Below, piece by piece: positions 1 through 64,000 of a stretch of DNA of 64,000 bases. Both the position numbers and the translations under genes were made by a program. The DNA is from Methylogaea oryzae. Its GTDB lineage: Bacteria > Pseudomonadota > Gammaproteobacteria > Methylococcales > Methylococcaceae. The DNA lies in NCBI RefSeq assembly GCF_019669985.1, contig NZ_AP019782.1, forward strand, positions 1,232,501 to 1,296,500. The letters run 5' to 3'. The notes under the pieces are model-generated. The model had not been told where the DNA came from, searched no databases, and saw nothing but the letters and a program-made list of their open reading frames with translations. The first letter of the stretch is position 1; each line of letters starts with the position of its first letter.

Positions 1-2
1 AC

Positions 3-683
3 TGTTACAGCGAGGCTAACCGCCGCGCCGTGGCGGCGGTGCTGGACGAAGCCGGCGTGCCGCTGGTGGAGGACGATCCCTACCGCGACCTGGCCTACGG
101 GCCGGCGGAGCGGACGCCCATTTGCGCCTATTTGCGCCGCGCGCCCTGGGTGTATCTGGGCAGCTTCTCCAAAATCACCGCGCCGGGCCTGCGCATCGGC
201 TATCTGGCCGCCTCGCCCGCGTTGTTCCCCTGGCTGCTGCGACTGAAGCAGGCCAGCGATTTGCACAGCAACCGCATCAGCCAGGCTTGGCTGGCGCGCT
301 TTCTGGAAGGGGAGGCTTTCGAACGGCATTTGGCGAACCTGGCCGGCGTCTACGCCGAACGGCGCGACACCATGCAGGCGTCCTTGCAGCGCCATTTTTC
401 GGGGCTGGCCCAATGGCGTCTGCCCGACGGCGGCTTGTTCTTCTGGTTGCGGCTAAGCGGGGAATGCGACACCCTGGCCGCGCTGCAAATCGCCCTGGCG
501 AGCAACATCGCTTTCATGCCGGGAGATCCGTTCTTCCCCCTGGCGGAACAGCGCTACCCGGCGCTGCGGCTGAATTTCAGCCACGCGGCGCCGGCCGACA
601 TCGAGCGCGGCGTCGCGCGGCTGGCGCAAGTGCTCGGCGAGTGCATCGAGCCGGGCCGGTTAACGCCGGGCCTGGCGGCATGA
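3..683 (+). CDS. PLP-dependent aminotransferase, MocR-like C-terminal part (5' truncated)
   Basis: The reading frame is already open at the window edge, so this is the C-terminal part of a longer protein. The visible 226 residues are a fold-type I aminotransferase domain. The motif SFSKITAPGLRIGY holds the PLP-binding lysine (codon at 171-173), followed by a typical GGLFFWLRL segment and a small C-terminal domain ending in LRLNFSHA. The spacing matches the aminotransferase half of GntR/MocR regulators and also free 2-aminoadipate/kynurenine-type aminotransferases. The N-terminal wHTH half that would decide is outside the window. The next gene starts about 37 bp downstream on the same strand. 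Confidence 0.8.
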   Translation, partial: CYSEANRRAVAAVLDEAGVPLVEDDPYRDLAYGPAERTPICAYLRRAPWVYLGSFSKITAPGLRIGYLAASPALFPWLLRLKQASDLHSNRISQAWLARFLEGEAFERHLANLAGVYAERRDTMQASLQRHFSGLAQWRLPDGGLFFWLRLSGECDTLAALQIALASNIAFMPGDPFFPLAEQRYPALRLNFSHAAPADIERGVARLAQVLGECIEPGRLTPGLAA

Positions 684-720
684 ATCTTTCATATCGTTAT
701 CCATAAGGAGCGTGATTCCC

Positions 721-1371
721 ATGAGTTTGACCCTGGTCATCGGCAACAAAAACTACTCGTCCTGGTCCCTGCGGCCCTGGCTTTACCTGAAACACCACGG
801 CATCGCTTTCGAGGAAGTCCGTATCCCGCTGTATCGGGAGGATTCCAAAGCGAAAATCTTGGCCCGTTCGCCGTCCGGCAAAGTGCCGGCCCTACGCGAC
901 GGCGACATAGTCGTGTGGGATTCGTTGGCGATCCTGGAATATCTGGCCGAGCGCTTTCCGGCAACCCGCGGCTGGCCCGAGGACCTGGGCGACAGGGCCA
1001 CGGCCCGCAGCCTCGCGGCGGAAATGCACGCCGGCTTCCAGGCCCTGCGCAACGAATGCGGCATGAACTGCCGCCGCCCGCCGGCCGCCAAGGATTTATC
1101 CGAAGCCGCCCGCAAGGATGTCGCCCGCGTCAGCCAAATCTGGCGGGAATGCCGCGAGCGCTACGCCGGGGAAGGCCCCTGGCTGTTCGGCCGCTTCGGT
1201 ATCGTCGACGCCATGTATGCGCCGGTGGCCCTGCGTTTCCACACCTACCGGCTGGACGGCGGCCCGGCCGTGCAAGCCTATGTGGACCATGTGTTGGCAA
1301 ACCCCGCCATGGCCGAATGGACGGCCGCCGGCCGGCAGGAAAGCGAGACGATTGCGGCATTCGACGAGTGA
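721..1371 (+). CDS. glutathione S-transferase family protein
   Basis: A 216-residue soluble protein with the two-domain GST layout. The N-terminal thioredoxin-like half contains NYSSWSLRPW, which places a catalytic-type serine near the N-terminus, and the GSH-binding segment GKVPALRDGD followed by WDSLAILEYLAE. The C-terminal half is helical. It probably conjugates glutathione or handles small electrophiles in the cytoplasm; no specific substrate can be named. I chose ATG 721 over a GTG at 712 because the ribosome site AAGGAG (705-710) lies 10 bases before 721 and only 1 base before the GTG. Confidence 0.85.
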   Translation: MSLTLVIGNKNYSSWSLRPWLYLKHHGIAFEEVRIPLYREDSKAKILARSPSGKVPALRDGDIVVWDSLAILEYLAERFPATRGWPEDLGDRATARSLAAEMHAGFQALRNECGMNCRRPPAAKDLSEAARKDVARVSQIWRECRERYAGEGPWLFGRFGIVDAMYAPVALRFHTYRLDGGPAVQAYVDHVLANPAMAEWTAAGRQESETIAAFDE

Positions 1372-1412
1372 GCCGCGGGCGGCAAAAGTCTTGTAGGGCA
1401 GGCATTTCGCGT

Positions 1413-1444
1413 TATCGTTCCCACGCTGCAGCGTGGGAACGATA
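1413..1444. repeat. REP-like perfect palindrome
   Basis: A 32-base perfect inverted repeat with the core CGTTCCCACGCTG / CAGCGTGGGAACG. It sits between the convergent GST and P-type ATPase genes. A diverged copy (22 of 26 core bases) lies inside a coding sequence at 20235-20260, so this is a dispersed repeat family rather than only a terminator. It has no T-run on either side. Confidence 0.75.
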
Positions 1445-1462
1445 CAACCGTGTCCACCCAAC

Positions 1463-3565
1463 CTACGCTTGCCCTTCCTCCTCCTCTTCTTCCTGGTACT
1501 TCAGCAAGGGATGCATGGTGTTGACCAGGCCGGCGAGCATGCCGGCGTAGTAGCTGACGATGCCGGCCACCAGGCCGAACTGGGCGAAGAACACGCCGCC
1601 GATGCAGACCACGCCGGGGACGATGCTGCTCGCCAGGTTGATCTTCATGTTGTGTTCGAAGTCGTCGCCGATGTCGAACAGCCGGTTCAACTTGTTGAGC
1701 GTGCCGTCCATGAAGATGATCTGGGCCGTGTCGGTGGCGGCTGTGGAGGCGCCTTTCAGGGAAATGGAGACGTTGGCTTTTTTCAACGCGATGGAGTCGT
1801 TGATGCCGTCTCCCACGAAACAAACGAACCGTCCTTGCTGGCGCAGGCCTTCCACCAGGGCCGCCTTGTCGCCGGGCAGGGTTTGCGCGAAATAGTTGTC
1901 GATGCCCAGCGCTTCGGCCAAGTTGCGGGTAGGCTCCTCGTGGTCGCCGGAGATGATGTAGAGCTGCAGGTCGCGCTTTTTCAGTTCTTCGATGACCGCC
2001 TTGGCTTCGGGGCGGATGATGGGGCGAAGCTCGATGGCGCCGCTGTAGCGGTCGTCGACCGCCACGTGCACCAGGGAGTAGCCGCAGGCGTCGGCTTGGC
2101 TGCGGATCGCTTCCACTTCGTCCGGCATAGCGATGCCTTCGTTGGCGAGAAAGCGGGCGCTGCCGACCCGGATGAATTTTTCGCGCTTGCCGCCGTTCAG
2201 GCGCACCTTGATGCCGTAACCGACGCTGTAGGCGCCTTCGTCGATTTCCGGAAGCTCCAGCCGCCGCTCCTTGGCGGCGGCGGTAATGGCCAGCGCCACC
2301 GGATGGGGCTGGCGGTGTTCGGCGGTGGCGGCATGGGCCAGCAAGGCGTCTTCGCTCAGCCCGCCGAAGGGATAGAGCCGGCCGACTTCCAGTTGGTCCA
2401 GGGTCAGCGTGCCGGTTTTGTCGAACACGATGGTGTCCACGTTCTTCATGGACTCGAAGGCGCGGCCGTCCTTGATCAGCACGCCTTGGCGGGAAATGAC
2501 GTGCAGGTAATTCAATACGCTGAACGTTCCTAAAAACCGCATGTTGTAGCCCAGTCCGGAGAACAGGACGGTCAGCGCTTTTTCCGAACCCATGGTCGGC
2601 CAAGTCAGGGCCGCCAGCAACAGGGTGGGGGTGTTGAAGTCGTTGGCGATTTTCTGGCCGCGCGCCTTGAGGGTGTCTTTGTAGCTTTCGGTATGGTTGA
2701 GGATGTTGCCGATTTCCGCCGCCAGGGAGTCCTTGCCGGCCTTGGTCACTTCGATGAGCAGCTTGCCTGACAGCACGGCGGTGGCGGCAAACACCTGGTC
2801 CCCAACCCCTTTTTCCACCGGCTGGGCTTCGCCGGTGAGGATGTGCTGGTCGATGCTGGCCATGCCTTCCTTGATGACGCCGTCGACGGCGATGACTTCC
2901 CCGGCGTTGACCACCACGATGTCGCCTTTTTGCAGGCTTTCCAGCGGCGTTTCCACTTCGACGCCGTCCCGCGCCACCCACACCCGTCCCGGCTGTTTGC
3001 CGAACACGTTGATCAACTGCTTGCGGGAGTTGTCCTCCAGCCGGGTCAGCATTTTCATGGCGACGTTGCCCAGCAAGGCCATCATGGCCGCCACCACCAG
3101 GTGGTTGGTCGCCAACACGCCGCTGACGATGACGGCGTCGGTCACGTAAGTGGTGAGCTCCTTATTCTTCAGGTCTTCGTAGGCTTTGCGGTAGAGCGGA
3201 TAGGCCATGTACAGCACGCCCCCCACCCCGGCGATATGCAGCGCCGGAACGAAGGTGGCGCCCAGCAGGGCGGTGCCGGTGATGCCGGAGGACAGCAGGA
3301 TGTGCCGGTTGATTTTCTGGTCGAATTCGCTGACCGGCTGCTCGCCGTCCACGGAAATTTCCTGGATCTGGAGGTTGCGTTCCGATCCGCTCAGGGCCTC
3401 CACCACTTCCTTCAACAGCTTTTTGGTTTTTTTCAGGCCGTCGGCGGCGGGCTTGCCGCGATCGGGCTGCTGGGGCTTGGCCGTCGGCCACAGCTCGTTA
3501 GTGCCTTGGGTCTTTTTGTTGTAGCCGAAGGCCAGGCCGCTGAGTACTAAAAATTCCAGAATCAT
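1463..3565 (-). CDS. P-type ATPase, P1B-like, lacking the CPx motif and metal-binding N-domain
   Basis: A 700-residue membrane ATPase. The phosphorylation motif DKTGTLT has its aspartate at about residue 382, HPVAL marks the nucleotide domain as P1B (heavy-metal) type, and the hinge GDGINDS lies near 585. TGEAQPVEKG marks the actuator domain. Two hallmarks are missing. There is no N-terminal HMA (GMxCxxC) domain. The membrane helix before the phosphorylation domain, which normally carries CPC/CPx, reads FSGLGYNMRFLG (about 335-346). The C-terminus is a poly-Glu stretch. Starts at ATG 3565 with GGAG six bases upstream, only 12 bp after the NRPS stop, so it is almost certainly the last gene of that operon. 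The transported ion is unknown; metal or proton-linked roles tied to the NRPS product are inference. Confidence 0.85.
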   Translation of the reverse strand: MILEFLVLSGLAFGYNKKTQGTNELWPTAKPQQPDRGKPAADGLKKTKKLLKEVVEALSGSERNLQIQEISVDGEQPVSEFDQKINRHILLSSGITGTALLGATFVPALHIAGVGGVLYMAYPLYRKAYEDLKNKELTTYVTDAVIVSGVLATNHLVVAAMMALLGNVAMKMLTRLEDNSRKQLINVFGKQPGRVWVARDGVEVETPLESLQKGDIVVVNAGEVIAVDGVIKEGMASIDQHILTGEAQPVEKGVGDQVFAATAVLSGKLLIEVTKAGKDSLAAEIGNILNHTESYKDTLKARGQKIANDFNTPTLLLAALTWPTMGSEKALTVLFSGLGYNMRFLGTFSVLNYLHVISRQGVLIKDGRAFESMKNVDTIVFDKTGTLTLDQLEVGRLYPFGGLSEDALLAHAATAEHRQPHPVALAITAAAKERRLELPEIDEGAYSVGYGIKVRLNGGKREKFIRVGSARFLANEGIAMPDEVEAIRSQADACGYSLVHVAVDDRYSGAIELRPIIRPEAKAVIEELKKRDLQLYIISGDHEEPTRNLAEALGIDNYFAQTLPGDKAALVEGLRQQGRFVCFVGDGINDSIALKKANVSISLKGASTAATDTAQIIFMDGTLNKLNRLFDIGDDFEHNMKINLASSIVPGVVCIGGVFFAQFGLVAGIVSYYAGMLAGLVNTMHPLLKYQEEEEEEGQA

Positions 3566-3577
3566 GGGGGCTCCGGG

Positions 3578-6500
3578 TTAGGTCTGGGCGGCAAGCTGCC
3601 GGCCGAACAAAGCGCGATCGACCTGGGGGCAGACAATATCCGACCCTTGCAGTCCTCGCAGGGTATTGCGGCAGTCGATGCGGGCGGCATCCTGGGATGC
3701 GGGTCTTGCAAACACGTTGTCCTCCGGCAGGTTCGCCAGGTAAGGGTACAAAGGATTGTCGCGCGATTGGGCCAGCGCCTGTTTCCAGGCGGGGTAAGGC
3801 ACTTCCTCCAGGCGGTGGCCGTAGGATTGCGCCCATAGCAACAGCTCGCGCAGCGGGGTCGAGTGGGGATTGGACAAGTGGAAAGTCTGGCCGGCCAACT
3901 CGCGTTGCTTGGACAGGTGCACCAGCGCACGGCTGACGTAATCCACCGGCACTAGATTGTCGCACACGCCGGCAATCGGCGGCATCCTGCCGATTTGCAG
4001 GCAGCCCTGCAGCAACAGGGTCAGGAAGTCCTTGCCGTTGGACACCCCGGTCAGGCTGTGCCCGCACACCCGGGTGGGCCGGTAGACGTAGACCGGAATA
4101 CCCCGTTCCGCCGCGTTGCGCATCAGCTTTTCCGCCACCCATTTGGTCTGCGGATAGCCCTGGCCGGCCACTTGTTCCGGCGCCGGGAAGTCGGTTTCCT
4201 TCACCACCGGCGTCGCATCGTCGCCTTCCGTGGACAGGATGGACGAGACGTAATGCACCGGCTTGGTCTTGCCGCCGGCGACGGCCAGCCGCAGGATTTC
4301 CTTGGTTCCTGCCACGTTGGCGGCTTTCAGCGCCTCGTAGGGATAGACGTGGTTGACCAGGGCGCCGTTGTGGTAGATGCCGTCCAGTTGTTCGGCCAAT
4401 TGCCGGTATTGCTCCGGCGCCATGCCCAGCCCCGCTTGGGCCAGGTCGCCCGGAACGGCAATAATGCGTTGCGCGAAAGCCTCGTCCCAGATCCGGTGGG
4501 CTTGCAGCTGCTCGCGCAGCCGGCGGTTGCCTTCTGCGCCGTCGGCACAACGGACTAGGCAGTAGATGTCCGCCGAGGTTTGCCGCAACAGTTCGTGGAG
4601 CAGGAAAACGCCGAGAAAACCGGTGGCGCCGGTCAATAAAAGCTTTTCCGGCGCCGCCGGGCTCCACGGTGCGGTGGGGACGATGTCCGGTTCCAGCGTG
4701 GCTTCGCCGGCTAAATCCAGCGCGGGGCCTGTGCGCTCGCCGTGGGTGATGAGGCCGGCCATGGCGGCGACGGTGGGGGATTCGAACAGGCGGCGCAGGG
4801 AAACCTCGGTTTGGAAGACCTCGCGGATTTGATAGGTCAGTTCGGTCATCAGCAGCGAGTGGCCGCCCAGCTCGAAGAAGTCGTCGTGGATGCCGACCCG
4901 TTCCCGTCCGAGCAAGCTTTGCCACAGTTCGCACAGCCGTTCCTCGGCGGGGTTGCGCGGCGCCGTGTAGGCGGGCGCCGTATTGGCGTCGCCGCCCGAT
5001 TCGACCATGCCGGCCAGCGCGGCGCGATCCACCTTGCCGGCGCTGGTCAACGGCAGGGCGGGCAGGGTGACGAAGGAGGCCGGCACCATGTAATCCGGCA
5101 ACTGCCGCTTCAGCCACTCCCGCAGGTCTTCCGGCGGCTGGCCGGTGACGAAGGCCACCAATTGGCCGCCGTGGGGCGAGGGGATGACCGCCGCTTCCCG
5201 GATACCCTCGTGGCGGGCCAGCACGGTTTCGATTTCGCCCGGCTCGATGCGGAAACCGCGCAGCTTGATCTGGTGATCCATGCGGCCGAGGAATTCCAGT
5301 ATCAAGCCGTCGCCATCGGTCCTGACCCAGCGGGCCTGGTCGCCGGTTTTATACAGGCGCCGTCTCTGGCCGAAAACCTCCAGTTCGATAAAGCTCTGCT
5401 CCGTCAGCTCCGGCCGGTTGAGGTAGCCCCTGGCCAGCGCGCCGGAGATGCACAGCTCGCCGGGCACGCCGATGGGCACCGGCCTGTGGTTCCGGTCCAG
5501 GATGTGCGCGCCCACGTTGGCCAGGGGAGTGCCGATGGGGGCGCTGGCGGCGAAACGCTGTTGCCCCGTGTCGCCGTCGACTTGGAACACCGTGGCGGTG
5601 ATGACGCCCTCGGTTGGCCCATAGGCGTTCAGCACGGTGAGTTCCGGCCGGTGCGCCAGGCGTTCTGCCGTCCTTCGCGCCAGTCCGGCATCCAGCGCTT
5701 CGCCGCCCAGGATGAGCAGGCGCAGGGCGGGCGGCAGCTCTTCCGCTTTCTCCAACAACGTCAGCACCTGTTGCCAGTAAGCCGGCGGCAAGTCCGCCAC
5801 CGTCACCGCCCAGTGCCGCATGAATTGCAAGAAGCGTTGCGCGTCCAACACGTCGTGGGGCGGCAGCACCAGGGTGGCGCCGGCCAGCAGGGCGGCGGTG
5901 ATCTGCTCCAGGGCCACGTCGAAGGTAAAGGCGGCGAAATTGAGCACCCGATCTTGCGGCGTGACGCGGTAAATCCGTTGCGCGGCGTGCCAGTGCCCCG
6001 CCAGGGCGGCGTGCTCCACCGCCACGCCCTTGGGCCGGCCGGTGGATCCGGAGGTGTAGATGACGTAGGCCAGGCCGTCCGGGCGGCTGCGGTCGACGGG
6101 CTGGATGCCGTCGGGCATGGATTGCCACAGGGCATCCACCGGCACGGCTTTGGCGGCGGATGTCGGCAGCGCGTGCCAAGTCCCGCTTTGCGTCAATACC
6201 AGCTGGGTGCCGCACTCTTCCAGCAGCAGGGCGATGCGCGCCTGGGGGTGATGGGGATCGATGGGTAGGTAGGCGCCCCCCGCCTTGAGCACGCCCAGCA
6301 GGGCGGCCACCATGTCGGCGCCGCGTTCCATGCAGATGGCGACGATGTCGCCGGTTTGGACGCCGAGGTCGATCAGGCGGCCGGCCAGATGGTCGGCCCT
6401 GGCGGCCAGTTGTCGATAGCTAAGCTGGCCGGCGTCGGACAGCAGGGCGGGATGCTGCGGCGTTGCTCTCGCCTGCCGGTCGAACAGGCCGACGACGGTC

Positions 6501-9500
6501 GGCTGGCCGGGGAATTCCTCGCGCGCTTCGCCCAGCGCCCGTAGCCGCTGCGCTTCTTCCTGGGGCAGGATGGGGAATTGGTGCGGACAGCGGGCCGGGT
6601 CGGCAGCGATGGCTTCCAGCAACAGGGCGAAATGCTCCGCCATGGCTAGCACGGTTTCGGCCTGGAACAGGTCGCTGCAATATTCCCAATGGCAGTGCAG
6701 CCCGTCGGCGCGCTCCACCACGTCCAGGGTCAAATCGTATTTGGCGATGGGGTATTGGTGGGGCAGGAAAGACACGTTTAGCTCCGCCAGCTCCAGGGCC
6801 TCCATGGGGGCGTTCTGCAGCGAGAACATCACCTGGAACAGCGGGCTGTAACTCAAGCTGCGCTGGGGTTTCAGTCGCTCCACCAGGTACTCGAAAGGAA
6901 TGTCCTGGTGGGCGTAGGCTTCCAGGGCGGTGCGGCGCACGGCGCTTAACAGGTCGATAAAATCGGCCGATGGGTCGATGCGGGTGCGCAGGACGAGGGT
7001 GTTGACGAACAGGCCGACGATGTCTTCCGTGCGGCTGTGGGTGCGGTTGGCGATGGGGCTGCCCACCAGGATGTCGTCGCAGCCGCTGTAGCGGTACAGC
7101 AACACGTCGAAGGCGGCGAGCAGCACCATGTAAAGAGTGGCGCTGTGCTCCCGGCCCAGTTGCTCCAGGCGCTGGCCGACTGCCGGCGGCACCACGCGCT
7201 TGAGGCGGGCACCGTTGTAGCTCATCAGCGCCGGGCGCGGCGCGTCCGTCGGCAGGTGCAGCAGGGCGGGGGCGCCGGCCAGCTTGGTTTCCCAGTAATG
7301 CAGTTGCCGCTCCAGGAACTCGCCTTGTAGCCAACCGCGCTGCCAGGCGGCGTAGTCGGTGTATTGCACGCCCGGATCGGCCAGCCGCGGCGGGCGGCCC
7401 TCCACCTGGCTGTCGTACAGCTCGCGCCATTCCCGCAGGAAGATGCCCATGGACCAGCCGTCGCTGACGATGTGGTGCAGGTTCAGCAACAGCACGTGGC
7501 TGGTCTCGCCCAGCTTGACCAGGCGCAGGTCGATGAGCGGTCCCGCCGCCAGGTCGAAGGGAAACAGCGCGTGCTCGGCAATCAGCCGGTTCAATTCTTT
7601 TTGCCGGTCGGCCTCGGGCAAGCCGCTCAAGTCGGTAACCGCCAGCGGCACGTCCCCGTCGCGCACCCGCAGCGCCGGCCGGCCGTCGATTTCCGGAAAA
7701 CACAGCCGCAGGCTGACGTGCCGTTGTATCAATGTTGCCAGCGCCGTTTGCAGGGCGGGACGGTTCAGGTTTCCTTCCAGGCGCAAGGCGGCCGGGATGT
7801 TGTAGGTGGTGCTTTGCCCGTCCAGCTTGGCCAGGAACCACAGCCGGCGCTGGGCGAAAGACAGCACCGGCTCCTCGCCGTCCGCCAAGGGCAACAGCGG
7901 CGGCAGCTCCGGCGCGCCTTGTTGGCGCCGCAGCCAAGCGGCCAAATCCTTCAGCACCGGGTATTCGAAAATGGCCTTCACCGGCACTTCCACGCCGAAG
8001 CTGTCGCGCAGCCGCGAAGCGAGCTGGGTCGCCACCAGGGAGTGGCCGCCGGCACGGAAAAAATCGCTGTGGACGTTGTCGATGGGCAGGCCGAGCACTT
8101 GGCTCCACAGGCTGCACAGCAGCATTTCGGTTTCGTCCCCGGGCGGCGCCGCCTGCGCCGGGCCGCTAGCGGCGGCGATATGCGGTTCCGGCAGGGCGGC
8201 CTTGTCCACCTTGCCGTTGGGCGTCAGGGGCAGTTGGTCCAAGGCGATGAAGTCGGCGGGGATCATGTAGTCCGGCAGCCAGGCCTTGAGCCAAGCGCGC
8301 AGCTCGTCGGTAGCGATGGACGGCGTGACATAAGCCACTAGGCGCTTTTCCCCGCGCTTGTCGTAGAGCAGCACCACCGCTTCGTCCACCGCCCCGTGTT
8401 GCGCCAGCGCGGCCTCGATTTCGCCCAGCTCGATGCGAAAGCCGCGCAGTTTCACTTGCTGGTCGATGCGGCCGAGGAACTCGACGGTCAAATCCCCGGT
8501 GGAATCATTTAGGCAGCGCAATCTCGCCAGGTCGCCGCTCTTGTAAACCCGCTCGCGGCGGCCGAACAGCTCTACTTCGCAAAACTTTTCCGCGGTCAGC
8601 TCCGGCCGGTTCAAATAGCCCCGCGCCAGGCCGGTTCCGGCGATGCACAGTTCGCCGGGAACGCCGATGGGGAGCGGGTTGTCGCGTCCGTCCAGGATGA
8701 CGATGCGGGTATTGGCGATGGGCGCGCCGATGGCCGGGAACTCGGGGTCGGCCGGCCGCTTCGGCAGCACCGGCGTGGCGGAGGTGACGATGCTGCATTC
8801 GGTGGGGCCGTACAGGTTGTGCAGCTTGAAATTGGCCGTCTGCGGCGGATAGCGGTGCAGACGGTCGCCGCCGGTGAACAGTCGGGTCAGCGATCGGCTG
8901 CGCCAGCCGTCGCTCAGCAGGCTTTCCGCGATGGGGGTGGGCAGGCCGGCCAGGGTGATGCCATGGTCGTCGAGCCAGGCTTTCAAGTCGTCACTGGATG
9001 CCAGCAGGCCGGGTTCGGCGACGTACAGCGCCGCGCCGCTGCAAAGGCAGGGCCACAGGTCCAGCATGATGGCGTCGAAAGCCACGTTGACCGCTTGCAG
9101 GCAGCGGTCCGTGTCCCGGACGCCGAAATAGGCCATGCACCACGCCGTGGTGTTGGCCAAGCCGCGATGCTCGACGACCACGCCCTTGGGCTGCCCGGTG
9201 GAGCCGGAGGTATAGATGATGTAGGCCGCATCCGACGGCCGGGTGGTTCTGGCCGGGTTGGCGTCGTCGGCGGGCGCGGTGGCAACGTCTGCTTCCAGGC
9301 AAAGGGTCTCGACGGCCGGCAGGCTGGCGCAGCGTTGCAGGAGGGGGGCGCCGGTCAGCAGCAGGGCGGCGCGGCTGTCCTCCAGCACGAACGCCAGCCG
9401 GGCGCTGGGGTAATTGGGGTCCATGGGCAGGTGCACGCCGCCCGCCTTGTGGATCGCCAGGATGGCGGCGAGCATTTCCAGAGAGCTTTCCAGGCACACC

Positions 9501-11244
9501 GCCACCACGGTTTCCGCCGTGACGCCCCGTTCCAGCAGTCGGCGCGCCAGGCGATTGGCCTGCCGGTTGAGCTCCCGGTAGCTTGTCGCCACGCCCCGGC
9601 ACACCAGGGCGGTGCGGTCGGGGCAGCGCGCCGCCCGATCCTCGAATTGGTCGATGACCGACCATTCCGGCGCATCGGCCGCTGCGCGGCGGTTCCAGGC
9701 CTGGATCCGCGCGGCTTCCTCGGGCGGCAACAGCGGCAGGTCGTCGATGCAGCGGCCGGGGTCTTGCAGGATGGCTTGCAACAGCGTTTCGTAGCGGCGG
9801 GCCATGCGTTCCACGGTAGCGCCGTCGAACAGGTCGGCGGCATATTCCCAGGTGCACAGCAGGCCGTCTTTTTGCTCCATCAGCAATAGGCCCAGGTCGA
9901 ACTTGGAGTAGGGCACGATGGTCCGGTCTGGCAAAGGCTCGACTCGCAGCTGGGGCAACTGGAGTTGCTCCATGGGCTCGTTCAACAGGGAAAAAGTCAC
10001 CTGGAACAGCGGCGCATAGGCCAGGCTGCGCTCCGGGTTGAGCCGCTCCACCAGGGTTTCGAAGGGCAGTTCCTGGTGGTCGTAGGCGCCGATGGCGGTT
10101 TGCCGGACTTGCTGCAGCAGATCCAGGAAGCTTTGCTCTTCCCCCAACACCGTCCGCATCACCAGGGTATTGACGAAAAAGCCGATCAAGCCGTGGGTTT
10201 GCGGCTGGGTGCGGTTGGCGATGGGGACGCCCACTACGATGTCGCGCTGGCCGCTGTAGCGGGCCAGCAGCAGGTAGAAAGCGGCCAGCAACGTCATGAA
10301 CAAGGTGCAGCCCTGTTGCCGGCTCAAGGCACGCAGTTGTTGCGCCGCGTCCGGGGCTAGCCGCGTTTGGAAATGGCCGCCCCGGTAGCTCATGACGGGC
10401 GGACGCGGGCGGTCGGTCGGCAAGGCCAGCAATTCCGGCGCGCCGTCCAGTTGGCCGCGCCAGTAATCCAGCAGGGCGTCCAGCGTTGCGCCGCTGAGCC
10501 GCCGCCGCTGCCAGGCCGCGTAGTCGCCGTAGTGGATGGACAGCGGCGCCAGGGCGGGCGTTTCATCGCGACTGTAGGCGGTGTAGAGCTGCGACAGTTC
10601 CTGGTACATGAGGCTCATGGACCAGCCGTCGGAGATGATGTGGTGCATGGCGAACAGCAGCGCGTGCCGGTCGTTGCCCAGCACCAGCAATCGCGCCTGG
10701 AACAAGGGTCCCGTAGCCAGATCGAAACGGAAGTGGGACAGGGATTCTACGTGCCGGTCCAGCGCCTGCCGCTGGGTCGCGCCGCTCAGGTGGCTCAGGT
10801 CGTCGATCTGCAGCGGCGCGTAGGCCTCCAGCAGCCTCACTGCGGCTTTGCCTTCCACCTCCGGGAAGCACATGCGCAGGCTGTGATGGCGTCGCACCAA
10901 GTCGGCCAGCGCGTTTTCCAGTGCCTTGGCGTTGAGCGCGCCGGCCGCGACGTAGCAGGCGAACACGTTGTAGACCGGGCTGTCCCGTTCCATCCCGGCG
11001 AGAAACCACAGGCGCTGCTGGGCGTAGGAGATGGGGATGTCCGCGCCTTCCGGCAGCGGCGCTATGGGTTCAGGCCCGCCGGCTTGGGCCAAGGCGGCGA
11101 TGACTTCTTGCTTGCGGGTCGCCAGTTCTTGCCGCAAGTCGGCCGTCAAGGCGTCCTTGGGCGCGCGGAAGCGCAGGCCGTCGCCTTCCAGCCACAGCCG
11201 AATGTCCTTTGCTTCCAGCTGGGCCAGAAAATCCCGCAGCGGTT

Positions 11245-11248
<4 letters not shown>
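3578..11248 (-). CDS. non-ribosomal peptide synthetase: docking-C-A-PCP-C-A-PCP-thioester reductase
   Basis: A 2556-residue NRPS adding the last two residues and releasing the product. Domains: TubC-like N-terminal docking region (1-55); C1 (70-500, HHIISDG near 202); A1 (about 545-1035); PCP1 (GGHSL, Ser1070); C2 (about 1125-1560, HHIVSDG); A2 (about 1595-2075); PCP2 (Ser2131); thioester-reductase domain (about 2195-2545) with the NAD(P)H motif GATGFLG and YPQTK catalytic pair. There is no thioesterase, so release should be reductive, to an aldehyde or alcohol. Pocket residues read by eye against GrsA PheA: A1 D-A-L-G-F-G-L-I-V-K (no confident substrate); A2 D-V-E-D-I-G-A-I-T-K, whose two acidic residues suggest a basic side chain (Lys/Orn). 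No epimerase or methyltransferase domain. Its ATG overlaps the stop of the upstream NRPS-PKS gene (ATGA), so the two are translationally coupled and the docking region probably pairs with that protein's C-terminal tail. Confidence 0.93.
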
Positions 11249-20039
<8,791 letters not shown>

Positions 20040-20043
<4 letters not shown>

Positions 20044-21083
20044 CCGTTCATTTCCTTTTTCGGCGCGCCGTACGCGGCGGACGGCCCCACCGGCGGTTCG
20101 AGCCGCGTGGCTGGCGTGTCGCGGCTGTCCGTTGCCTGTTGGTAGTTTGCCTTAGCTTGTGCCGGAGAGATATAGCCGCTGGGTTCGGCTAGTCGCTGCG
20201 AGCCAGGGTTTGGCGGTTGGCGCGCCTCGAGCGGCGTTCCCTCGCTGCAACGCGGGAGCGACGACATGGCGATATTTTTTTGCAGCCGGCAGGCGATCAC
20301 CCGATGCCGGGCGTAGGCGCCGTGCGGCAGCTCTCCGGGCGGGGCGATTTCCCACCACCAGGAGAGATAGGCCAGCCGGTCCAGGCGGAAATGCGTCGCC
20401 AGATCGGTGCGTTCCAGCGTGGCGCCGGCGCGGTCGTGGGTGACTTGTTCCGCGTCGGCGACGAGGCAGGCGGAGCAGGGAAAGGCGGCGAGGTAATCCA
20501 GGTGCCTTTGCATCAACGCCAGGGCGAAGGTGTTGACGGCGGCATCGCTCAAGCGTGGCCGGTGTTGCAGCAGCCACTGGCTGGGCGCCAGAGGCAGTTG
20601 CGACAGCAGGTTGACGGAAGCGACGAAGTCGATACCGGCGTCGTCTAGAAACCGCTGCGGCGACCGCTGGCCCAGTTCGGCGAGGTCGGTTTCGCCGGCC
20701 TGTTTCGGCAAGGCCAAGACGGCGTCGGCGCATTCGGTCAGGTCGTGTTCGATCAACCGCACATTGCCGTAGCGGCGGGCCTGGCGCCTGGCCGCGGCCG
20801 GATGCAGCGCGTCCACCAGCAGCACCTGGTCGAAGCGCCCGGCCAATTCCGCCAGGGGCACGTCCAGCAAGTGGCCGCTGCCCAGGATCAGCGCCGTGCG
20901 GCGCCGCTCCAGCCGGTCCGTCGCTGCTAGCAGGGCATCGCGGGTGTGTCGCAAATGGGGCTGCCAGGCGGCGCGGCAGCGCCGGTGGCGGGCGGCGATG
21001 GCGACGGCCTCGCGCAAATAGCCCAACCGTCGCAGGGCCGGCCGGCAAGGCGTGGCGAAATAGGCCCACAGCTCCGCCAGCAT
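20040..21083 (-). CDS. SAM-methyltransferase-like protein with a repeat-derived C-terminal tail
   Basis: A 347-residue protein. ALILGSGHLLDVPLAELA resembles motif I of class I SAM-dependent methyltransferases, followed by an acidic strand end (LLVDALHP) and an IEHDLT segment like motif II. Substrate unknown. The last 75 or so residues (from about 271) look unlike the rest. They are Pro/Ser/Ala-rich and begin where a REP-like palindrome (20235-20260) is translated, suggesting that an insertion extended the reading frame. I start it at ATG 21083, nine bases after the rubredoxin stop, because a start at 21170 would overlap the whole rubredoxin C-terminus. The stop overlaps the NRPS-PKS GTG start. 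Position suggests a tailoring or housekeeping role next to the NRPS, but this is inference. Confidence 0.65.
20235..20260. repeat. REP-like imperfect palindrome within a coding sequence
   Basis: CGTTCCCTCGCTGCA followed by an imperfect complementary arm. It matches the 1413-1444 palindrome core at 22 of 26 positions. It is translated as part of the C-terminal tail of the methyltransferase-like gene. Confidence 0.65.
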
Positions 21084-21091
21084 GCGTGCGC

Positions 21092-21265
21092 TTAGTCTTC
21101 CATCAAATCGAACATGTCCTTGTCCACGCCGCAATCGGGGCAGGACCAGTCGTCGGGAACGTCCTCCCAACGGGTGCCTGGAGCGATGCCGGAATCCGGG
21201 TCGCCGACGGCTTCGTCGTAAACGTATTGGCAGGCGGCGCAGACGTATTTGCGGTACGGAGGCAT
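21092..21265 (-). CDS. rubredoxin
   Basis: A 57-residue open frame. Translation begins [18 protein letters not shown] and carries two Cys pairs, C9-x2-C12 and C42-x2-C45 (CPDCG). That is the classical [Fe(SCys)4] rubredoxin spacing, with the conserved [11 protein letters not shown] and WEDVPDDW segments between. It is a small soluble one-electron carrier, and its length is typical. It lies 8 bp upstream of the methyltransferase-like gene on the same strand and may head the NRPS operon. Whether it supplies electrons to a tailoring enzyme or is simply a neighbour cannot be told. Confidence 0.93.
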
Positions 21266-21438
21266 GGATGATTCGCGCGTAGTTTAACGAGGCGCCGATT
21301 TTAACGCGGACAGGCCGGAAGCGCCCGCCGTCGGCGCGGGAGACGCGGGATGGCGTTTGCTCCCGAGTGGTTTTATCGCCGCCGCTATGGCAACCTTTGC
21401 CGAGTTTCGCCGCACGATGCCTGCAAGGAATATCGAGG

Positions 21439-22017
21439 ATGACACACGCTTTGCGATTGCCCTTCGACGCCGTCGCCTACCTGGACTGGGAGGCAACCCA
21501 GCCGGAAAAACACGAGTACCTGGCCGGAGAGGTCTTCGCCATGGTCGGCGCGCGGCGTGAGCACGTGGTGGTGGCTGGCAATCTGGCGGCGGCTTTCAAG
21601 CAGCGCCTGCGTGGCGGCCCGTGCCAAGCCTATATTTCCGGCATGAAGCTGCGGGTGGAAAAGGTCGACGCCTTTTTCTATCCCGACGTTACCGTGTCCG
21701 GCGACGCGCGGGACCACGCGGCCGGACAATTCCTGTCCTACCCCACGCTGGTTGCGGAAGTGCTGTCCGACTTCACCGCCGCCTTCGACCGGGGCGGCAA
21801 ATTCGCCGCTTACCGCAGCCTGGAATCCCTCAAGGAATACGTCATCGTCGACATTCCCGCCCGGCGGGTGGAGTGCTTCCGCCGTACCCAGGAGAACGAC
21901 TGGCTGCTGCACGAGTACTTGGGCGACGATACCTGTCATTTTCCTTGCTTGGGCGTCGACGTGCCCATGGCGGAAATTTTCGAGAACGCCGAACCGGCTG
22001 CGCCGGAAAGCGAGTAG
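21439..22017 (+). CDS. Uma2 family (DUF820) putative endonuclease
   Basis: A 192-residue protein with the Uma2/DUF820 layout: an N-terminal YLDWEATQPEKHEYLAGEVFAM segment, a central FYPDVTVSGD strand pair, then LVAEVLSDFT and KEYVIVD. These acidic and Lys positions form the restriction-endonuclease-like PD-(D/E)xK core of the family. Biological role is undefined for most members. Start ATG 21439 is preceded by AAGGAA at 21425-21430. Confidence 0.8.
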   Translation: MTHALRLPFDAVAYLDWEATQPEKHEYLAGEVFAMVGARREHVVVAGNLAAAFKQRLRGGPCQAYISGMKLRVEKVDAFFYPDVTVSGDARDHAAGQFLSYPTLVAEVLSDFTAAFDRGGKFAAYRSLESLKEYVIVDIPARRVECFRRTQENDWLLHEYLGDDTCHFPCLGVDVPMAEIFENAEPAAPESE

Positions 22018-22022
22018 AGGCC

Positions 22023-22265
22023 ATGACGATAGACGGGGTATTGGCGATGCTGGGTTGGTGCGCCGTCCTCAACCTGGGGTTGCTGTTGTGCTGGTTTTTA
22101 TTGTTCCTGCTGGCCCACGACCGGCTCTACCGCCTGCATGCCCGCTGGTTCCAATTGGGCGAGGCGCAGTTCGACGCCATTCACTACGGCGGCATGGCGG
22201 CCTATAAAATCGCCATATTGCTGTTCAACCTGACGCCGTATTTGGCTTTGCGGATCGCCGGCTAG
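22023..22265 (+). CDS. small membrane protein, DUF6868-like
   Basis: An 80-residue protein with two hydrophobic stretches: residues about 5-30 (LGWCAVLNLGLLLCWFLLFLL) and the C-terminal 20 (KIAILLFNLTPYLALRIAG). Between them lies a charged loop with LYRLHARWF. The pattern resembles the DUF6868 family as I recall it. It starts 5 bp after the Uma2-like stop, so it may be co-transcribed. Function unknown. Confidence 0.7.
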   Translation: MTIDGVLAMLGWCAVLNLGLLLCWFLLFLLAHDRLYRLHARWFQLGEAQFDAIHYGGMAAYKIAILLFNLTPYLALRIAG

Positions 22266-22379
22266 CCCGGAAGGCCGCTCCCCGCATCAATCAATCTTCC
22301 TGAATTGATTGGCGAAAGCGCTGTCGATGTCGGCAGGCCGGTGCTAGTCTGCCCGCCGTATCGCGCAACAGGAGTAGCC

Positions 22380-22991
22380 ATGGACGTGAGTCCTCCGCAA
22401 ACCGCCGACCCGGTCCGGGCCCGGTTGCTCAAGGCGGCCTTGGAATGTTTTCTGGCCGACGACTACCACCGGGTCACCACCCGCCGCATCGCCGCCATGG
22501 CCGGGGCCAACGTGTCCATGATCCGCTACTACTTCGGCAGCAAGGAAGGCCTGTACGAGGAGGCGATCCGCGACACTTTGCAGCCGCTGCTGGAGGCGCT
22601 GGACGGCCCGTTGCTGTCGTCGCCGGAAGGGTTCGCCGATTTCCTGAACCTTTACTACCGGACCATGTGCCAGCGGCCGGAATTTCCCAAGCTGATTCTG
22701 AAAGTGCTGGCGCTGAAGCAGGGGCCGGGGCGGCGCTTCATCCACCAGTTGCTGGAGCGGGGCCGCGCGCGGGGCGCCAGGAAGGTCGCCGAGCTGCAAG
22801 CCGCCGGACAAGCGGCGGCATCGCTGGACCCTGACATGGTGAGGCTGGTTTTCGTCAGCCTGGCCATGACGCCGATGCTGCTGAAAGAGGTGTTCGAGGA
22901 GCAAATGGCGCGTCCGCTAGACGCTCGGTTTTTCGACGATCTGGCCCGCTTCAACGGCCGGTTGATCGCCGCCGGGCTGGCGCCGGCCTGA
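22380..22991 (+). CDS. TetR/AcrR family transcriptional regulator
   Basis: A 203-residue protein. The N-terminal helix-turn-helix is typical of TetR: TTRRIAAMAGANVSMIRYYFGSKEGLYEEA, about residues 32-65. The C-terminal helical ligand domain has no assignable ligand. Start ATG 22380 has AGGAG about 6-10 bases upstream. It precedes a methyltransferase gene by 13 bp on the same strand and is likely its operon partner and possible regulator. Confidence 0.88.
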   Translation: MDVSPPQTADPVRARLLKAALECFLADDYHRVTTRRIAAMAGANVSMIRYYFGSKEGLYEEAIRDTLQPLLEALDGPLLSSPEGFADFLNLYYRTMCQRPEFPKLILKVLALKQGPGRRFIHQLLERGRARGARKVAELQAAGQAAASLDPDMVRLVFVSLAMTPMLLKEVFEEQMARPLDARFFDDLARFNGRLIAAGLAPA

Positions 22992-23004
22992 GAGGGGAGG
23001 AGTT

Positions 23005-24120
23005 ATGGCTTTGCAAAAAAACGCCTTGGCCGTGCGAGGGTTTGCCCTGGCGATGCGATTCGCCGGCTGGCTGCAAAACCTGCCCAACCGGCTCACGCCG
23101 CCGCCGTTTCGCCTGGTGCAGATCGGCTCGGCCTTTTGGCAATCGCGGGCGCTGTATGTGGCGGCCCGGCTGGATATCGCCACCGTACTGGCCGACGGTC
23201 AGCGGCCGGTGGAGGACATCGCCGCCCGCGTCGGCGCGCAAGCCGACGCCCTTTACCGGCTATTGCGCATGCTGGCGGCCCTGGGCATTTTCCGGGAGGC
23301 CGCGCCCCGCGTGTTCGCCAACAACCGCCTTTCCGCGCCCTTGCGGGAGGACGCCCCGGACAGCGTGCGGGCGATGATCCTCATGCACAACTCGCCGGCC
23401 ATGAGCCGGCCCTGGTTCGAGCAACTGGAGTCCTGCGTCAGGGACGGCGGCGTGCCTTTCCGCCGCGTCCATGGGCAGGATTTGTACGACTACATGGACG
23501 ACCACGCCGAATTCGACGCCTTGTTTTCGCGGGCCATGGACAGCGTGGAGGCCTTGAGCGGCGACAGTTTCGCCCAGGACTTCGACTGGAGCCGTTTCCA
23601 ACGGGTCATCGACGTGGGCGGCTCCATGGGGAGCAAGTCCATCGCCATCCTGCGGCGACACCCCCGGGTGCGGGCCGTGGTGGTGGATCGCGCCCAGGTC
23701 GTCGGCGCGGCGGCGGGGCACTGGCAGGGGCGGCAGCCCCCGGAGCTGCTGGCCCGCCTGAGTTTCCAAGCCGGCGACGTGCTGGAAACACTGCCGCCGG
23801 CCGGCAGCGGCCGGGACATCTATTTGCTGAGCGCCGTGCTGCACGGGTTCGACGACGACGCTTGCGTCAAAGGCTTGCGCAACGTCGCCGCCGCCTGCGG
23901 TTCAAGCGGCGCCCGCATCGCCCTGTTGGAGCTGGTTTTGGCCGAAACCGCCGCGGATTTCGTCGGCGCTGCCTTCGACATGCAAATGTTCATGGGGACG
24001 CAGGGCAGGGAGCGGACGTTGACGGACTGGCGGCGGTTGTTCGAACGTGCCGGTTTGGTATTGGAGGAACAAGTGGAACTGCGCTCGTTCGCCCGGCTAT
24101 TGCTGCTGCGCTTGGGATAG
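23005..24120 (+). CDS. SAM-dependent O-methyltransferase (acetylserotonin OMT-like)
   Basis: A 371-residue protein with the bacterial/plant O-methyltransferase layout. An N-terminal winged-helix dimerisation region (LDIATVLADGQRPVEDIAARVG, then LYRLLRMLAALGIF) is followed by a SAM-binding core with VIDVGGSMGSKSIAIL near residue 205 and the late motif LLSAVLHGFDDDACV. The catalytic-type His of family 2 OMTs is plausibly the H in VLHGF. Substrate unknown. It starts after GGGGAGGAG, 13 bp behind the TetR gene. Confidence 0.88.
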   Translation: MALQKNALAVRGFALAMRFAGWLQNLPNRLTPPPFRLVQIGSAFWQSRALYVAARLDIATVLADGQRPVEDIAARVGAQADALYRLLRMLAALGIFREAAPRVFANNRLSAPLREDAPDSVRAMILMHNSPAMSRPWFEQLESCVRDGGVPFRRVHGQDLYDYMDDHAEFDALFSRAMDSVEALSGDSFAQDFDWSRFQRVIDVGGSMGSKSIAILRRHPRVRAVVVDRAQVVGAAAGHWQGRQPPELLARLSFQAGDVLETLPPAGSGRDIYLLSAVLHGFDDDACVKGLRNVAAACGSSGARIALLELVLAETAADFVGAAFDMQMFMGTQGRERTLTDWRRLFERAGLVLEEQVELRSFARLLLLRLG

Positions 24121-24187
24121 CGGAGTTGATACGGCGCAGTTTATAAAACTTTTCCGTTGGGCGACCGCCGCAACGAGCCAAAAGCCG

Positions 24188-24451
24188 TTAAACGGCTCGA
24201 TTGGCCTTGACGTTCGATTCGCAGACGGCTTTGTATTCTTCATACAGCTTCTGCGACAAACCCTGGCCGCCGCTTTCGGAAAACAATTCGGGAATGGAAT
24301 AGGTTTTCCAGTTTTTCAACGCCTCGGCTGGTTCGCATTGTACGCAGGCATCCGGCAGGTCGGGCGCGGGCGTTTCCTTGATCTTATGGCAGGTGCGATA
24401 AGACATAAACGATTTCAGGTTGCGGCAAATAAAATAGGTGGTATTCGTCAT
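24188..24451 (-). CDS. hypothetical small Cys-containing protein
   Basis: 87 residues, no recognised family. It has cysteines at C9, C21, C36, C39 and C77 including a CVQC pair, which could bind a metal or form disulfides. No signal peptide or membrane segment. It follows the chemoreceptor gene on the same strand by about 100 bp, so it could be the tail of that signalling operon. No clear ribosome site precedes the ATG. Confidence 0.45.
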   Translation of the reverse strand: MTNTTYFICRNLKSFMSYRTCHKIKETPAPDLPDACVQCEPAEALKNWKTYSIPELFSESGGQGLSQKLYEEYKAVCESNVKANRAV

Positions 24452-24551
24452 TTCGGTAATCCAACTTTGGCTGATGTGAATGTCGATAAATGGTTAAGCG
24501 ATTCGGCGTTCCCGTGGGCGATACGCGTTAGTCAAACCGCGGGTCCGAACG

Positions 24552-26126
24552 TCAGGCTGTGCCGAATTGTTCAACCATCATTTCCAGGCGTTTGGTCAGC
24601 GAGACGAGTTCGCTGCTATAGCCGATGATGTCGCCGGCTTTGTTCACTAATATCGTGGAGTGGTTGTCGATGTTTTCGATGCCGCGCTTGATGTCCGCCG
24701 CGACGACGTGCTGTTGTTCCGTCGCGCTGGCGATTTGGGCATTCATGTCGGTAATGGTGTCGACCGCCTGGGTTAATGAGCTTAAAGCCGACTCCGTGCG
24801 GCTGACGCATTCCACGCTGCGGGACGCTTTGCCGCGCGCGCCATTCATGATGTCGACCGCTTGTTGCACGCCCTCCCGTAGTTTGCTGATGGTGGATTGA
24901 ATTTCCTGGGTGGATTGCTGGGTGCGTCCGGCCAATACGCGCACTTCGTCCGCCACAACGGCGAAGCCTCGGCCTTGCTCCCCGGCGCGAGCCGCTTCGA
25001 TGGCGGCATTCAAGGCCAATAAGTTGGTTTGTTCGGCGATGGCTTTGATGACATCCAGCACCGTGCCGATGCTTTCGCTGTGGGAGGCGAGCTGTTGAAT
25101 CGTATGTTCCGCCGCGTGCACCTCCTCCGACAGGTGCTGGATAGCCAGGATCGCTTCTTCCACGGTGGCCTTGCCGTCGGACGACAGCGCATCGGCGTTT
25201 TTGGCGGCTTCGAATGCGCGCAGGGCGCTACGCGCCACGTCGTTGAAGGTGTCGGTCATTTGCCCCATGGCCGTGGCGGCGGAGTGCGTCTCCTCCCTTT
25301 GCTGTTCCATCGCCGCGGCGGCCATGTTGACGGTTCCATTGGTGGACGCCGCTTGCCCCGCCAGTTCGCGCGCGGCGTGTTCGATGCGCCGCACCACGGT
25401 GCGCAGGCGCGCCTGGTACATTTTCAGCGCCAGTTGCAACTGGCCGATTTCGTCGCCGCGTCCGGTATAGACGTGGCGCATGATGGGGTTGTCCACGATG
25501 CGTTTGCTGCTTTCCGCCAGCGTTACCAGCGGCTGCAACGTTTGGTGGACCGCGGCGACGGCGGCCAAGCTGAGCAGCAACGCCAGCGGAGCGGCAATAG
25601 GCAGGGGGACGAGGCCTGCTAGGGCCAGCCCGAGACACAGGCAAACATTGGCCGTTACGATCAGGGCCGACAAGCGTTTACGCAGGCCCCAATGGTTGAC
25701 GATGCGGGCTGCGCCCTTGCCCGCGTTCAGATGGCCATAAAGCGCTTCGGCCCGACGCCGCGCCGATTCGCTGGGGACGACGCGCGTGGATTCGTACCCG
25801 GTCACCTGGCCTTTTTCGGTCATTGGGGTAACGTAAGCGTCCACCCAATAGAAATCGCCGTTTTTGCAGCGGTTCTTGACGATGCCCATCCACGGCTTGC
25901 CTGCCTTGAGCGTTTGCCACAGATCGGCGAAGGCGCCGGGAGGCATATCGGGATGGCGAACCACATTGTGATTGTTTCCCAACAGCTCGTCTTCGGAAAA
26001 TCCGCTGACCTTCAGCAAATCATCGTTAACCGTCGTGATGATGCCTTTGAGGTCGGTGGCCGACATTAGCGTCATATCGCTGTGAAACGGATGTTCGTTT
26101 CGGGTTATAGGAAGATTTCTGCGCAT
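24552..26126 (-). CDS. Aer-type methyl-accepting chemotaxis protein (PAS-TM-MA)
   Basis: A 524-residue chemoreceptor. The N-terminal PAS domain (about 15-120) carries the Aer signature [14 protein letters not shown] followed by [16 protein letters not shown], which in Aer binds FAD and reads redox or oxygen state. Two hydrophobic segments lie at about 150-195, then a HAMP-like linker and a long coiled-coil signalling domain. The hairpin tip is [32 protein letters not shown], the CheA/CheW contact. There is no periplasmic sensing loop, so sensing is cytoplasmic. It lies 44 bp downstream of the GGDEF-EAL gene on the same strand, pointing to a shared input for motility and c-di-GMP. Confidence 0.92.
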
Positions 26127-26170
26127 ACTGGATAGCCGATTCTTTGTGTAGGGTTGCCGTAGCGGCGGGC

Positions 26171-28330
26171 CTATGCTGCAATGGCGCCGATGACGTTTTT
26201 ATATAAAAAACCGTTTTCCGGCAGGCCGACGTAAAATCCCTGTGCGAAGTCCACGTTGAGCAAGTTTATTTCCTGCAGGATATCGGCGTTTTCAATGTAT
26301 TCGCCGATGGTTTTTGTGCCGATTTTCGCGCACAGATTGCTTAGGCATTCCACCAAGGCATGGTCGATCGTGGTGCGGCGGATGTTTTTGACAAATTCTC
26401 CGTCGATTTTGACGTATTCGAAGTGCAGGTCCCTTAGGTAATGGAACGAGTTATACCCGCAGCCGAAATCGTCGAGAGCGAACGAGAAACCCTTGTTGCG
26501 CAACCGGGATAAAAATTGCCTCATGCGGCCGATATCCTGGATGGCGGCGCGTTCGGTGATTTCAAAGACGATGCAGTCCCGCGGTATATTGAAATCCTGG
26601 CATAAATGGTCGGCGTAACTGATGACGCTGCGTCCTTGCAGCTCCTGCGCGGACAGATTGATGAACAGCTTTACCAAGCGGCCTCCGTTCGCGACGTGTT
26701 GCCCCAGGGCTTCGATGGACTTCCTGACGATGATGTAGTCAAGCCGCCGGGCCAAGCCGTAACGCTCGATGGTATCGATGAAGCACGCCGCCGGCTTGAT
26801 CGCGCCGTCCTGTTCGATAATGCGGGCCAAGGTTTCGTAACCCAGGATATCGCCGGTAGAAGACGCGACGATGGGCTGGAAAAACGGGACGATCCGGTCC
26901 TGATCCAGCGCCAGCTTAATTTCTTCAAGATTGTTAAGTAAAATATGCCGGTCTTGTATTTCGTTTTGTTTGACTTGGTATAAGGCATTTTTGCCGGAGC
27001 TTTTTGCCTTATACATGGCGATGTCGGCACTGGCGAGCAGGCTTTCGGACGTATTGCCATTATTGGGGAAAGCGGCTAGGCCGATGGACGCGGTGATCGA
27101 AAAATGCTTGCCGCAGGCGGTGAATTTTTTTCTCGATATCGCGGCGCATATTTTTTCGCCAACGATTTCCGCGCCGTCATTCTCCGTTTCCGGCAATATC
27201 ACCGCGAATTCGTCGCCGCCGATTCTTGCGGCGAGGTCGCCGTTACGCAGGCTGGCCCTTAACGTTTCCGCTATGCCGATCAAAGCGCTGTCGCCGGTTT
27301 GATGGCCGAACGAATCGTTGATGTCCTTGAAGTTGTCCAAATCGATGATCAAGACGGCGAAGGTATGTTGATGCCTTTCGGCGCGGCCGATTTCGTAGGA
27401 CAATATTTCGTTGAAATGGCGTCGGTTATAGAGCTGCGTTAGCGGATCGTGGATGGCGTAAAATTGCAATTCGTCAATTTTATTGGTGATCCGGTGGCAG
27501 TAAACCGCGGCCATGCTAAGCACGGAAAGCAAGGATTCGATCACCCGCGTTTCATGATAGGAGTGCTCTTGGCAGGCGACATAAGATAGGCCAAGTATTC
27601 CCGTTTCCTCTTGCGTTTTTGCGGGCACCGCCACGGTGACTATTTGCTTGGGCAGCGGGATAACGGAGGCCTGGCTGGAATCGAGGAAGAAGTCGTTGAT
27701 GACATAGGGCGGAATTCGTGGAAGCTTGAGCGTGGCTAGCAGTTCTGCCACGCAATTGCGGCGAAGCTCGCTCGTTACGCTGTCCGGATACCGTTTGGGG
27801 TAATAAAGCTCTACGCCGATATTGTCGCTGTCCATCATGGCGACGAAAAAACAAGCGAAGTCGAATTCCTTGGAAAAACTGCCTAATACGGAAAAAAAGA
27901 ACTCTCTGCAGCTGATGTTTCGGTCTTGGGCGAGAATGATGGATTCCAGCACGCGTCTTTGCCTTTCCAGCAAATCGTTGGCTGTAACCGCCGTTTTATA
28001 GTCCGATACCAGATTATTGTGCGCAATCATGCTGTTGCGCATGGCGGCGATCATTTTTTTCGCGCATCGGTCGCGCACTTTCCACAAATGCTCGTAGCCT
28101 ATGCTGGTGCGCAGGAAATGCTGGGCGATATCGTCGGGAACGGCGCGACGCCCGCTATCGATATCGTCCTTCGCGTTATTCGGCGATTCTTGGGTTTTCA
28201 TGGCGAGTGCGGTTTCTTTCAGCATGCGATGGGCATGTGCGGCGTGATCGCGTAAACGCACCACGGCTTCGAGAATCTCCGCGTGTTCGGCGATCACGTG
28301 CGTGCGCAAGTAGTCAAGCTCGGTGTCCAT
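26171..28330 (-). CDS. GGDEF-EAL c-di-GMP turnover protein with helical/GAF-like sensor region
   Basis: 719 residues from ATG 28330, chosen because GAGG lies six bases upstream; a start at 28516 would run into the upstream gene. Layout: an N-terminal helical region (1-130), a GAF-like region (about 140-310), GGDEF (about 325-480, intact RIGGDEFAV), and EAL (about 490-715). The EAL motif reads ETL within GYETLARI, and the [10 protein letters not shown] and KIDGEFV motifs are present. Both catalytic halves look potentially active. No membrane helices. It follows the metallo-beta-lactamase-fold gene by 8 bp, so the two are surely co-transcribed. Confidence 0.92.
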
Positions 28331-28338
28331 GAAAAACC

Positions 28339-29127
28339 TCAAGTTAACGTGTAACAGTTGTCGCCATTGAACGGTTTGGTTTCGTCGAGTAAATCGATGC
28401 CGCATCTGATTTCGCTTAACCAATTCAAGAATTGCTTCACGGCGCTGCCGCGATAGATCGGGCCATGTTGCGGCGCGATATAGTCGATTTCCAGGTCTTT
28501 GATGGCGCTGAGCCAAGTTCTAATGGCCTTGTTGCCGCACATATAGCGCTTATGGAAACCTTCCACGTAGGGTATGTGACCGGGGAAATCATCCACGAAT
28601 ACGCTACGGTTTCCTTCGGGCATAAGGGCCGCGCCGATGTCGCCGGTGAATAATACTTTCGAGATGGGATCGTAAACGTTGATTTGCCCTTCGGAGTGCA
28701 AGAAATGCGCGGGCAGCAGCAACAGTTTCCAGTTTCCCGGGAGGTGCAGCGTCATGCCTTCGTCGGGTACGCCGACAAACGCATCGCAACGGCTGATGCC
28801 GTAATGGGGTAAAAATCTCAACCATATTTGCGAGACAAAAACCGGCGTGTCGACCAGTTCGAGCCAGGTGGAAAGGCCGCCGACGATATCGGGGTCTTGG
28901 TGCGATAGGATGATCGCCGAGATTTGGTCCGGTTGGACGTGCCGCAACATATTGACCAATACTTTCGGCATGACGCCGAATCCGCCGGGGTCCAACAGCA
29001 CGCCTTTGCCTTGATGGCAAACGAGGTATTGGTTGGAGGGTATTCCGTTTTTTTCACCCGGTTCGGAAATATTCAACAAGTCGAAACTATGTCCCGATCT
29101 GTTGTATAGATTGGTCGCCAAGTTCAT
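28339..29127 (-). CDS. ODP-like metallo-beta-lactamase-fold diiron protein
   Basis: 262 residues with an MBL-fold metal site: SHQDPD (His76, Asp78, Asp80), then HFLHSEGQ, FTGDIGA and PQHGP. That is the ligand order of the diiron half of flavodiiron proteins, but no flavodoxin domain follows. Such stand-alone proteins are known as oxygen-binding diiron proteins (ODPs) that partner with chemoreceptors. First gene of a minus-strand set with GGDEF-EAL and Aer-like genes, which supports an oxygen/iron-sensing role. That role is inference. Hydrolase activity typical of other MBL enzymes is not excluded. Confidence 0.82.
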   Translation of the reverse strand: MNLATNLYNRSGHSFDLLNISEPGEKNGIPSNQYLVCHQGKGVLLDPGGFGVMPKVLVNMLRHVQPDQISAIILSHQDPDIVGGLSTWLELVDTPVFVSQIWLRFLPHYGISRCDAFVGVPDEGMTLHLPGNWKLLLLPAHFLHSEGQINVYDPISKVLFTGDIGAALMPEGNRSVFVDDFPGHIPYVEGFHKRYMCGNKAIRTWLSAIKDLEIDYIAPQHGPIYRGSAVKQFLNWLSEIRCGIDLLDETKPFNGDNCYTLT

Positions 29128-29700
29128 GGGTGTGGTCTGGTTAAATTTCGCGGTTAATCAAGCGTTTTATAGGTCGTGGAAACGGTCGACGGCGTGTCGG
29201 CATTCTTTTGGCGCCGATGTTGCGCTTTATTATGACTTGAACGCGAAAAGTCACTATCCGGGGAACTGGTGATTTGTAGGAAAGGGAAGGCTAGTAGCTT
29301 AGGGGCAGATTAATGTGGCTTTCCTTGCTGTTTATAACGCTAAAGCATTAGGCGTTCGGCCTATTTTGCTTGTTTTGTAGTGATTGGGTTGTAGTCCGAC
29401 TGTTGCGCTAATCCTTCATGGCGTCAGGCGTGGTATCTGTCGTATTTTGCGCATCACCCTAAAGTCGTAGTTGTTGTGTTGTTAAAGTGCTGCATAGGTG
29501 TGTGCGTTGTTAGGTGGATATGGTTCCTAGGTATTGGGCGTCTCGTTATCGTGCTACGACATGGTGAGGTCGGGTTGACGATTGTGGGTTTAGTCGTACA
29601 AAATCCCGGTATCGGGTCGATGGCTTTATATCCGTATATTCGGCGGGCGGGTTGTGCCGGCTAGCCAATACAGTACATTTCGAGGGCGGTAGATACGATC
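29128..29700. other. 573-bp intergenic region between divergent signalling genes
   Basis: Visibly more AT- and T-rich than the flanks. No open frame here has plausible codon use or homology that I recognise. It must contain the promoters for the ODP-like gene (minus) and the LuxR-type gene (plus). I could not assign a convincing -35/-10 pair or a riboswitch. Confidence 0.5.
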
Positions 29701-30408
29701 ATGAGCGATTTAGCGGGCGATACCTTGGTTGCGCCTGAGTCCACCGTTGTTTGGCTGGGAAGCGGGACGGGAATGCAAAATTTGCTGCTGGCCGAGGCCA
29801 TTCAACAGCATACGGGGTATGTCTGCCGGCCTTGCGGAGAGATTGCGCAGGCATGCCACAGCGGTCGTTGCGGAGAGCGTTGCCTGGTGTTGCTGGACAT
29901 GGACGCGCCGCAAATCGACAAGCACGCTTGGTTGGATAGTCTGCAGCAGCTGTGTTCTAAGTATTGCGTCATGTTGTTCAATGCGACGATCGGCGACGGC
30001 AGCGAAGGCTTGGTTTTGCGTTATCCGCAGGTTCGCGGGGTGTTGTTCCAAAACACCAATATGGAACAGCTCGGCCTTTCGATAAACCGGGTGCTGGCGG
30101 GGGACTATTGGCTGCCGCGGGAGTGGCTGATCAGCCATTTCGAAAGGAGCCGTTCCGTGCGGCAGTTGGCGACGAAAGGCGCCGGCGATTCGCCGTTGGA
30201 AAAACAGTTGACGGAGGCGGAGTTGAAGATTTTGCGGTTGTTGGCGATCGGTCGGAAAAATGCCGAAATCGCGGAGGAATTGCATATTTCGGCTAATACG
30301 GTGAAAACCCACCTATATAATTTATTCCGGAAATTGAAAGTGACCAGCCGCGTGCAGGCGGTACTATGGGCTAACGAGCACTTGCCCGAACCTTCCGCCG
30401 AGCCGTGA
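29701..30408 (+). CDS. LuxR-family regulator resembling CsgD/VpsT
   Basis: 235 residues. The N-terminal receiver-like domain has no acceptor-type Asp in the usual DxMP context: the strand reads CLVLLDMDAPQID. It carries LLLAEAIQQHTG, reminiscent of CsgD. Just before the linker is WLPR (137-140), near the VpsT c-di-GMP motif W[FLM][TS]R but with Pro in the third place. The C-terminal LuxR HTH is clear: LTEAELKILRLLAIGRKN and ISANTVKTHLYNLFRKL. It probably controls matrix or motility genes. It lies near a c-di-GMP enzyme operon. Direct c-di-GMP binding is inference. Confidence 0.85.
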   Translation: MSDLAGDTLVAPESTVVWLGSGTGMQNLLLAEAIQQHTGYVCRPCGEIAQACHSGRCGERCLVLLDMDAPQIDKHAWLDSLQQLCSKYCVMLFNATIGDGSEGLVLRYPQVRGVLFQNTNMEQLGLSINRVLAGDYWLPREWLISHFERSRSVRQLATKGAGDSPLEKQLTEAELKILRLLAIGRKNAEIAEELHISANTVKTHLYNLFRKLKVTSRVQAVLWANEHLPEPSAEP

Positions 30409-30424
30409 GAAAGGTGACGGCATA

Positions 30425-30462
30425 AAAAAGGGCCGACGCGCTTAAGCGCGTCGGCCCTTTTT
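30425..30462. terminator. bidirectional Rho-independent terminator
   Basis: A perfect stem, AAAAAGGGCCGACGCGC, loop TTAA, then the complementary arm ending CCTTTTT. It gives a T-run on both strands and sits between the convergent LuxR-type gene and the fructose-bisphosphate aldolase gene. Confidence 0.93.
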
Positions 30463-30475
30463 GACGGAACGCCGC

Positions 30476-31555
30476 TTACAGGGTGTTCAGCGCGTTCAGC
30501 TCTTTGAACGCCTGCTGCAGGCGATCCACCATGCTGACCTGGGCTGCGCGTACCCATACGCGCGGGTCGTAGAACTTCTTGTTGGGCTTGTCGGCGCCTT
30601 CCGGATTGCCGATCTGGCCCTGCAGGTAGCCTTCGTTCTTTTTATAGAACTCGCGGATACCGTTCCAGTAAGCCCACTGGGTGTCGGTGTCGATGTTCAT
30701 TTTGATGACACCGTAGCTGATGGACTCTTGGATTTCTTCCGCGCTGGAGCCGGAGCCGCCGTGGAACACGAAGTTCAGGCTGTTGGCCGGCACGCCGAAC
30801 TTCTCGGAGACGTGCTTCTGCGAGTTGTCCAGGATCTTCGGCGTCAGCTTGACGTTGCCCGGCGAGTACACGCCGTGCACGTTGCCGAAGGACGCGGCGA
30901 TAGTGAAGCGGTGGCTGATCTTGCTCAGCTCCTCATAGGCGTAAGCCACGTCTTCCGGCTGGGTGTACAGGGCGGAGTGATCCATGCCGCTGTTGTCCAC
31001 GCCGTCTTCTTCGCCGCCGGTGCAGCCCAGTTCGATTTCCAGGGTCATGCCCATCTTGGACATGCGCTCCAGGTACTTGGCGCAGGTTTCGATGTTTTCC
31101 TTCAGGCTTTCTTCCGACAGGTCCAGCATGTGGGAGCTGAACAGCGGCTTGCCGGTTTCGGCGAAGTGCTTTTCGCCCAGGTCCAGCATGCCGTCGACCC
31201 AGGGCAGCAGCTTCTTGGCGGCGTGGTCGGTGTGCACGATGACCGGCACGCCGTAGTATTCGGCCATCAGGTGCACGTGGCGTGCGCCGGACACCGCGCC
31301 CAGCACGTTGGGTTGCTGGCCTTCCAGCTTCAGGCCCTTGCCGGCGACAAATTGCGCGCCGCCGTTGGAGAACTGGATCACCACTGCGGACTGTGCCTTC
31401 GCCGCAGCTTCCAGCACGGCGTTGATGGAGTCGGTGCTGATGACGTTAACGGCCGGCAGGGCGAACTTGCCGGCTTTGCAGGCGGCGAATACTTTTTGTA
31501 CGTCTTCGCCGGTGACGACGCCGGGTTTGACGATATCGGAGATTTTCTGAGACAT
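30476..31555 (-). CDS. fba: fructose-bisphosphate aldolase, class IIA
   Basis: 359 residues, the same length as E. coli FbaA. It converts fructose-1,6-bisphosphate to DHAP and glyceraldehyde-3-phosphate in glycolysis/gluconeogenesis (and the RuMP cycle of methylotrophs). The Zn site is marked by VHTDHAAKK, with NVISTDSINAVLEAA and QFSNGGAQF near the N-terminus and the phosphate-binding FHGGSGSS segment. It is divergent from gltX and ends at a shared terminator with the regulator gene. Confidence 0.96.
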   Translation of the reverse strand: MSQKISDIVKPGVVTGEDVQKVFAACKAGKFALPAVNVISTDSINAVLEAAAKAQSAVVIQFSNGGAQFVAGKGLKLEGQQPNVLGAVSGARHVHLMAEYYGVPVIVHTDHAAKKLLPWVDGMLDLGEKHFAETGKPLFSSHMLDLSEESLKENIETCAKYLERMSKMGMTLEIELGCTGGEEDGVDNSGMDHSALYTQPEDVAYAYEELSKISHRFTIAASFGNVHGVYSPGNVKLTPKILDNSQKHVSEKFGVPANSLNFVFHGGSGSSAEEIQESISYGVIKMNIDTDTQWAYWNGIREFYKKNEGYLQGQIGNPEGADKPNKKFYDPRVWVRAAQVSMVDRLQQAFKELNALNTL

Positions 31556-31690
31556 ATCGAATCCTGTATCAGCCTGAATTTAAGGTGGCCCAACATTATA
31601 GCAAAGGAAGCCTGCGCGGTCGCCGCCAAGGCTGCGGCGGGCCGGCTCTGCTAGAATGCCGGCATTTCGTTGTCGCTGCGAGCAGAATCC

Positions 31691-33091
31691 ATGACCCTCA
31701 GGAAAACCCGTTTCGCCCCCAGTCCCACCGGCTTGATCCATATCGGCAATGTGCGCACGGCCTTGCTCAGCAAGCTCTACGGCGAAAGGTTTTTGCTGCG
31801 CATCGAGGATACGGACCAGGAACGCAGCCGCGAGGAGTTCGTGGAAGCGCTGATGGAAGACTTGCGCTGGCTGGGATTGGCCTGGGACGAAGGCCCTCAT
31901 TCGGCGCGGGCGCAACCGGATTATCACCAGTCGCAGCGGGGCGCGATTTACGACGAGTTCTACCTGCGACTGGCGGAAGAGGGCTTGGCCTATCCTTGCT
32001 TCTGCAGCGCGACGGAGCTGGAGGTGGCGCGCAAAGTGCAGTTGGCCGCCGGCCAGCCGCCCCGGTATTCCGGTAAGTGCGGACGTTTGTCGAAGGACGA
32101 GATCGCCGCCCGCCGCGAGCAGGGGTTGGAGCCGACCCTGCGTTTCCGCGTGGCGAAGGACGCCATCGTTGAGTTCGACGACCTGGTGCGCGGCCCGCAG
32201 CACTTCGCCAGCAACGACATCGGCGATTTCATCATCCGCCGCGCCGACGGCTCCGCCGCGTTTTTCTTCTGCAACGCCATCGACGATTCCCTCATGGGCG
32301 TGACCCACGTGCTGCGCGGCGACGACCACCTCAGCAACACGCCGCGCCAGATCATGATCCTGCGCGCCTTGGGGCTGGCCGTGCCCCATTACGGCCACAC
32401 CGCGCTGATCCTGGGCGACGACGGTTCGCCCCTGTCCAAGCGCAACGGCAGCCGCAGCATCCGCGAACTGCGCGAGGAGGGCTATATGCCCCTGGCGGTG
32501 AGCAATATGCTGGCGCGCCTGGGCCACCACTACGACAGCGAGGAACTGCTGGACATCCAAGCCCTCTCCAGCGGATTCCGCGTGGAGCATCTGGGCAAAT
32601 CGCCGGCCCGTTTCGACCCGGTCCACCTCAACCATTGGCAGGAATTGGCGGTGCGCGCCGCCGACGACGAGGCGCTGTGGAACTGGTTGCTCAACGATAC
32701 CCGCCAGCGGGTGCCGGAACTGCGGCAATCGGCCTTCCTGGACATCGTGCGCAGCAACTGCCGCTTCCCCCTGGAAGCCCACCAGTGGGCCACGGCGTTG
32801 TTCAGCGACGCCTTGGAGCGCGGCGCGGAAGTGCACGATATCGCCACGGTTGCGGGCGAGGCGTTTTTCCAAGCGGCTTACGATGCCGCCGCCGCCCATC
32901 CCGACAATTACGAGGCCTTCCTGGAGCAGCTGAAGCAGCAAAGCGGCGCCAAGGGCAAGGGCCTGTTCCAGCCGTTGCGTTCCGCTCTGACCGGCCGGTT
33001 GGACGGGCCGGAACTGCCCAAGATTTACGCCATTATGGAGCCGCACCGTTTGCGCATGCGCTTGGCCGAGTTCGCCCGCGGCGCGCAGTAA
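31691..33091 (+). CDS. gltX: glutamate--tRNA ligase
   Basis: 466 residues, normal length for a discrete bacterial GluRS. It has the class I HIGH motif as LIHIGN and the KMSKS loop as PLSKRNG, with the anticodon-binding helical half after about residue 310. A CFC Cys pair around residue 105 could form part of a zinc site. I start at ATG 31691 (MTLRKTRFAPSPTG), where GluRS normally begins; the frame is open a little further upstream. Divergent from fba. A duplicated GluRS elsewhere in the genome is possible, so exact tRNA specificity is not proven. Confidence 0.93.
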   Translation: MTLRKTRFAPSPTGLIHIGNVRTALLSKLYGERFLLRIEDTDQERSREEFVEALMEDLRWLGLAWDEGPHSARAQPDYHQSQRGAIYDEFYLRLAEEGLAYPCFCSATELEVARKVQLAAGQPPRYSGKCGRLSKDEIAARREQGLEPTLRFRVAKDAIVEFDDLVRGPQHFASNDIGDFIIRRADGSAAFFFCNAIDDSLMGVTHVLRGDDHLSNTPRQIMILRALGLAVPHYGHTALILGDDGSPLSKRNGSRSIRELREEGYMPLAVSNMLARLGHHYDSEELLDIQALSSGFRVEHLGKSPARFDPVHLNHWQELAVRAADDEALWNWLLNDTRQRVPELRQSAFLDIVRSNCRFPLEAHQWATALFSDALERGAEVHDIATVAGEAFFQAAYDAAAAHPDNYEAFLEQLKQQSGAKGKGLFQPLRSALTGRLDGPELPKIYAIMEPHRLRMRLAEFARGAQ

Positions 33092-33128
33092 TCGTCACAG
33101 CAACCCACCCGAGACTGGAGAGTCCGCC

Positions 33129-34481
33129 ATGAAAAACAAGCTCGCGTTACTGTCCTGCGTCGCCGCCTTGGCGGCGCAGCCGTCCGCCGCCGCGCCGGCC
33201 CAGCCCGAGGGGCTGGAGCGAATCCGCCATATCGTGGTTATCGTATTAGAAAACCACAGTTTCGACAGCTTGTACGGTCGCTTCCCCGGCGCCAACGGCC
33301 TCGCCCAAGCCGGGCCGGACACCTCCATGCAAGGCGATCTGGACGGACGGCTTTACGAAACCCTGCCGGAGGTGAAGGGCGACGGCGGCAAGCCCGATCT
33401 CCGCTTCCCCGGCGATCTGCCCAATGAACCGTTCGACATCGGCGCATTCGCGTCGGCCAGCCAGAAGATCCCCAATCTCACCCACCGTTTTTACCTGCAC
33501 CAGGAGCAGATCGACGGCGGGCGCATGGATCACTATGCCGCCTTGTCGGAGGTTGGCGGGCTGGTGATGGGGCATTACGACGCCGGTCTGTCGCCCATGG
33601 GAGCGTTCGCCCGCCAGTACACCGTGGCCGACAATTTTTTCCAGGCGGCTTTCGGCGGCTCGTTTCTTAATCATCAATGGCTGGTTTGCGCCTGTACGCC
33701 GCGCTACGAAGGCGCTCCGGCCGAGCTGAAGACGCAGCTGGACGCCAACGGCAAGGCCGTCAAGGAGCGCGCTCTGACGCCGGACGGTTACGCGGTCAAC
33801 ACCCTGCAGCCGTTCGCCGCGCCTTTCGATGCGAAAGCCGCCGACCCCGCGCTGCGTTTGCCGCCCCAGCTCCAGCCCACCATCGGCGACCGCCTGAGCG
33901 CGAAAAACGTCAGCTGGGCCTGGTACTCCGGCGGGTGGAACGACGCTGTCGCCGGACATCCGGACCCCAGTTTTCAGTTTCATCACCAGCCCTTCGCGTA
34001 CTACAAAAACTACGGGCCGGGCAGCAAGGGGCGGGCGGAGCATTTGAAGGACGCGACGGATTTCCTGCGGGGCGTGGAGCGGGGCAGTCTGCCGGCCGTG
34101 GCGTTCTACAAACCCATCGGCAGCCTCAACGAGCATCCCGGCTACGCCGATTTGCTGTCCGGCGAGAGGCATGTGGCGGACGTCATCGAAAAAATCCAGG
34201 ACAGCCCGTTGTGGGGCAACACCGCCATCATCGTCACCTACGACGAGTACGGCGGGTTTTGGGACCACGTGCCGCCGCCCGAAGGCGACCGCTGGGGGCC
34301 GGGTACGCGGGTGCCGACGCTGATTATTTCTCCTTACGCCAGGCACGGCCACGTGGATCACACGCTCTACGACGCCACGTCCATCCTCAAATTCATCGAA
34401 ACCCGCTTCGGTTTGCAGCCTTTGGGGCCGCGCGACGAAAAAGCCGGCGATTTGTTGAACGCCTTCGATTTTCGGCCGTGA
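33129..34481 (+). CDS. exported phosphoesterase (phospholipase C / acid phosphatase family)
   Basis: 450 residues with an N-terminal signal peptide (KNKLALLSCVAALAAQPSAA) and the family signature IVVIVLENHSFDSLYG, which holds the metal ligand and nucleophile region of the phosphoesterase family (PF04185). Later metal-site segments are YDEYGGFWDHVPPP and SPYARHGHVDHT. Likely periplasmic or secreted, hydrolysing phospholipids or phosphomonoesters. Substrate cannot be told. Preceded by CTGGAG about 9 bases before the ATG. Confidence 0.88.
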   Translation: MKNKLALLSCVAALAAQPSAAAPAQPEGLERIRHIVVIVLENHSFDSLYGRFPGANGLAQAGPDTSMQGDLDGRLYETLPEVKGDGGKPDLRFPGDLPNEPFDIGAFASASQKIPNLTHRFYLHQEQIDGGRMDHYAALSEVGGLVMGHYDAGLSPMGAFARQYTVADNFFQAAFGGSFLNHQWLVCACTPRYEGAPAELKTQLDANGKAVKERALTPDGYAVNTLQPFAAPFDAKAADPALRLPPQLQPTIGDRLSAKNVSWAWYSGGWNDAVAGHPDPSFQFHHQPFAYYKNYGPGSKGRAEHLKDATDFLRGVERGSLPAVAFYKPIGSLNEHPGYADLLSGERHVADVIEKIQDSPLWGNTAIIVTYDEYGGFWDHVPPPEGDRWGPGTRVPTLIISPYARHGHVDHTLYDATSILKFIETRFGLQPLGPRDEKAGDLLNAFDFRP

Positions 34482-34647
34482 CGGGGAACGGGCCGCGGCG
34501 GACGGTGTTCTAGGCCGTCGCGGATTCCTGTAAACCGGCGTGGGGAGGATAGGGGGGCGTGCCGCGTCGTTCTATCATGGGCTTGCGCCTTGGGGGCTGC
34601 GCCCCACGCGCATCCCGCCGATCCCAGCGGCATCGCCAAGGGGGGCT

Positions 34648-35916
34648 TTATACGCCGGCCAGCACCGCGATGAAAGCCAAGCCGGCCAGGGCGGTCAGCG
34701 TCGCGCCGGCGGCCAGGGTGGTGCGGCGGTTGCTCCAGAGGGCCGTGTAAGCGGCTTTCAGCAGGTTGTTGCTGGCGGAGGCGACGACAATGGCTTGGGC
34801 GATGGCCTGGTCCGGCGCGGCGAAGCCGCCTTGCAACAACGACAGCACGAACGGATCGATATCGGCGAAGCCGACGACGAAGGACAGCGCCACCAGGCCG
34901 CCGTGGGCATAGTTTTCGATGGTCCAATGGGTGGCGGCCGCGATCAGCACGAAAGCGCCGGCGAATAGCAGGGCCGAGCCCAGTTCCAACGGGTTGCGCT
35001 GCTTCGCCAACGCCGCGACGGCGGGGCAGTCCGCGCATTCCTGGGCGTTGAGGCGATAGGCTACCAGGCCCGCCAGGGCCGTTAGGGGCAGGAACACGGC
35101 GAGCAGCTTGAGGCAGACCGCCAGGTTGAACACAGCGACCACGGCCAGTAGGCGCAGGTACATGATGGCGGTCGCCAGCACGATGGCGGCGGCGGGCTTG
35201 CTACTGTTGGGGCCGTAACGGCGCGATTGCCGGGCGACCACCACGGTGGTGGCGGTGCTGGAATAAACGCCGCCGATGGCGCCGGTTAGCAACAGGCCGC
35301 GATCCTGCCATAAATAGGTTTGCAGCAGGTAGCCCACGTAAGAAATGCCGCTGATCACCGTGACCGCCAGCCAAGTCTGGTACAGGTTGACCGGGATGAA
35401 GTCGGCGATGGGCTCCGGCGGCACCAGGGGCAGGATGACGCCGGTGAGCACCAGGAACTTGGAGGCGGTGATGATCTCCTCGTTGCTCAGGCGCTCCGTC
35501 AGGCGGCGAATGCGCGGCTTGGCGTTGAGCACGAACAGGATGGTGATGGCGTACAGCACCAGAAACCACTTGGGCAGGGTCTGGGCGATGGGGCCGAGCG
35601 CGTAACAGGACAGCGCCAGCAGGATGCCGATCATGCCGTATTGCTCGTGCTGGATCTTGGCCCGGTAGTAGCTGAGCAGCAGGGCGCCGACTACCAGCAT
35701 GCCGCCCAGGTAGAGCAGGGGCAGGGCTTCCAGCTGGTAGAGCACGAAGCCGAGGATGGCGATGAAAACGCAGGTGCGGGTGGTGCCGAACACGTTTTCC
35801 TTGTGTTCGCCGATGTAGTACTCGCGCAGGCCGATGCCGATCAGGAAGCCGATGGCGGTGGTCGCCAGGAAGTTGATCAGCAGGCCGGGTAGGTTATCGA
35901 CGAGCAGGTTGTGCAT
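34648..35916 (-). CDS. MgtC/SapB plus DUF4010 family membrane protein
   Basis: 422 residues and very hydrophobic, about 11-12 predicted membrane helices. The first third resembles MgtC/SapB (FLIGIGLREYY, then TRTCVFIAILGF). The remainder matches the DUF4010 pattern with RLSNEEIITASKFLVLTGVILPLVP and GGVYSSTATTVVVAR. The fused architecture is common in bacteria; function is unknown, possibly ion homeostasis. It ends about 165 bp from the convergent phosphoesterase; that gap holds only a GC-rich imperfect hairpin. Confidence 0.85.
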   Translation of the reverse strand: MHNLLVDNLPGLLINFLATTAIGFLIGIGLREYYIGEHKENVFGTTRTCVFIAILGFVLYQLEALPLLYLGGMLVVGALLLSYYRAKIQHEQYGMIGILLALSCYALGPIAQTLPKWFLVLYAITILFVLNAKPRIRRLTERLSNEEIITASKFLVLTGVILPLVPPEPIADFIPVNLYQTWLAVTVISGISYVGYLLQTYLWQDRGLLLTGAIGGVYSSTATTVVVARQSRRYGPNSSKPAAAIVLATAIMYLRLLAVVAVFNLAVCLKLLAVFLPLTALAGLVAYRLNAQECADCPAVAALAKQRNPLELGSALLFAGAFVLIAAATHWTIENYAHGGLVALSFVVGFADIDPFVLSLLQGGFAAPDQAIAQAIVVASASNNLLKAAYTALWSNRRTTLAAGATLTALAGLAFIAVLAGV

Positions 35917-35933
35917 GGGCTAAGTCCCGCTGG

Positions 35934-36485
35934 CTACCACATCAAATCGTCCGGCACCTGGTACTGGGCGTAAGGATCGTCGTCCGGCACGGCCGCGTTT
36001 TGCGCCACGGCGTTGTCCACCACCAGAACGGACGGGTCGCGGACGCGAATTTTCTCGGCGATGTCCGCCGGCACCAGTTCGTAGCGTTCGCCTTGCTTGA
36101 CCACCGCCAGCGCGCCGCGAACGATCTGGCCCCGCACTTCGTCGGATACCCGCAGGCTTTTGACTTTGCCGCCGTCGGTGAAATTGTAGGGCGTTTCTCC
36201 GTCGCCGGGCGGGCGGCGATGGGTTTCCACCAGCTGTTTGATCTGGGCGGCGACGGCTTTTTGCGCCGCCGCTTCGTTGCGTTGCTGATTGAGTTGGCGG
36301 TCGCGCTCGGCTTTTTCCGCCTGGGCGCGCTGGGCTTGCTGCCGCGCCTGTTCCTCGGCGGCGGTCAGGGCTTTGTTGCCTTGTTTTTGCTGGGTTTCCT
36401 TGCGTTTTTCCGCGGTGGCTTTCTTGGCCTGCTTGTCGTTGACCAGGCCCGCTTTCAGCAATTGGTCCTGCAATGCGTTGCGCAT
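35934..36485 (-). CDS. DUF2058 family protein
   Basis: 183 residues. The start NALQDQLLKAGLVNDKQAKKA and a highly charged Gln/Lys/Arg coiled-coil region (about 20-85) match DUF2058 (YaiL of E. coli). The C-terminal half has NFTDGGKVKSLRVSDEVRGQIVRG and IAEKIRVRDPS. Probably a nucleic-acid-associated or translation-linked protein; activity not established. Lies 17 bp upstream of the MgtC/DUF4010 gene on the same strand. Confidence 0.88.
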   Translation of the reverse strand: MRNALQDQLLKAGLVNDKQAKKATAEKRKETQQKQGNKALTAAEEQARQQAQRAQAEKAERDRQLNQQRNEAAAQKAVAAQIKQLVETHRRPPGDGETPYNFTDGGKVKSLRVSDEVRGQIVRGALAVVKQGERYELVPADIAEKIRVRDPSVLVVDNAVAQNAAVPDDDPYAQYQVPDDLMW

Positions 36486-36555
36486 GAGCGTAGGTTCCTG
36501 TTGGGATTGGAATCGGCCGAGGCCTTGTTGTTAGGGAGGCGTTTCCCAAAAACCT

Positions 36556-36616
36556 TCGGGGCTAAAGCCCCTCCTACGGGAGCGCCGGGTCGCCGTAGGA
36601 GGGGCTTTAGCCCCGA
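36556..36616. repeat. REP-like long inverted repeat
   Basis: Two perfect 24-base arms, TCGGGGCTAAAGCCCCTCC... (36556-36579) and its complement (36593-36616), separated by 13 bases. Each arm also contains its own small palindrome (GGGGCTAAAGCCCC). It lies between two minus-strand genes. No T-run follows, so it is better read as a dispersed REP element than as a terminator. Confidence 0.8.
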
Positions 36617-36660
36617 TTGGCCGCGCCGGACCCGTGCGGGGCCGGCGCGGGGGCGGGCGA

Positions 36661-37425
36661 TTACGCCGAAGCGGGCGCCTCGGCCGGCACCAGCTTACTG
36701 TAGTAAGGCCATTTTCTGACGTGCAGATGGCGCCGCAGCGGCGATTTGATCACCGACACGCACAGGGCGATGGACAGCAGGCACCAAACGGCGGCGTACT
36801 CGTTGGGGTTGTCGGTGAGGATGTCGGACAGCATGGGTCCGATCAGGTAGTGGAAACCGACGAAACGCCAGGAACCGTACAGCAGCGGCAAATAGAAGCC
36901 GGCCAGGATATAGGCGAAACCGTGCAGGCCCCAGATGAAGCCGAACGGGTTGTCCGGGTAGTCGGACATCAGGCCGTTAAGGGGCAGCTGCCAGGCGATG
37001 TGCCAATCGCCGGAAACGGAGCAGGGCTGGGCGCCGCAGAAGCCTTCCTTGCCGATGATGCAGAAGCTGGCCCAGGGGAAGGGGTACATCTTCACCAGCA
37101 TGGCCAGGGCGGCCACGGCGCAAAGGCTGTACACCACCGTGCTGATTTTCTGCTTCACTTCCTTGGGCACGAAATACATCGCCACCATGTTGATGAAGAA
37201 GGGCTGGAAGGCGATGTGTATGTAGCCGAACAGGGTTAATATCTGGTTCGCCGGCTTGTCGCACTGGTCGATGTAAACGTAGGTGGCCGCTTGCAGCAAC
37301 TCCATGCAGGCGAAATAAGTCAGCGGAATCCACAGCTGTTTGGATTCCCCTTTGTAGGCAACGTAGGCTGCCGTGCTAAACCCGACGGTAGCCAGTACCG
37401 CGGACGCTTCACCGCTCCAACACAT
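36661..37425 (-). CDS. integral membrane protein, possibly DUF5765 family
   Basis: 254 residues with about seven hydrophobic segments and no signal peptide. It begins MCWSGEASAVLATVGFSTAAY. Conserved-looking features are the aromatic/acidic LTYFACMELLQAATYVYIDQC segment, FGYIHIAFQPFFINM, and several cysteines on one face (CIIGKEGFCGAQPC). The start resembles proteins annotated DUF5765. Function unknown. Confidence 0.65.
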   Translation of the reverse strand: MCWSGEASAVLATVGFSTAAYVAYKGESKQLWIPLTYFACMELLQAATYVYIDQCDKPANQILTLFGYIHIAFQPFFINMVAMYFVPKEVKQKISTVVYSLCAVAALAMLVKMYPFPWASFCIIGKEGFCGAQPCSVSGDWHIAWQLPLNGLMSDYPDNPFGFIWGLHGFAYILAGFYLPLLYGSWRFVGFHYLIGPMLSDILTDNPNEYAAVWCLLSIALCVSVIKSPLRRHLHVRKWPYYSKLVPAEAPASA

Positions 37426-37619
37426 GATTCAAGCCTTCCCGGATAAGCCCGGCGAAAAGGGGGCATTGTATAACGAGGCGCGGCGGGATTTCTAAGCAAA
37501 TGCGCCCCGTCCGGCGCGGCCTTGCGTTTGGCGGGAGGCCGCCGGGAGAAAAACGGCGCGGCGGCGGTCCAACCGGCGTACGTTTTTTCATCGACCCTCA
37601 TCTCAGGAGTATTCCCGCC

Positions 37620-38159
37620 ATGACGAAAAGCCCCGACTACGCTGGTTTTCCCTTCCGCCGTTGGTGCGGTTACGGCCTGGCCGCCTTGGTGATCGCCGTA
37701 TTGGCGGGTTGCGGCGAAAGCAACCCCGGCGCCGCCGCCGTGGCGGCCCCGGCCACGTTGTCCGGCAGCGTCATCGGCGACGAGGGTCCGGTCAAGGAGG
37801 CCCAGGTGGAATTGCAGGACAGCCACGGCCAGGTTCTGGGCAAAACGGCGCTGCACGGCGGTTCGCGCTACAGCTTGCCGGCGCCGAAAAGCGGCGCTTA
37901 TCCCGTGGTGATCGTCGCCACCACGGCCGGCGGCGAAACGCTCAAGGCGGTGCTGACCAAGGCCGTCGTGACCGACCAGGACTTGACGCCCATGAGCACC
38001 TTGCTGGTGGAGGCGGCGCAGCAGCTGGGCGGCTTCACCGACGAGAACATCGCCAAGGCGGCGCGCGCCGCCATCGGCCAGCGCCAGGTGCAGGGCGGCA
38101 GCCGCAGTTCGTCGGGGTTCAAGGGCGATCTAACCAAGCAGTACGGCGGTTGGCATTAA
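37620..38159 (+). CDS. lipoprotein with carboxypeptidase-regulatory-like domain
   Basis: 179 residues. An N-terminal membrane segment ends in the lipobox VLAGC (Cys about 31), so it should be lipid-anchored. Residues about 45-105 (LSGSVIGDEGPVKEAQVELQD... GGSRYSLPAPKSGAYPVVIVA) look like a carboxypeptidase-regulatory or transthyretin-like beta-sandwich. The Gly/Ser-rich tail ends DLTKQYGGWH. No enzymatic motif. Start ATG 37620 follows CAGGAG. Role unknown. Confidence 0.75.
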   Translation: MTKSPDYAGFPFRRWCGYGLAALVIAVLAGCGESNPGAAAVAAPATLSGSVIGDEGPVKEAQVELQDSHGQVLGKTALHGGSRYSLPAPKSGAYPVVIVATTAGGETLKAVLTKAVVTDQDLTPMSTLLVEAAQQLGGFTDENIAKAARAAIGQRQVQGGSRSSSGFKGDLTKQYGGWH

Positions 38160-38255
38160 GCCGAAAGCGGGGCCGAATTTTCGGCGTCATGGGCGGCGGG
38201 GGCCGCCTCGATGGTAGGCTATGCGCGCTAATAATAACTGCCAGCGGAGCCGTCC

Positions 38256-39134
38256 ATGAGCAACCTGATTTCCTGCGGCGAACTCGCCGCCCTGATGGAG
38301 CGCAACACGCCCCTGGTCGTCGTCGATACCCGCGCGCCGGAAGAGTACGTAGCCGAGCATTTGCCGGGCGCGGTCAATATCCGGGACATCTTCAGCTATC
38401 TGGCAACCACTTCCGAGCAGGGCGTGGCCGCCCTGCGCGATCACTTCGCCGATTTGTTCGGCAAGGCCGGCATCGGCGGCGACGAGGACGTGGTGATCTA
38501 CGAGGACACCATGAACAGCGGCTACGGCCAGTCCTGTCGCGGCTGGTTCTTGCTGCGCTACCTGGGCCACGAGCGGGTGCGGGTGCTGGATGGCGGCCTG
38601 CGCGCTTGGAAAGCCGAGGGCCGTTCCGTCACCGACGCGCCGTCCGCGCCGGTGGCGGTCCAGTTCAAGCCGAGGCCGGCCGAGGACGCCATGGTCACTT
38701 GCCGGCAAATGCTGGACTCCCTGAGCGACGCCGCCATCGTCAAGCTGGACACGCGCGACTACGACGAGTGGACCGGCGAAAGCTCTTCCCCCTACGGTCG
38801 CGATTTCGCGCCGCGTAAAGGTCGTATTCCCGGCGCCGTGTGGATCGAGTGGCATCGCCTGATGGATGTGTCTTCCGGCATCCCCCGCTTCCGGCCGAAG
38901 GAGGAGGTGCGGGCCATTTGCCGGGAAGTGGGCGTGACGCCGGAATCGACGGTATATCTCTATTGCTTTAAAGGCGCCCGCGCCGCCAACACTTTGTTGG
39001 CCTTGACCGAGGCCGGGTTCGGCAAGGTCGGGCTGTATTTCGGCTCTTGGAACGAATGGTCCCGCGACCCGGCCCTGCCCATCGAGGCAGGGGAGCCGGA
39101 CCCGGCCCGCATGGCGAGCCGGGCGTCGGCGTAG
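38256..39134 (+). CDS. tandem-rhodanese sulfurtransferase
   Basis: 292 residues made of two rhodanese folds. The first (about 1-130) carries VVVDTRAPEEYVAEHLPGA but has no active-site cysteine loop of normal form. The second (about 145-275) ends in LYCFKGARAANT with the catalytic-type Cys237. This is the thiosulfate/3-mercaptopyruvate sulfurtransferase layout: inactive N-domain, active C-domain. The loop CFKGARA differs from the CG[ST]GVTA of mercaptopyruvate enzymes and the CRKGVTA of rhodanese, so the sulfur donor is uncertain. Confidence 0.88.
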   Translation: MSNLISCGELAALMERNTPLVVVDTRAPEEYVAEHLPGAVNIRDIFSYLATTSEQGVAALRDHFADLFGKAGIGGDEDVVIYEDTMNSGYGQSCRGWFLLRYLGHERVRVLDGGLRAWKAEGRSVTDAPSAPVAVQFKPRPAEDAMVTCRQMLDSLSDAAIVKLDTRDYDEWTGESSSPYGRDFAPRKGRIPGAVWIEWHRLMDVSSGIPRFRPKEEVRAICREVGVTPESTVYLYCFKGARAANTLLALTEAGFGKVGLYFGSWNEWSRDPALPIEAGEPDPARMASRASA

Positions 39135-39143
39135 CGATGTTTC

Positions 39144-39180
39144 CGCCTGGCTGTCGCCGACGCGGCGCCAGGCGTTTTCT
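39144..39180. terminator. Rho-independent terminator after the sulfurtransferase gene
   Basis: The stem CGCCTGGC (39144-39151) / GCCAGGCG (39167-39174) is followed by TTTTCTTTCT. It lies between the convergent sulfurtransferase and rdgC genes and reads well for the plus strand. Confidence 0.8.
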
Positions 39181-39182
39181 TT

Positions 39183-40088
39183 CTACACGCCTTCTTTGGC
39201 CTCTCCCCCCAGCGCTTCCACCAGCTGCGGCAGGAAACGGCTGAATTCCGCGGTCATCAAGGCGAAATCGCTGTAAAAGCTGTCGCCGTTGTCGGCTTGG
39301 GATTCGGCTTCTTCCTGCAGCACGTCCAGGAACTGGACGCGCTTTACCTGCATTTTGTCGGTGAGCACGAAGGCGATGCGGTCGTCCCAGGTCAAGGCCA
39401 GGCGCGTGGCGCGTTTGCCGGCGGCGATGTGGGCGGGGATCTCGTCCGCGTCCAGGGGGTGGCGGGCATAGCGCACCGTGGCTTTTTCCTCGTCCGGGGC
39501 GCACAGCTCGCATTCCCGTTCGATGGTGAAGCCGGCCGGAGCGTCGCCGCTGGACAGCCAGTCGGTCATGGCCGCCGCCGGCGAAGTCTGCGTCACCAGC
39601 GGGCGCAAGGAGAAATTCTCCACCGCTTTGTGCAGGTACTGCACCACGTCGTCCGCCTGATTGGCACTGCCGGCGTTCACCGCCAGCCAGCCGTTCAGCG
39701 TGTCCAGCCATACCTGGGTGGTGCGGCGGCGGCTAAAGGCGCGCGGCATCAGCTCTTCGGTGACTTGCTCCTTGATCTGCTGCGCCTGTTTGCGGCCGGG
39801 GCGGTAACCTTGCTGCTGTTCCATTTCCTCGATCCGGTCATGGGTGACCTGGTTGACCACGGAGGCCGGCAGCAGCTTCTGCTCGGTGCACAACGCCAGC
39901 AGCCAGTGGCGGTCCAGCGTGTAGACGAGGGCGTCCTCGTCGTTCTTGGGCGGCACCCAGCCGGCGCTCTGCATGGTCAACGTGCCGCAGGGCTGGAACG
40001 GAATTTTGGCCAATTGCTCTTCCAGTTGGGCCGGGGTAATGCGCCAGTCGGCGGGTAAACGGTAAAGCTGCAGGTTTTTGAACCACAT
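39183..40088 (-). CDS. rdgC: recombination-associated protein RdgC
   Basis: 301 residues, matching the roughly 303-residue E. coli RdgC. It begins MWFKNLQLYRLP, the usual RdgC N-terminus, so I start at ATG 40088 rather than the upstream ATG at 40115. Other family segments are CGTLTMQSAGWVPP, NGWLAVNAGSANQADDVV and KRVQFLDVLQEE. RdgC forms a ring around double-stranded DNA and restrains RecA. It is largely restricted to beta- and gammaproteobacteria, which helps place the organism. Confidence 0.95.
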   Translation of the reverse strand: MWFKNLQLYRLPADWRITPAQLEEQLAKIPFQPCGTLTMQSAGWVPPKNDEDALVYTLDRHWLLALCTEQKLLPASVVNQVTHDRIEEMEQQQGYRPGRKQAQQIKEQVTEELMPRAFSRRRTTQVWLDTLNGWLAVNAGSANQADDVVQYLHKAVENFSLRPLVTQTSPAAAMTDWLSSGDAPAGFTIERECELCAPDEEKATVRYARHPLDADEIPAHIAAGKRATRLALTWDDRIAFVLTDKMQVKRVQFLDVLQEEAESQADNGDSFYSDFALMTAEFSRFLPQLVEALGGEAKEGV

Positions 40089-40123
40089 AGAAAAATCGAA
40101 GCTTAAGGGAGTCATGGAGGGAG

Positions 40124-40186
40124 GCCGCCGGCGCGCCGGCGGCGAGGGGCTTATTATAACGGCGGCAACCGCCGGCGGTTGCCGCC
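40124..40186. repeat. two adjacent GC palindromes between KS gene and rdgC
   Basis: A perfect 20-base palindrome GCCGCCGGCGCGCCGGCGGC (40124-40143) is followed after 17 bases by a perfect 26-base palindrome centred in CCGGCGG (40161-40186). They lie just downstream of the ketoacyl synthase stop and upstream of rdgC. The second could act as a terminator for the KS gene (minus strand), although only GTTATAAT follows. Confidence 0.6.
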
Positions 40187-40192
40187 CCGCGT

Positions 40193-41443
40193 TCAGTCCC
40201 GGTATCTGCCCAGCACCAGGACGGCGTTGGTGCCGCCGAAGCCCAGGCTGTTGCTCATGGCCACATCCACCGCCGTATCGGCCGTTTCCCGCACGATGGG
40301 GAGGCCTTCGAAAGCCGGGTCCAGCGTCTCGATATTGATGGAAGGGGCGAGGAAGCCGTGCTCCAGCATGCCGATGCAGTAAATGGCTTCCTGCGCGCCG
40401 GAGGCGCCGATGGCGTGGCCGGTCATGGATTTGGTGGAGGAGAAGGGCGGCACCTGCTCGCCGAACACCTTGCGGATGCCGTTCACCTCCGCCAGATCTC
40501 CTTGTTGCGTGGCGGTGCCGTGGGTATTGATGTAGCCGATGTCGGCCGGGGCCAGCTTGGCGCTTTCCAGGGCGGCGGATATGCAGGCCGCGGTTTGCAG
40601 TCCCTCGGTTTCCGGAAAAATCATGGTGCCGCCTTCGGAGTTGGCGCCGAACCCCAAGATTTCGGCATAAATTTTCGCGCCCCGGGCCTGGGCCCGCTGC
40701 AATTCTTCCAGAATCACGATGCCGCCGCCGCCGCTGATGACGAAACCGTCGCGGTTCTGGTCGTAGGGCCGCGACGCCTTTTCCGGCGTGTCGTTGTATT
40801 GGCTGGATAATGCCATGCGCATGGCGGCAAAGGCCCCGGCGATGAGTTCGTTCAATTCCTCGGCGCCGCCCGCCAAGCTTAAATCCATAACCCCGTCGCG
40901 AATCAATTCGTAAGCGTGGCCGATATTATGGGTCGAGGTGGCGCAGGCCGAGCTGATGGAATAACTGCGTCCCTTGACGCCGAATATATTCGCCAAGGAC
41001 GCGCTACAGGAGCTGGACATGGCGTGGCACACGGTATAAGGATTCACCCGCTTCACCTGGTTGCGGTATACCTTTTCCGCGCCTTGATAAATCGCCGTCA
41101 AGCCGCCCACGCCGCTGCCGACGATGCAGCCGGTGCGGGGCGATTGCAGGTCCGCCTCGGTCAGGCCAGCGTCGTCCACCGCGTCCTTGGCGGCCAAAAC
41201 GCTGAAAACGGCGCCGTCCGAGGCATAGGCCAGCTGGCTTTTTTTGATGCCGCTGCTTGCGATCTTTCCCGCGACGTCGCCCAGGTTGCCGGCGACCGTG
41301 CTGGGGAATCCCAGTTCCCGCCATTGCGGCATGGCGCAAAGGCCGGAATTCCCCTGTTTAAGATTGGCGACTACCTCCGCATAACCGTGGCCGATACTGG
41401 AAACAATCCCTACGCCGGTGACTACGACGCGCCGTTGTCTCAT
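40193..41443 (-). CDS. beta-ketoacyl-[ACP] synthase (FabB/FabF-like)
   Basis: 416 residues, a full condensing enzyme. Its catalytic triad is Cys167 in SSACATST, His in NTHGTATQQGD, and His in KSMTGHAIGASG. It condenses acyl-ACP with malonyl-ACP. The preceding ACP gene overlaps it (ATGA), so the two form a dedicated pair separate from any visible fab cluster. Either fatty-acid elongation (FabB type) or a specialised product such as an aryl-polyene-like lipid is possible; no partner reductases or dehydratases are nearby. Confidence 0.88.
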   Translation of the reverse strand: MRQRRVVVTGVGIVSSIGHGYAEVVANLKQGNSGLCAMPQWRELGFPSTVAGNLGDVAGKIASSGIKKSQLAYASDGAVFSVLAAKDAVDDAGLTEADLQSPRTGCIVGSGVGGLTAIYQGAEKVYRNQVKRVNPYTVCHAMSSSCSASLANIFGVKGRSYSISSACATSTHNIGHAYELIRDGVMDLSLAGGAEELNELIAGAFAAMRMALSSQYNDTPEKASRPYDQNRDGFVISGGGGIVILEELQRAQARGAKIYAEILGFGANSEGGTMIFPETEGLQTAACISAALESAKLAPADIGYINTHGTATQQGDLAEVNGIRKVFGEQVPPFSSTKSMTGHAIGASGAQEAIYCIGMLEHGFLAPSINIETLDPAFEGLPIVRETADTAVDVAMSNSLGFGGTNAVLVLGRYRD

Positions 41444-41694
41444 GATTTCGCCGCGAGGCCGGACTCGATCAAGGCGACCACGTCGCCGACGGTTTGCAAT
41501 CCGAGCAGCTGTTTGTCTTCGACCACGATGTCGTAGTGTTCTTCTAGGTCCATAATCGCGGTGAGGCTGCCGACGGAGTCCAAATCGAGGTCGTCCTTCA
41601 ACGACAAATTTTCCGTTACCTCTTCTGGCTTAAGCTTTAAATCGCCGGCATTGATAATATATTCGGCAACTTTAGCCAGTATTTCTTCTTTCAT
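41440..41694 (-). CDS. acyl carrier protein
   Basis: 84 residues, with the phosphopantetheine site as LDLDSVGSL (Ser40). The usual DSL is DSV here, a variant seen in specialised ACPs. The protein is strongly acidic and helical. Its stop overlaps the KS start, so the KS probably acts on this carrier. It also differs from the aminoacyl/ketide carriers of the NRPS genes, whose sites are GGHSL/GGDSL. Confidence 0.9.
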   Translation of the reverse strand: MKEEILAKVAEYIINAGDLKLKPEEVTENLSLKDDLDLDSVGSLTAIMDLEEHYDIVVEDKQLLGLQTVGDVVALIESGLAAKS

Positions 41695-41906
41695 TGATAT
41701 CCCAGGTGGTTTCGTGTCGACTCTAAAGGCACCGCGCGGGCGCGCGTATGGGATATTTTCTCAAAAAAAAGCGCCGCTGCGTTTGTTGTCGCGAAATTGT
41801 CATGAAATAAAAGGCGCGGGACGGCCGGCAGGGGAAGCCGGCGGTTCGCCGCCATGCCGCGCTTGTCGGCGGGCCGATTGTTCCCTATAATCCTCCGCTC
41901 CATCAA

Positions 41907-41982
<76 letters not shown>

Positions 41983-42243
41983 GAATTTCCGATTCGCAAT
42001 CAAGAAGTTGGCATACGCTCTGGCCTGCCGGCTTTCTTTCTCGGCGGCGCAACTGCCGGCCTTTCCGGCTAAGCGCCGCATTCGCGTCGTCCGCTTCGAT
42101 CAAGCTGTCCGCTAAGCCGGACGCCCGTGGATATTTTCCGCCGGCCGTTCGTTATCCGCGCCCGCCCGCCGCGCCGAAGTCCCGGTTCCTCGCGCCATCC
42201 GTTTTCCGCTGATCGATATCCGCCGGCGCCGCTTGCCTGGCCG

Positions 42244-43488
42244 CTAAATTACGGCAAGTTCGACTTGCGACACATAGGCGTTCGCGCATTGCTCGGCTTG
42301 TGCGCGGGTCTCGGCTAAGGCCATGACGCATCCGATGCGGTCGCTGTTTTGGTAAGGCGGCGTGACGGCATCTCCGGGCGTTTTTAATATCTCCACCTGC
42401 TTGATTCGTCGGTCGGGCGTCTGCGGCAGACGGATGTCGGCCAGGGTGCCGGCGCGTTCGGCCACGATCCACCGGGACACTGCGTAACCGTCGGGCTTTC
42501 GATAGGCCGCAGCGGATGGCGGTATGCCAAGATGGAGGTCGATCAAATCCCGATGAACGGACCTGCCGAACGCCAGGTTCAATAAACGCGGGATTTTTGC
42601 CCCCACCAGCCGCGGGTTGACCTCGACCAGCAAAGGGCCTTCGGCGGAGAGGATGATCTCCGTGTGGCTGGCGCCGTCGTTGAAGCCGACCGCGTCGAGT
42701 ACGGCAAAGACATACTCCCGCACCGGCGCGACGTCGAAACGGTCGGATGGGAAGCAGCTGCCCTGGATTGCGCCGAACGGCGGCGGAAACATCGACTTTT
42801 CATTAATGCCCAACATCACGTGTTTTCCGTCCAGGGTCAAGGTGTCGCAACCGATCAATGTGCCCTCGATGTAGCGCTCCACCAACAGGCGGTCATTGGC
42901 GGTTACGCCCAAACCGTAGTCGGTTCGGCAAGGTAAATAATGGTCCAGCGGGTCGATGAGCGGATTGATGTCGTCGTCGGTCAGCAGCATCGTGATATTC
43001 TGCGAACCGTAGCCGTCGCACGGTTTTACGATGACAGGCAACCCCAGGTCCGAGACCGCGTTTCGGAGTTCGCCGTTGTGCGTGGCCAAGGCGAAATCCG
43101 GCTGTGCGATGCCTCGCTCGGCCAACGCGCATCGGACGCGGTATTTGTCGCGCAGGAGCGTTGCGGTTTGCGGGTTGAGAAAGCGCAATCCCAATCGTTC
43201 CGCCAAAGCCGCCGCTTCGATAATACGGATATCGATCAAGCAGAGGATCCCGTCGAACGGCGTTTCGCCATGGATAGCGGCGGCGCTTTTTTCGAACGCG
43301 GCGTAGCTGAACGGCTGGATTTCAATAACCGCTCGCGCCCGGGACAAATACGCTTCCAGCGAACCATTGCGCTGGTAATGGGCGAGATCCGCCGTGAAAA
43401 AAGTCACTTCATGGCCGACCGCCAAGGCGGCCTGCAAAATGTCGAAATCGTTGCCGCCGGGGGCTTCCAGTAAAAGCAAATGCGCCAT
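42244..43488 (-). CDS. ATP-grasp domain ligase
   Basis: 414 residues. An N-terminal Rossmann-like pre-ATP domain (MAHLLLLEAPGGNDFDIL, about 1-95) is followed by the ATP-grasp core: LPVIVKPCDGYGSQNI (phosphate loop region), LLVERYIEGTLIGCDTL and the Mg-binding end LLVEVNPRLVGAK. The C-terminal domain is about 110 residues. The closest general resemblance is to amino-acid/dipeptide ligases of the carnosine-synthase and bacilysin type, forming an amide or ester via an acyl-phosphate. Last gene of a four-gene minus-strand cluster, 72 bp after the SUMF1-like gene. The substrates are unknown. Confidence 0.85.
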   Translation of the reverse strand: MAHLLLLEAPGGNDFDILQAALAVGHEVTFFTADLAHYQRNGSLEAYLSRARAVIEIQPFSYAAFEKSAAAIHGETPFDGILCLIDIRIIEAAALAERLGLRFLNPQTATLLRDKYRVRCALAERGIAQPDFALATHNGELRNAVSDLGLPVIVKPCDGYGSQNITMLLTDDDINPLIDPLDHYLPCRTDYGLGVTANDRLLVERYIEGTLIGCDTLTLDGKHVMLGINEKSMFPPPFGAIQGSCFPSDRFDVAPVREYVFAVLDAVGFNDGASHTEIILSAEGPLLVEVNPRLVGAKIPRLLNLAFGRSVHRDLIDLHLGIPPSAAAYRKPDGYAVSRWIVAERAGTLADIRLPQTPDRRIKQVEILKTPGDAVTPPYQNSDRIGCVMALAETRAQAEQCANAYVSQVELAVI

Positions 43489-43560
43489 GCGTCGTACCTC
43501 GCGTGATGGGGGCGATATTGTCGATGAGCGGTTTTCCCGACTTCGTCGGTCTATCCGCGT

Positions 43561-44574
43561 TCAAGGCGTTTCCGCCAGCCGGAATCCCATGGCATAGGTG
43601 GCCGAGAGAGGATTGTGCCCGTGGCGCCTGCGAGTCCTGGCAAGATCCCGGAATCGGGCGAAACTGCCCCCCCTGGCGACGCGGTATTCGCCGTGTATCT
43701 GGCTGAGATGGTCGTCGATCGCTGCGCCGCCGGGGTAGGGGCGATAGACGTCGGCGACGTATTCCTCGACGTTGCCGGCCATATCGTGCGCACCGAAAGG
43801 GGACGCGCCGCCGGGAAAGGCGCCTACCGGCGTGGTGTCGAATATGGCGGTTTCGCAGGTATTGGCTCGCTCCGTGTCGAAAGCGTCGCCCCAGGGGAAC
43901 TCCCGGCGCTCGCGGCCCGCGGCGGCGAACTCCCATTCGTATTCCGTGGGTAGGCGAAAGCGTCGGCCGGTCTTGTCGGACAGCCAGCGAACATAGGCAT
44001 CGCAAGCGGCGGCGCTGAGGGTATATACCGGGTGATTCGCTCGTTCGATGGGGTATCGCCGCAACGACCAGCTGGTCGGGATCTCGTGATAATGGGTGTC
44101 GAGTAGGAAGTCGCGGTATTCGCCGTTGGTGACAGGATATTTTCCGATGCGATAGGCGGACAGCTTAACCGTGTGTTGCGGGCACTCTTTTCGTATCCAG
44201 GTGTCCTGCAGGCCGAGCTTGTCGTATCGCTGCAATACGTCGCCGACCCGTGCGGGGTCCAAGCCGACGATTGCCGTGCCGCCGTCGATTTCCACCATCG
44301 GCGGATCCAACGCACGTAGGCGCGGGTCGCCGGCCAATGCGAGCAAGTTTCCCGCCGCCAGCCGGGCAACCAGCGTAGCCTCGCGGTCTTCCACCATGGC
44401 GATTAATTGGGGTTTCCCGAGGGCGCGTAGCTTCTCGTAGGCCTCGGGTAATCGGCGCGACACCGAGTCGGCGATGTAATGTTCGGGCAGCCCGAGGCGC
44501 TCGCGATCGGTCATTGCGCCGCACAGTACGTTATTGAATTCCGGCCAATGGGGCCGTTCGGGATTAGACGGCAT
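43561..44574 (-). CDS. SUMF1/EgtB/PvdO family protein without FGE cysteines
   Basis: 337 residues. The C-terminal 220 residues show the formylglycine-generating-enzyme fold: VKLSAYRIGKYPVTNGEYRDFL, FRLPTEYEWEFAA, PFGAHDMAGNVEEYV, RVARGGSFA and a final GFRLAE. In copper FGEs the segment after RGGS contains two active-site cysteines; here it reads RFRDLARTRRRHGHNP with none. It is therefore not a canonical sulfatase-activating FGE. It may be an iron oxidase (EgtB/PvdO-like), though no HxxxHxE DinB domain is visible in the 110-residue N-terminus, or a non-enzymatic fold. It sits between the FMN reductase and ATP-grasp genes. Confidence 0.85.
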   Translation of the reverse strand: MPSNPERPHWPEFNNVLCGAMTDRERLGLPEHYIADSVSRRLPEAYEKLRALGKPQLIAMVEDREATLVARLAAGNLLALAGDPRLRALDPPMVEIDGGTAIVGLDPARVGDVLQRYDKLGLQDTWIRKECPQHTVKLSAYRIGKYPVTNGEYRDFLLDTHYHEIPTSWSLRRYPIERANHPVYTLSAAACDAYVRWLSDKTGRRFRLPTEYEWEFAAAGRERREFPWGDAFDTERANTCETAIFDTTPVGAFPGGASPFGAHDMAGNVEEYVADVYRPYPGGAAIDDHLSQIHGEYRVARGGSFARFRDLARTRRRHGHNPLSATYAMGFRLAETP

Positions 44575-44626
44575 ATAAACGACCTCGTAGCGTTTTGTTC
44601 GAGCGGATCGATAGCCTGGCGGCAGG

Positions 44627-45220
44627 CTATGTCGACGGAGCCTGTATGCCTTCGACTCGGGCCCCGAATCGTTTCAGCACCGAGGCCATATATTGTCGGT
44701 AATCTTCGTCAATCAACCCGCCGTCTTCGCGCCAGGCGTCGACGGCATGAACGATGGACAGCTGTTCCGGCCCGACCCAACAGCCCAGGTAGGCGAATAG
44801 ATTGCGCGTGCTTTGCAGCCCCAGCATGCCCCCGCTCCAGCCGCTGGTGGCGCAGCCCAGCAATAACGGCTTACCGAAAAACGGATTGGAGCACTCTGCG
44901 GCGCCGGGGATATGCGGCAAACGAGATACCCAATCGACCGTGTTTTTTAGATAGGGCGTGAACGAACCGTTGTATTCCGGCGTCAGTACGACGAAACCAT
45001 CCGCCAAGCAAAAGCGCCTATAGAGCGCTTTCACCGGGCGCAACGCGTCGTCGTCGGTTTCCAGGTCTTGGTTGAACAACGGGATTTCGACCAGCCTCGG
45101 ATCGAGAAAATCCACGTCGAAATCGGGTTTCAGCAACTCGCCTACATTCTCCGCCAAGCGGCGGTTGTAAGAGTGCCGCCGTTGGCTGCCCGGCATGATA
45201 AGGATGCGTTTCGATGCCAT
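44627..45220 (-). CDS. NADPH-dependent FMN reductase family protein
   Basis: 197 residues with a flavodoxin-like fold. The N-terminal phosphate loop is ILIMPGSQRRHSYNRRLA; LTPEYNGSFTPYLKNTVDWVSR is the family signature; CATSGWSGGMLGL is a later flavin contact. It reduces FMN or quinone-like substrates with NAD(P)H. It starts 7 bp after the WD40 gene stop, so the two are co-transcribed. In this cluster it could supply reduced flavin or reducing power to another enzyme. Confidence 0.9.
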   Translation of the reverse strand: MASKRILIMPGSQRRHSYNRRLAENVGELLKPDFDVDFLDPRLVEIPLFNQDLETDDDALRPVKALYRRFCLADGFVVLTPEYNGSFTPYLKNTVDWVSRLPHIPGAAECSNPFFGKPLLLGCATSGWSGGMLGLQSTRNLFAYLGCWVGPEQLSIVHAVDAWREDGGLIDEDYRQYMASVLKRFGARVEGIQAPST

Positions 45221-45227
45221 GGTCGCG

Positions 45228-46904
45228 TCAATCGACTATATGAATTTCGCCATCGTAAGACGTCGCCAGGAATCTGTGATTTGTCGTGTCGTAAGCGATG
45301 GCGGAGATGCCTGCAACGGTGGGTTTGCGGAACGACGTCCAGGCGCGCGTCGCGCTGTCGAATTCCGCCAATGTCCCGCCGTAACTGCCGGTCAATAAAC
45401 GTTTGCCGTCCGCGCTGGCGCAAAGGCATTTTACGGAGTGGGCGTGGGGCGTTTGATAGGTTTCCTGGGCGCCTTCCAGCCAAATACGCAACGTCCTGTC
45501 CCGGCCGACGCTGGCGAAACCGTTGTCGCCGAAACGGCAGCAGGCGTTGACGATCTTTTCGTGCGCATGCTTTCTTTTTGCGATAAGACGCCAGTCTCTG
45601 CAATCGTGCCAAGCGATATCGGTGGACGCGCAAACGGAAAACAATCGATGGCCGGCGCAGGCAAGGCCTTTGATCGCGTTCTGGTAGACCTGGATTTCGG
45701 CTTCAAATCGCAACGATTGATCCACTTGAACGGCGAAAATTAAAATCTCCCCGGTATAAGTGCCGACGGCGATGAAATCCCCATTATCCAAACGAATCGT
45801 GGTCGCGCAGTTCAAGGGCGAATGATGTTGGTAGATGAGGGTTCCGCTGATGGCTTCGAATAATTGGCCCAGTTGCCCGCCGGTATAAAGCCTGTCGCTG
45901 CTGGATAGCAGGAAGTTGCACAGGCTGCCCATGGACATGATAGCGTGGCCATCTTTGCGCAATAGGCCCGCGTCGCCGATGGTGTAAATGCCGCGCTGAT
46001 GAAAAGCGATGGCGTTCGCGCCCTCGTTTACCTCGATGTCCTCCGTATCCCAAGTATCCTGTCGCCAGTCGTAGATGGCATAGCGGTTGCCGAAGGTCCC
46101 GACCGCGATGGTCGCGTCGGCGAGTATCGCAGCGGCCCTGGCCCATACCATGGCGGGCATGGAGGTACGCCGCAGTTCCGTTACTGAAGCGTCGTCGCCG
46201 ATTTTCCATAAGGCTAGGCTGCGGTCGTAACTGAGCGAAACCAACATTTGTGCCTGGTCGCAATAGACGAGTTTCTTAATACCGGCCTTATGGGCTGAAA
46301 CATAACGCGGACGGCTATTTTCGATAATGCCGATACGGCCTTGGTCGTCTCCGGCAAAGATACGGCCTTGGGCGTCTATCGCTATCGTGTCGGTACGCAC
46401 GCCGTCGAGATCGTAACAATCGAGTTCGCGCCCGGTCTCGGCGCACCATTTTCTGACCGTGCCGTCTACGCTGGAGGAAAATAGGTAATCGTCGTTTGCG
46501 CTCCACAGCAGAGAAATGATATTTCCGGTATGGCCGCGCAAGGTGCGCAGGCAAGTGCCGTTTAGATGGAAAATTCGAATGGCTCTATCGAGGGCGCAGG
46601 TAGCGACAAACTTTTTGTCATTGGAGAAAGCCGCCATATCCACGTCGTCCTGGTGTCCGGAAAGAACCGCCAATAAGCGCAGCGTGGGGAGTTCCCAAAT
46701 CCTGGCCGTATAGTCGCTACTGGCACTGACCAACATTTGGCCGTCCTGGCTGAATGCGCAATGATTAACCAAGTGGTCATGCATGCTCCTCGCGACAGGC
46801 GTTTTCGTATGAGCGTCCCATAAAACGACACGATTATCGTACCCGCCCGTTGCGACGTAGGGATAATACGAGGCGACACTGCTAATCGGGCCGGAATGTT
46901 TCAT
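45228..46904 (-). CDS. WD40-repeat beta-propeller protein
   Basis: 558 residues, nearly all WD40-like repeats, e.g. VATGGYDNRVVLWDAHT, LVSASSDYTARIWELPT, VATCALDRAIRIFHLNG, LFSSSVDGTVRKWCAE and FASVGRDRTLRIWLEG. At about 40 residues per blade this is roughly 13-14 blades, i.e. probably two propellers. No signal peptide, membrane segment or kinase domain, so it is a free cytoplasmic scaffold or sensor. WD40 proteins are uncommon in most proteobacteria. First gene of the cluster; the hairpin at 46996-47020 lies just upstream. Confidence 0.9.
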   Translation of the reverse strand: MKHSGPISSVASYYPYVATGGYDNRVVLWDAHTKTPVARSMHDHLVNHCAFSQDGQMLVSASSDYTARIWELPTLRLLAVLSGHQDDVDMAAFSNDKKFVATCALDRAIRIFHLNGTCLRTLRGHTGNIISLLWSANDDYLFSSSVDGTVRKWCAETGRELDCYDLDGVRTDTIAIDAQGRIFAGDDQGRIGIIENSRPRYVSAHKAGIKKLVYCDQAQMLVSLSYDRSLALWKIGDDASVTELRRTSMPAMVWARAAAILADATIAVGTFGNRYAIYDWRQDTWDTEDIEVNEGANAIAFHQRGIYTIGDAGLLRKDGHAIMSMGSLCNFLLSSSDRLYTGGQLGQLFEAISGTLIYQHHSPLNCATTIRLDNGDFIAVGTYTGEILIFAVQVDQSLRFEAEIQVYQNAIKGLACAGHRLFSVCASTDIAWHDCRDWRLIAKRKHAHEKIVNACCRFGDNGFASVGRDRTLRIWLEGAQETYQTPHAHSVKCLCASADGKRLLTGSYGGTLAEFDSATRAWTSFRKPTVAGISAIAYDTTNHRFLATSYDGEIHIVD

Positions 46905-46995
46905 CGTATTGACTCGAAATAATGGCGTGTTTCGGCGCTGTGGACTGCCGAAGCGATAAAGGTATCCATGCCGCTCAAACGAACGGCAGAAAGCA

Positions 46996-47020
46996 ATCCG
47001 TGGAAACGATTTCCACGGAT
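46996..47020. terminator. perfect hairpin between the repeat-protein gene and the WD40 gene
   Basis: ATCCGTGGAAA, loop CGA, then the perfect complement TTTCCACGGAT. On the minus strand it follows the 126-residue protein gene and precedes the WD40 gene. It is only weakly T-rich afterwards, so it may be a terminator for the first gene or an operator for the second. Confidence 0.5.
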
Positions 47021-47043
47021 TTCGCTTCGTTGAATAACGACGG

Positions 47044-47424
47044 TTAGGCCGTCAGATTTATCTTGGTTCCGACGGTATCGGTGGTGCCGGCGGCGGTGTT
47101 GGTCGATACCGAAGCCGACGTATCACTCGGTTGTTGATGATGATGGTGGTGACGGCCGCCGGAGCGCAGCGTCGAGAACGCTTGCTGTGCAGCGTTGATG
47201 TCGCCGGACTGGAGCGCTTTGCCCAGCTTGGCCAACGGGCTATTGGGATCGGTGGCGGCGGTGGAGTTGGGCGTCAACGTCGAAAATGCCTGTTGCGCCG
47301 ATTTTAGATCTCCGGACTGGAGGGCGCTCGCCAATTGATTGAAGCTTTCGCGGCGTTGTTGCCACGCCCCTGAGCCGTTGGTTTGAACCATATTGGATGA
47401 CGGGATTCTCATGCCCATGGTCAT
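47044..47424 (-). CDS. small tandem-repeat protein with His tract
   Basis: 126 residues with two near-identical repeats of about 35 residues built around LASALQSGDLKSAQQAFSTL and LGKALQSGDINAAQQAFSTL. These predict paired helices. A stretch of five histidines follows, then a Ser/Thr/Ala-rich tail ending TKINLTA. No signal peptide. The repeat type is seen in uncharacterised bacterial proteins. A second in-frame ATG (47418) fits the upstream GAGGA better than the first. The His tract could bind metal; unproven. Confidence 0.65.
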   Translation of the reverse strand: MTMGMRIPSSNMVQTNGSGAWQQRRESFNQLASALQSGDLKSAQQAFSTLTPNSTAATDPNSPLAKLGKALQSGDINAAQQAFSTLRSGGRHHHHHQQPSDTSASVSTNTAAGTTDTVGTKINLTA

Positions 47425-47451
47425 GTCCTCTGTGTTTTAAGTTGAGTTTAA

Positions 47452-47784
47452 TTAAAGTGGCGTACCGAGAGTGCGATATGCCCAGTTACCGATATCGTAT
47501 TGAAAAGACATTGCTTTAGCCTCGGATACAAACGAATACAAAGCGGAATTCAATTGCCGTTTATCTAGCGATTTTCCCGTAGCGGCAAACTTTTGCCGTA
47601 AATCGACTGTGCATCCTCGTATTAAAGCCCGGTGGTTTTCTTTACGTACTCGGCAACGTAACTTGTGCATGATTCGAGCCATGGTGTCGTGTTTTTCGTC
47701 ATATATAAATGGCACTTTTGTAACGAATTGTGCCAATTTGTATCCATGGAACGGAATGCGCTCGTTAACGATCGCTCGATGCAT
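47452..47784 (-). CDS. hypothetical protein
   Basis: 110 residues, basic, with no recognised family. The C-terminal half (SALYSFVSEAKAMSFQYDIGNWAYRTLG) looks like a genuine folded region. It is less GC-rich than the rest of the window. There is no clear ribosome site, so it may be a real accessory gene or a chance frame. Confidence 0.4.
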   Translation of the reverse strand: MHRAIVNERIPFHGYKLAQFVTKVPFIYDEKHDTMARIMHKLRCRVRKENHRALIRGCTVDLRQKFAATGKSLDKRQLNSALYSFVSEAKAMSFQYDIGNWAYRTLGTPL

Positions 47785-47888
47785 GGCGGCTTATGAATGA
47801 TTAGGCCGGCGGCATGGCTAACACCGTTGGATAGGTTGGTATTAGGCCATTGCTAGATTATCGCGCCGGCGGGGGGCTCGGGTACGAT

Positions 47889-49358
47889 CTAAATGGCGGA
47901 ACCGTAGTCTGGCCTGAAAACAAGCCACCGGGAAAAGGAAAAGTTGAATAGCATGCCTGCCAACGATCCGCCCGCCACGGCCAGGCTTGGGTGTTGGTAA
48001 AGCGTGTTGTAACTTAAGATAAACCAAATATAGACACCGTTATTTGCCGCCCAGCCAAGCGTACTGGCAAATATATAGCGAAACCACTCTTGGCGCGCGG
48101 GATAAGCGCTGGCGCCGAAGGTATAGTGTCTATTCAGCCACCAAGTGAGGCTAACTGCCGCCGGAAAAGCAATGGCCTGGGCCAGTATAGGGCCTGCGGT
48201 GAGCGCCAACAGTTCTACCAATCCGGCATTGACTAAATAACCGAAAAATCCCACGATGACAAAACGGAGTATCTGTTTCTGAAACGATCGCTGGTTCGAT
48301 TGGGGGGCTTTTAAACGCGGTGGCGCAACGAACGGAAGCACCGTATTGCAGGAATGACTATTATGGATTGTGGTTTGGGGGGGGGCGGGGTGTTGTAAAT
48401 AGGCTAGCATACGCAGCTCCTTCCTGCCCCGGCTAACCGTATCCAGCACTAAGCCGGTCAAAAAATTCAGCGCCGCCAACAGCATAATTCCCATCGCCAG
48501 AAACGCGGAAGGAAACCGCGGCACGGTTCCGGATTCTATATAAGTGCCGACGATTGGCGCTGCTATGACGAAAGACAGCGACGCCAGAACCGCTGAAATA
48601 ACGCCGAAAAACAATACGGGGCGTTCGTGCCTGATCAGCCGCAATATTAGCCGCGATATTCTTAGCCCGTCGCGATAAGTGTTAAGTTTGCTGGTCGAGC
48701 CTTCCGGTCGCCCGCCATAGTTCCCTTCGACATGCGCTACGGGCATGGACAGTTGTAAACTGTGTACGGTGAGCTCGGTTTCGACGTCGAATCCATCCGA
48801 CTGCGTCGGAAACGATTTAACAAAACGCTTCGATAAAACCTTGTACCCGGACAGCATGTCCGTAACGCGGTTGCCAAAAATCGAACGGACGACCCCGGTT
48901 AATAATTTGTTACCTAGGCGGTGCCCGGCTCGGTAGGCGATGCCGGTGGTTTCTCGGCGAACGCAGTTGACCAAATCGTAAGGGCCGGTCATCGCCGTTT
49001 TAATCATGTCTAGCGCGATAGCGGCATCATAAGTGTCGTCGCCGTCGACAATAACGTAAAAGTCCGCTTCGATATCACGAAACATTCTACGAATGACGTG
49101 ACCTTTTCCTTGCTGATTCTCCCTTCGAACGATGGCGCCGGCGTCTATGGCTTCTGCAACGGTGTCGTCGGTGGAGTTGTTGTCAAATACGTAAATGTCG
49201 GCGAACGGCAGCGAGTGTCGGAAGCTTTTTATCACTTTGCCGATAGTTAGCGCTTCGTTATAGCAAGGTATAAGAACGGCGATGCGTACGTTATCGAGTT
49301 CTTCTACAAATCGTACCGAGCGAGTCGTCAAGTTGGATGCTAGGTTCATGGTGGGCAC
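47889..49358 (-). CDS. family 2 glycosyltransferase fused to a GtrA-like membrane domain
   Basis: 489 residues. The GT2 catalytic domain (about 20-250) has VLIPCYNEALTIGKVI, FDNNSTDDT, the DxD-like VDGDDTYD, and FDVETELTVHSL. Two membrane helices follow (about 255-320). The C-terminal 130 residues hold four hydrophobic segments of GtrA type (ILRFVIVGFFGYLVNAGLVELLAL and SLTWWLNRHYTFG). This resembles a polyprenyl-phosphate sugar synthase with its flippase partner in one chain. It probably makes a lipid-linked sugar used by the GT-C protein encoded upstream (49486-51255). Confidence 0.88.
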   Translation of the reverse strand: MPTMNLASNLTTRSVRFVEELDNVRIAVLIPCYNEALTIGKVIKSFRHSLPFADIYVFDNNSTDDTVAEAIDAGAIVRRENQQGKGHVIRRMFRDIEADFYVIVDGDDTYDAAIALDMIKTAMTGPYDLVNCVRRETTGIAYRAGHRLGNKLLTGVVRSIFGNRVTDMLSGYKVLSKRFVKSFPTQSDGFDVETELTVHSLQLSMPVAHVEGNYGGRPEGSTSKLNTYRDGLRISRLILRLIRHERPVLFFGVISAVLASLSFVIAAPIVGTYIESGTVPRFPSAFLAMGIMLLAALNFLTGLVLDTVSRGRKELRMLAYLQHPAPPQTTIHNSHSCNTVLPFVAPPRLKAPQSNQRSFQKQILRFVIVGFFGYLVNAGLVELLALTAGPILAQAIAFPAAVSLTWWLNRHYTFGASAYPARQEWFRYIFASTLGWAANNGVYIWFILSYNTLYQHPSLAVAGGSLAGMLFNFSFSRWLVFRPDYGSAI

Positions 49359-49485
49359 GCATTGATTGTGGGTTGTGTACTCAGACTACCGTTTTTGTGT
49401 TTTGCGCTATACGGCTGGTTCGGATTGGAATGGCGCTTCGAAGCGGCGACGTACGGCATAAGTCATTGGGTCGTTCTAAGGTTTA

Positions 49486-51255
49486 TTAGAAAATGCTGGG
49501 CAGGTAATCGTGTTCCAGCGCGCGATTCCATACCAGGACTAGTGGTCCCGAGGTGTTCGGTGCGACAAATACGGTATGTTCTCCTTGGGACAGATATACG
49601 GGCCAGTCTGCTGTAACGCCGTCTATGGATGCCTTTACCAAGCCATTGGCGTTTACTAATCCATATTCGCCCGGTATTACGATTTCTACTTTAAGTAGGC
49701 CGGTAGGTAAGGGAGCGGGCCACGTTTTTCCTGGGACGCGTACCGGGCCCACCTGGACATAGTGATCGTTCAAGAATTGTCTGCCGCGGGGAGGGATTCT
49801 CGGCGCGTCTGGTATGGCAACGACCGCTTTTTGCGCGACGACGTCCTCGGCTATGGTGTCTAACTCGGGATTTCGCTGTACGTTCTCTCTGGTGATCGTT
49901 TCAAGAACCGGGAAGTAGGCGCGTTGCCGAAAAATGGTTTCACCCTTTAAATCGAAAACTTTGTCGGATTTGTCCGTTAGCGATAGCACGGCCTTTAACA
50001 GGTCGTTTTCGGGCTTTGCGTTTTTATCCGATTGCGCCGATAGGTTGGGAATCAATGCCGACACCTCGAAGAGTGCCGCGATGATTAGCGCTACAGCGGA
50101 AAGCGAGACGCTTCTGTAATTTAGACGGGCAGGTATTTGACTTATAGCTGACGTAAAGAATATTGCCGCTATGGGTATGGCTGGAATTGTGGTTTGCGCC
50201 GTCATCCACGGCCAAAATATATATATGCCTGGTATGAAAAATGTTAGCCAAATGAGTAGTGTGGTGCGGCGGCTGGTTTGTTGTCGGGAAGGACTGTGGT
50301 TCGCCTTCCACGCGACGGCGGCTAATATCAGGTAGACCGATAGATATGGCGCAGCCGATATTAGTCTTTTGAGGTAGTCTGGATGCGTCGGTGCGTTGTG
50401 CAGGATCGCCTGGTTTATGAAATGGCCTAACGCGTCATGGCTGGCTAGGTAACTGAGTAATACCACCGGCAGGGTGGCCAGTCCGGAAACAAATGCGACG
50501 ATGTCGCGCGCCTTGTGGTTATTTTCGGTCCGGTAGCCGAGAACGTAACTGGCAGAGCTTGCGCCTACGAGGCAGGCGATGAGTAGTATCGATTTCATTG
50601 ACACGCAAAACATCGCGCCGACTACGAAGCCGAAAATGTAGTTTGTTTCGATTTTGTCTCTGTTTTTTACGTAAAGTAGACAGCTTGTCAGCCATAAGAC
50701 CAGCCATAGGTCGTCCGCCCTAAATTCGGCCATGATTAAAAAAAATCTTGGGTAGATGGCGGTGAGCGCCGCAGCGTATAGCCCGATACGTTTATCGAAT
50801 AGCTCTTTGGCTATGGCGTATGTGAGATAGATGGCTGCTAGGTATAGCGGTATGGTGCTTAACCGCATGAGGAATACGATATCTGGCGTCTCGCCGAAGA
50901 GCCCGTATATTGGCGCGTATAGTATGTGGAATAGCGGTGTGTGGTTGTCGAATAGGTCTTTGTAGGCGGTCAAGCCGTTGTGCCATGCCCAGGAGATATG
51001 GAGGTGTTGTGTTTCGTCGGAGTTTATGTGTTTGTTTGTGGCGGCTATCCATCGTAGCGAGATAAGCGCGAACGCCCCGGCGATGAAAAATAAAGCGGAC
51101 AGCCATTTATTGTTCGCGACGCATTCTTGTCGAGCACAGACGGTAGCCATTTTTTGACGGTCGTTGCCGGCCTGGCATGCTTCGCGATGCAGCTTGTTTT
51201 GGCTTGGGGGGCTTAACAAGGGTTGATTCGTGGTCAATTCATCTCGGCTTGGCAT
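49486..51255 (-). CDS. GT-C type membrane glycosyltransferase (ArnT/PMT-like)
   Basis: 589 residues with about ten membrane helices between residues 50 and 400. A likely catalytic Asp lies in the first external loop (HINSDETQHLHISWAW), followed by YKDLFDNHTPLFHILYAPIYGLFGE, as in ArnT/PMT enzymes. The C-terminal 180 residues are a soluble, probably periplasmic, beta-rich domain. It would transfer a sugar from a polyprenyl-phosphate donor to lipid, glycan or protein. It pairs naturally with the GT2-GtrA gene 127 bp downstream. Confidence 0.85.
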   Translation of the reverse strand: MPSRDELTTNQPLLSPPSQNKLHREACQAGNDRQKMATVCARQECVANNKWLSALFFIAGAFALISLRWIAATNKHINSDETQHLHISWAWHNGLTAYKDLFDNHTPLFHILYAPIYGLFGETPDIVFLMRLSTIPLYLAAIYLTYAIAKELFDKRIGLYAAALTAIYPRFFLIMAEFRADDLWLVLWLTSCLLYVKNRDKIETNYIFGFVVGAMFCVSMKSILLIACLVGASSASYVLGYRTENNHKARDIVAFVSGLATLPVVLLSYLASHDALGHFINQAILHNAPTHPDYLKRLISAAPYLSVYLILAAVAWKANHSPSRQQTSRRTTLLIWLTFFIPGIYIFWPWMTAQTTIPAIPIAAIFFTSAISQIPARLNYRSVSLSAVALIIAALFEVSALIPNLSAQSDKNAKPENDLLKAVLSLTDKSDKVFDLKGETIFRQRAYFPVLETITRENVQRNPELDTIAEDVVAQKAVVAIPDAPRIPPRGRQFLNDHYVQVGPVRVPGKTWPAPLPTGLLKVEIVIPGEYGLVNANGLVKASIDGVTADWPVYLSQGEHTVFVAPNTSGPLVLVWNRALEHDYLPSIF

Positions 51256-51944
51256 AGAAAGGATCGTGCTGGGATTCGTAAGACGGATGGCGATTTTTTG
51301 TAACCGAGATTTGAATCTGAATTAATGTAGATTTTTCGCGAATGTCGTTCGTTTCAGGGATGCGGCGTTCGCTTTAAATGACTTTTGGAGTTGTTGATTT
51401 AATTGCTGATGCAATATGCGGGCCATTGCTGTCGATTCCGCGTCTCGCCCGGCGTTTGGCTGTTTTAGCCGCCTTAGTCCTTTGTTGTTGAGATGTTGCC
51501 CGCGCGGACGCGGCGTTTATGCAACTGATGTCGACGTTTTTTGGGGGGTCTGCGATTTTTGTCGCCGCGAAACCAATAAGCGTATGTGTCGTTGCGTGCG
51601 CGGAACCGGTGTTGGATCGCGGCGGCAGGTGTAGTGGCAGGATGTGTGCCTATTGATGATTGAGCGGTTATTGCGAGGCCGTGACAAGGGCGGCTTCGGC
51701 GTTGTTAAGGTTCGTGTCCAGTTATGGAGACGTACGGGTTTTTGATGGGGCGCCGATGATAGCTTGTTATGGCCAAGTCATGGGGCTGCCGAAGTATTTT
51801 TTAAAAATACTCGGTTGATGGAACGGGTGGGTTTTCTACGCGTTGCGGCGTGCTGAGCCGATGGCTTGTTATGGGGGTATGGTCGGGATGTTATCGCTTA
51901 GTAAGGGAAGACGATTCGTTTGCGGGTATCCCTTTTTTCGTATT
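51256..51944. other. 689-bp non-coding stretch
   Basis: No convincing gene on either strand. It is more AT-rich than most of the window. One AT palindrome, AGTATTTTT-T-AAAAATACT (51793-51811), could be an operator or a hairpin. It holds the promoter region for the glycosyltransferase genes (minus) and lies downstream of the degenerate receiver gene (minus). Confidence 0.5.
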
Positions 51945-52406
51945 TCACCCTATACATAAAGTGTGCTTTTGCAACCCTAGGTATTTGTTAACGCGGCTCG
52001 CTAGTTCCGTGATGCTGCACGGTATGTTCAAGTAATCGTCCGCGCCGGGAAAGAAGGAGTAATTCGGTTCTTGCGACTCCATGACTATAACCGACGGCCG
52101 TTGGTTGTTTTTCTTTAATAGGCGGCTAATGAGAGCGGCTTGAGATACCGGCAGGGCGTTGCTTAGCAGCACGATTGTCGGGGTGTGGCGTCTTAGGATT
52201 TCTCTCGCTTGTGTTGCGTCGGCCGCGACGTGTACGTCGTAGCCGTTGAATTCGAGATTGTCGCGCAGGCCGACTCGCATCGCCGGTTCGCTTTCGACAA
52301 TTAAAATAACGGTTTGCAATTTTCCGTTTTCCTTGTCGCTTATTCTTGAAGGAGTCATTCTGCGAGTTTTTGTGTTGTTTATGCCGATGTGCCGAACTTT
52401 CCGCAT
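51945..52406 (-). CDS. degenerate (pseudo) receiver domain protein
   Basis: 153 residues, essentially one CheY-like fold with no output domain. The alignment is clear (VILIVESEPAMRVGLRDNLEFNGYDVHVAADATQAREIL), but the key residues are lost. The acidic pocket is ESE rather than DD/ED. The phospho-acceptor strand reads IVLLSNALP with Ser where Asp belongs. The conserved Lys strand reads YLNIPCS instead of xxKPF. It cannot be phosphorylated in the normal way and may act by protein contact. Divergent from the OmpR-type regulator. Start at 52406 is supported by GGAAG. Confidence 0.75.
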   Translation of the reverse strand: MRKVRHIGINNTKTRRMTPSRISDKENGKLQTVILIVESEPAMRVGLRDNLEFNGYDVHVAADATQAREILRRHTPTIVLLSNALPVSQAALISRLLKKNNQRPSVIVMESQEPNYSFFPGADDYLNIPCSITELASRVNKYLGLQKHTLCIG

Positions 52407-52501
52407 TGATGACTTCCGTGCCCAGCGCTATCTATCCGTTTGACATTAGAGCTTGAAATTGTGTCCGCCGTATATCGTTCAGACGGCTCTAAGTATCTTT
52501 T

Positions 52502-52537
52502 TGTATCGTGGCGCGGTCTTCGATACAAAGCGATACA
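52502..52537. promoter_or_regulatory. putative OmpR-type operator
   Basis: TGTATCG (52502-52508), CGATACA (52521-52527) and CGATACA (52531-52537). The last two are direct repeats exactly 10 bases apart, the spacing typical for tandem binding of OmpR/PhoB-family regulators, and the first is their inverted copy. The site lies 45 bp upstream of the OmpR-type regulator gene, between it and the divergent pseudo-receiver gene, so autoregulation is likely. Confidence 0.5.
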
Positions 52538-52582
52538 GTGTCGCGATAACCGGCAAAGGCATTAATCGGTAAAAATACGGGT

Positions 52583-53317
52583 ATGGAATCAAAAAACCAC
52601 GTGCTTGTCGTTGATGATGACCGTGACATCCGTGTGCTTCTCGGCGACTTTTTGAAATTAAACGGCTTTCGTATCAGCTTGGCCTCGAACGGGCGGCAAA
52701 TGCGCGAGGTGTTGGCCGGCGACGACACGGATCTCGTGGTGTTGGATTTGATGCTGCCGGGAGAGGACGGCCTGCGTCTGTGCCGTGACCTGAGAACACG
52801 CTCGGACGTGCCCGTGCTGATGCTTACCGCTCGCGCCGAGCCCATCGACAGGGTTCTGGGGTTGGAAATGGGGGCCGATGATTACCTGGCAAAGCCTTTC
52901 GAGCCGAGGGAGCTGCTTGCCCGCATACGCAATATTCTGCGCCGCGTGCAGTCTTCGGGCGTCATGGGTTTGTCGGTTGTTTCGAAGGAATGGCGCTTTT
53001 CCGGGTGGGTGTTAAATCGGGGCACGCGCGAGCTGGTGTCTCCGCTAGGCGTCCTGGTGTTGCTCTCGGGAGCCGAGTACCGTTTGCTGGAGGTGTTTCT
53101 CAACCATCCCAATCGCGTGCTTAGCAGGGATCATCTGATGGATTTGATTCGAGGCACCGAGGCGGGGCCATTCGATCGGTCCATTGATCTTCGCGTCAGC
53201 CGGTTGCGCCAAAAGCTCGGGGATAACGCTCGTGCGCCGCAGCTCATCAAGACTTTGCGCAACGAAGGCTATTTGTTGGCGACGACGGTTCAATGCCTTG
53301 ACGCCTCCTGCGGTTGA
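52583..53317 (+). CDS. OmpR-family response regulator
   Basis: 244 residues. Receiver domain with Asp11-13, phospho-acceptor Asp55 (VVLDLMLP) and Lys104 (LAKPF). The C-terminal winged helix (about 140-235) is of OmpR type: SGAEYRLLEVFLNHPNRVLSRDHL, DRSIDLRVSRLRQKLGD and IKTLRNEGYLL. The partner histidine kinase follows 90 bp downstream. The operator-like repeats upstream suggest self-control. Confidence 0.93.
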   Translation: MESKNHVLVVDDDRDIRVLLGDFLKLNGFRISLASNGRQMREVLAGDDTDLVVLDLMLPGEDGLRLCRDLRTRSDVPVLMLTARAEPIDRVLGLEMGADDYLAKPFEPRELLARIRNILRRVQSSGVMGLSVVSKEWRFSGWVLNRGTRELVSPLGVLVLLSGAEYRLLEVFLNHPNRVLSRDHLMDLIRGTEAGPFDRSIDLRVSRLRQKLGDNARAPQLIKTLRNEGYLLATTVQCLDASCG

Positions 53318-53407
53318 GCGTCGAGGCTTTAGCGCGATTTGGCGATTGCCGGCCGTCGGTCGGCTTTCGGGCGGCGACGGGGCTAGGCAAACAGGTGTTG
53401 TTTTAAT

Positions 53408-54757
53408 ATGAAATTTTTCCGTCCGCCTAGAACGCTTGCGGTAAGGTTGTTTTTGCTGTTGTTCGCCGGGATGTTGACCGCGGTGCTGGTGACCAGGGGG
53501 CTGGCCATACGGGAGCGCGATCAGCTGGTGCAAAGTTATCGGGAGCACGGTGCGGCGTTATTTCTGGCCGATGTTTTGAATCTGCTGGCGGCTCTGGGCC
53601 CGCACGAACGCTTGGAGGCGGTCCAAGCGCTGCCTTCCAAACAATGGCGCATCCATACGGTGGAAGAAAATGCTTTGCCCACTTTCCAGCCCGGATTCAC
53701 CGCCGATTTGGAGCAAGCGGCGGGATCGTCGATGGTTGTGGAAGGCGCGTGGCGCACACGGGCATCCGATTGCCGCCACACCTTGGTTCAGTGTCCGACG
53801 ACGCGCAATACCGGGGCTGTCGTTCGTTTCGCGGACGGCCAGCGTTTGCTGATCGAAGACATCCGCGAGAGCCCGGGCCGGCTGCCAAAGCTGGAAATGT
53901 TCATGACCGGATTGCCCATCTTTTTCGCCATTATGGGGGTGGTGGCGTGGTTCGCGACCAGGCTGGTGTTGCAACCGTTGCGACAATTGTCCGAGGCCGC
54001 CGAAGCGTTCGGCCGCGATCCCGATCATCCCCCGATCGACGAGACCGGACCCGCGGAGGTTCGTCAGGCGATGGCCACTTTTAATCGTATGCGCCAGTGC
54101 CTTCGCGCTTATATCGAAGAGCGCACCCATATTCTCGCGGCCATCACCCATGACCTTAAAACGCCCCTTACCCGGATGCTCCTGCGATTGGAACAATGCA
54201 CGGACGAACCGTTGCGTCTGCGCCTCGCGGAGGACGTGGCCGCGATGCAGCGTTTGGTAAACGAGGGCTTGGAGTTGGCGCGGAGCATAGACCTTTCGCA
54301 GCCGATACGGATTTTGGATCTTGGCGCGCTTTTGCAGAGCCTGTGCGACGATACCGAAGACGCCGGCGCCGCTGCGCGATTTTCAGGGCAGGGCGAGGCG
54401 TTTGTGTCGGGACGGCCGGAAGCGTTGAGACGCAGCTTTCTGAATCTCATCGACAATGCGGTGAAGTACGGGGGCGGCGCGCGCGTGGACATGGAGCGGC
54501 AAGACGGCGATTGGCTGATTCGGATTCGGGATTTCGGTCCTGGTATCCCCGAACAACATTTGCACGACGTGATGCAGCCGTTCTTCCGCCTGGAAGCCTC
54601 GCGTTCGCGGGAAACCGGCGGTACCGGCCTGGGGCTGCCCATCGCCGCCAATTTGCTGACCGGTCAAGGAGGCGCGTTGAGTCTCCGCAATCACCCCGGC
54701 GGCGGATTGGAGGTTTGCGTGAAGTTGCCCATGGCCGGCCCGCCGGCATCCGTTTGA
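53408..54757 (+). CDS. EnvZ-like sensor histidine kinase
   Basis: 449 residues. One N-terminal membrane helix (about 12-30), a periplasmic domain of about 135 residues, a second helix (about 168-190), then HAMP (LVLQPLRQLSEAAEAFG). Dimerisation domain with His248 in ITHDLKTPLTRM. ATPase domain with NLIDNAVKYG (N box), DFGPGIPE (G1) and TGGTGLGLPIA (G2). The layout matches EnvZ-type kinases. Signal unknown. The following lipoprotein gene starts 17 bp after its stop. Confidence 0.93.
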   Translation: MKFFRPPRTLAVRLFLLLFAGMLTAVLVTRGLAIRERDQLVQSYREHGAALFLADVLNLLAALGPHERLEAVQALPSKQWRIHTVEENALPTFQPGFTADLEQAAGSSMVVEGAWRTRASDCRHTLVQCPTTRNTGAVVRFADGQRLLIEDIRESPGRLPKLEMFMTGLPIFFAIMGVVAWFATRLVLQPLRQLSEAAEAFGRDPDHPPIDETGPAEVRQAMATFNRMRQCLRAYIEERTHILAAITHDLKTPLTRMLLRLEQCTDEPLRLRLAEDVAAMQRLVNEGLELARSIDLSQPIRILDLGALLQSLCDDTEDAGAAARFSGQGEAFVSGRPEALRRSFLNLIDNAVKYGGGARVDMERQDGDWLIRIRDFGPGIPEQHLHDVMQPFFRLEASRSRETGGTGLGLPIAANLLTGQGGALSLRNHPGGGLEVCVKLPMAGPPASV

Positions 54758-54774
54758 ACCGGGGCTTGTTCCGC

Positions 54775-56070
54775 ATGAGGCATTGCAATCAACTCGCGTG
54801 GTGCTGTCTGGCATGCGTCGTGTCGCTGGCGGCGGCTTGTTCGCTCTGGCGCGGCTACGAGCCGGTGAATCGGGATGCGGAAATGGAGCGGTTCACGAGC
54901 CATGGCGGATATGCGCCGCAAAACTACGCCGTGAGTTCCACCCGCGAAACGTGGTCGCATGACGGCGCGCTGCTGGACGTTTCCATTTCGATTCCCAGCG
55001 CGCCGGGAAAGCGGCCCGTCGTCTTCTATTTGCCGGGGATGGGGGAGGGCGCGGCGAACGGCGAATTGTGGCGGCGGCAGTGGGCGCAAGCGGGGTACGT
55101 CGTCGTATCCATGCAGCCGAAGGAGTACGGCGAAGCTTCCTTGGCCAACAAGCAGGGGGGTGCCGGCGATCCCGGTTCGCCGGGCCGGACGGCTTTTTCA
55201 GAAGCAGTGCTGAAAAATAACGTTTCCCAGTTCCTGTGGGGGCTGGGAAAGATCGCGGATCGTCTGCGGAGCGGCAACGAGCGATACGCGCCGCTCGACT
55301 TAAGCCGCGTGGCCTTGGCCGGTTACGACTTGGGGGCGCAGACCGTGCTGCGGCTGGCGGCGGCGCCGAAGGGTCTGCCGGTTCCGAGTCCGGTATCCGC
55401 GTTCCGGGCCGTGATCGTCATGGGCGCGCCGGTCGCCACCTTCTCGGGGAAAGTCGCCGGCGATATTCGTATGCCGTTATTGCTCGTCGGCAACGGGCGG
55501 CCCGATAACCCGGCTGGAGCTTCCGCGCCGGAAAAGTCCGCTTGGCTTGGTTTGCCGGCCGGACAAAAGTATTGGTTGTCGCTTGAGCGGGCCAGCCACC
55601 GCTTGTTGTCCGGCTCCATGAGCAACGGCAGCTACTGGTCGGAAGTCATCGACGTTGACAGCAGCGAGCGCGGGGGCAGGGCTGCCCGCGGCCGCCCTGG
55701 CTACGATGGGGTTACCGGCGCAACGTCGTCCGCCGGGGGGGATTGGTTGCGGGCCACCGACACCGCCTACGGCTCCGGGCAAACGCCCGTCGAATACGAC
55801 GCCCTTGGCGGCGCGAGTTCGCGCGGCGGCGGTAGGTCGCGGAATTCCGCCCCCTCCGGTGGGAATCGAGGCAGCCAAAGGAACACGGGCGACAGAAGTC
55901 GGCAGGACATCGAGTCGCAAGCCAGGGCGGCGCGGCAAATGGCTATCGTCGCCAGCGTGACGACCGCTTTTCTCGATGCGACCGTGCAGGCTTCGACGGA
56001 GGCGCACGATTGGCTGGCGGAGGAGGCGTCTTCCTGGCTTGAGGATTACGCGCAGTGGCTGCAACGCTAG
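54775..56070 (+). CDS. lipoprotein with alpha/beta-hydrolase-like domain
   Basis: 431 residues. The N-terminus (about 1-25) ends in the lipobox-like SLAAACS, predicting a lipidated protein. Residues about 55-290 follow an alpha/beta-hydrolase pattern: KRPVVFYLPGMGEGA, YVVVSMQPKEYGE, the nucleophile elbow VALAGYDLGAQTVL, and a late His in LERASHRLLSG. The elbow is G-Y-D-L-G, with Asp where esterases have Ser. The C-terminal 130 residues are Gly/Ser/Arg-rich, low complexity, then a helical end. Translation is likely coupled to the two-component genes. Substrate unknown. Confidence 0.72.
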   Translation: MRHCNQLAWCCLACVVSLAAACSLWRGYEPVNRDAEMERFTSHGGYAPQNYAVSSTRETWSHDGALLDVSISIPSAPGKRPVVFYLPGMGEGAANGELWRRQWAQAGYVVVSMQPKEYGEASLANKQGGAGDPGSPGRTAFSEAVLKNNVSQFLWGLGKIADRLRSGNERYAPLDLSRVALAGYDLGAQTVLRLAAAPKGLPVPSPVSAFRAVIVMGAPVATFSGKVAGDIRMPLLLVGNGRPDNPAGASAPEKSAWLGLPAGQKYWLSLERASHRLLSGSMSNGSYWSEVIDVDSSERGGRAARGRPGYDGVTGATSSAGGDWLRATDTAYGSGQTPVEYDALGGASSRGGGRSRNSAPSGGNRGSQRNTGDRSRQDIESQARAARQMAIVASVTTAFLDATVQASTEAHDWLAEEASSWLEDYAQWLQR

Positions 56071-56250
56071 CGGAGTAAGGGGCCCGGCGGACTGTTCCGC
56101 GCTCGCAAGGGTGGCGGCCGGCGTTGCCAAGCCGCTGGATGCGGTGTAAATTTGACACATGAATTTTGCGTGTATTGCCGTTGCCCTGCGTTGATGGCGT
56201 CCCGTGGCGATACGGCAAGCGCTTCCCTCGTTTTGAGAAATCATTCTGTT
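56071..56250. other. intergenic region upstream of the pseudo-tRNA
   Basis: No gene seen. This stretch and the pseudo-tRNA/terminator that follow fill the 418 bases between the lipoprotein gene and the reductase-SCP2 gene. Confidence 0.4.
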
Positions 56251-56313
56251 GCCGGTTGGTGGCGTGGTTCTTGATTCAGTATGTCGCCCGTTCGACTCCG
56301 GTTGCCGATACCA
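56251..56313 (+). pseudogene. degenerate tRNA-Thr-like remnant, 3' end best preserved
   Basis: The last 32 bases (56282-56313), ending ...GATACCA, align with the 3' end of the tRNA-Thr at 41951-41982 at 24 of 32 positions. The T-loop TTCGA-T and CCA end are retained. Upstream, GCCGGT (56251-56256) and TGATTC...AGTA echo the 5' end and anticodon stem, but the D-arm and anticodon loop are shortened, so it cannot fold as a tRNA. It is followed by a tRNA-style terminator. Best explained as an old attachment-site copy or a tRNA pseudogene. Confidence 0.5.
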
Positions 56314-56324
56314 ATGCGGTTAAA

Positions 56325-56354
56325 GGCTTGCAGCGATGCGGGCCTTTTGTTTTT
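56325..56354 (+). terminator. Rho-independent terminator behind the tRNA remnant
   Basis: Stem GGCTTGCA / TGCGGGCC (two G:T wobbles) with loop GCGA, then TTTTGTTTTT. This is the usual signal a few bases downstream of a tRNA gene, found here without a functional tRNA. Confidence 0.75.
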
Positions 56355-56488
56355 AGCCTTGCGAAAAGGCGTCCCGCAGAATCTTTTCTCGTCTTCTTTC
56401 AGCGTCCCGGCGGCGCGAGTTCCCTATAAGGCATGAATCCAAGCATGGCGATTGTTCCGTGTGCAGCGAAAACGGCGAAGGTGTGGGC

Positions 56489-58078
56489 ATGACCATACTG
56501 TTGACAGGCGCCACCGGTTATCTGGGCAAGCACTTGCTGGCCGGTCTGCTGGGGCAGGGGGAGCGGGTGGCGGTGGTGGTCAGGCCGCGCGGCGAGGCGC
56601 TGGCCGAGCGGGTGCTGGATGTGCTGCAGCCGTTCGCGCTGCCGGCGGAATGCCTGGGGCCCGACCATCTGACCGTGCTGGCCGGCGACGTGACCGAAGC
56701 GCATTTGGGCCTGTCCGAGGCCGACAGGGCGGAGTTGCGCCGCCAAGGCGTGCGCGCGGTGCTCCACAGCGCCGGCTTGACCCGCTTCGAGGAGGAGTTG
56801 GCCGAGCGCCTGGATTGGTTCAACCGCCAGGGCACCGTCCATGCCTACCGCTTGGCGCGGGATTTGGGCGCGGCCGAATTCCACCATGTGAGCACGGCTT
56901 TCGTGGCGGGCGAGGGGGATGCCGAGGGCGCGTTTTCCGCCGCCGACCTCGAGCGAGGGCAACGTTTCCGCAACCCCTACGAAAAATCCAAGTTCGAAGC
57001 GGAGCGTTTCCTGCGCGCCGCCCATGCCGAAGACGGCATGCCCATCAACGTTTATCGCCCCAGCATCTGCGTCGGCGGCGTGCCGCCCATCGGCAAGGGG
57101 CAGTCCACCAGCACGGTCTACGCTTTCCTCAAAGCGGGGCATTTCCTCAAAACCGCGACCCTGCGCGACCTGAAGCGCGGCGCGGGATCGTTTTCGCGCG
57201 GCGGCGGCATGGCGGGGGGCGGCGGCAGCCTGCATCTGCCCTTGCGCATCGTCGCCGACGCGGCGGTGGAGCAGAACCTGGTGTCGGTGGAGTATGTGGC
57301 CGAGTCTACCCTGGCCGGGCTGCGGCGCGGGGCGTCCGGTTATACGGTGGTGCCGCAATTGGGCGCCCGCGCCATCGCCATCGGCGAAATGCGCGACATC
57401 TTTGCCACCGTGTTGGGCGTGACTGGGGTGGAAATGGTCGACGAAAGCGCCTTCGACGTTGCGCCGGCGACTTTCGTCGAGCAGTGCTTCGCCCGCGCGA
57501 CCCAGAGCTATCTGCCGTACTTGTTTTCCGAGAGCCGTTTCGCCGAAGAGCCGTCGCCGCCGGGATTTCCCCGCGCCGCGGACTACGCCGTGGATCTGAC
57601 CCGCATCGCCCACGATTTCCTCTCCGCCATGGAAGCTCCGGAGCGGGGGGCGGACGCGAGGGGCGCCTTGACGCGGCTGGCCTTGGACGCGTTGCAAGTG
57701 TCCGGGCCGGCGGATTACTTCGATCGCCTGGTCGAGGGGCAAATCGGCCGAGGTTTCCTGCGGCGGATGGCCTTCGCCGACGCGCGCATCCAATTCGCCA
57801 TCGACGACAGTCCTCCTTTCAACCGCACCATTCACTTCGCTTCCGGCGTGGCGAAATATGCCGAGCCCGCCGACAGCCAACGGCCGGATTGCACTTTGTC
57901 CATGGATCGCGAGCTGTTCGACGCCGTCATGGGGGGGCGCGAGGACCTGCGAAAAGGGTTTTTCACCGGTCGGGTGAAGTTGCGCGGCAACAAGGCGATC
58001 GGCCTCAAGTTCGGTTTCCTGTTGGGCCAGTACCTGCGTCAGAGCGACGAGCACGTGCTGGAGGAGTTGGCGGGCTAA
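56489..58078 (+). CDS. NAD(P)-dependent reductase/epimerase fused to SCP2 lipid-binding domain
   Basis: 529 residues. Residues 1-about 310 are an extended-SDR/acyl-reductase-like (NAD-binding 4) domain with TGATGYLGKHLL at the N-terminus, HSAGLTRFEE, HVSTAFVAG and the YxxxK pair NPYEKSKFE. The last 110 or so residues resemble a sterol-carrier-protein-2 fold: IQFAIDDSPPFNRTIHF, CTLSMDRELFDAVMGG, FFTGRVKLRGNKAIGLK. The combination suggests reduction of a fatty-acyl or sterol/hopanoid-like lipid held by the SCP2 domain; substrate unknown. I start at ATG 56489, 10 residues inside the longest frame, just before the Rossmann motif. Confidence 0.83.
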   Translation: MTILLTGATGYLGKHLLAGLLGQGERVAVVVRPRGEALAERVLDVLQPFALPAECLGPDHLTVLAGDVTEAHLGLSEADRAELRRQGVRAVLHSAGLTRFEEELAERLDWFNRQGTVHAYRLARDLGAAEFHHVSTAFVAGEGDAEGAFSAADLERGQRFRNPYEKSKFEAERFLRAAHAEDGMPINVYRPSICVGGVPPIGKGQSTSTVYAFLKAGHFLKTATLRDLKRGAGSFSRGGGMAGGGGSLHLPLRIVADAAVEQNLVSVEYVAESTLAGLRRGASGYTVVPQLGARAIAIGEMRDIFATVLGVTGVEMVDESAFDVAPATFVEQCFARATQSYLPYLFSESRFAEEPSPPGFPRAADYAVDLTRIAHDFLSAMEAPERGADARGALTRLALDALQVSGPADYFDRLVEGQIGRGFLRRMAFADARIQFAIDDSPPFNRTIHFASGVAKYAEPADSQRPDCTLSMDRELFDAVMGGREDLRKGFFTGRVKLRGNKAIGLKFGFLLGQYLRQSDEHVLEELAG

Positions 58079-58175
58079 CCGACCCGCCGGGAAGCCGGCG
58101 AGTTGGATTTGCCAATCCTTCATCGACGGCTATGTTTGTCTTATAGGGCGTCATTCCGACGCATGAGGCAGTGTC

Positions 58176-59474
58176 TTGAGCGCCGTCATCCCGATTAAAC
58201 GCTACGCCACGATAGTCATGGTGCTGTGGACCTCGCTGGTAAGCGCTTCGCTTGCCTGGAACGTCTGGCTGCAGCGGCGGGCCGTGGTGGATATCGCCAA
58301 AATCGAGGCGGAGGCGTTTATCAACAAGGATCTGTCGCTGCGTTCCTGGGCCAGTTCCCACGGCGGCGTGTATGTTCGGCCCACAGCGGAAACCCCGCCC
58401 AACGCTTATCTCCAGGTGGCCGATCGGGACGTGGTGACGACCGGGGGGATGTCCCTCACCTTGATGAATCCCGCCTACATCACCCGGGAAGTGCATTCCC
58501 GCTTCGCCCGGCAATTCGGCGTGTACGGCCACATGACGAGCCTGCAGCTGAAAAATCCGCTGAATGCCCCCAACGACTGGGAGCGGCAGGGGCTGCAGCG
58601 CTTCGCCGAGGGGAAATTAAAAAATTATGTCGGCTTCAGCGAGCGGGAAGGCAAGCCTTATCTGGACCTCATTAAACCCATGTTCATGGAGGAGTCCTGC
58701 CTGGCTTGCCATGCCTGGACGCAAATTCCCGTCGGCGGAGTGCGCGGCGGCATCGTGGCCTCCGTGCCGTTGACGCCCCTGCGGGACAAAACGGCGGCGG
58801 TGATCCGGCAAATGGCCGTTTCCCACGGCGGCTTCTGGTTGATCGGTATGGCGGTGATCGGCTGGATCGGCCGCAAGGCGAAGCATATTCAACAGGAGCG
58901 GGCGCAATCGGAAAGCGAGCGGCAGGAGCTGTATATTCAGGCCACCCACGATCCGTTGACCGGCTTGTTCAACCGCCGCTACCTCAACGAGGTCTTGCCG
59001 CGCGAATTGTATCGAGCCAAGCGCACGGGAGCGGCCTTGTCCCTCGCCATTTTGGACATCGACCACTTCAAGCGCTTCAACGACGAATACGGCCACAAAG
59101 CGGGCGACAATGTCTTGCGCACCCTGGGGGAATATTTACGCGCCAATTTGCGCAAATGCGATATCGCCTGCCGATTCGGCGGGGAGGAAATCCTCATCAT
59201 CATGCCCGAGACCGGCGCGGAAGAGGTAAGGCGCCGGTTGACGGTGCTGTTCGAGCACTTCCGCGAGCTGTCCATCGCGCACCAGGACGCCACTCCCTTG
59301 CCGCCGGTAACCGTGTCCGTCGGCATCGCCGAATATTGGGCCGAGGCGGAGCAGGATGCCGATCGGTTCTTGTCGTTGGCGGACCGGGCGCTTTATCGCG
59401 CCAAGGCCGAGGGGCGCGACCGAATCGTGATTTTCTCCGATTCCGTCGGCGACGCCCCCGCAGGGGAGGAGTAG
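58176..59474 (+). CDS. diguanylate cyclase with c-type-haem DUF3365 sensor domain
   Basis: 432 residues from a TTG start supported by GAGG seven bases upstream; no in-frame ATG exists before residue 15. A membrane helix (about 10-28) is followed by an extracytoplasmic domain (30-215) of DUF3365/Tll0287 type. It contains a CxxCH haem-attachment motif at 175-179 (CLACH) within PMFMEESCLACHAW, and GGIVASVPL near its end. A second helix (about 222-238) leads to a GGDEF domain (about 265-420), active-site FGGEEILII. It probably senses redox state or a diatomic gas at the haem and makes c-di-GMP. Ligand is inference. Confidence 0.88.
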   Translation: MSAVIPIKRYATIVMVLWTSLVSASLAWNVWLQRRAVVDIAKIEAEAFINKDLSLRSWASSHGGVYVRPTAETPPNAYLQVADRDVVTTGGMSLTLMNPAYITREVHSRFARQFGVYGHMTSLQLKNPLNAPNDWERQGLQRFAEGKLKNYVGFSEREGKPYLDLIKPMFMEESCLACHAWTQIPVGGVRGGIVASVPLTPLRDKTAAVIRQMAVSHGGFWLIGMAVIGWIGRKAKHIQQERAQSESERQELYIQATHDPLTGLFNRRYLNEVLPRELYRAKRTGAALSLAILDIDHFKRFNDEYGHKAGDNVLRTLGEYLRANLRKCDIACRFGGEEILIIMPETGAEEVRRRLTVLFEHFRELSIAHQDATPLPPVTVSVGIAEYWAEAEQDADRFLSLADRALYRAKAEGRDRIVIFSDSVGDAPAGEE

Positions 59475-59495
59475 GTCGTCGTCGACGCCGGGCGT

Positions 59496-60302
59496 TTAAC
59501 GCCGCCCGCCCAGCAGCAGCCGGTTGACGAGCAAGGCGATGCTCCGGGTCGGCAGCCGTCCGCCCAAGGCGAGCAGCTTGTTGACGAGCCCCGGGACGCA
59601 GACGCTTTGGCCCCGCCGCATGGCCAGGTAGCCGGCCTTGGCGACCTGTTCCGCCCGGCTTACCAGCGGGCCGTTGAACAGCGGCGTTTGGGCGAAGCCG
59701 CCCGCGTCCTGGAAACGGGTTGCCACCGGTCCCGGGCACAGCGCCGTCACGCTGACGCCGCTGTGCCGCAGTTCGGCCGACAAGCCGCCGGAAAACGACA
59801 GGACGAAGGCCTTGCTGGCGTAATAGACCGCGGCGCCGGGCCCGCCCGGCTGATAGGCGGCCAGGGAGGCGACGTTGAGCAGCTTGCCCGATTTTCTCGC
59901 CAGCATGTCCGGCAGCAGGCAATGGCTCAGGCCGACCAGCGCTTCCATGTTCAACCGCATCATGGACAGCTGCCGCTCCAGGGGAACGGCGGCGAAATCG
60001 CCGTGGCTACCCACGCCGGCGTTGTTGACCAGATAGTCGACGCGGATGCCGGCCCGTTGCAGCGCCCGATGCACTTGTTGCGCGGCGCCGGGTTGGGAAA
60101 GGTCCTGCGCCAGCGCGGTGGCTTCGACGGCGTACCGCGCTTTGATCTCCTCGGCGTATACCGCCAACCGTTCGGCATCCCTGGCGACCAGCACCAGATT
60201 AACGCCGTCGGCGGCGAATAGGCGGGCCAGTTCCGCGCCGATGCCGGAGGTGGCGCCGGTAACGAGCGCGGTTTCTTGAAGGTTTCGAGTCGGGTCGGTC
60301 AT
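59496..60302 (-). CDS. short-chain dehydrogenase/reductase (SDR)
   Basis: 268 residues, classical SDR. Cofactor loop TGATSGIGAELA, NNAGVG, catalytic Ser in NVASLAAYQ and YxxxK in YYASKAF, then CPGPVATRF. The charged residue after the second strand (LVARDAERL) favours NADP(H). The C-terminal extension (LLALGGRLPTRSIALLVNRLLLG) is hydrophobic and may be membrane-associating. Substrate unknown. It stands alone, convergent with the diguanylate cyclase gene. Confidence 0.9.
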   Translation of the reverse strand: MTDPTRNLQETALVTGATSGIGAELARLFAADGVNLVLVARDAERLAVYAEEIKARYAVEATALAQDLSQPGAAQQVHRALQRAGIRVDYLVNNAGVGSHGDFAAVPLERQLSMMRLNMEALVGLSHCLLPDMLARKSGKLLNVASLAAYQPGGPGAAVYYASKAFVLSFSGGLSAELRHSGVSVTALCPGPVATRFQDAGGFAQTPLFNGPLVSRAEQVAKAGYLAMRRGQSVCVPGLVNKLLALGGRLPTRSIALLVNRLLLGGRR

Positions 60303-60425
60303 GTCGGTTTATCGCGGCAGAGCATGAAGGGGCGACGCGGCGGCGGGAAGCGCGTCGAGGGATGGACTAAAATTCGCGCAAGCGGCTAGGCGCTGTCTTA
60401 TTCACTATTGTCGATTAAATATCCC

Positions 60426-63236
60426 ATGAAAGGTGCTTTAGAAAGTTTTTTGCCGCACGGATATTGTTTTGGTTGGGACAGCGGCCTGGTGTGGCTGCAT
60501 GTCATCTCGGACGGCATCATCAGCCTTTCGTACTTTGTTATTCCCGCTATGCTCGCCTACCTGATAGCGCATCGGCGGGCGAGCGGCAACCGCCGGGTAT
60601 TGATCCTGTTCGCCGCTTTCATCGCCGCCTGCGGGCTCACCCATTTGGTCAATATCGTCACCATTTGGACGCCGATTTATCCGTTGCAAGGCCTGCTCAA
60701 GGCGGTAACGGCCTTGATATCGTTCGGCACCGTGCTGTTCCTTGCGCCGAAAGTTCCGGCGCTCGTGGCCCTGCCCAGCTTGGAGGAGCTGCTGTGCATT
60801 AACCAGCGCTTGAGCGACCTGAGCCAATTCAACCAGAAGATCATCAATTCCGCCCACGACGGCATCGTCGTCTACGACAAGGAAGGGCGCTTCCTGATTT
60901 GGAATCCCTTTATGGAGGCGATTTCCGGCGTTCCGAAAGAGCGCTGCCTGGGCAAGCACGCCCTGGAGGTTTTCCCTTCCTTGCGGCAAACCCCGGTGAT
61001 CGCCGGCTTAACCAGGGCGTTGCAGGGGGAGGTGGTGCAAAACGCCGCTTTTCCTTGGTCGGTACCGGAAACCGGCAAGTCCGGTTGGGCGATCTCCGTG
61101 CAGGCCCCCATCTTTCAGGACAACGGGCAGCTCATCGGCGTTATCGAAACCGTCACCGACATTACCGAGCAGCGCCAAGCGGAAGAAGACGAGGTCTTCA
61201 AAGCCATATTCCAGCAGGCGGCCGTGGGCGTCGCCATTATCGAGACGGCCACGGACCGTGTGATCAACCTCAATCGGCGCTGCAGCGACATCCTGGGGCT
61301 GGCGCGCGAGCAGATCAGCACCAATCTGGACATCACCTATCCCGACGACCGGCAGAAAGAGCGCGAAAACATGGAGCGGCTGCTGGCCGGCGAGACGTCG
61401 AGTTTCACCATGGAAAAACGCTACGTTCGCCCCGACGGCGCGTTGGTTTGGGTCAGTTTCACCGTGTCGTTGATGGGGGGCGCGAGCGGCAACAGCTATT
61501 TCCACATCGCGGTCATCGACGACATCACCGAGCGCAAGCAGGCGGAAGAGGCCATGCGCTTGGCGTCGCTGGTGTACGAAAACAGCAGCGAGGCGATGAC
61601 GGTCACCGACGCCGACGGCATCATCGTCAGCATCAACGCGGCCTTCACCGAAGTGACCGGATATACGCCGGAGGAGGCGGTGGGCCAATCCACCAAGATA
61701 CTCAGTTCCGGCCACCAGGATCGCGCTTTTTACCAAAGCATGTGGCACGCCATCAGCACCACCGGCCGCTGGCAGGGCGAGATATGGAACCGGCGCAAGA
61801 ACGGCGAGATTTACGCCGAATGGCTGACCATCAACACCATCTATAACAACGACGGCTCGGTGCATCGCCGCGTGGGGCTGTTCTCCGACATCACCGACAA
61901 GAAAGCGTCGGAAGAGCTGATTTGGAAGCAGGCCAATTTCGACCACCTCACCGATTTGCCCAATCGCCGCATGTTCCACGACCGTTTGCAGCAGGAGCTG
62001 AAAAAAGCCCGCCGCGCCGGTTTGTCCATGGCGTTGATGCTGCTGGACTTGGACCGTTTCAAGGACGTCAACGACGTGCTGGGGCACAGCATGGGCGACC
62101 AACTGCTGCGGGTGGCCGCCCAGCGCCTCAGCGGCTGCGTGCGCGAGGCGGACACCGTGGCCCGCCTGGGCGGGGACGAGTTCACCGTCATCCTGGGCGA
62201 GTTGGACGAGCCCGGCGAAGTGGAGCGGATCGCCCAGCACATCCTGAGGGTTTTGGCCGAGCCCTTCCAGCTGGGGCAGGAGGTGGCCCACGTTTCGGCC
62301 AGCATCGGCATCACGCTGTATCCCGACGACGCCGCGGAAATCGACACGCTGCTGAAAAACGCCGACCAGGCCATGTACGCGGCCAAAAGCCAAGGCGGCA
62401 ACCGCTACGGTTATTTCACCCCGGCCATGCAGGAGGCGGCCCAGACGCGCTTGCGGCTGATCGCCGACTTGCGCGGCGCGCTGGCGGCCGACCAGTTTTG
62501 GGTGGCCTACCAGCCCATCGTGGAGTTGGCGACCGGCGCGGTTTACAAGGCGGAGGCCCTGATCCGCTGGCAACACCCGGTGCGCGGCTTGGTCAGCCCG
62601 GCCCAGTTTATTCCCGTCGCCGAAGAGACCGGCATGATCGTCGCCATCGGCGACTGGATTTTCCGCGAGGCCGCCCGCCAGGTTAAGCGCTGGCGCGCGA
62701 TGCACCACCCGGCCTTCCAGGTGAGCGTCAATAAGTCGCCGGCGCAGTTCCTCAGCGATGACGCCGACCATCCCGAATGGTTCGAGTACCTGCAGGCGCT
62801 GGGCTTGCCGGGGGAAAGCATGGTGGTGGAAATCACCGAGGGATTGCTGCTGGACGGCGATGCCGTCATCAAGGGGAAGCTGTTGGCGTTGCGCGGCACC
62901 GGCATGCAAGTGTCCATCGACGATTTCGGCACCGGCTATTCGTCGTTGTCCTATTTGAAAAAATTCGACATCGACTACCTCAAAATCGACCAGAGCTTCG
63001 TGCGCAACCTGGCGCCCAATTCCAGCGACATGGCCTTGTGCGAAGCCATCATCGTCATGGCCCACAAGCTGGGCATGAAAGTGATCGCCGAAGGGGTGGA
63101 GACCGAAGCGCAACGCGACCTGTTGGCCGCAGCCGGCTGCGACTACGGCCAGGGCTACCTGTTCGCCAAGCCGGTGGAGGCGGAGGCGTTCGAGCAGTGG
63201 CTGCTGGGCCGCGCCGGCGGCGCTACGGCGAGCTGA
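60426..63236 (+). CDS. ethylene-receptor-like membrane domain fused to PAS x3-GGDEF-EAL
   Basis: 936 residues from ATG 60426; a TTG at 60408 is the alternative. The first 110 residues form three membrane helices matching the plant ETR1/cyanobacterial Etr1 ethylene-binding domain. Asp29, Tyr36, Ile39, Pro40, Phe65, Cys69 and His73 each sit exactly four positions after ETR1 D25, Y32, I35, P36, F61, C65 and H69; C65/H69 bind Cu(I) there. PAS domains at about 125-255, 257-375 and 385-505. GGDEF (LGGDEFTVIL, near 582) and EAL (KAEALIRW near 710, DDFGTGYSSL, KIDQSFV, EGVETEAQ) look intact. It probably controls c-di-GMP in response to a ligand at a copper site. Ethylene itself is inference. Confidence 0.92.
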   Translation: MKGALESFLPHGYCFGWDSGLVWLHVISDGIISLSYFVIPAMLAYLIAHRRASGNRRVLILFAAFIAACGLTHLVNIVTIWTPIYPLQGLLKAVTALISFGTVLFLAPKVPALVALPSLEELLCINQRLSDLSQFNQKIINSAHDGIVVYDKEGRFLIWNPFMEAISGVPKERCLGKHALEVFPSLRQTPVIAGLTRALQGEVVQNAAFPWSVPETGKSGWAISVQAPIFQDNGQLIGVIETVTDITEQRQAEEDEVFKAIFQQAAVGVAIIETATDRVINLNRRCSDILGLAREQISTNLDITYPDDRQKERENMERLLAGETSSFTMEKRYVRPDGALVWVSFTVSLMGGASGNSYFHIAVIDDITERKQAEEAMRLASLVYENSSEAMTVTDADGIIVSINAAFTEVTGYTPEEAVGQSTKILSSGHQDRAFYQSMWHAISTTGRWQGEIWNRRKNGEIYAEWLTINTIYNNDGSVHRRVGLFSDITDKKASEELIWKQANFDHLTDLPNRRMFHDRLQQELKKARRAGLSMALMLLDLDRFKDVNDVLGHSMGDQLLRVAAQRLSGCVREADTVARLGGDEFTVILGELDEPGEVERIAQHILRVLAEPFQLGQEVAHVSASIGITLYPDDAAEIDTLLKNADQAMYAAKSQGGNRYGYFTPAMQEAAQTRLRLIADLRGALAADQFWVAYQPIVELATGAVYKAEALIRWQHPVRGLVSPAQFIPVAEETGMIVAIGDWIFREAARQVKRWRAMHHPAFQVSVNKSPAQFLSDDADHPEWFEYLQALGLPGESMVVEITEGLLLDGDAVIKGKLLALRGTGMQVSIDDFGTGYSSLSYLKKFDIDYLKIDQSFVRNLAPNSSDMALCEAIIVMAHKLGMKVIAEGVETEAQRDLLAAAGCDYGQGYLFAKPVEAEAFEQWLLGRAGGATAS

Positions 63237-64000
63237 CCCTGAACCAGGCGGCGTAGAGCGCCGGCAGGTAGAGCAGGGTCAGCAGGGTGGCGACCAGCAG
63301 ACCGCCCATGATGACGGCGGCCATGGGACCCCAGAACACGCTGCCGGTCAGCGGCACCATGGCGAGGATGGCGGCGGCGGCGGTGAGCAGGATGGGGCGG
63401 GCGCGGCGCACGGTGGAGTCGACGATGGCCTCAAAGCGCGACAGCCCCAGCGCCACGTCCTGCTCGATTTGATCCACCAGGATCAGCGAATTGCGCATGA
63501 TCATGCCGGCGAGGGAAATCACCCCCAGCATGGCGACGAAACCGAAAGGGATGTGGAACGGCAGCAGGGCGGCGGTGACGCCGATCAACCCCAGGGGCGC
63601 GGTGAGCAGCACCAGGGCCACCAGGCTGAAGCGCTTCAATTGCAGCATCAGCAGGGTGAGGATGACGATGCCCATCAACGGCAGCACGGCGACGATGGAG
63701 TCCTGCGACTGGTCGCTGCCTTCCAGCGCGCCGCCGGCTTCGACGGCGTAACCCGCCGGCAGCCCGGCGCGCAAGCCGGCCAGCGCTTGGTCGATGGCTT
63801 GGCTCACTTCCGGCGCTTCCACTTGGTCGGACACGTCCGCCCGCACGGTAATCACCGGTTGGCGGTTCAACCGCCACAGGATGCCCGGTTCCTCCGCCTC
63901 CTTCAGCCGGGCGAAAGCCGCCAGGGGCACGCTATCGCCTTTGCTCGTCAAAATGGCGCTGCGGGCCAAGGCTTCCGGGCTGCGCCGCGCCGCCTCGTCC
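63223..64000 (-). CDS. RND-family efflux transporter, C-terminal part (truncated at window end)
   Basis: The frame runs off the right edge. The visible 255 or so residues cover part of the second periplasmic porter loop (LTSKGDSVPLAAFARL, then PVITVRADVSD) and the last membrane bundle: VLPLMGIVILTLLMLQLKRF, LLTAPLGLIGVTAALLPF, GMIMRNSLILVDQIEQD, RARPILLTAAAAILAMVPL and GPMAAVIMGGLLVATLLTLLYLPALYA. This is the AcrB/HAE1-type inner-membrane pump, driven by protons. The 3' end overlaps the convergent GGDEF-EAL gene by 14 bp. Substrate cannot be told from this part. Confidence 0.9.
   Translation of the reverse strand, partial: DEAARRSPEALARSAILTSKGDSVPLAAFARLKEAEEPGILWRLNRQPVITVRADVSDQVEAPEVSQAIDQALAGLRAGLPAGYAVEAGGALEGSDQSQDSIVAVLPLMGIVILTLLMLQLKRFSLVALVLLTAPLGLIGVTAALLPFHIPFGFVAMLGVISLAGMIMRNSLILVDQIEQDVALGLSRFEAIVDSTVRRARPILLTAAAAILAMVPLTGSVFWGPMAAVIMGGLLVATLLTLLYLPALYAAWFRVSSP

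What the first reader, a model, noticed from the sequence alone, without database searches (positions are those of the whole stretch)
3578..20043. NRPS-PKS assembly line predicted to make a statine-containing peptide aldehyde or alcohol
Domains seen: A-PCP-C-A-PCP-KS-KR-ACP then docking-C-A-PCP-C-A-PCP-reductase. By colinearity (established for such enzymes) the KS/KR module would extend an aminoacyl chain by two carbons and reduce it to a gamma-amino-beta-hydroxy (statine-type) unit. The terminal reductase would release an aldehyde or alcohol. The last A domain has two acidic pocket residues (inference: Lys/Orn-like residue), which could give a leupeptin-like aldehyde or a cyclic imine. Statine and peptidyl aldehyde are both protease-inhibitor features; having both in one product would be unusual. 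I do not recognise this architecture as a known pathway.
Basis: partly seen in the sequence, partly recalled or inferred. Interest (0 to 1): 0.85.

Follow-up and report, generated by a model that had tools for sequence, protein, structure and literature searches.

The report
Peptide assembly line with unusual pump
A bacterium that probably lives on methane carries two giant enzymes that should build a small modified peptide ending in a reduced basic amino acid, and next to them sits a membrane pump of an uncharacterised kind that turns up beside such enzymes in several unrelated bacteria, which hints at a new sort of exporter for natural products.

Summary
NRPS1 (11245-20043, minus) is A-PCP-C-A-PCP-KS-KR-ACP; NRPS2 (3578-11248, minus) is TubC docking-C-A-PCP-C-A-PCP-reductase; the catalytic motifs searched for are present.

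(1) The PKS module has no acyltransferase. Its KS falls in a clade where 13 of 16 modules have a cis AT, and both AT-flanking linkers remain with the AT cut out. Malonyl must come in trans; the genome has three AT genes outside modular PKS frames.

(2) Twelve bp downstream lies a P1B-like P-type ATPase without the CPx metal motif. Its closest relative found (58%) also follows an NRPS ending in a reductase, whose last A-domain pocket agrees in 8 of 9 positions read. Of 74 CPx-less relatives 19 have NRPS/PKS domains within 8.5 kb, against 0 of 20 CPx ATPases (p=0.006, relatedness not corrected).

Predicted product: aa1-(statine-type unit from aa2)-aa3-basic residue, released reductively, alcohol slightly favoured over aldehyde. 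The assembly line is a new member of a known kind. The recurrent NRPS/PKS-ATPase pairing is the new part; that the ATPase exports the product is my preferred, untested reading.

The parts
11245..20043 (-). NRPS1: A1-PCP-C-A2-PCP-KS-KR-ACP, 2932 aa
18445..19926 (-). A1, pocket DAFCLAGVC (hydrophobic or aromatic, inferred)
15244..16716 (-). A2, pocket DALFAGAVV (hydrophobic or aromatic, inferred)
13750..14871 (-). KS of the clade of KSs that follow NRPS modules, 61-63% identical to KSs of cis-AT modules
13009..13350 (-). AT scar: KS-AT linker joined to post-AT linker, no AT domain (limits approximate)
11785..12981 (-). KR with its structural half, catalytic Ser/Tyr/Asn motif present
11329..11586 (-). 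ACP (limits approximate), followed by an acidic C-terminal tail
3578..11248 (-). NRPS2: docking-C-A3-PCP-C-A4-PCP-TD, 2556 aa
11084..11233 (-). TubC_N N-terminal docking domain
8189..9676 (-). A3, pocket DALGFGLIV (no firm substrate)
5009..6496 (-). A4, pocket DVEDIGAIT with two acidic residues (Lys-type favoured, inferred)
3581..4663 (-). Terminal thioester reductase (TD), closest solved relative MxaA
1463..3565 (-). P1B-like P-type ATPase without CPx motif, 700 aa, 12 bp downstream of NRPS2

Best explanation
The two NRPS-PKS genes and the P-type ATPase gene form one operon. NRPS1 loads aa1, condenses it with aa2, and its AT-less KS-KR-ACP module adds two carbons from malonyl delivered in trans (FabD or the other stand-alone ATs) and reduces the ketone, giving a statine-type unit. 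The chain passes by docking domain to NRPS2, which adds aa3 and a basic residue (Lys favoured). The terminal reductase releases the pseudo-tetrapeptide as a primary alcohol (slightly favoured) or as an aldehyde that could close to a cyclic hemiaminal or imine. The ATPase, from a family without the metal-binding CPx motif but with the P-type catalytic motifs, most likely exports the product or protects the producer from it. Shown by sequence: genes, domains, motifs, AT absence, CPx absence, recurrent linkage. Inferred: operon, substrates, malonyl source, reduction state, product, cargo of the ATPase.
For: Domains and motifs. AT absent while both flanking linkers are kept; the 13 KSs most similar to it all have an AT about 145-155 residues downstream, and the clade of 16 is supported 100/99. 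Four ATs in the genome: 608020, two tandem at 2239124-2240898, one inside a 1838-residue frame at 1767846. FabD in trans is documented for the AT-less barnesin line (PMC13096860, abstract and passages). TD closest to MxaA. The ATPase starts 12 bp after NRPS2; its best relative (58%) starts 177 bp after another NRPS-TD gene, whose last A pocket agrees in 8 of 9 residues. 5 of 9 PF07993 places in 15 ATPase-bearing genomes lie 1.5-3.3 kb from a CPx-less ATPase (chance 3e-10, or 8e-6 for 3 of 7 without the window and G446). 19 of 74 against 0 of 20 for NRPS/PKS domains within 8.5 kb.
Against: 55 of 74 CPx-less ATPases have no such domain within 8.5 kb; 3 of 15 ATPase-bearing genomes (G277, G529, G560) have no C domain at E<=1e-15. 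Single-domain tests are not significant (p 0.06-0.23; TD alone 0.135). The control is small and the linked loci are partly close relatives. No other exporter was sought systematically. Both A-domain substrates and TD outcome are predictions. The TDs at G000:1987691 and G176:C321 have no such ATPase near. G442/G446 pockets read by eye look Pro-like, not basic, so the ATPase is not tied to a basic end in general.
Confidence: 0.55

Rival explanations
1. Same assembly line, but two-electron release: the product is a Lys/Arg-type peptide aldehyde or its cyclic imine, a leupeptin-like protease inhibitor that also holds a statine.
For: A4 pocket with two acidic residues; R domains are known to give aldehydes and imines too (PMC8949500, passages).
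Against: The TD is much nearer to MxaA (1e-88) than to the aureusimine reductase (1.9e-8), though closeness does not fix the number of electrons.
Confidence: 0.4
2. The ATPase moves a metal or a metal-peptide complex: the product is a metallophore and the pump part of metal handling.
For: TIGR01525 heavy-metal model passed (373.5 bits, cut-off 346.25); closest solved structures are copper and zinc/cadmium ATPases; a heavy-metal P-type ATPase is noted in the lusichelin metallophore cluster (PMC12210259 section 7); the host is probably a copper-needing methanotroph.
Against: No CPx in any P0004 hit typed; no N-terminal CxxC by the pattern used in 74 of 74, against 16 of 20 controls with it. No typical chelating domain or TonB receptor was seen in the annotated genes around, but not all ORFs were scanned.
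Confidence: 0.15
3. The ATPase is a bystander: a membrane protein of another role that often lies in accessory islands, so that it meets NRPS/PKS genes without working with them.
For: Most members have no NRPS/PKS nearby (55 of 74); the direct neighbours are mixed and include helicase, transposase and rRNA methyltransferase genes.
Against: TD adjacency needs 3 changes on the tree, 0 of 500 shuffles as low; gaps to the TD gene of -4, 5, 12 and 177 bp on the same strand in four loci; chance figures.
Confidence: 0.25
4. The PKS module is dead or skipped after losing its AT, and the line makes a tetrapeptide without statine.
For: The AT is gone relative to its nearest KS relatives.
Against: KS, KR and ACP motifs are present and the 2932-aa frame is open; trans malonyl sources exist in the genome and in precedent.
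Confidence: 0.12

Closest known systems
Barnesin A line (brnE, brnF), Sulfurospirillum barnesii (PMC13096860)
   Same: NRPS-PKS hybrid with an AT-less PKS module that extends an amino acid by two carbons; FabD serves in trans
   Different: Barnesin is a lipodipeptide with a KS-DH-KR-ACP-TE end and a vinylogous arginine; here KS-KR only, in the middle of the line, and a reductase at the end
Myxochelin synthetase MxcG and myxalamid MxaA reductase
   Same: C-A-PCP-TD end module aligns end to end with the MxcG model; TD closest in the PDB to MxaA
   Different: Whole-protein MxcG score 1295 bits against a cut-off of 2300, so not MxcG; no DHB-siderophore genes were looked for
FK228/thailandepsin/spiruchostatin and detoxin-type lines (recalled; detoxin named)
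   Same: AT-less PKS module after an NRPS module giving a beta-hydroxy-gamma-amino unit (recalled)
   Different: Those end otherwise than in a reductase (recalled); no sequence compared here
   Same: TD gene followed on the same strand by the sister ATPase (58%); last A pocket 8 of 9 residues the same
   Different: No PKS domain found; an A domain with nested methyltransferase, then C-A-PCP-C-A-PCP-TD; TD 40% and last A domain 42% identical
P1B metal ATPases (CopA, ZntA)
   Same: TIGR01525 over cut-off, P-type catalytic motifs
   Different: CPx replaced, no N-terminal CxxC; separate side of the tree, support 100

Membership tests
AT-less NRPS-PKS hybrid served in trans | KS and ACP with catalytic motifs, no AT in the module | tested here: met
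AT-less NRPS-PKS hybrid served in trans | A malonyl transferase outside the module is present in the genome | tested here: met
   ATs at 608020 and 2239124-2240898; that any of them loads this ACP was not tested
Canonical trans-AT PKS lineage | KS groups with KSs of AT-less modules | tested here: not met
   KS lies in a clade of 16 with 13 cis-AT KSs; two other AT-less KSs are in the clade on long branches
Reductively released nonribosomal peptides | C-terminal TD of the thioester reductase family with NADPH and YxxxK motifs | tested here: met
Peptide aldehydes (leupeptin type) | Two-electron release | not testable with these tools
   needs biochemistry; sequence leans to MxaA
Statine-containing peptides | NRPS module followed by KS-KR-ACP without DH, competent KR | tested here: met
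   product not shown
P1B metal-transporting ATPases | TIGR01525 score over cut-off | tested here: met
   373.5 bits against 346.25
P1B metal-transporting ATPases | CPx-type metal motif in the membrane domain | tested here: not met
P1B metal-transporting ATPases | N-terminal metal-binding domain (usual, not universal; recalled) | tested here: not met
   no HMA domain among Pfam hits; no CxxC pattern

The most novel reading that the evidence does not exclude
CPx-less P1B-like ATPases are a branch of P-type ATPases re-purposed to pump nonribosomal peptides, polyketides and other amino-acid-derived metabolites, recruited several times by NRPS and PKS clusters and, in the window and its closest relative, matched to peptides with a reductively released basic end.
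Probability: 0.35. Interest if true: 0.85.

Novelty: new variant of a known kind. Interest (0 to 1): 0.6.

Why it matters
If the ATPase moves the product, P-type ATPases gain a new class of cargo (assembled secondary metabolites), and the gene becomes a marker for mining reductase-terminated peptides and for finding their self-protection. The window and L045 are a ready pair in which the last A pocket and the pump are both alike while the rest differs, so the link can be tested. The AT scar is a clean case of a cis-AT-type module that must depend on a malonyl source in trans, in a genome that also holds a large AT-less PKS region with two ATs beside it. A peptide with a statine and a reduced basic end would also be a candidate protease inhibitor.

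Tried and rejected
Full-length relatives of the KS-KR-ACP part: 11 of 61 related genomes (own included) have a match at E<=1e-100, and apart from the own copy the longest is 42% over residues 2-1060 in G026. One genome-contig scan gave 4 loci; only L016 was scanned with Pfam (C-A-KS-AT-MT-KR-DH-ER-ACP-TE), the other three were only used for their KS. The gene upstream of NRPS1 (20040-21170) matched no Pfam, NCBIfam or PADLOC model and was left out of the mechanism. A defence reading of the ATPase: no PADLOC hit. Paper searches gave no paper, 48 one irrelevant one (listing seen); one gave 9, 66 gave 19, 67 gave 53 (15 listed), 73 gave 42 (12 listed); of these, passages were read in PMC8949500, PMC12783407, PMC11964084, PMC11085572, PMC12210259 (also its section 7) and PMC13096860 (also its abstract); all others were seen as listings only.

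Biases. The 24 loci of the KS tree were fetched mostly because of KS similarity or as parts of the own genome. The 74 CPx-less ATPases were chosen by a DKTGT motif and absence of a CPx pattern, and the 20 controls by its presence, so those two features are by construction; independent of that, no P0004 hit typed has CPx. One search uses the window plus 66 stretches; only 40 stretches were taken, mostly the top of its list, and for G026 and G029 I knew that a KS lay on the same contig nearby. Fourteen further CPx-less places (pieces of 2-7 kb) are but not; two of the 48 'noCPx' rows look like KdpB (L122, L123; recalled motif). Linked loci that are near relatives (L068/L069, L164/L167, L169/L171) make the p-values optimistic. 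For one search, 50 neighbours were listed after 16 loci were skipped as duplicates or known cases, and one more (L171:5851-8193) was dropped, leaving 49; 25 of 64 families are shown; there is no control. Pocket codes have nine read residues; the script appended the tenth letter K without reading it.

Full report
Check of the observation. The two ORFs are at the stated coordinates on the minus strand and overlap by 4 bases. Pfam and NCBIfam confirm A-PCP-C-A-PCP-KS-KR-ACP for NRPS1 and TubC_N-C-A-PCP-C-A-PCP-reductase for NRPS2. A motif script found the KS Cys and two His motifs, the KR motif, HHxxxDG in three of three C domains, the carrier serine motif in five of five carriers, and the Rossmann and YxxxK motifs of the reductase. 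Both frames are open throughout. NRPS1 ends in an acidic tail and NRPS2 begins with a TubC_N docking domain, as expected for a hand-off (sequence; the docking role is general knowledge).

The module lacks an AT. Pfam finds KS and KS-linker models up to residue 2231 and KR from 2355, about 120 residues apart. In an alignment with six modules that have an AT, the window keeps the KS-AT linker and the post-AT linker, while some 300 residues of AT are missing. Among 49 KSs of 24 loci the 13 most similar to the window's (49.9-63.3% identity) all have an AT about 145-155 residues downstream; the other 35 are at 33.7-48.5%, 5 of them with an AT and the rest without one or cut off. In the tree the window sits in a clade of 16 (ultrafast bootstrap 100, SH-aLRT 99; bootstrap not fully settled) with those 13 and two other AT-less KSs on long branches, one of them in the large AT-less PKS region of the same genome. 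The likeliest history is in-frame loss of a cis AT. The genome has four AT places: 608020 (taken for FabD, not checked), two tandem ones at 2239124-2240898 in frames of 703 and 342 residues next to the large PKS region, and one inside a 1838-residue frame at 1767846. FabD serving an AT-less NRPS-PKS is reported for barnesin A, whose authors also cite pseudotetraivprolide and detoxins (PMC13096860, abstract and passages).

Predicted product. Pocket residues by script, GrsA numbering recalled, nine read: A1 DAFCLAGVC, A2 DALFAGAVV, A3 DALGFGLIV, A4 DVEDIGAIT. A1 to A3 have no firm call. The reductase is closest in the PDB to MxaA of myxalamid (1e-88), then to an entry named type I polyketide synthase (8v1x, 4.7e-74), then to carboxylic acid reductases (1e-29); the aureusimine reductase is at 1.9e-8. 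R domains may give aldehydes, alcohols or imines (PMC8949500, passages). I put alcohol slightly ahead.

The ATPase. The next gene, 12 bp downstream on the same strand, encodes a 700-aa P-type ATPase that passes the heavy-metal ATPase model (373.5 bits, cut-off 346.25) but lacks the CPx motif. Genomes with relatives, own genome included where it was in the set: 8 of 321 of the class (E<=1e-90), 6 of 398 of the phylum (E<=1e-110), 3 of 4 of the order of G176, 3 of 48 of the class of G442, all three already, and 49 of 301 of the own order. The one other genome of the own genus has only a 41% relative (G001). No relative typed has CPx. In the aligned column set, CPC of 20 of 20 controls stands against mostly F/L, G, and Y/S/T in the 74; the N-terminal CxxC pattern is found in 0 of 74 (first 200 residues) and 16 of 20 (first 300); HP and GDGxND motifs are in 74 of 74. 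The 74 and the 20 separate with support 100 in a quick tree without bootstrap.

Linkage to assembly lines. The best relative (58%, G176) starts 177 bp after an NRPS gene with three A, two C, an A-nested methyltransferase and a TD. That line's last A pocket, DAEDIGAIT, differs from the window's at one of nine read residues although the A domains are 42% identical. Two genomes of one genus in another class (G442, G446) have an A-PCP-TD gene directly upstream of a more distant member; G529 has an A-TD protein two genes upstream. In 15 genomes that carry the ATPase, 5 of 9 PF07993 places lie 1.5-3.3 kb from a CPx-less ATPase, measured to its DKTGT motif. With each genome's ATPase count the chance is 3e-10, and 8e-6 for 3 of 7 after dropping the window's TD and G446. 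TD linkage needs three changes on the ATPase tree, so it seems to have arisen more than once. More widely, 19 of 74 CPx-less ATPases have an A, C, KS or TD domain within 8.5 kb against 0 of 20 CPx ATPases, one-sided Fisher p=0.0059; single-domain comparisons are not significant (0.06 to 0.23). A coarser test gave 9 of 48 against 0 of 18 near a C domain (p=0.045) and 6 of 48 against 0 of 18 near a TD (p=0.135). Against: 55 of 74 show no such domain nearby, three of 15 genomes have no C domain at all, and TDs at G000:1987691 and G176:C321 have no such ATPase near. Of 49 direct neighbours without megasynthase size, three are EgtD-like methyltransferases, three sulfotransferases, and single ones a carbamoyltransferase, a PLP decarboxylase, a saccharopine dehydrogenase, but also a helicase, an rRNA methyltransferase and a transposase (no control).

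Reading. I take the operon to make and expel a statine-containing, reductively released pseudo-tetrapeptide with a basic end. Shown are gene content, domain integrity, AT absence, motif loss in the ATPase and a recurrent linkage. Substrates, malonyl source, reduction state, export role and cotranscription are inferred. The host carries two copies of a PF02461 gene (AMO/pMMO subunit A family), so it is probably a methanotroph; its species was not established.

Known or new. AT-less NRPS-PKS modules, statine units and reductive release are each known, so the assembly line is a new member of a known kind in a combination I have not seen. A P-type ATPase in an NRPS-PKS cluster is mentioned in the lusichelin paper as 'heavy metal translocating', related by its authors to siderophore export/import (PMC12210259 section 7); whether that one has CPx is not stated there. 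Searches showed no paper whose listing describes a CPx-less ATPase family tied to NRPS/PKS clusters; most subscription journals are outside the library.

Noticed in passing
L045 (G176:C294) 123-10586 +, 10764-12755 +: NRPS with A(nested methyltransferase)-C-A-C-A-TD; by eye the second pocket looks Pro-like and the third is basic, so an N-methyl-aa-Pro-basic aldehyde or alcohol, thrombin-inhibitor-like, could be made (pocket meaning recalled).
   Followed up: partly
L164, L167, L169, L171: CPx-less ATPases lie 0.6-4.9 kb from KS domains of large AT-less-looking PKS genes in four genomes of the own order, transcribed in the opposite direction.
   Followed up: partly
G277 contigs C3 and C4 (L046-L048, L093-L095): A genome without any C domain hit holds several CPx-less ATPases, one after a saccharopine-dehydrogenase-like gene; the cargo there is open.
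   Followed up: no
own genome C1:1740111-1776039 (L023, L024) and 1985000-2004000 (L025): Two more NRPS or NRPS-PKS regions; the first also holds KSs without a cis AT downstream, the second a second NRPS-TD with no CPx-less ATPase nearby.
   Followed up: partly
window 20040-21170 -: 376-aa ORF overlapping the NRPS1 start, no Pfam, NCBIfam or PADLOC match; the middle resembles a Rossmann/SAM-binding protein by eye, the C-terminal third looks low in complexity.
   Followed up: no
window 22305-24120 +: TetR regulator and O-methyltransferase (Methyltransf_2) genes pointing away from the NRPS operon; could belong to the cluster.
   Followed up: no
window 40193-46904 -: A stand-alone KS, an ATP-grasp with L-amino-acid-ligase C-terminal domain, an FGE-sulfatase-like protein and a WD40 protein near a tRNA-Thr: perhaps another small biosynthetic group.
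   Followed up: no
window 56459-58078 +: NAD_binding_4 reductase fused to an SCP2 sterol-carrier domain; counted among the nine PF07993 places though not an NRPS TD.
   Followed up: no
window 60408-63236 +: PAS-GGDEF-EAL protein with an ethylene-receptor-like N-terminal domain (ETR1_N, 5.8e-31).
   Followed up: no
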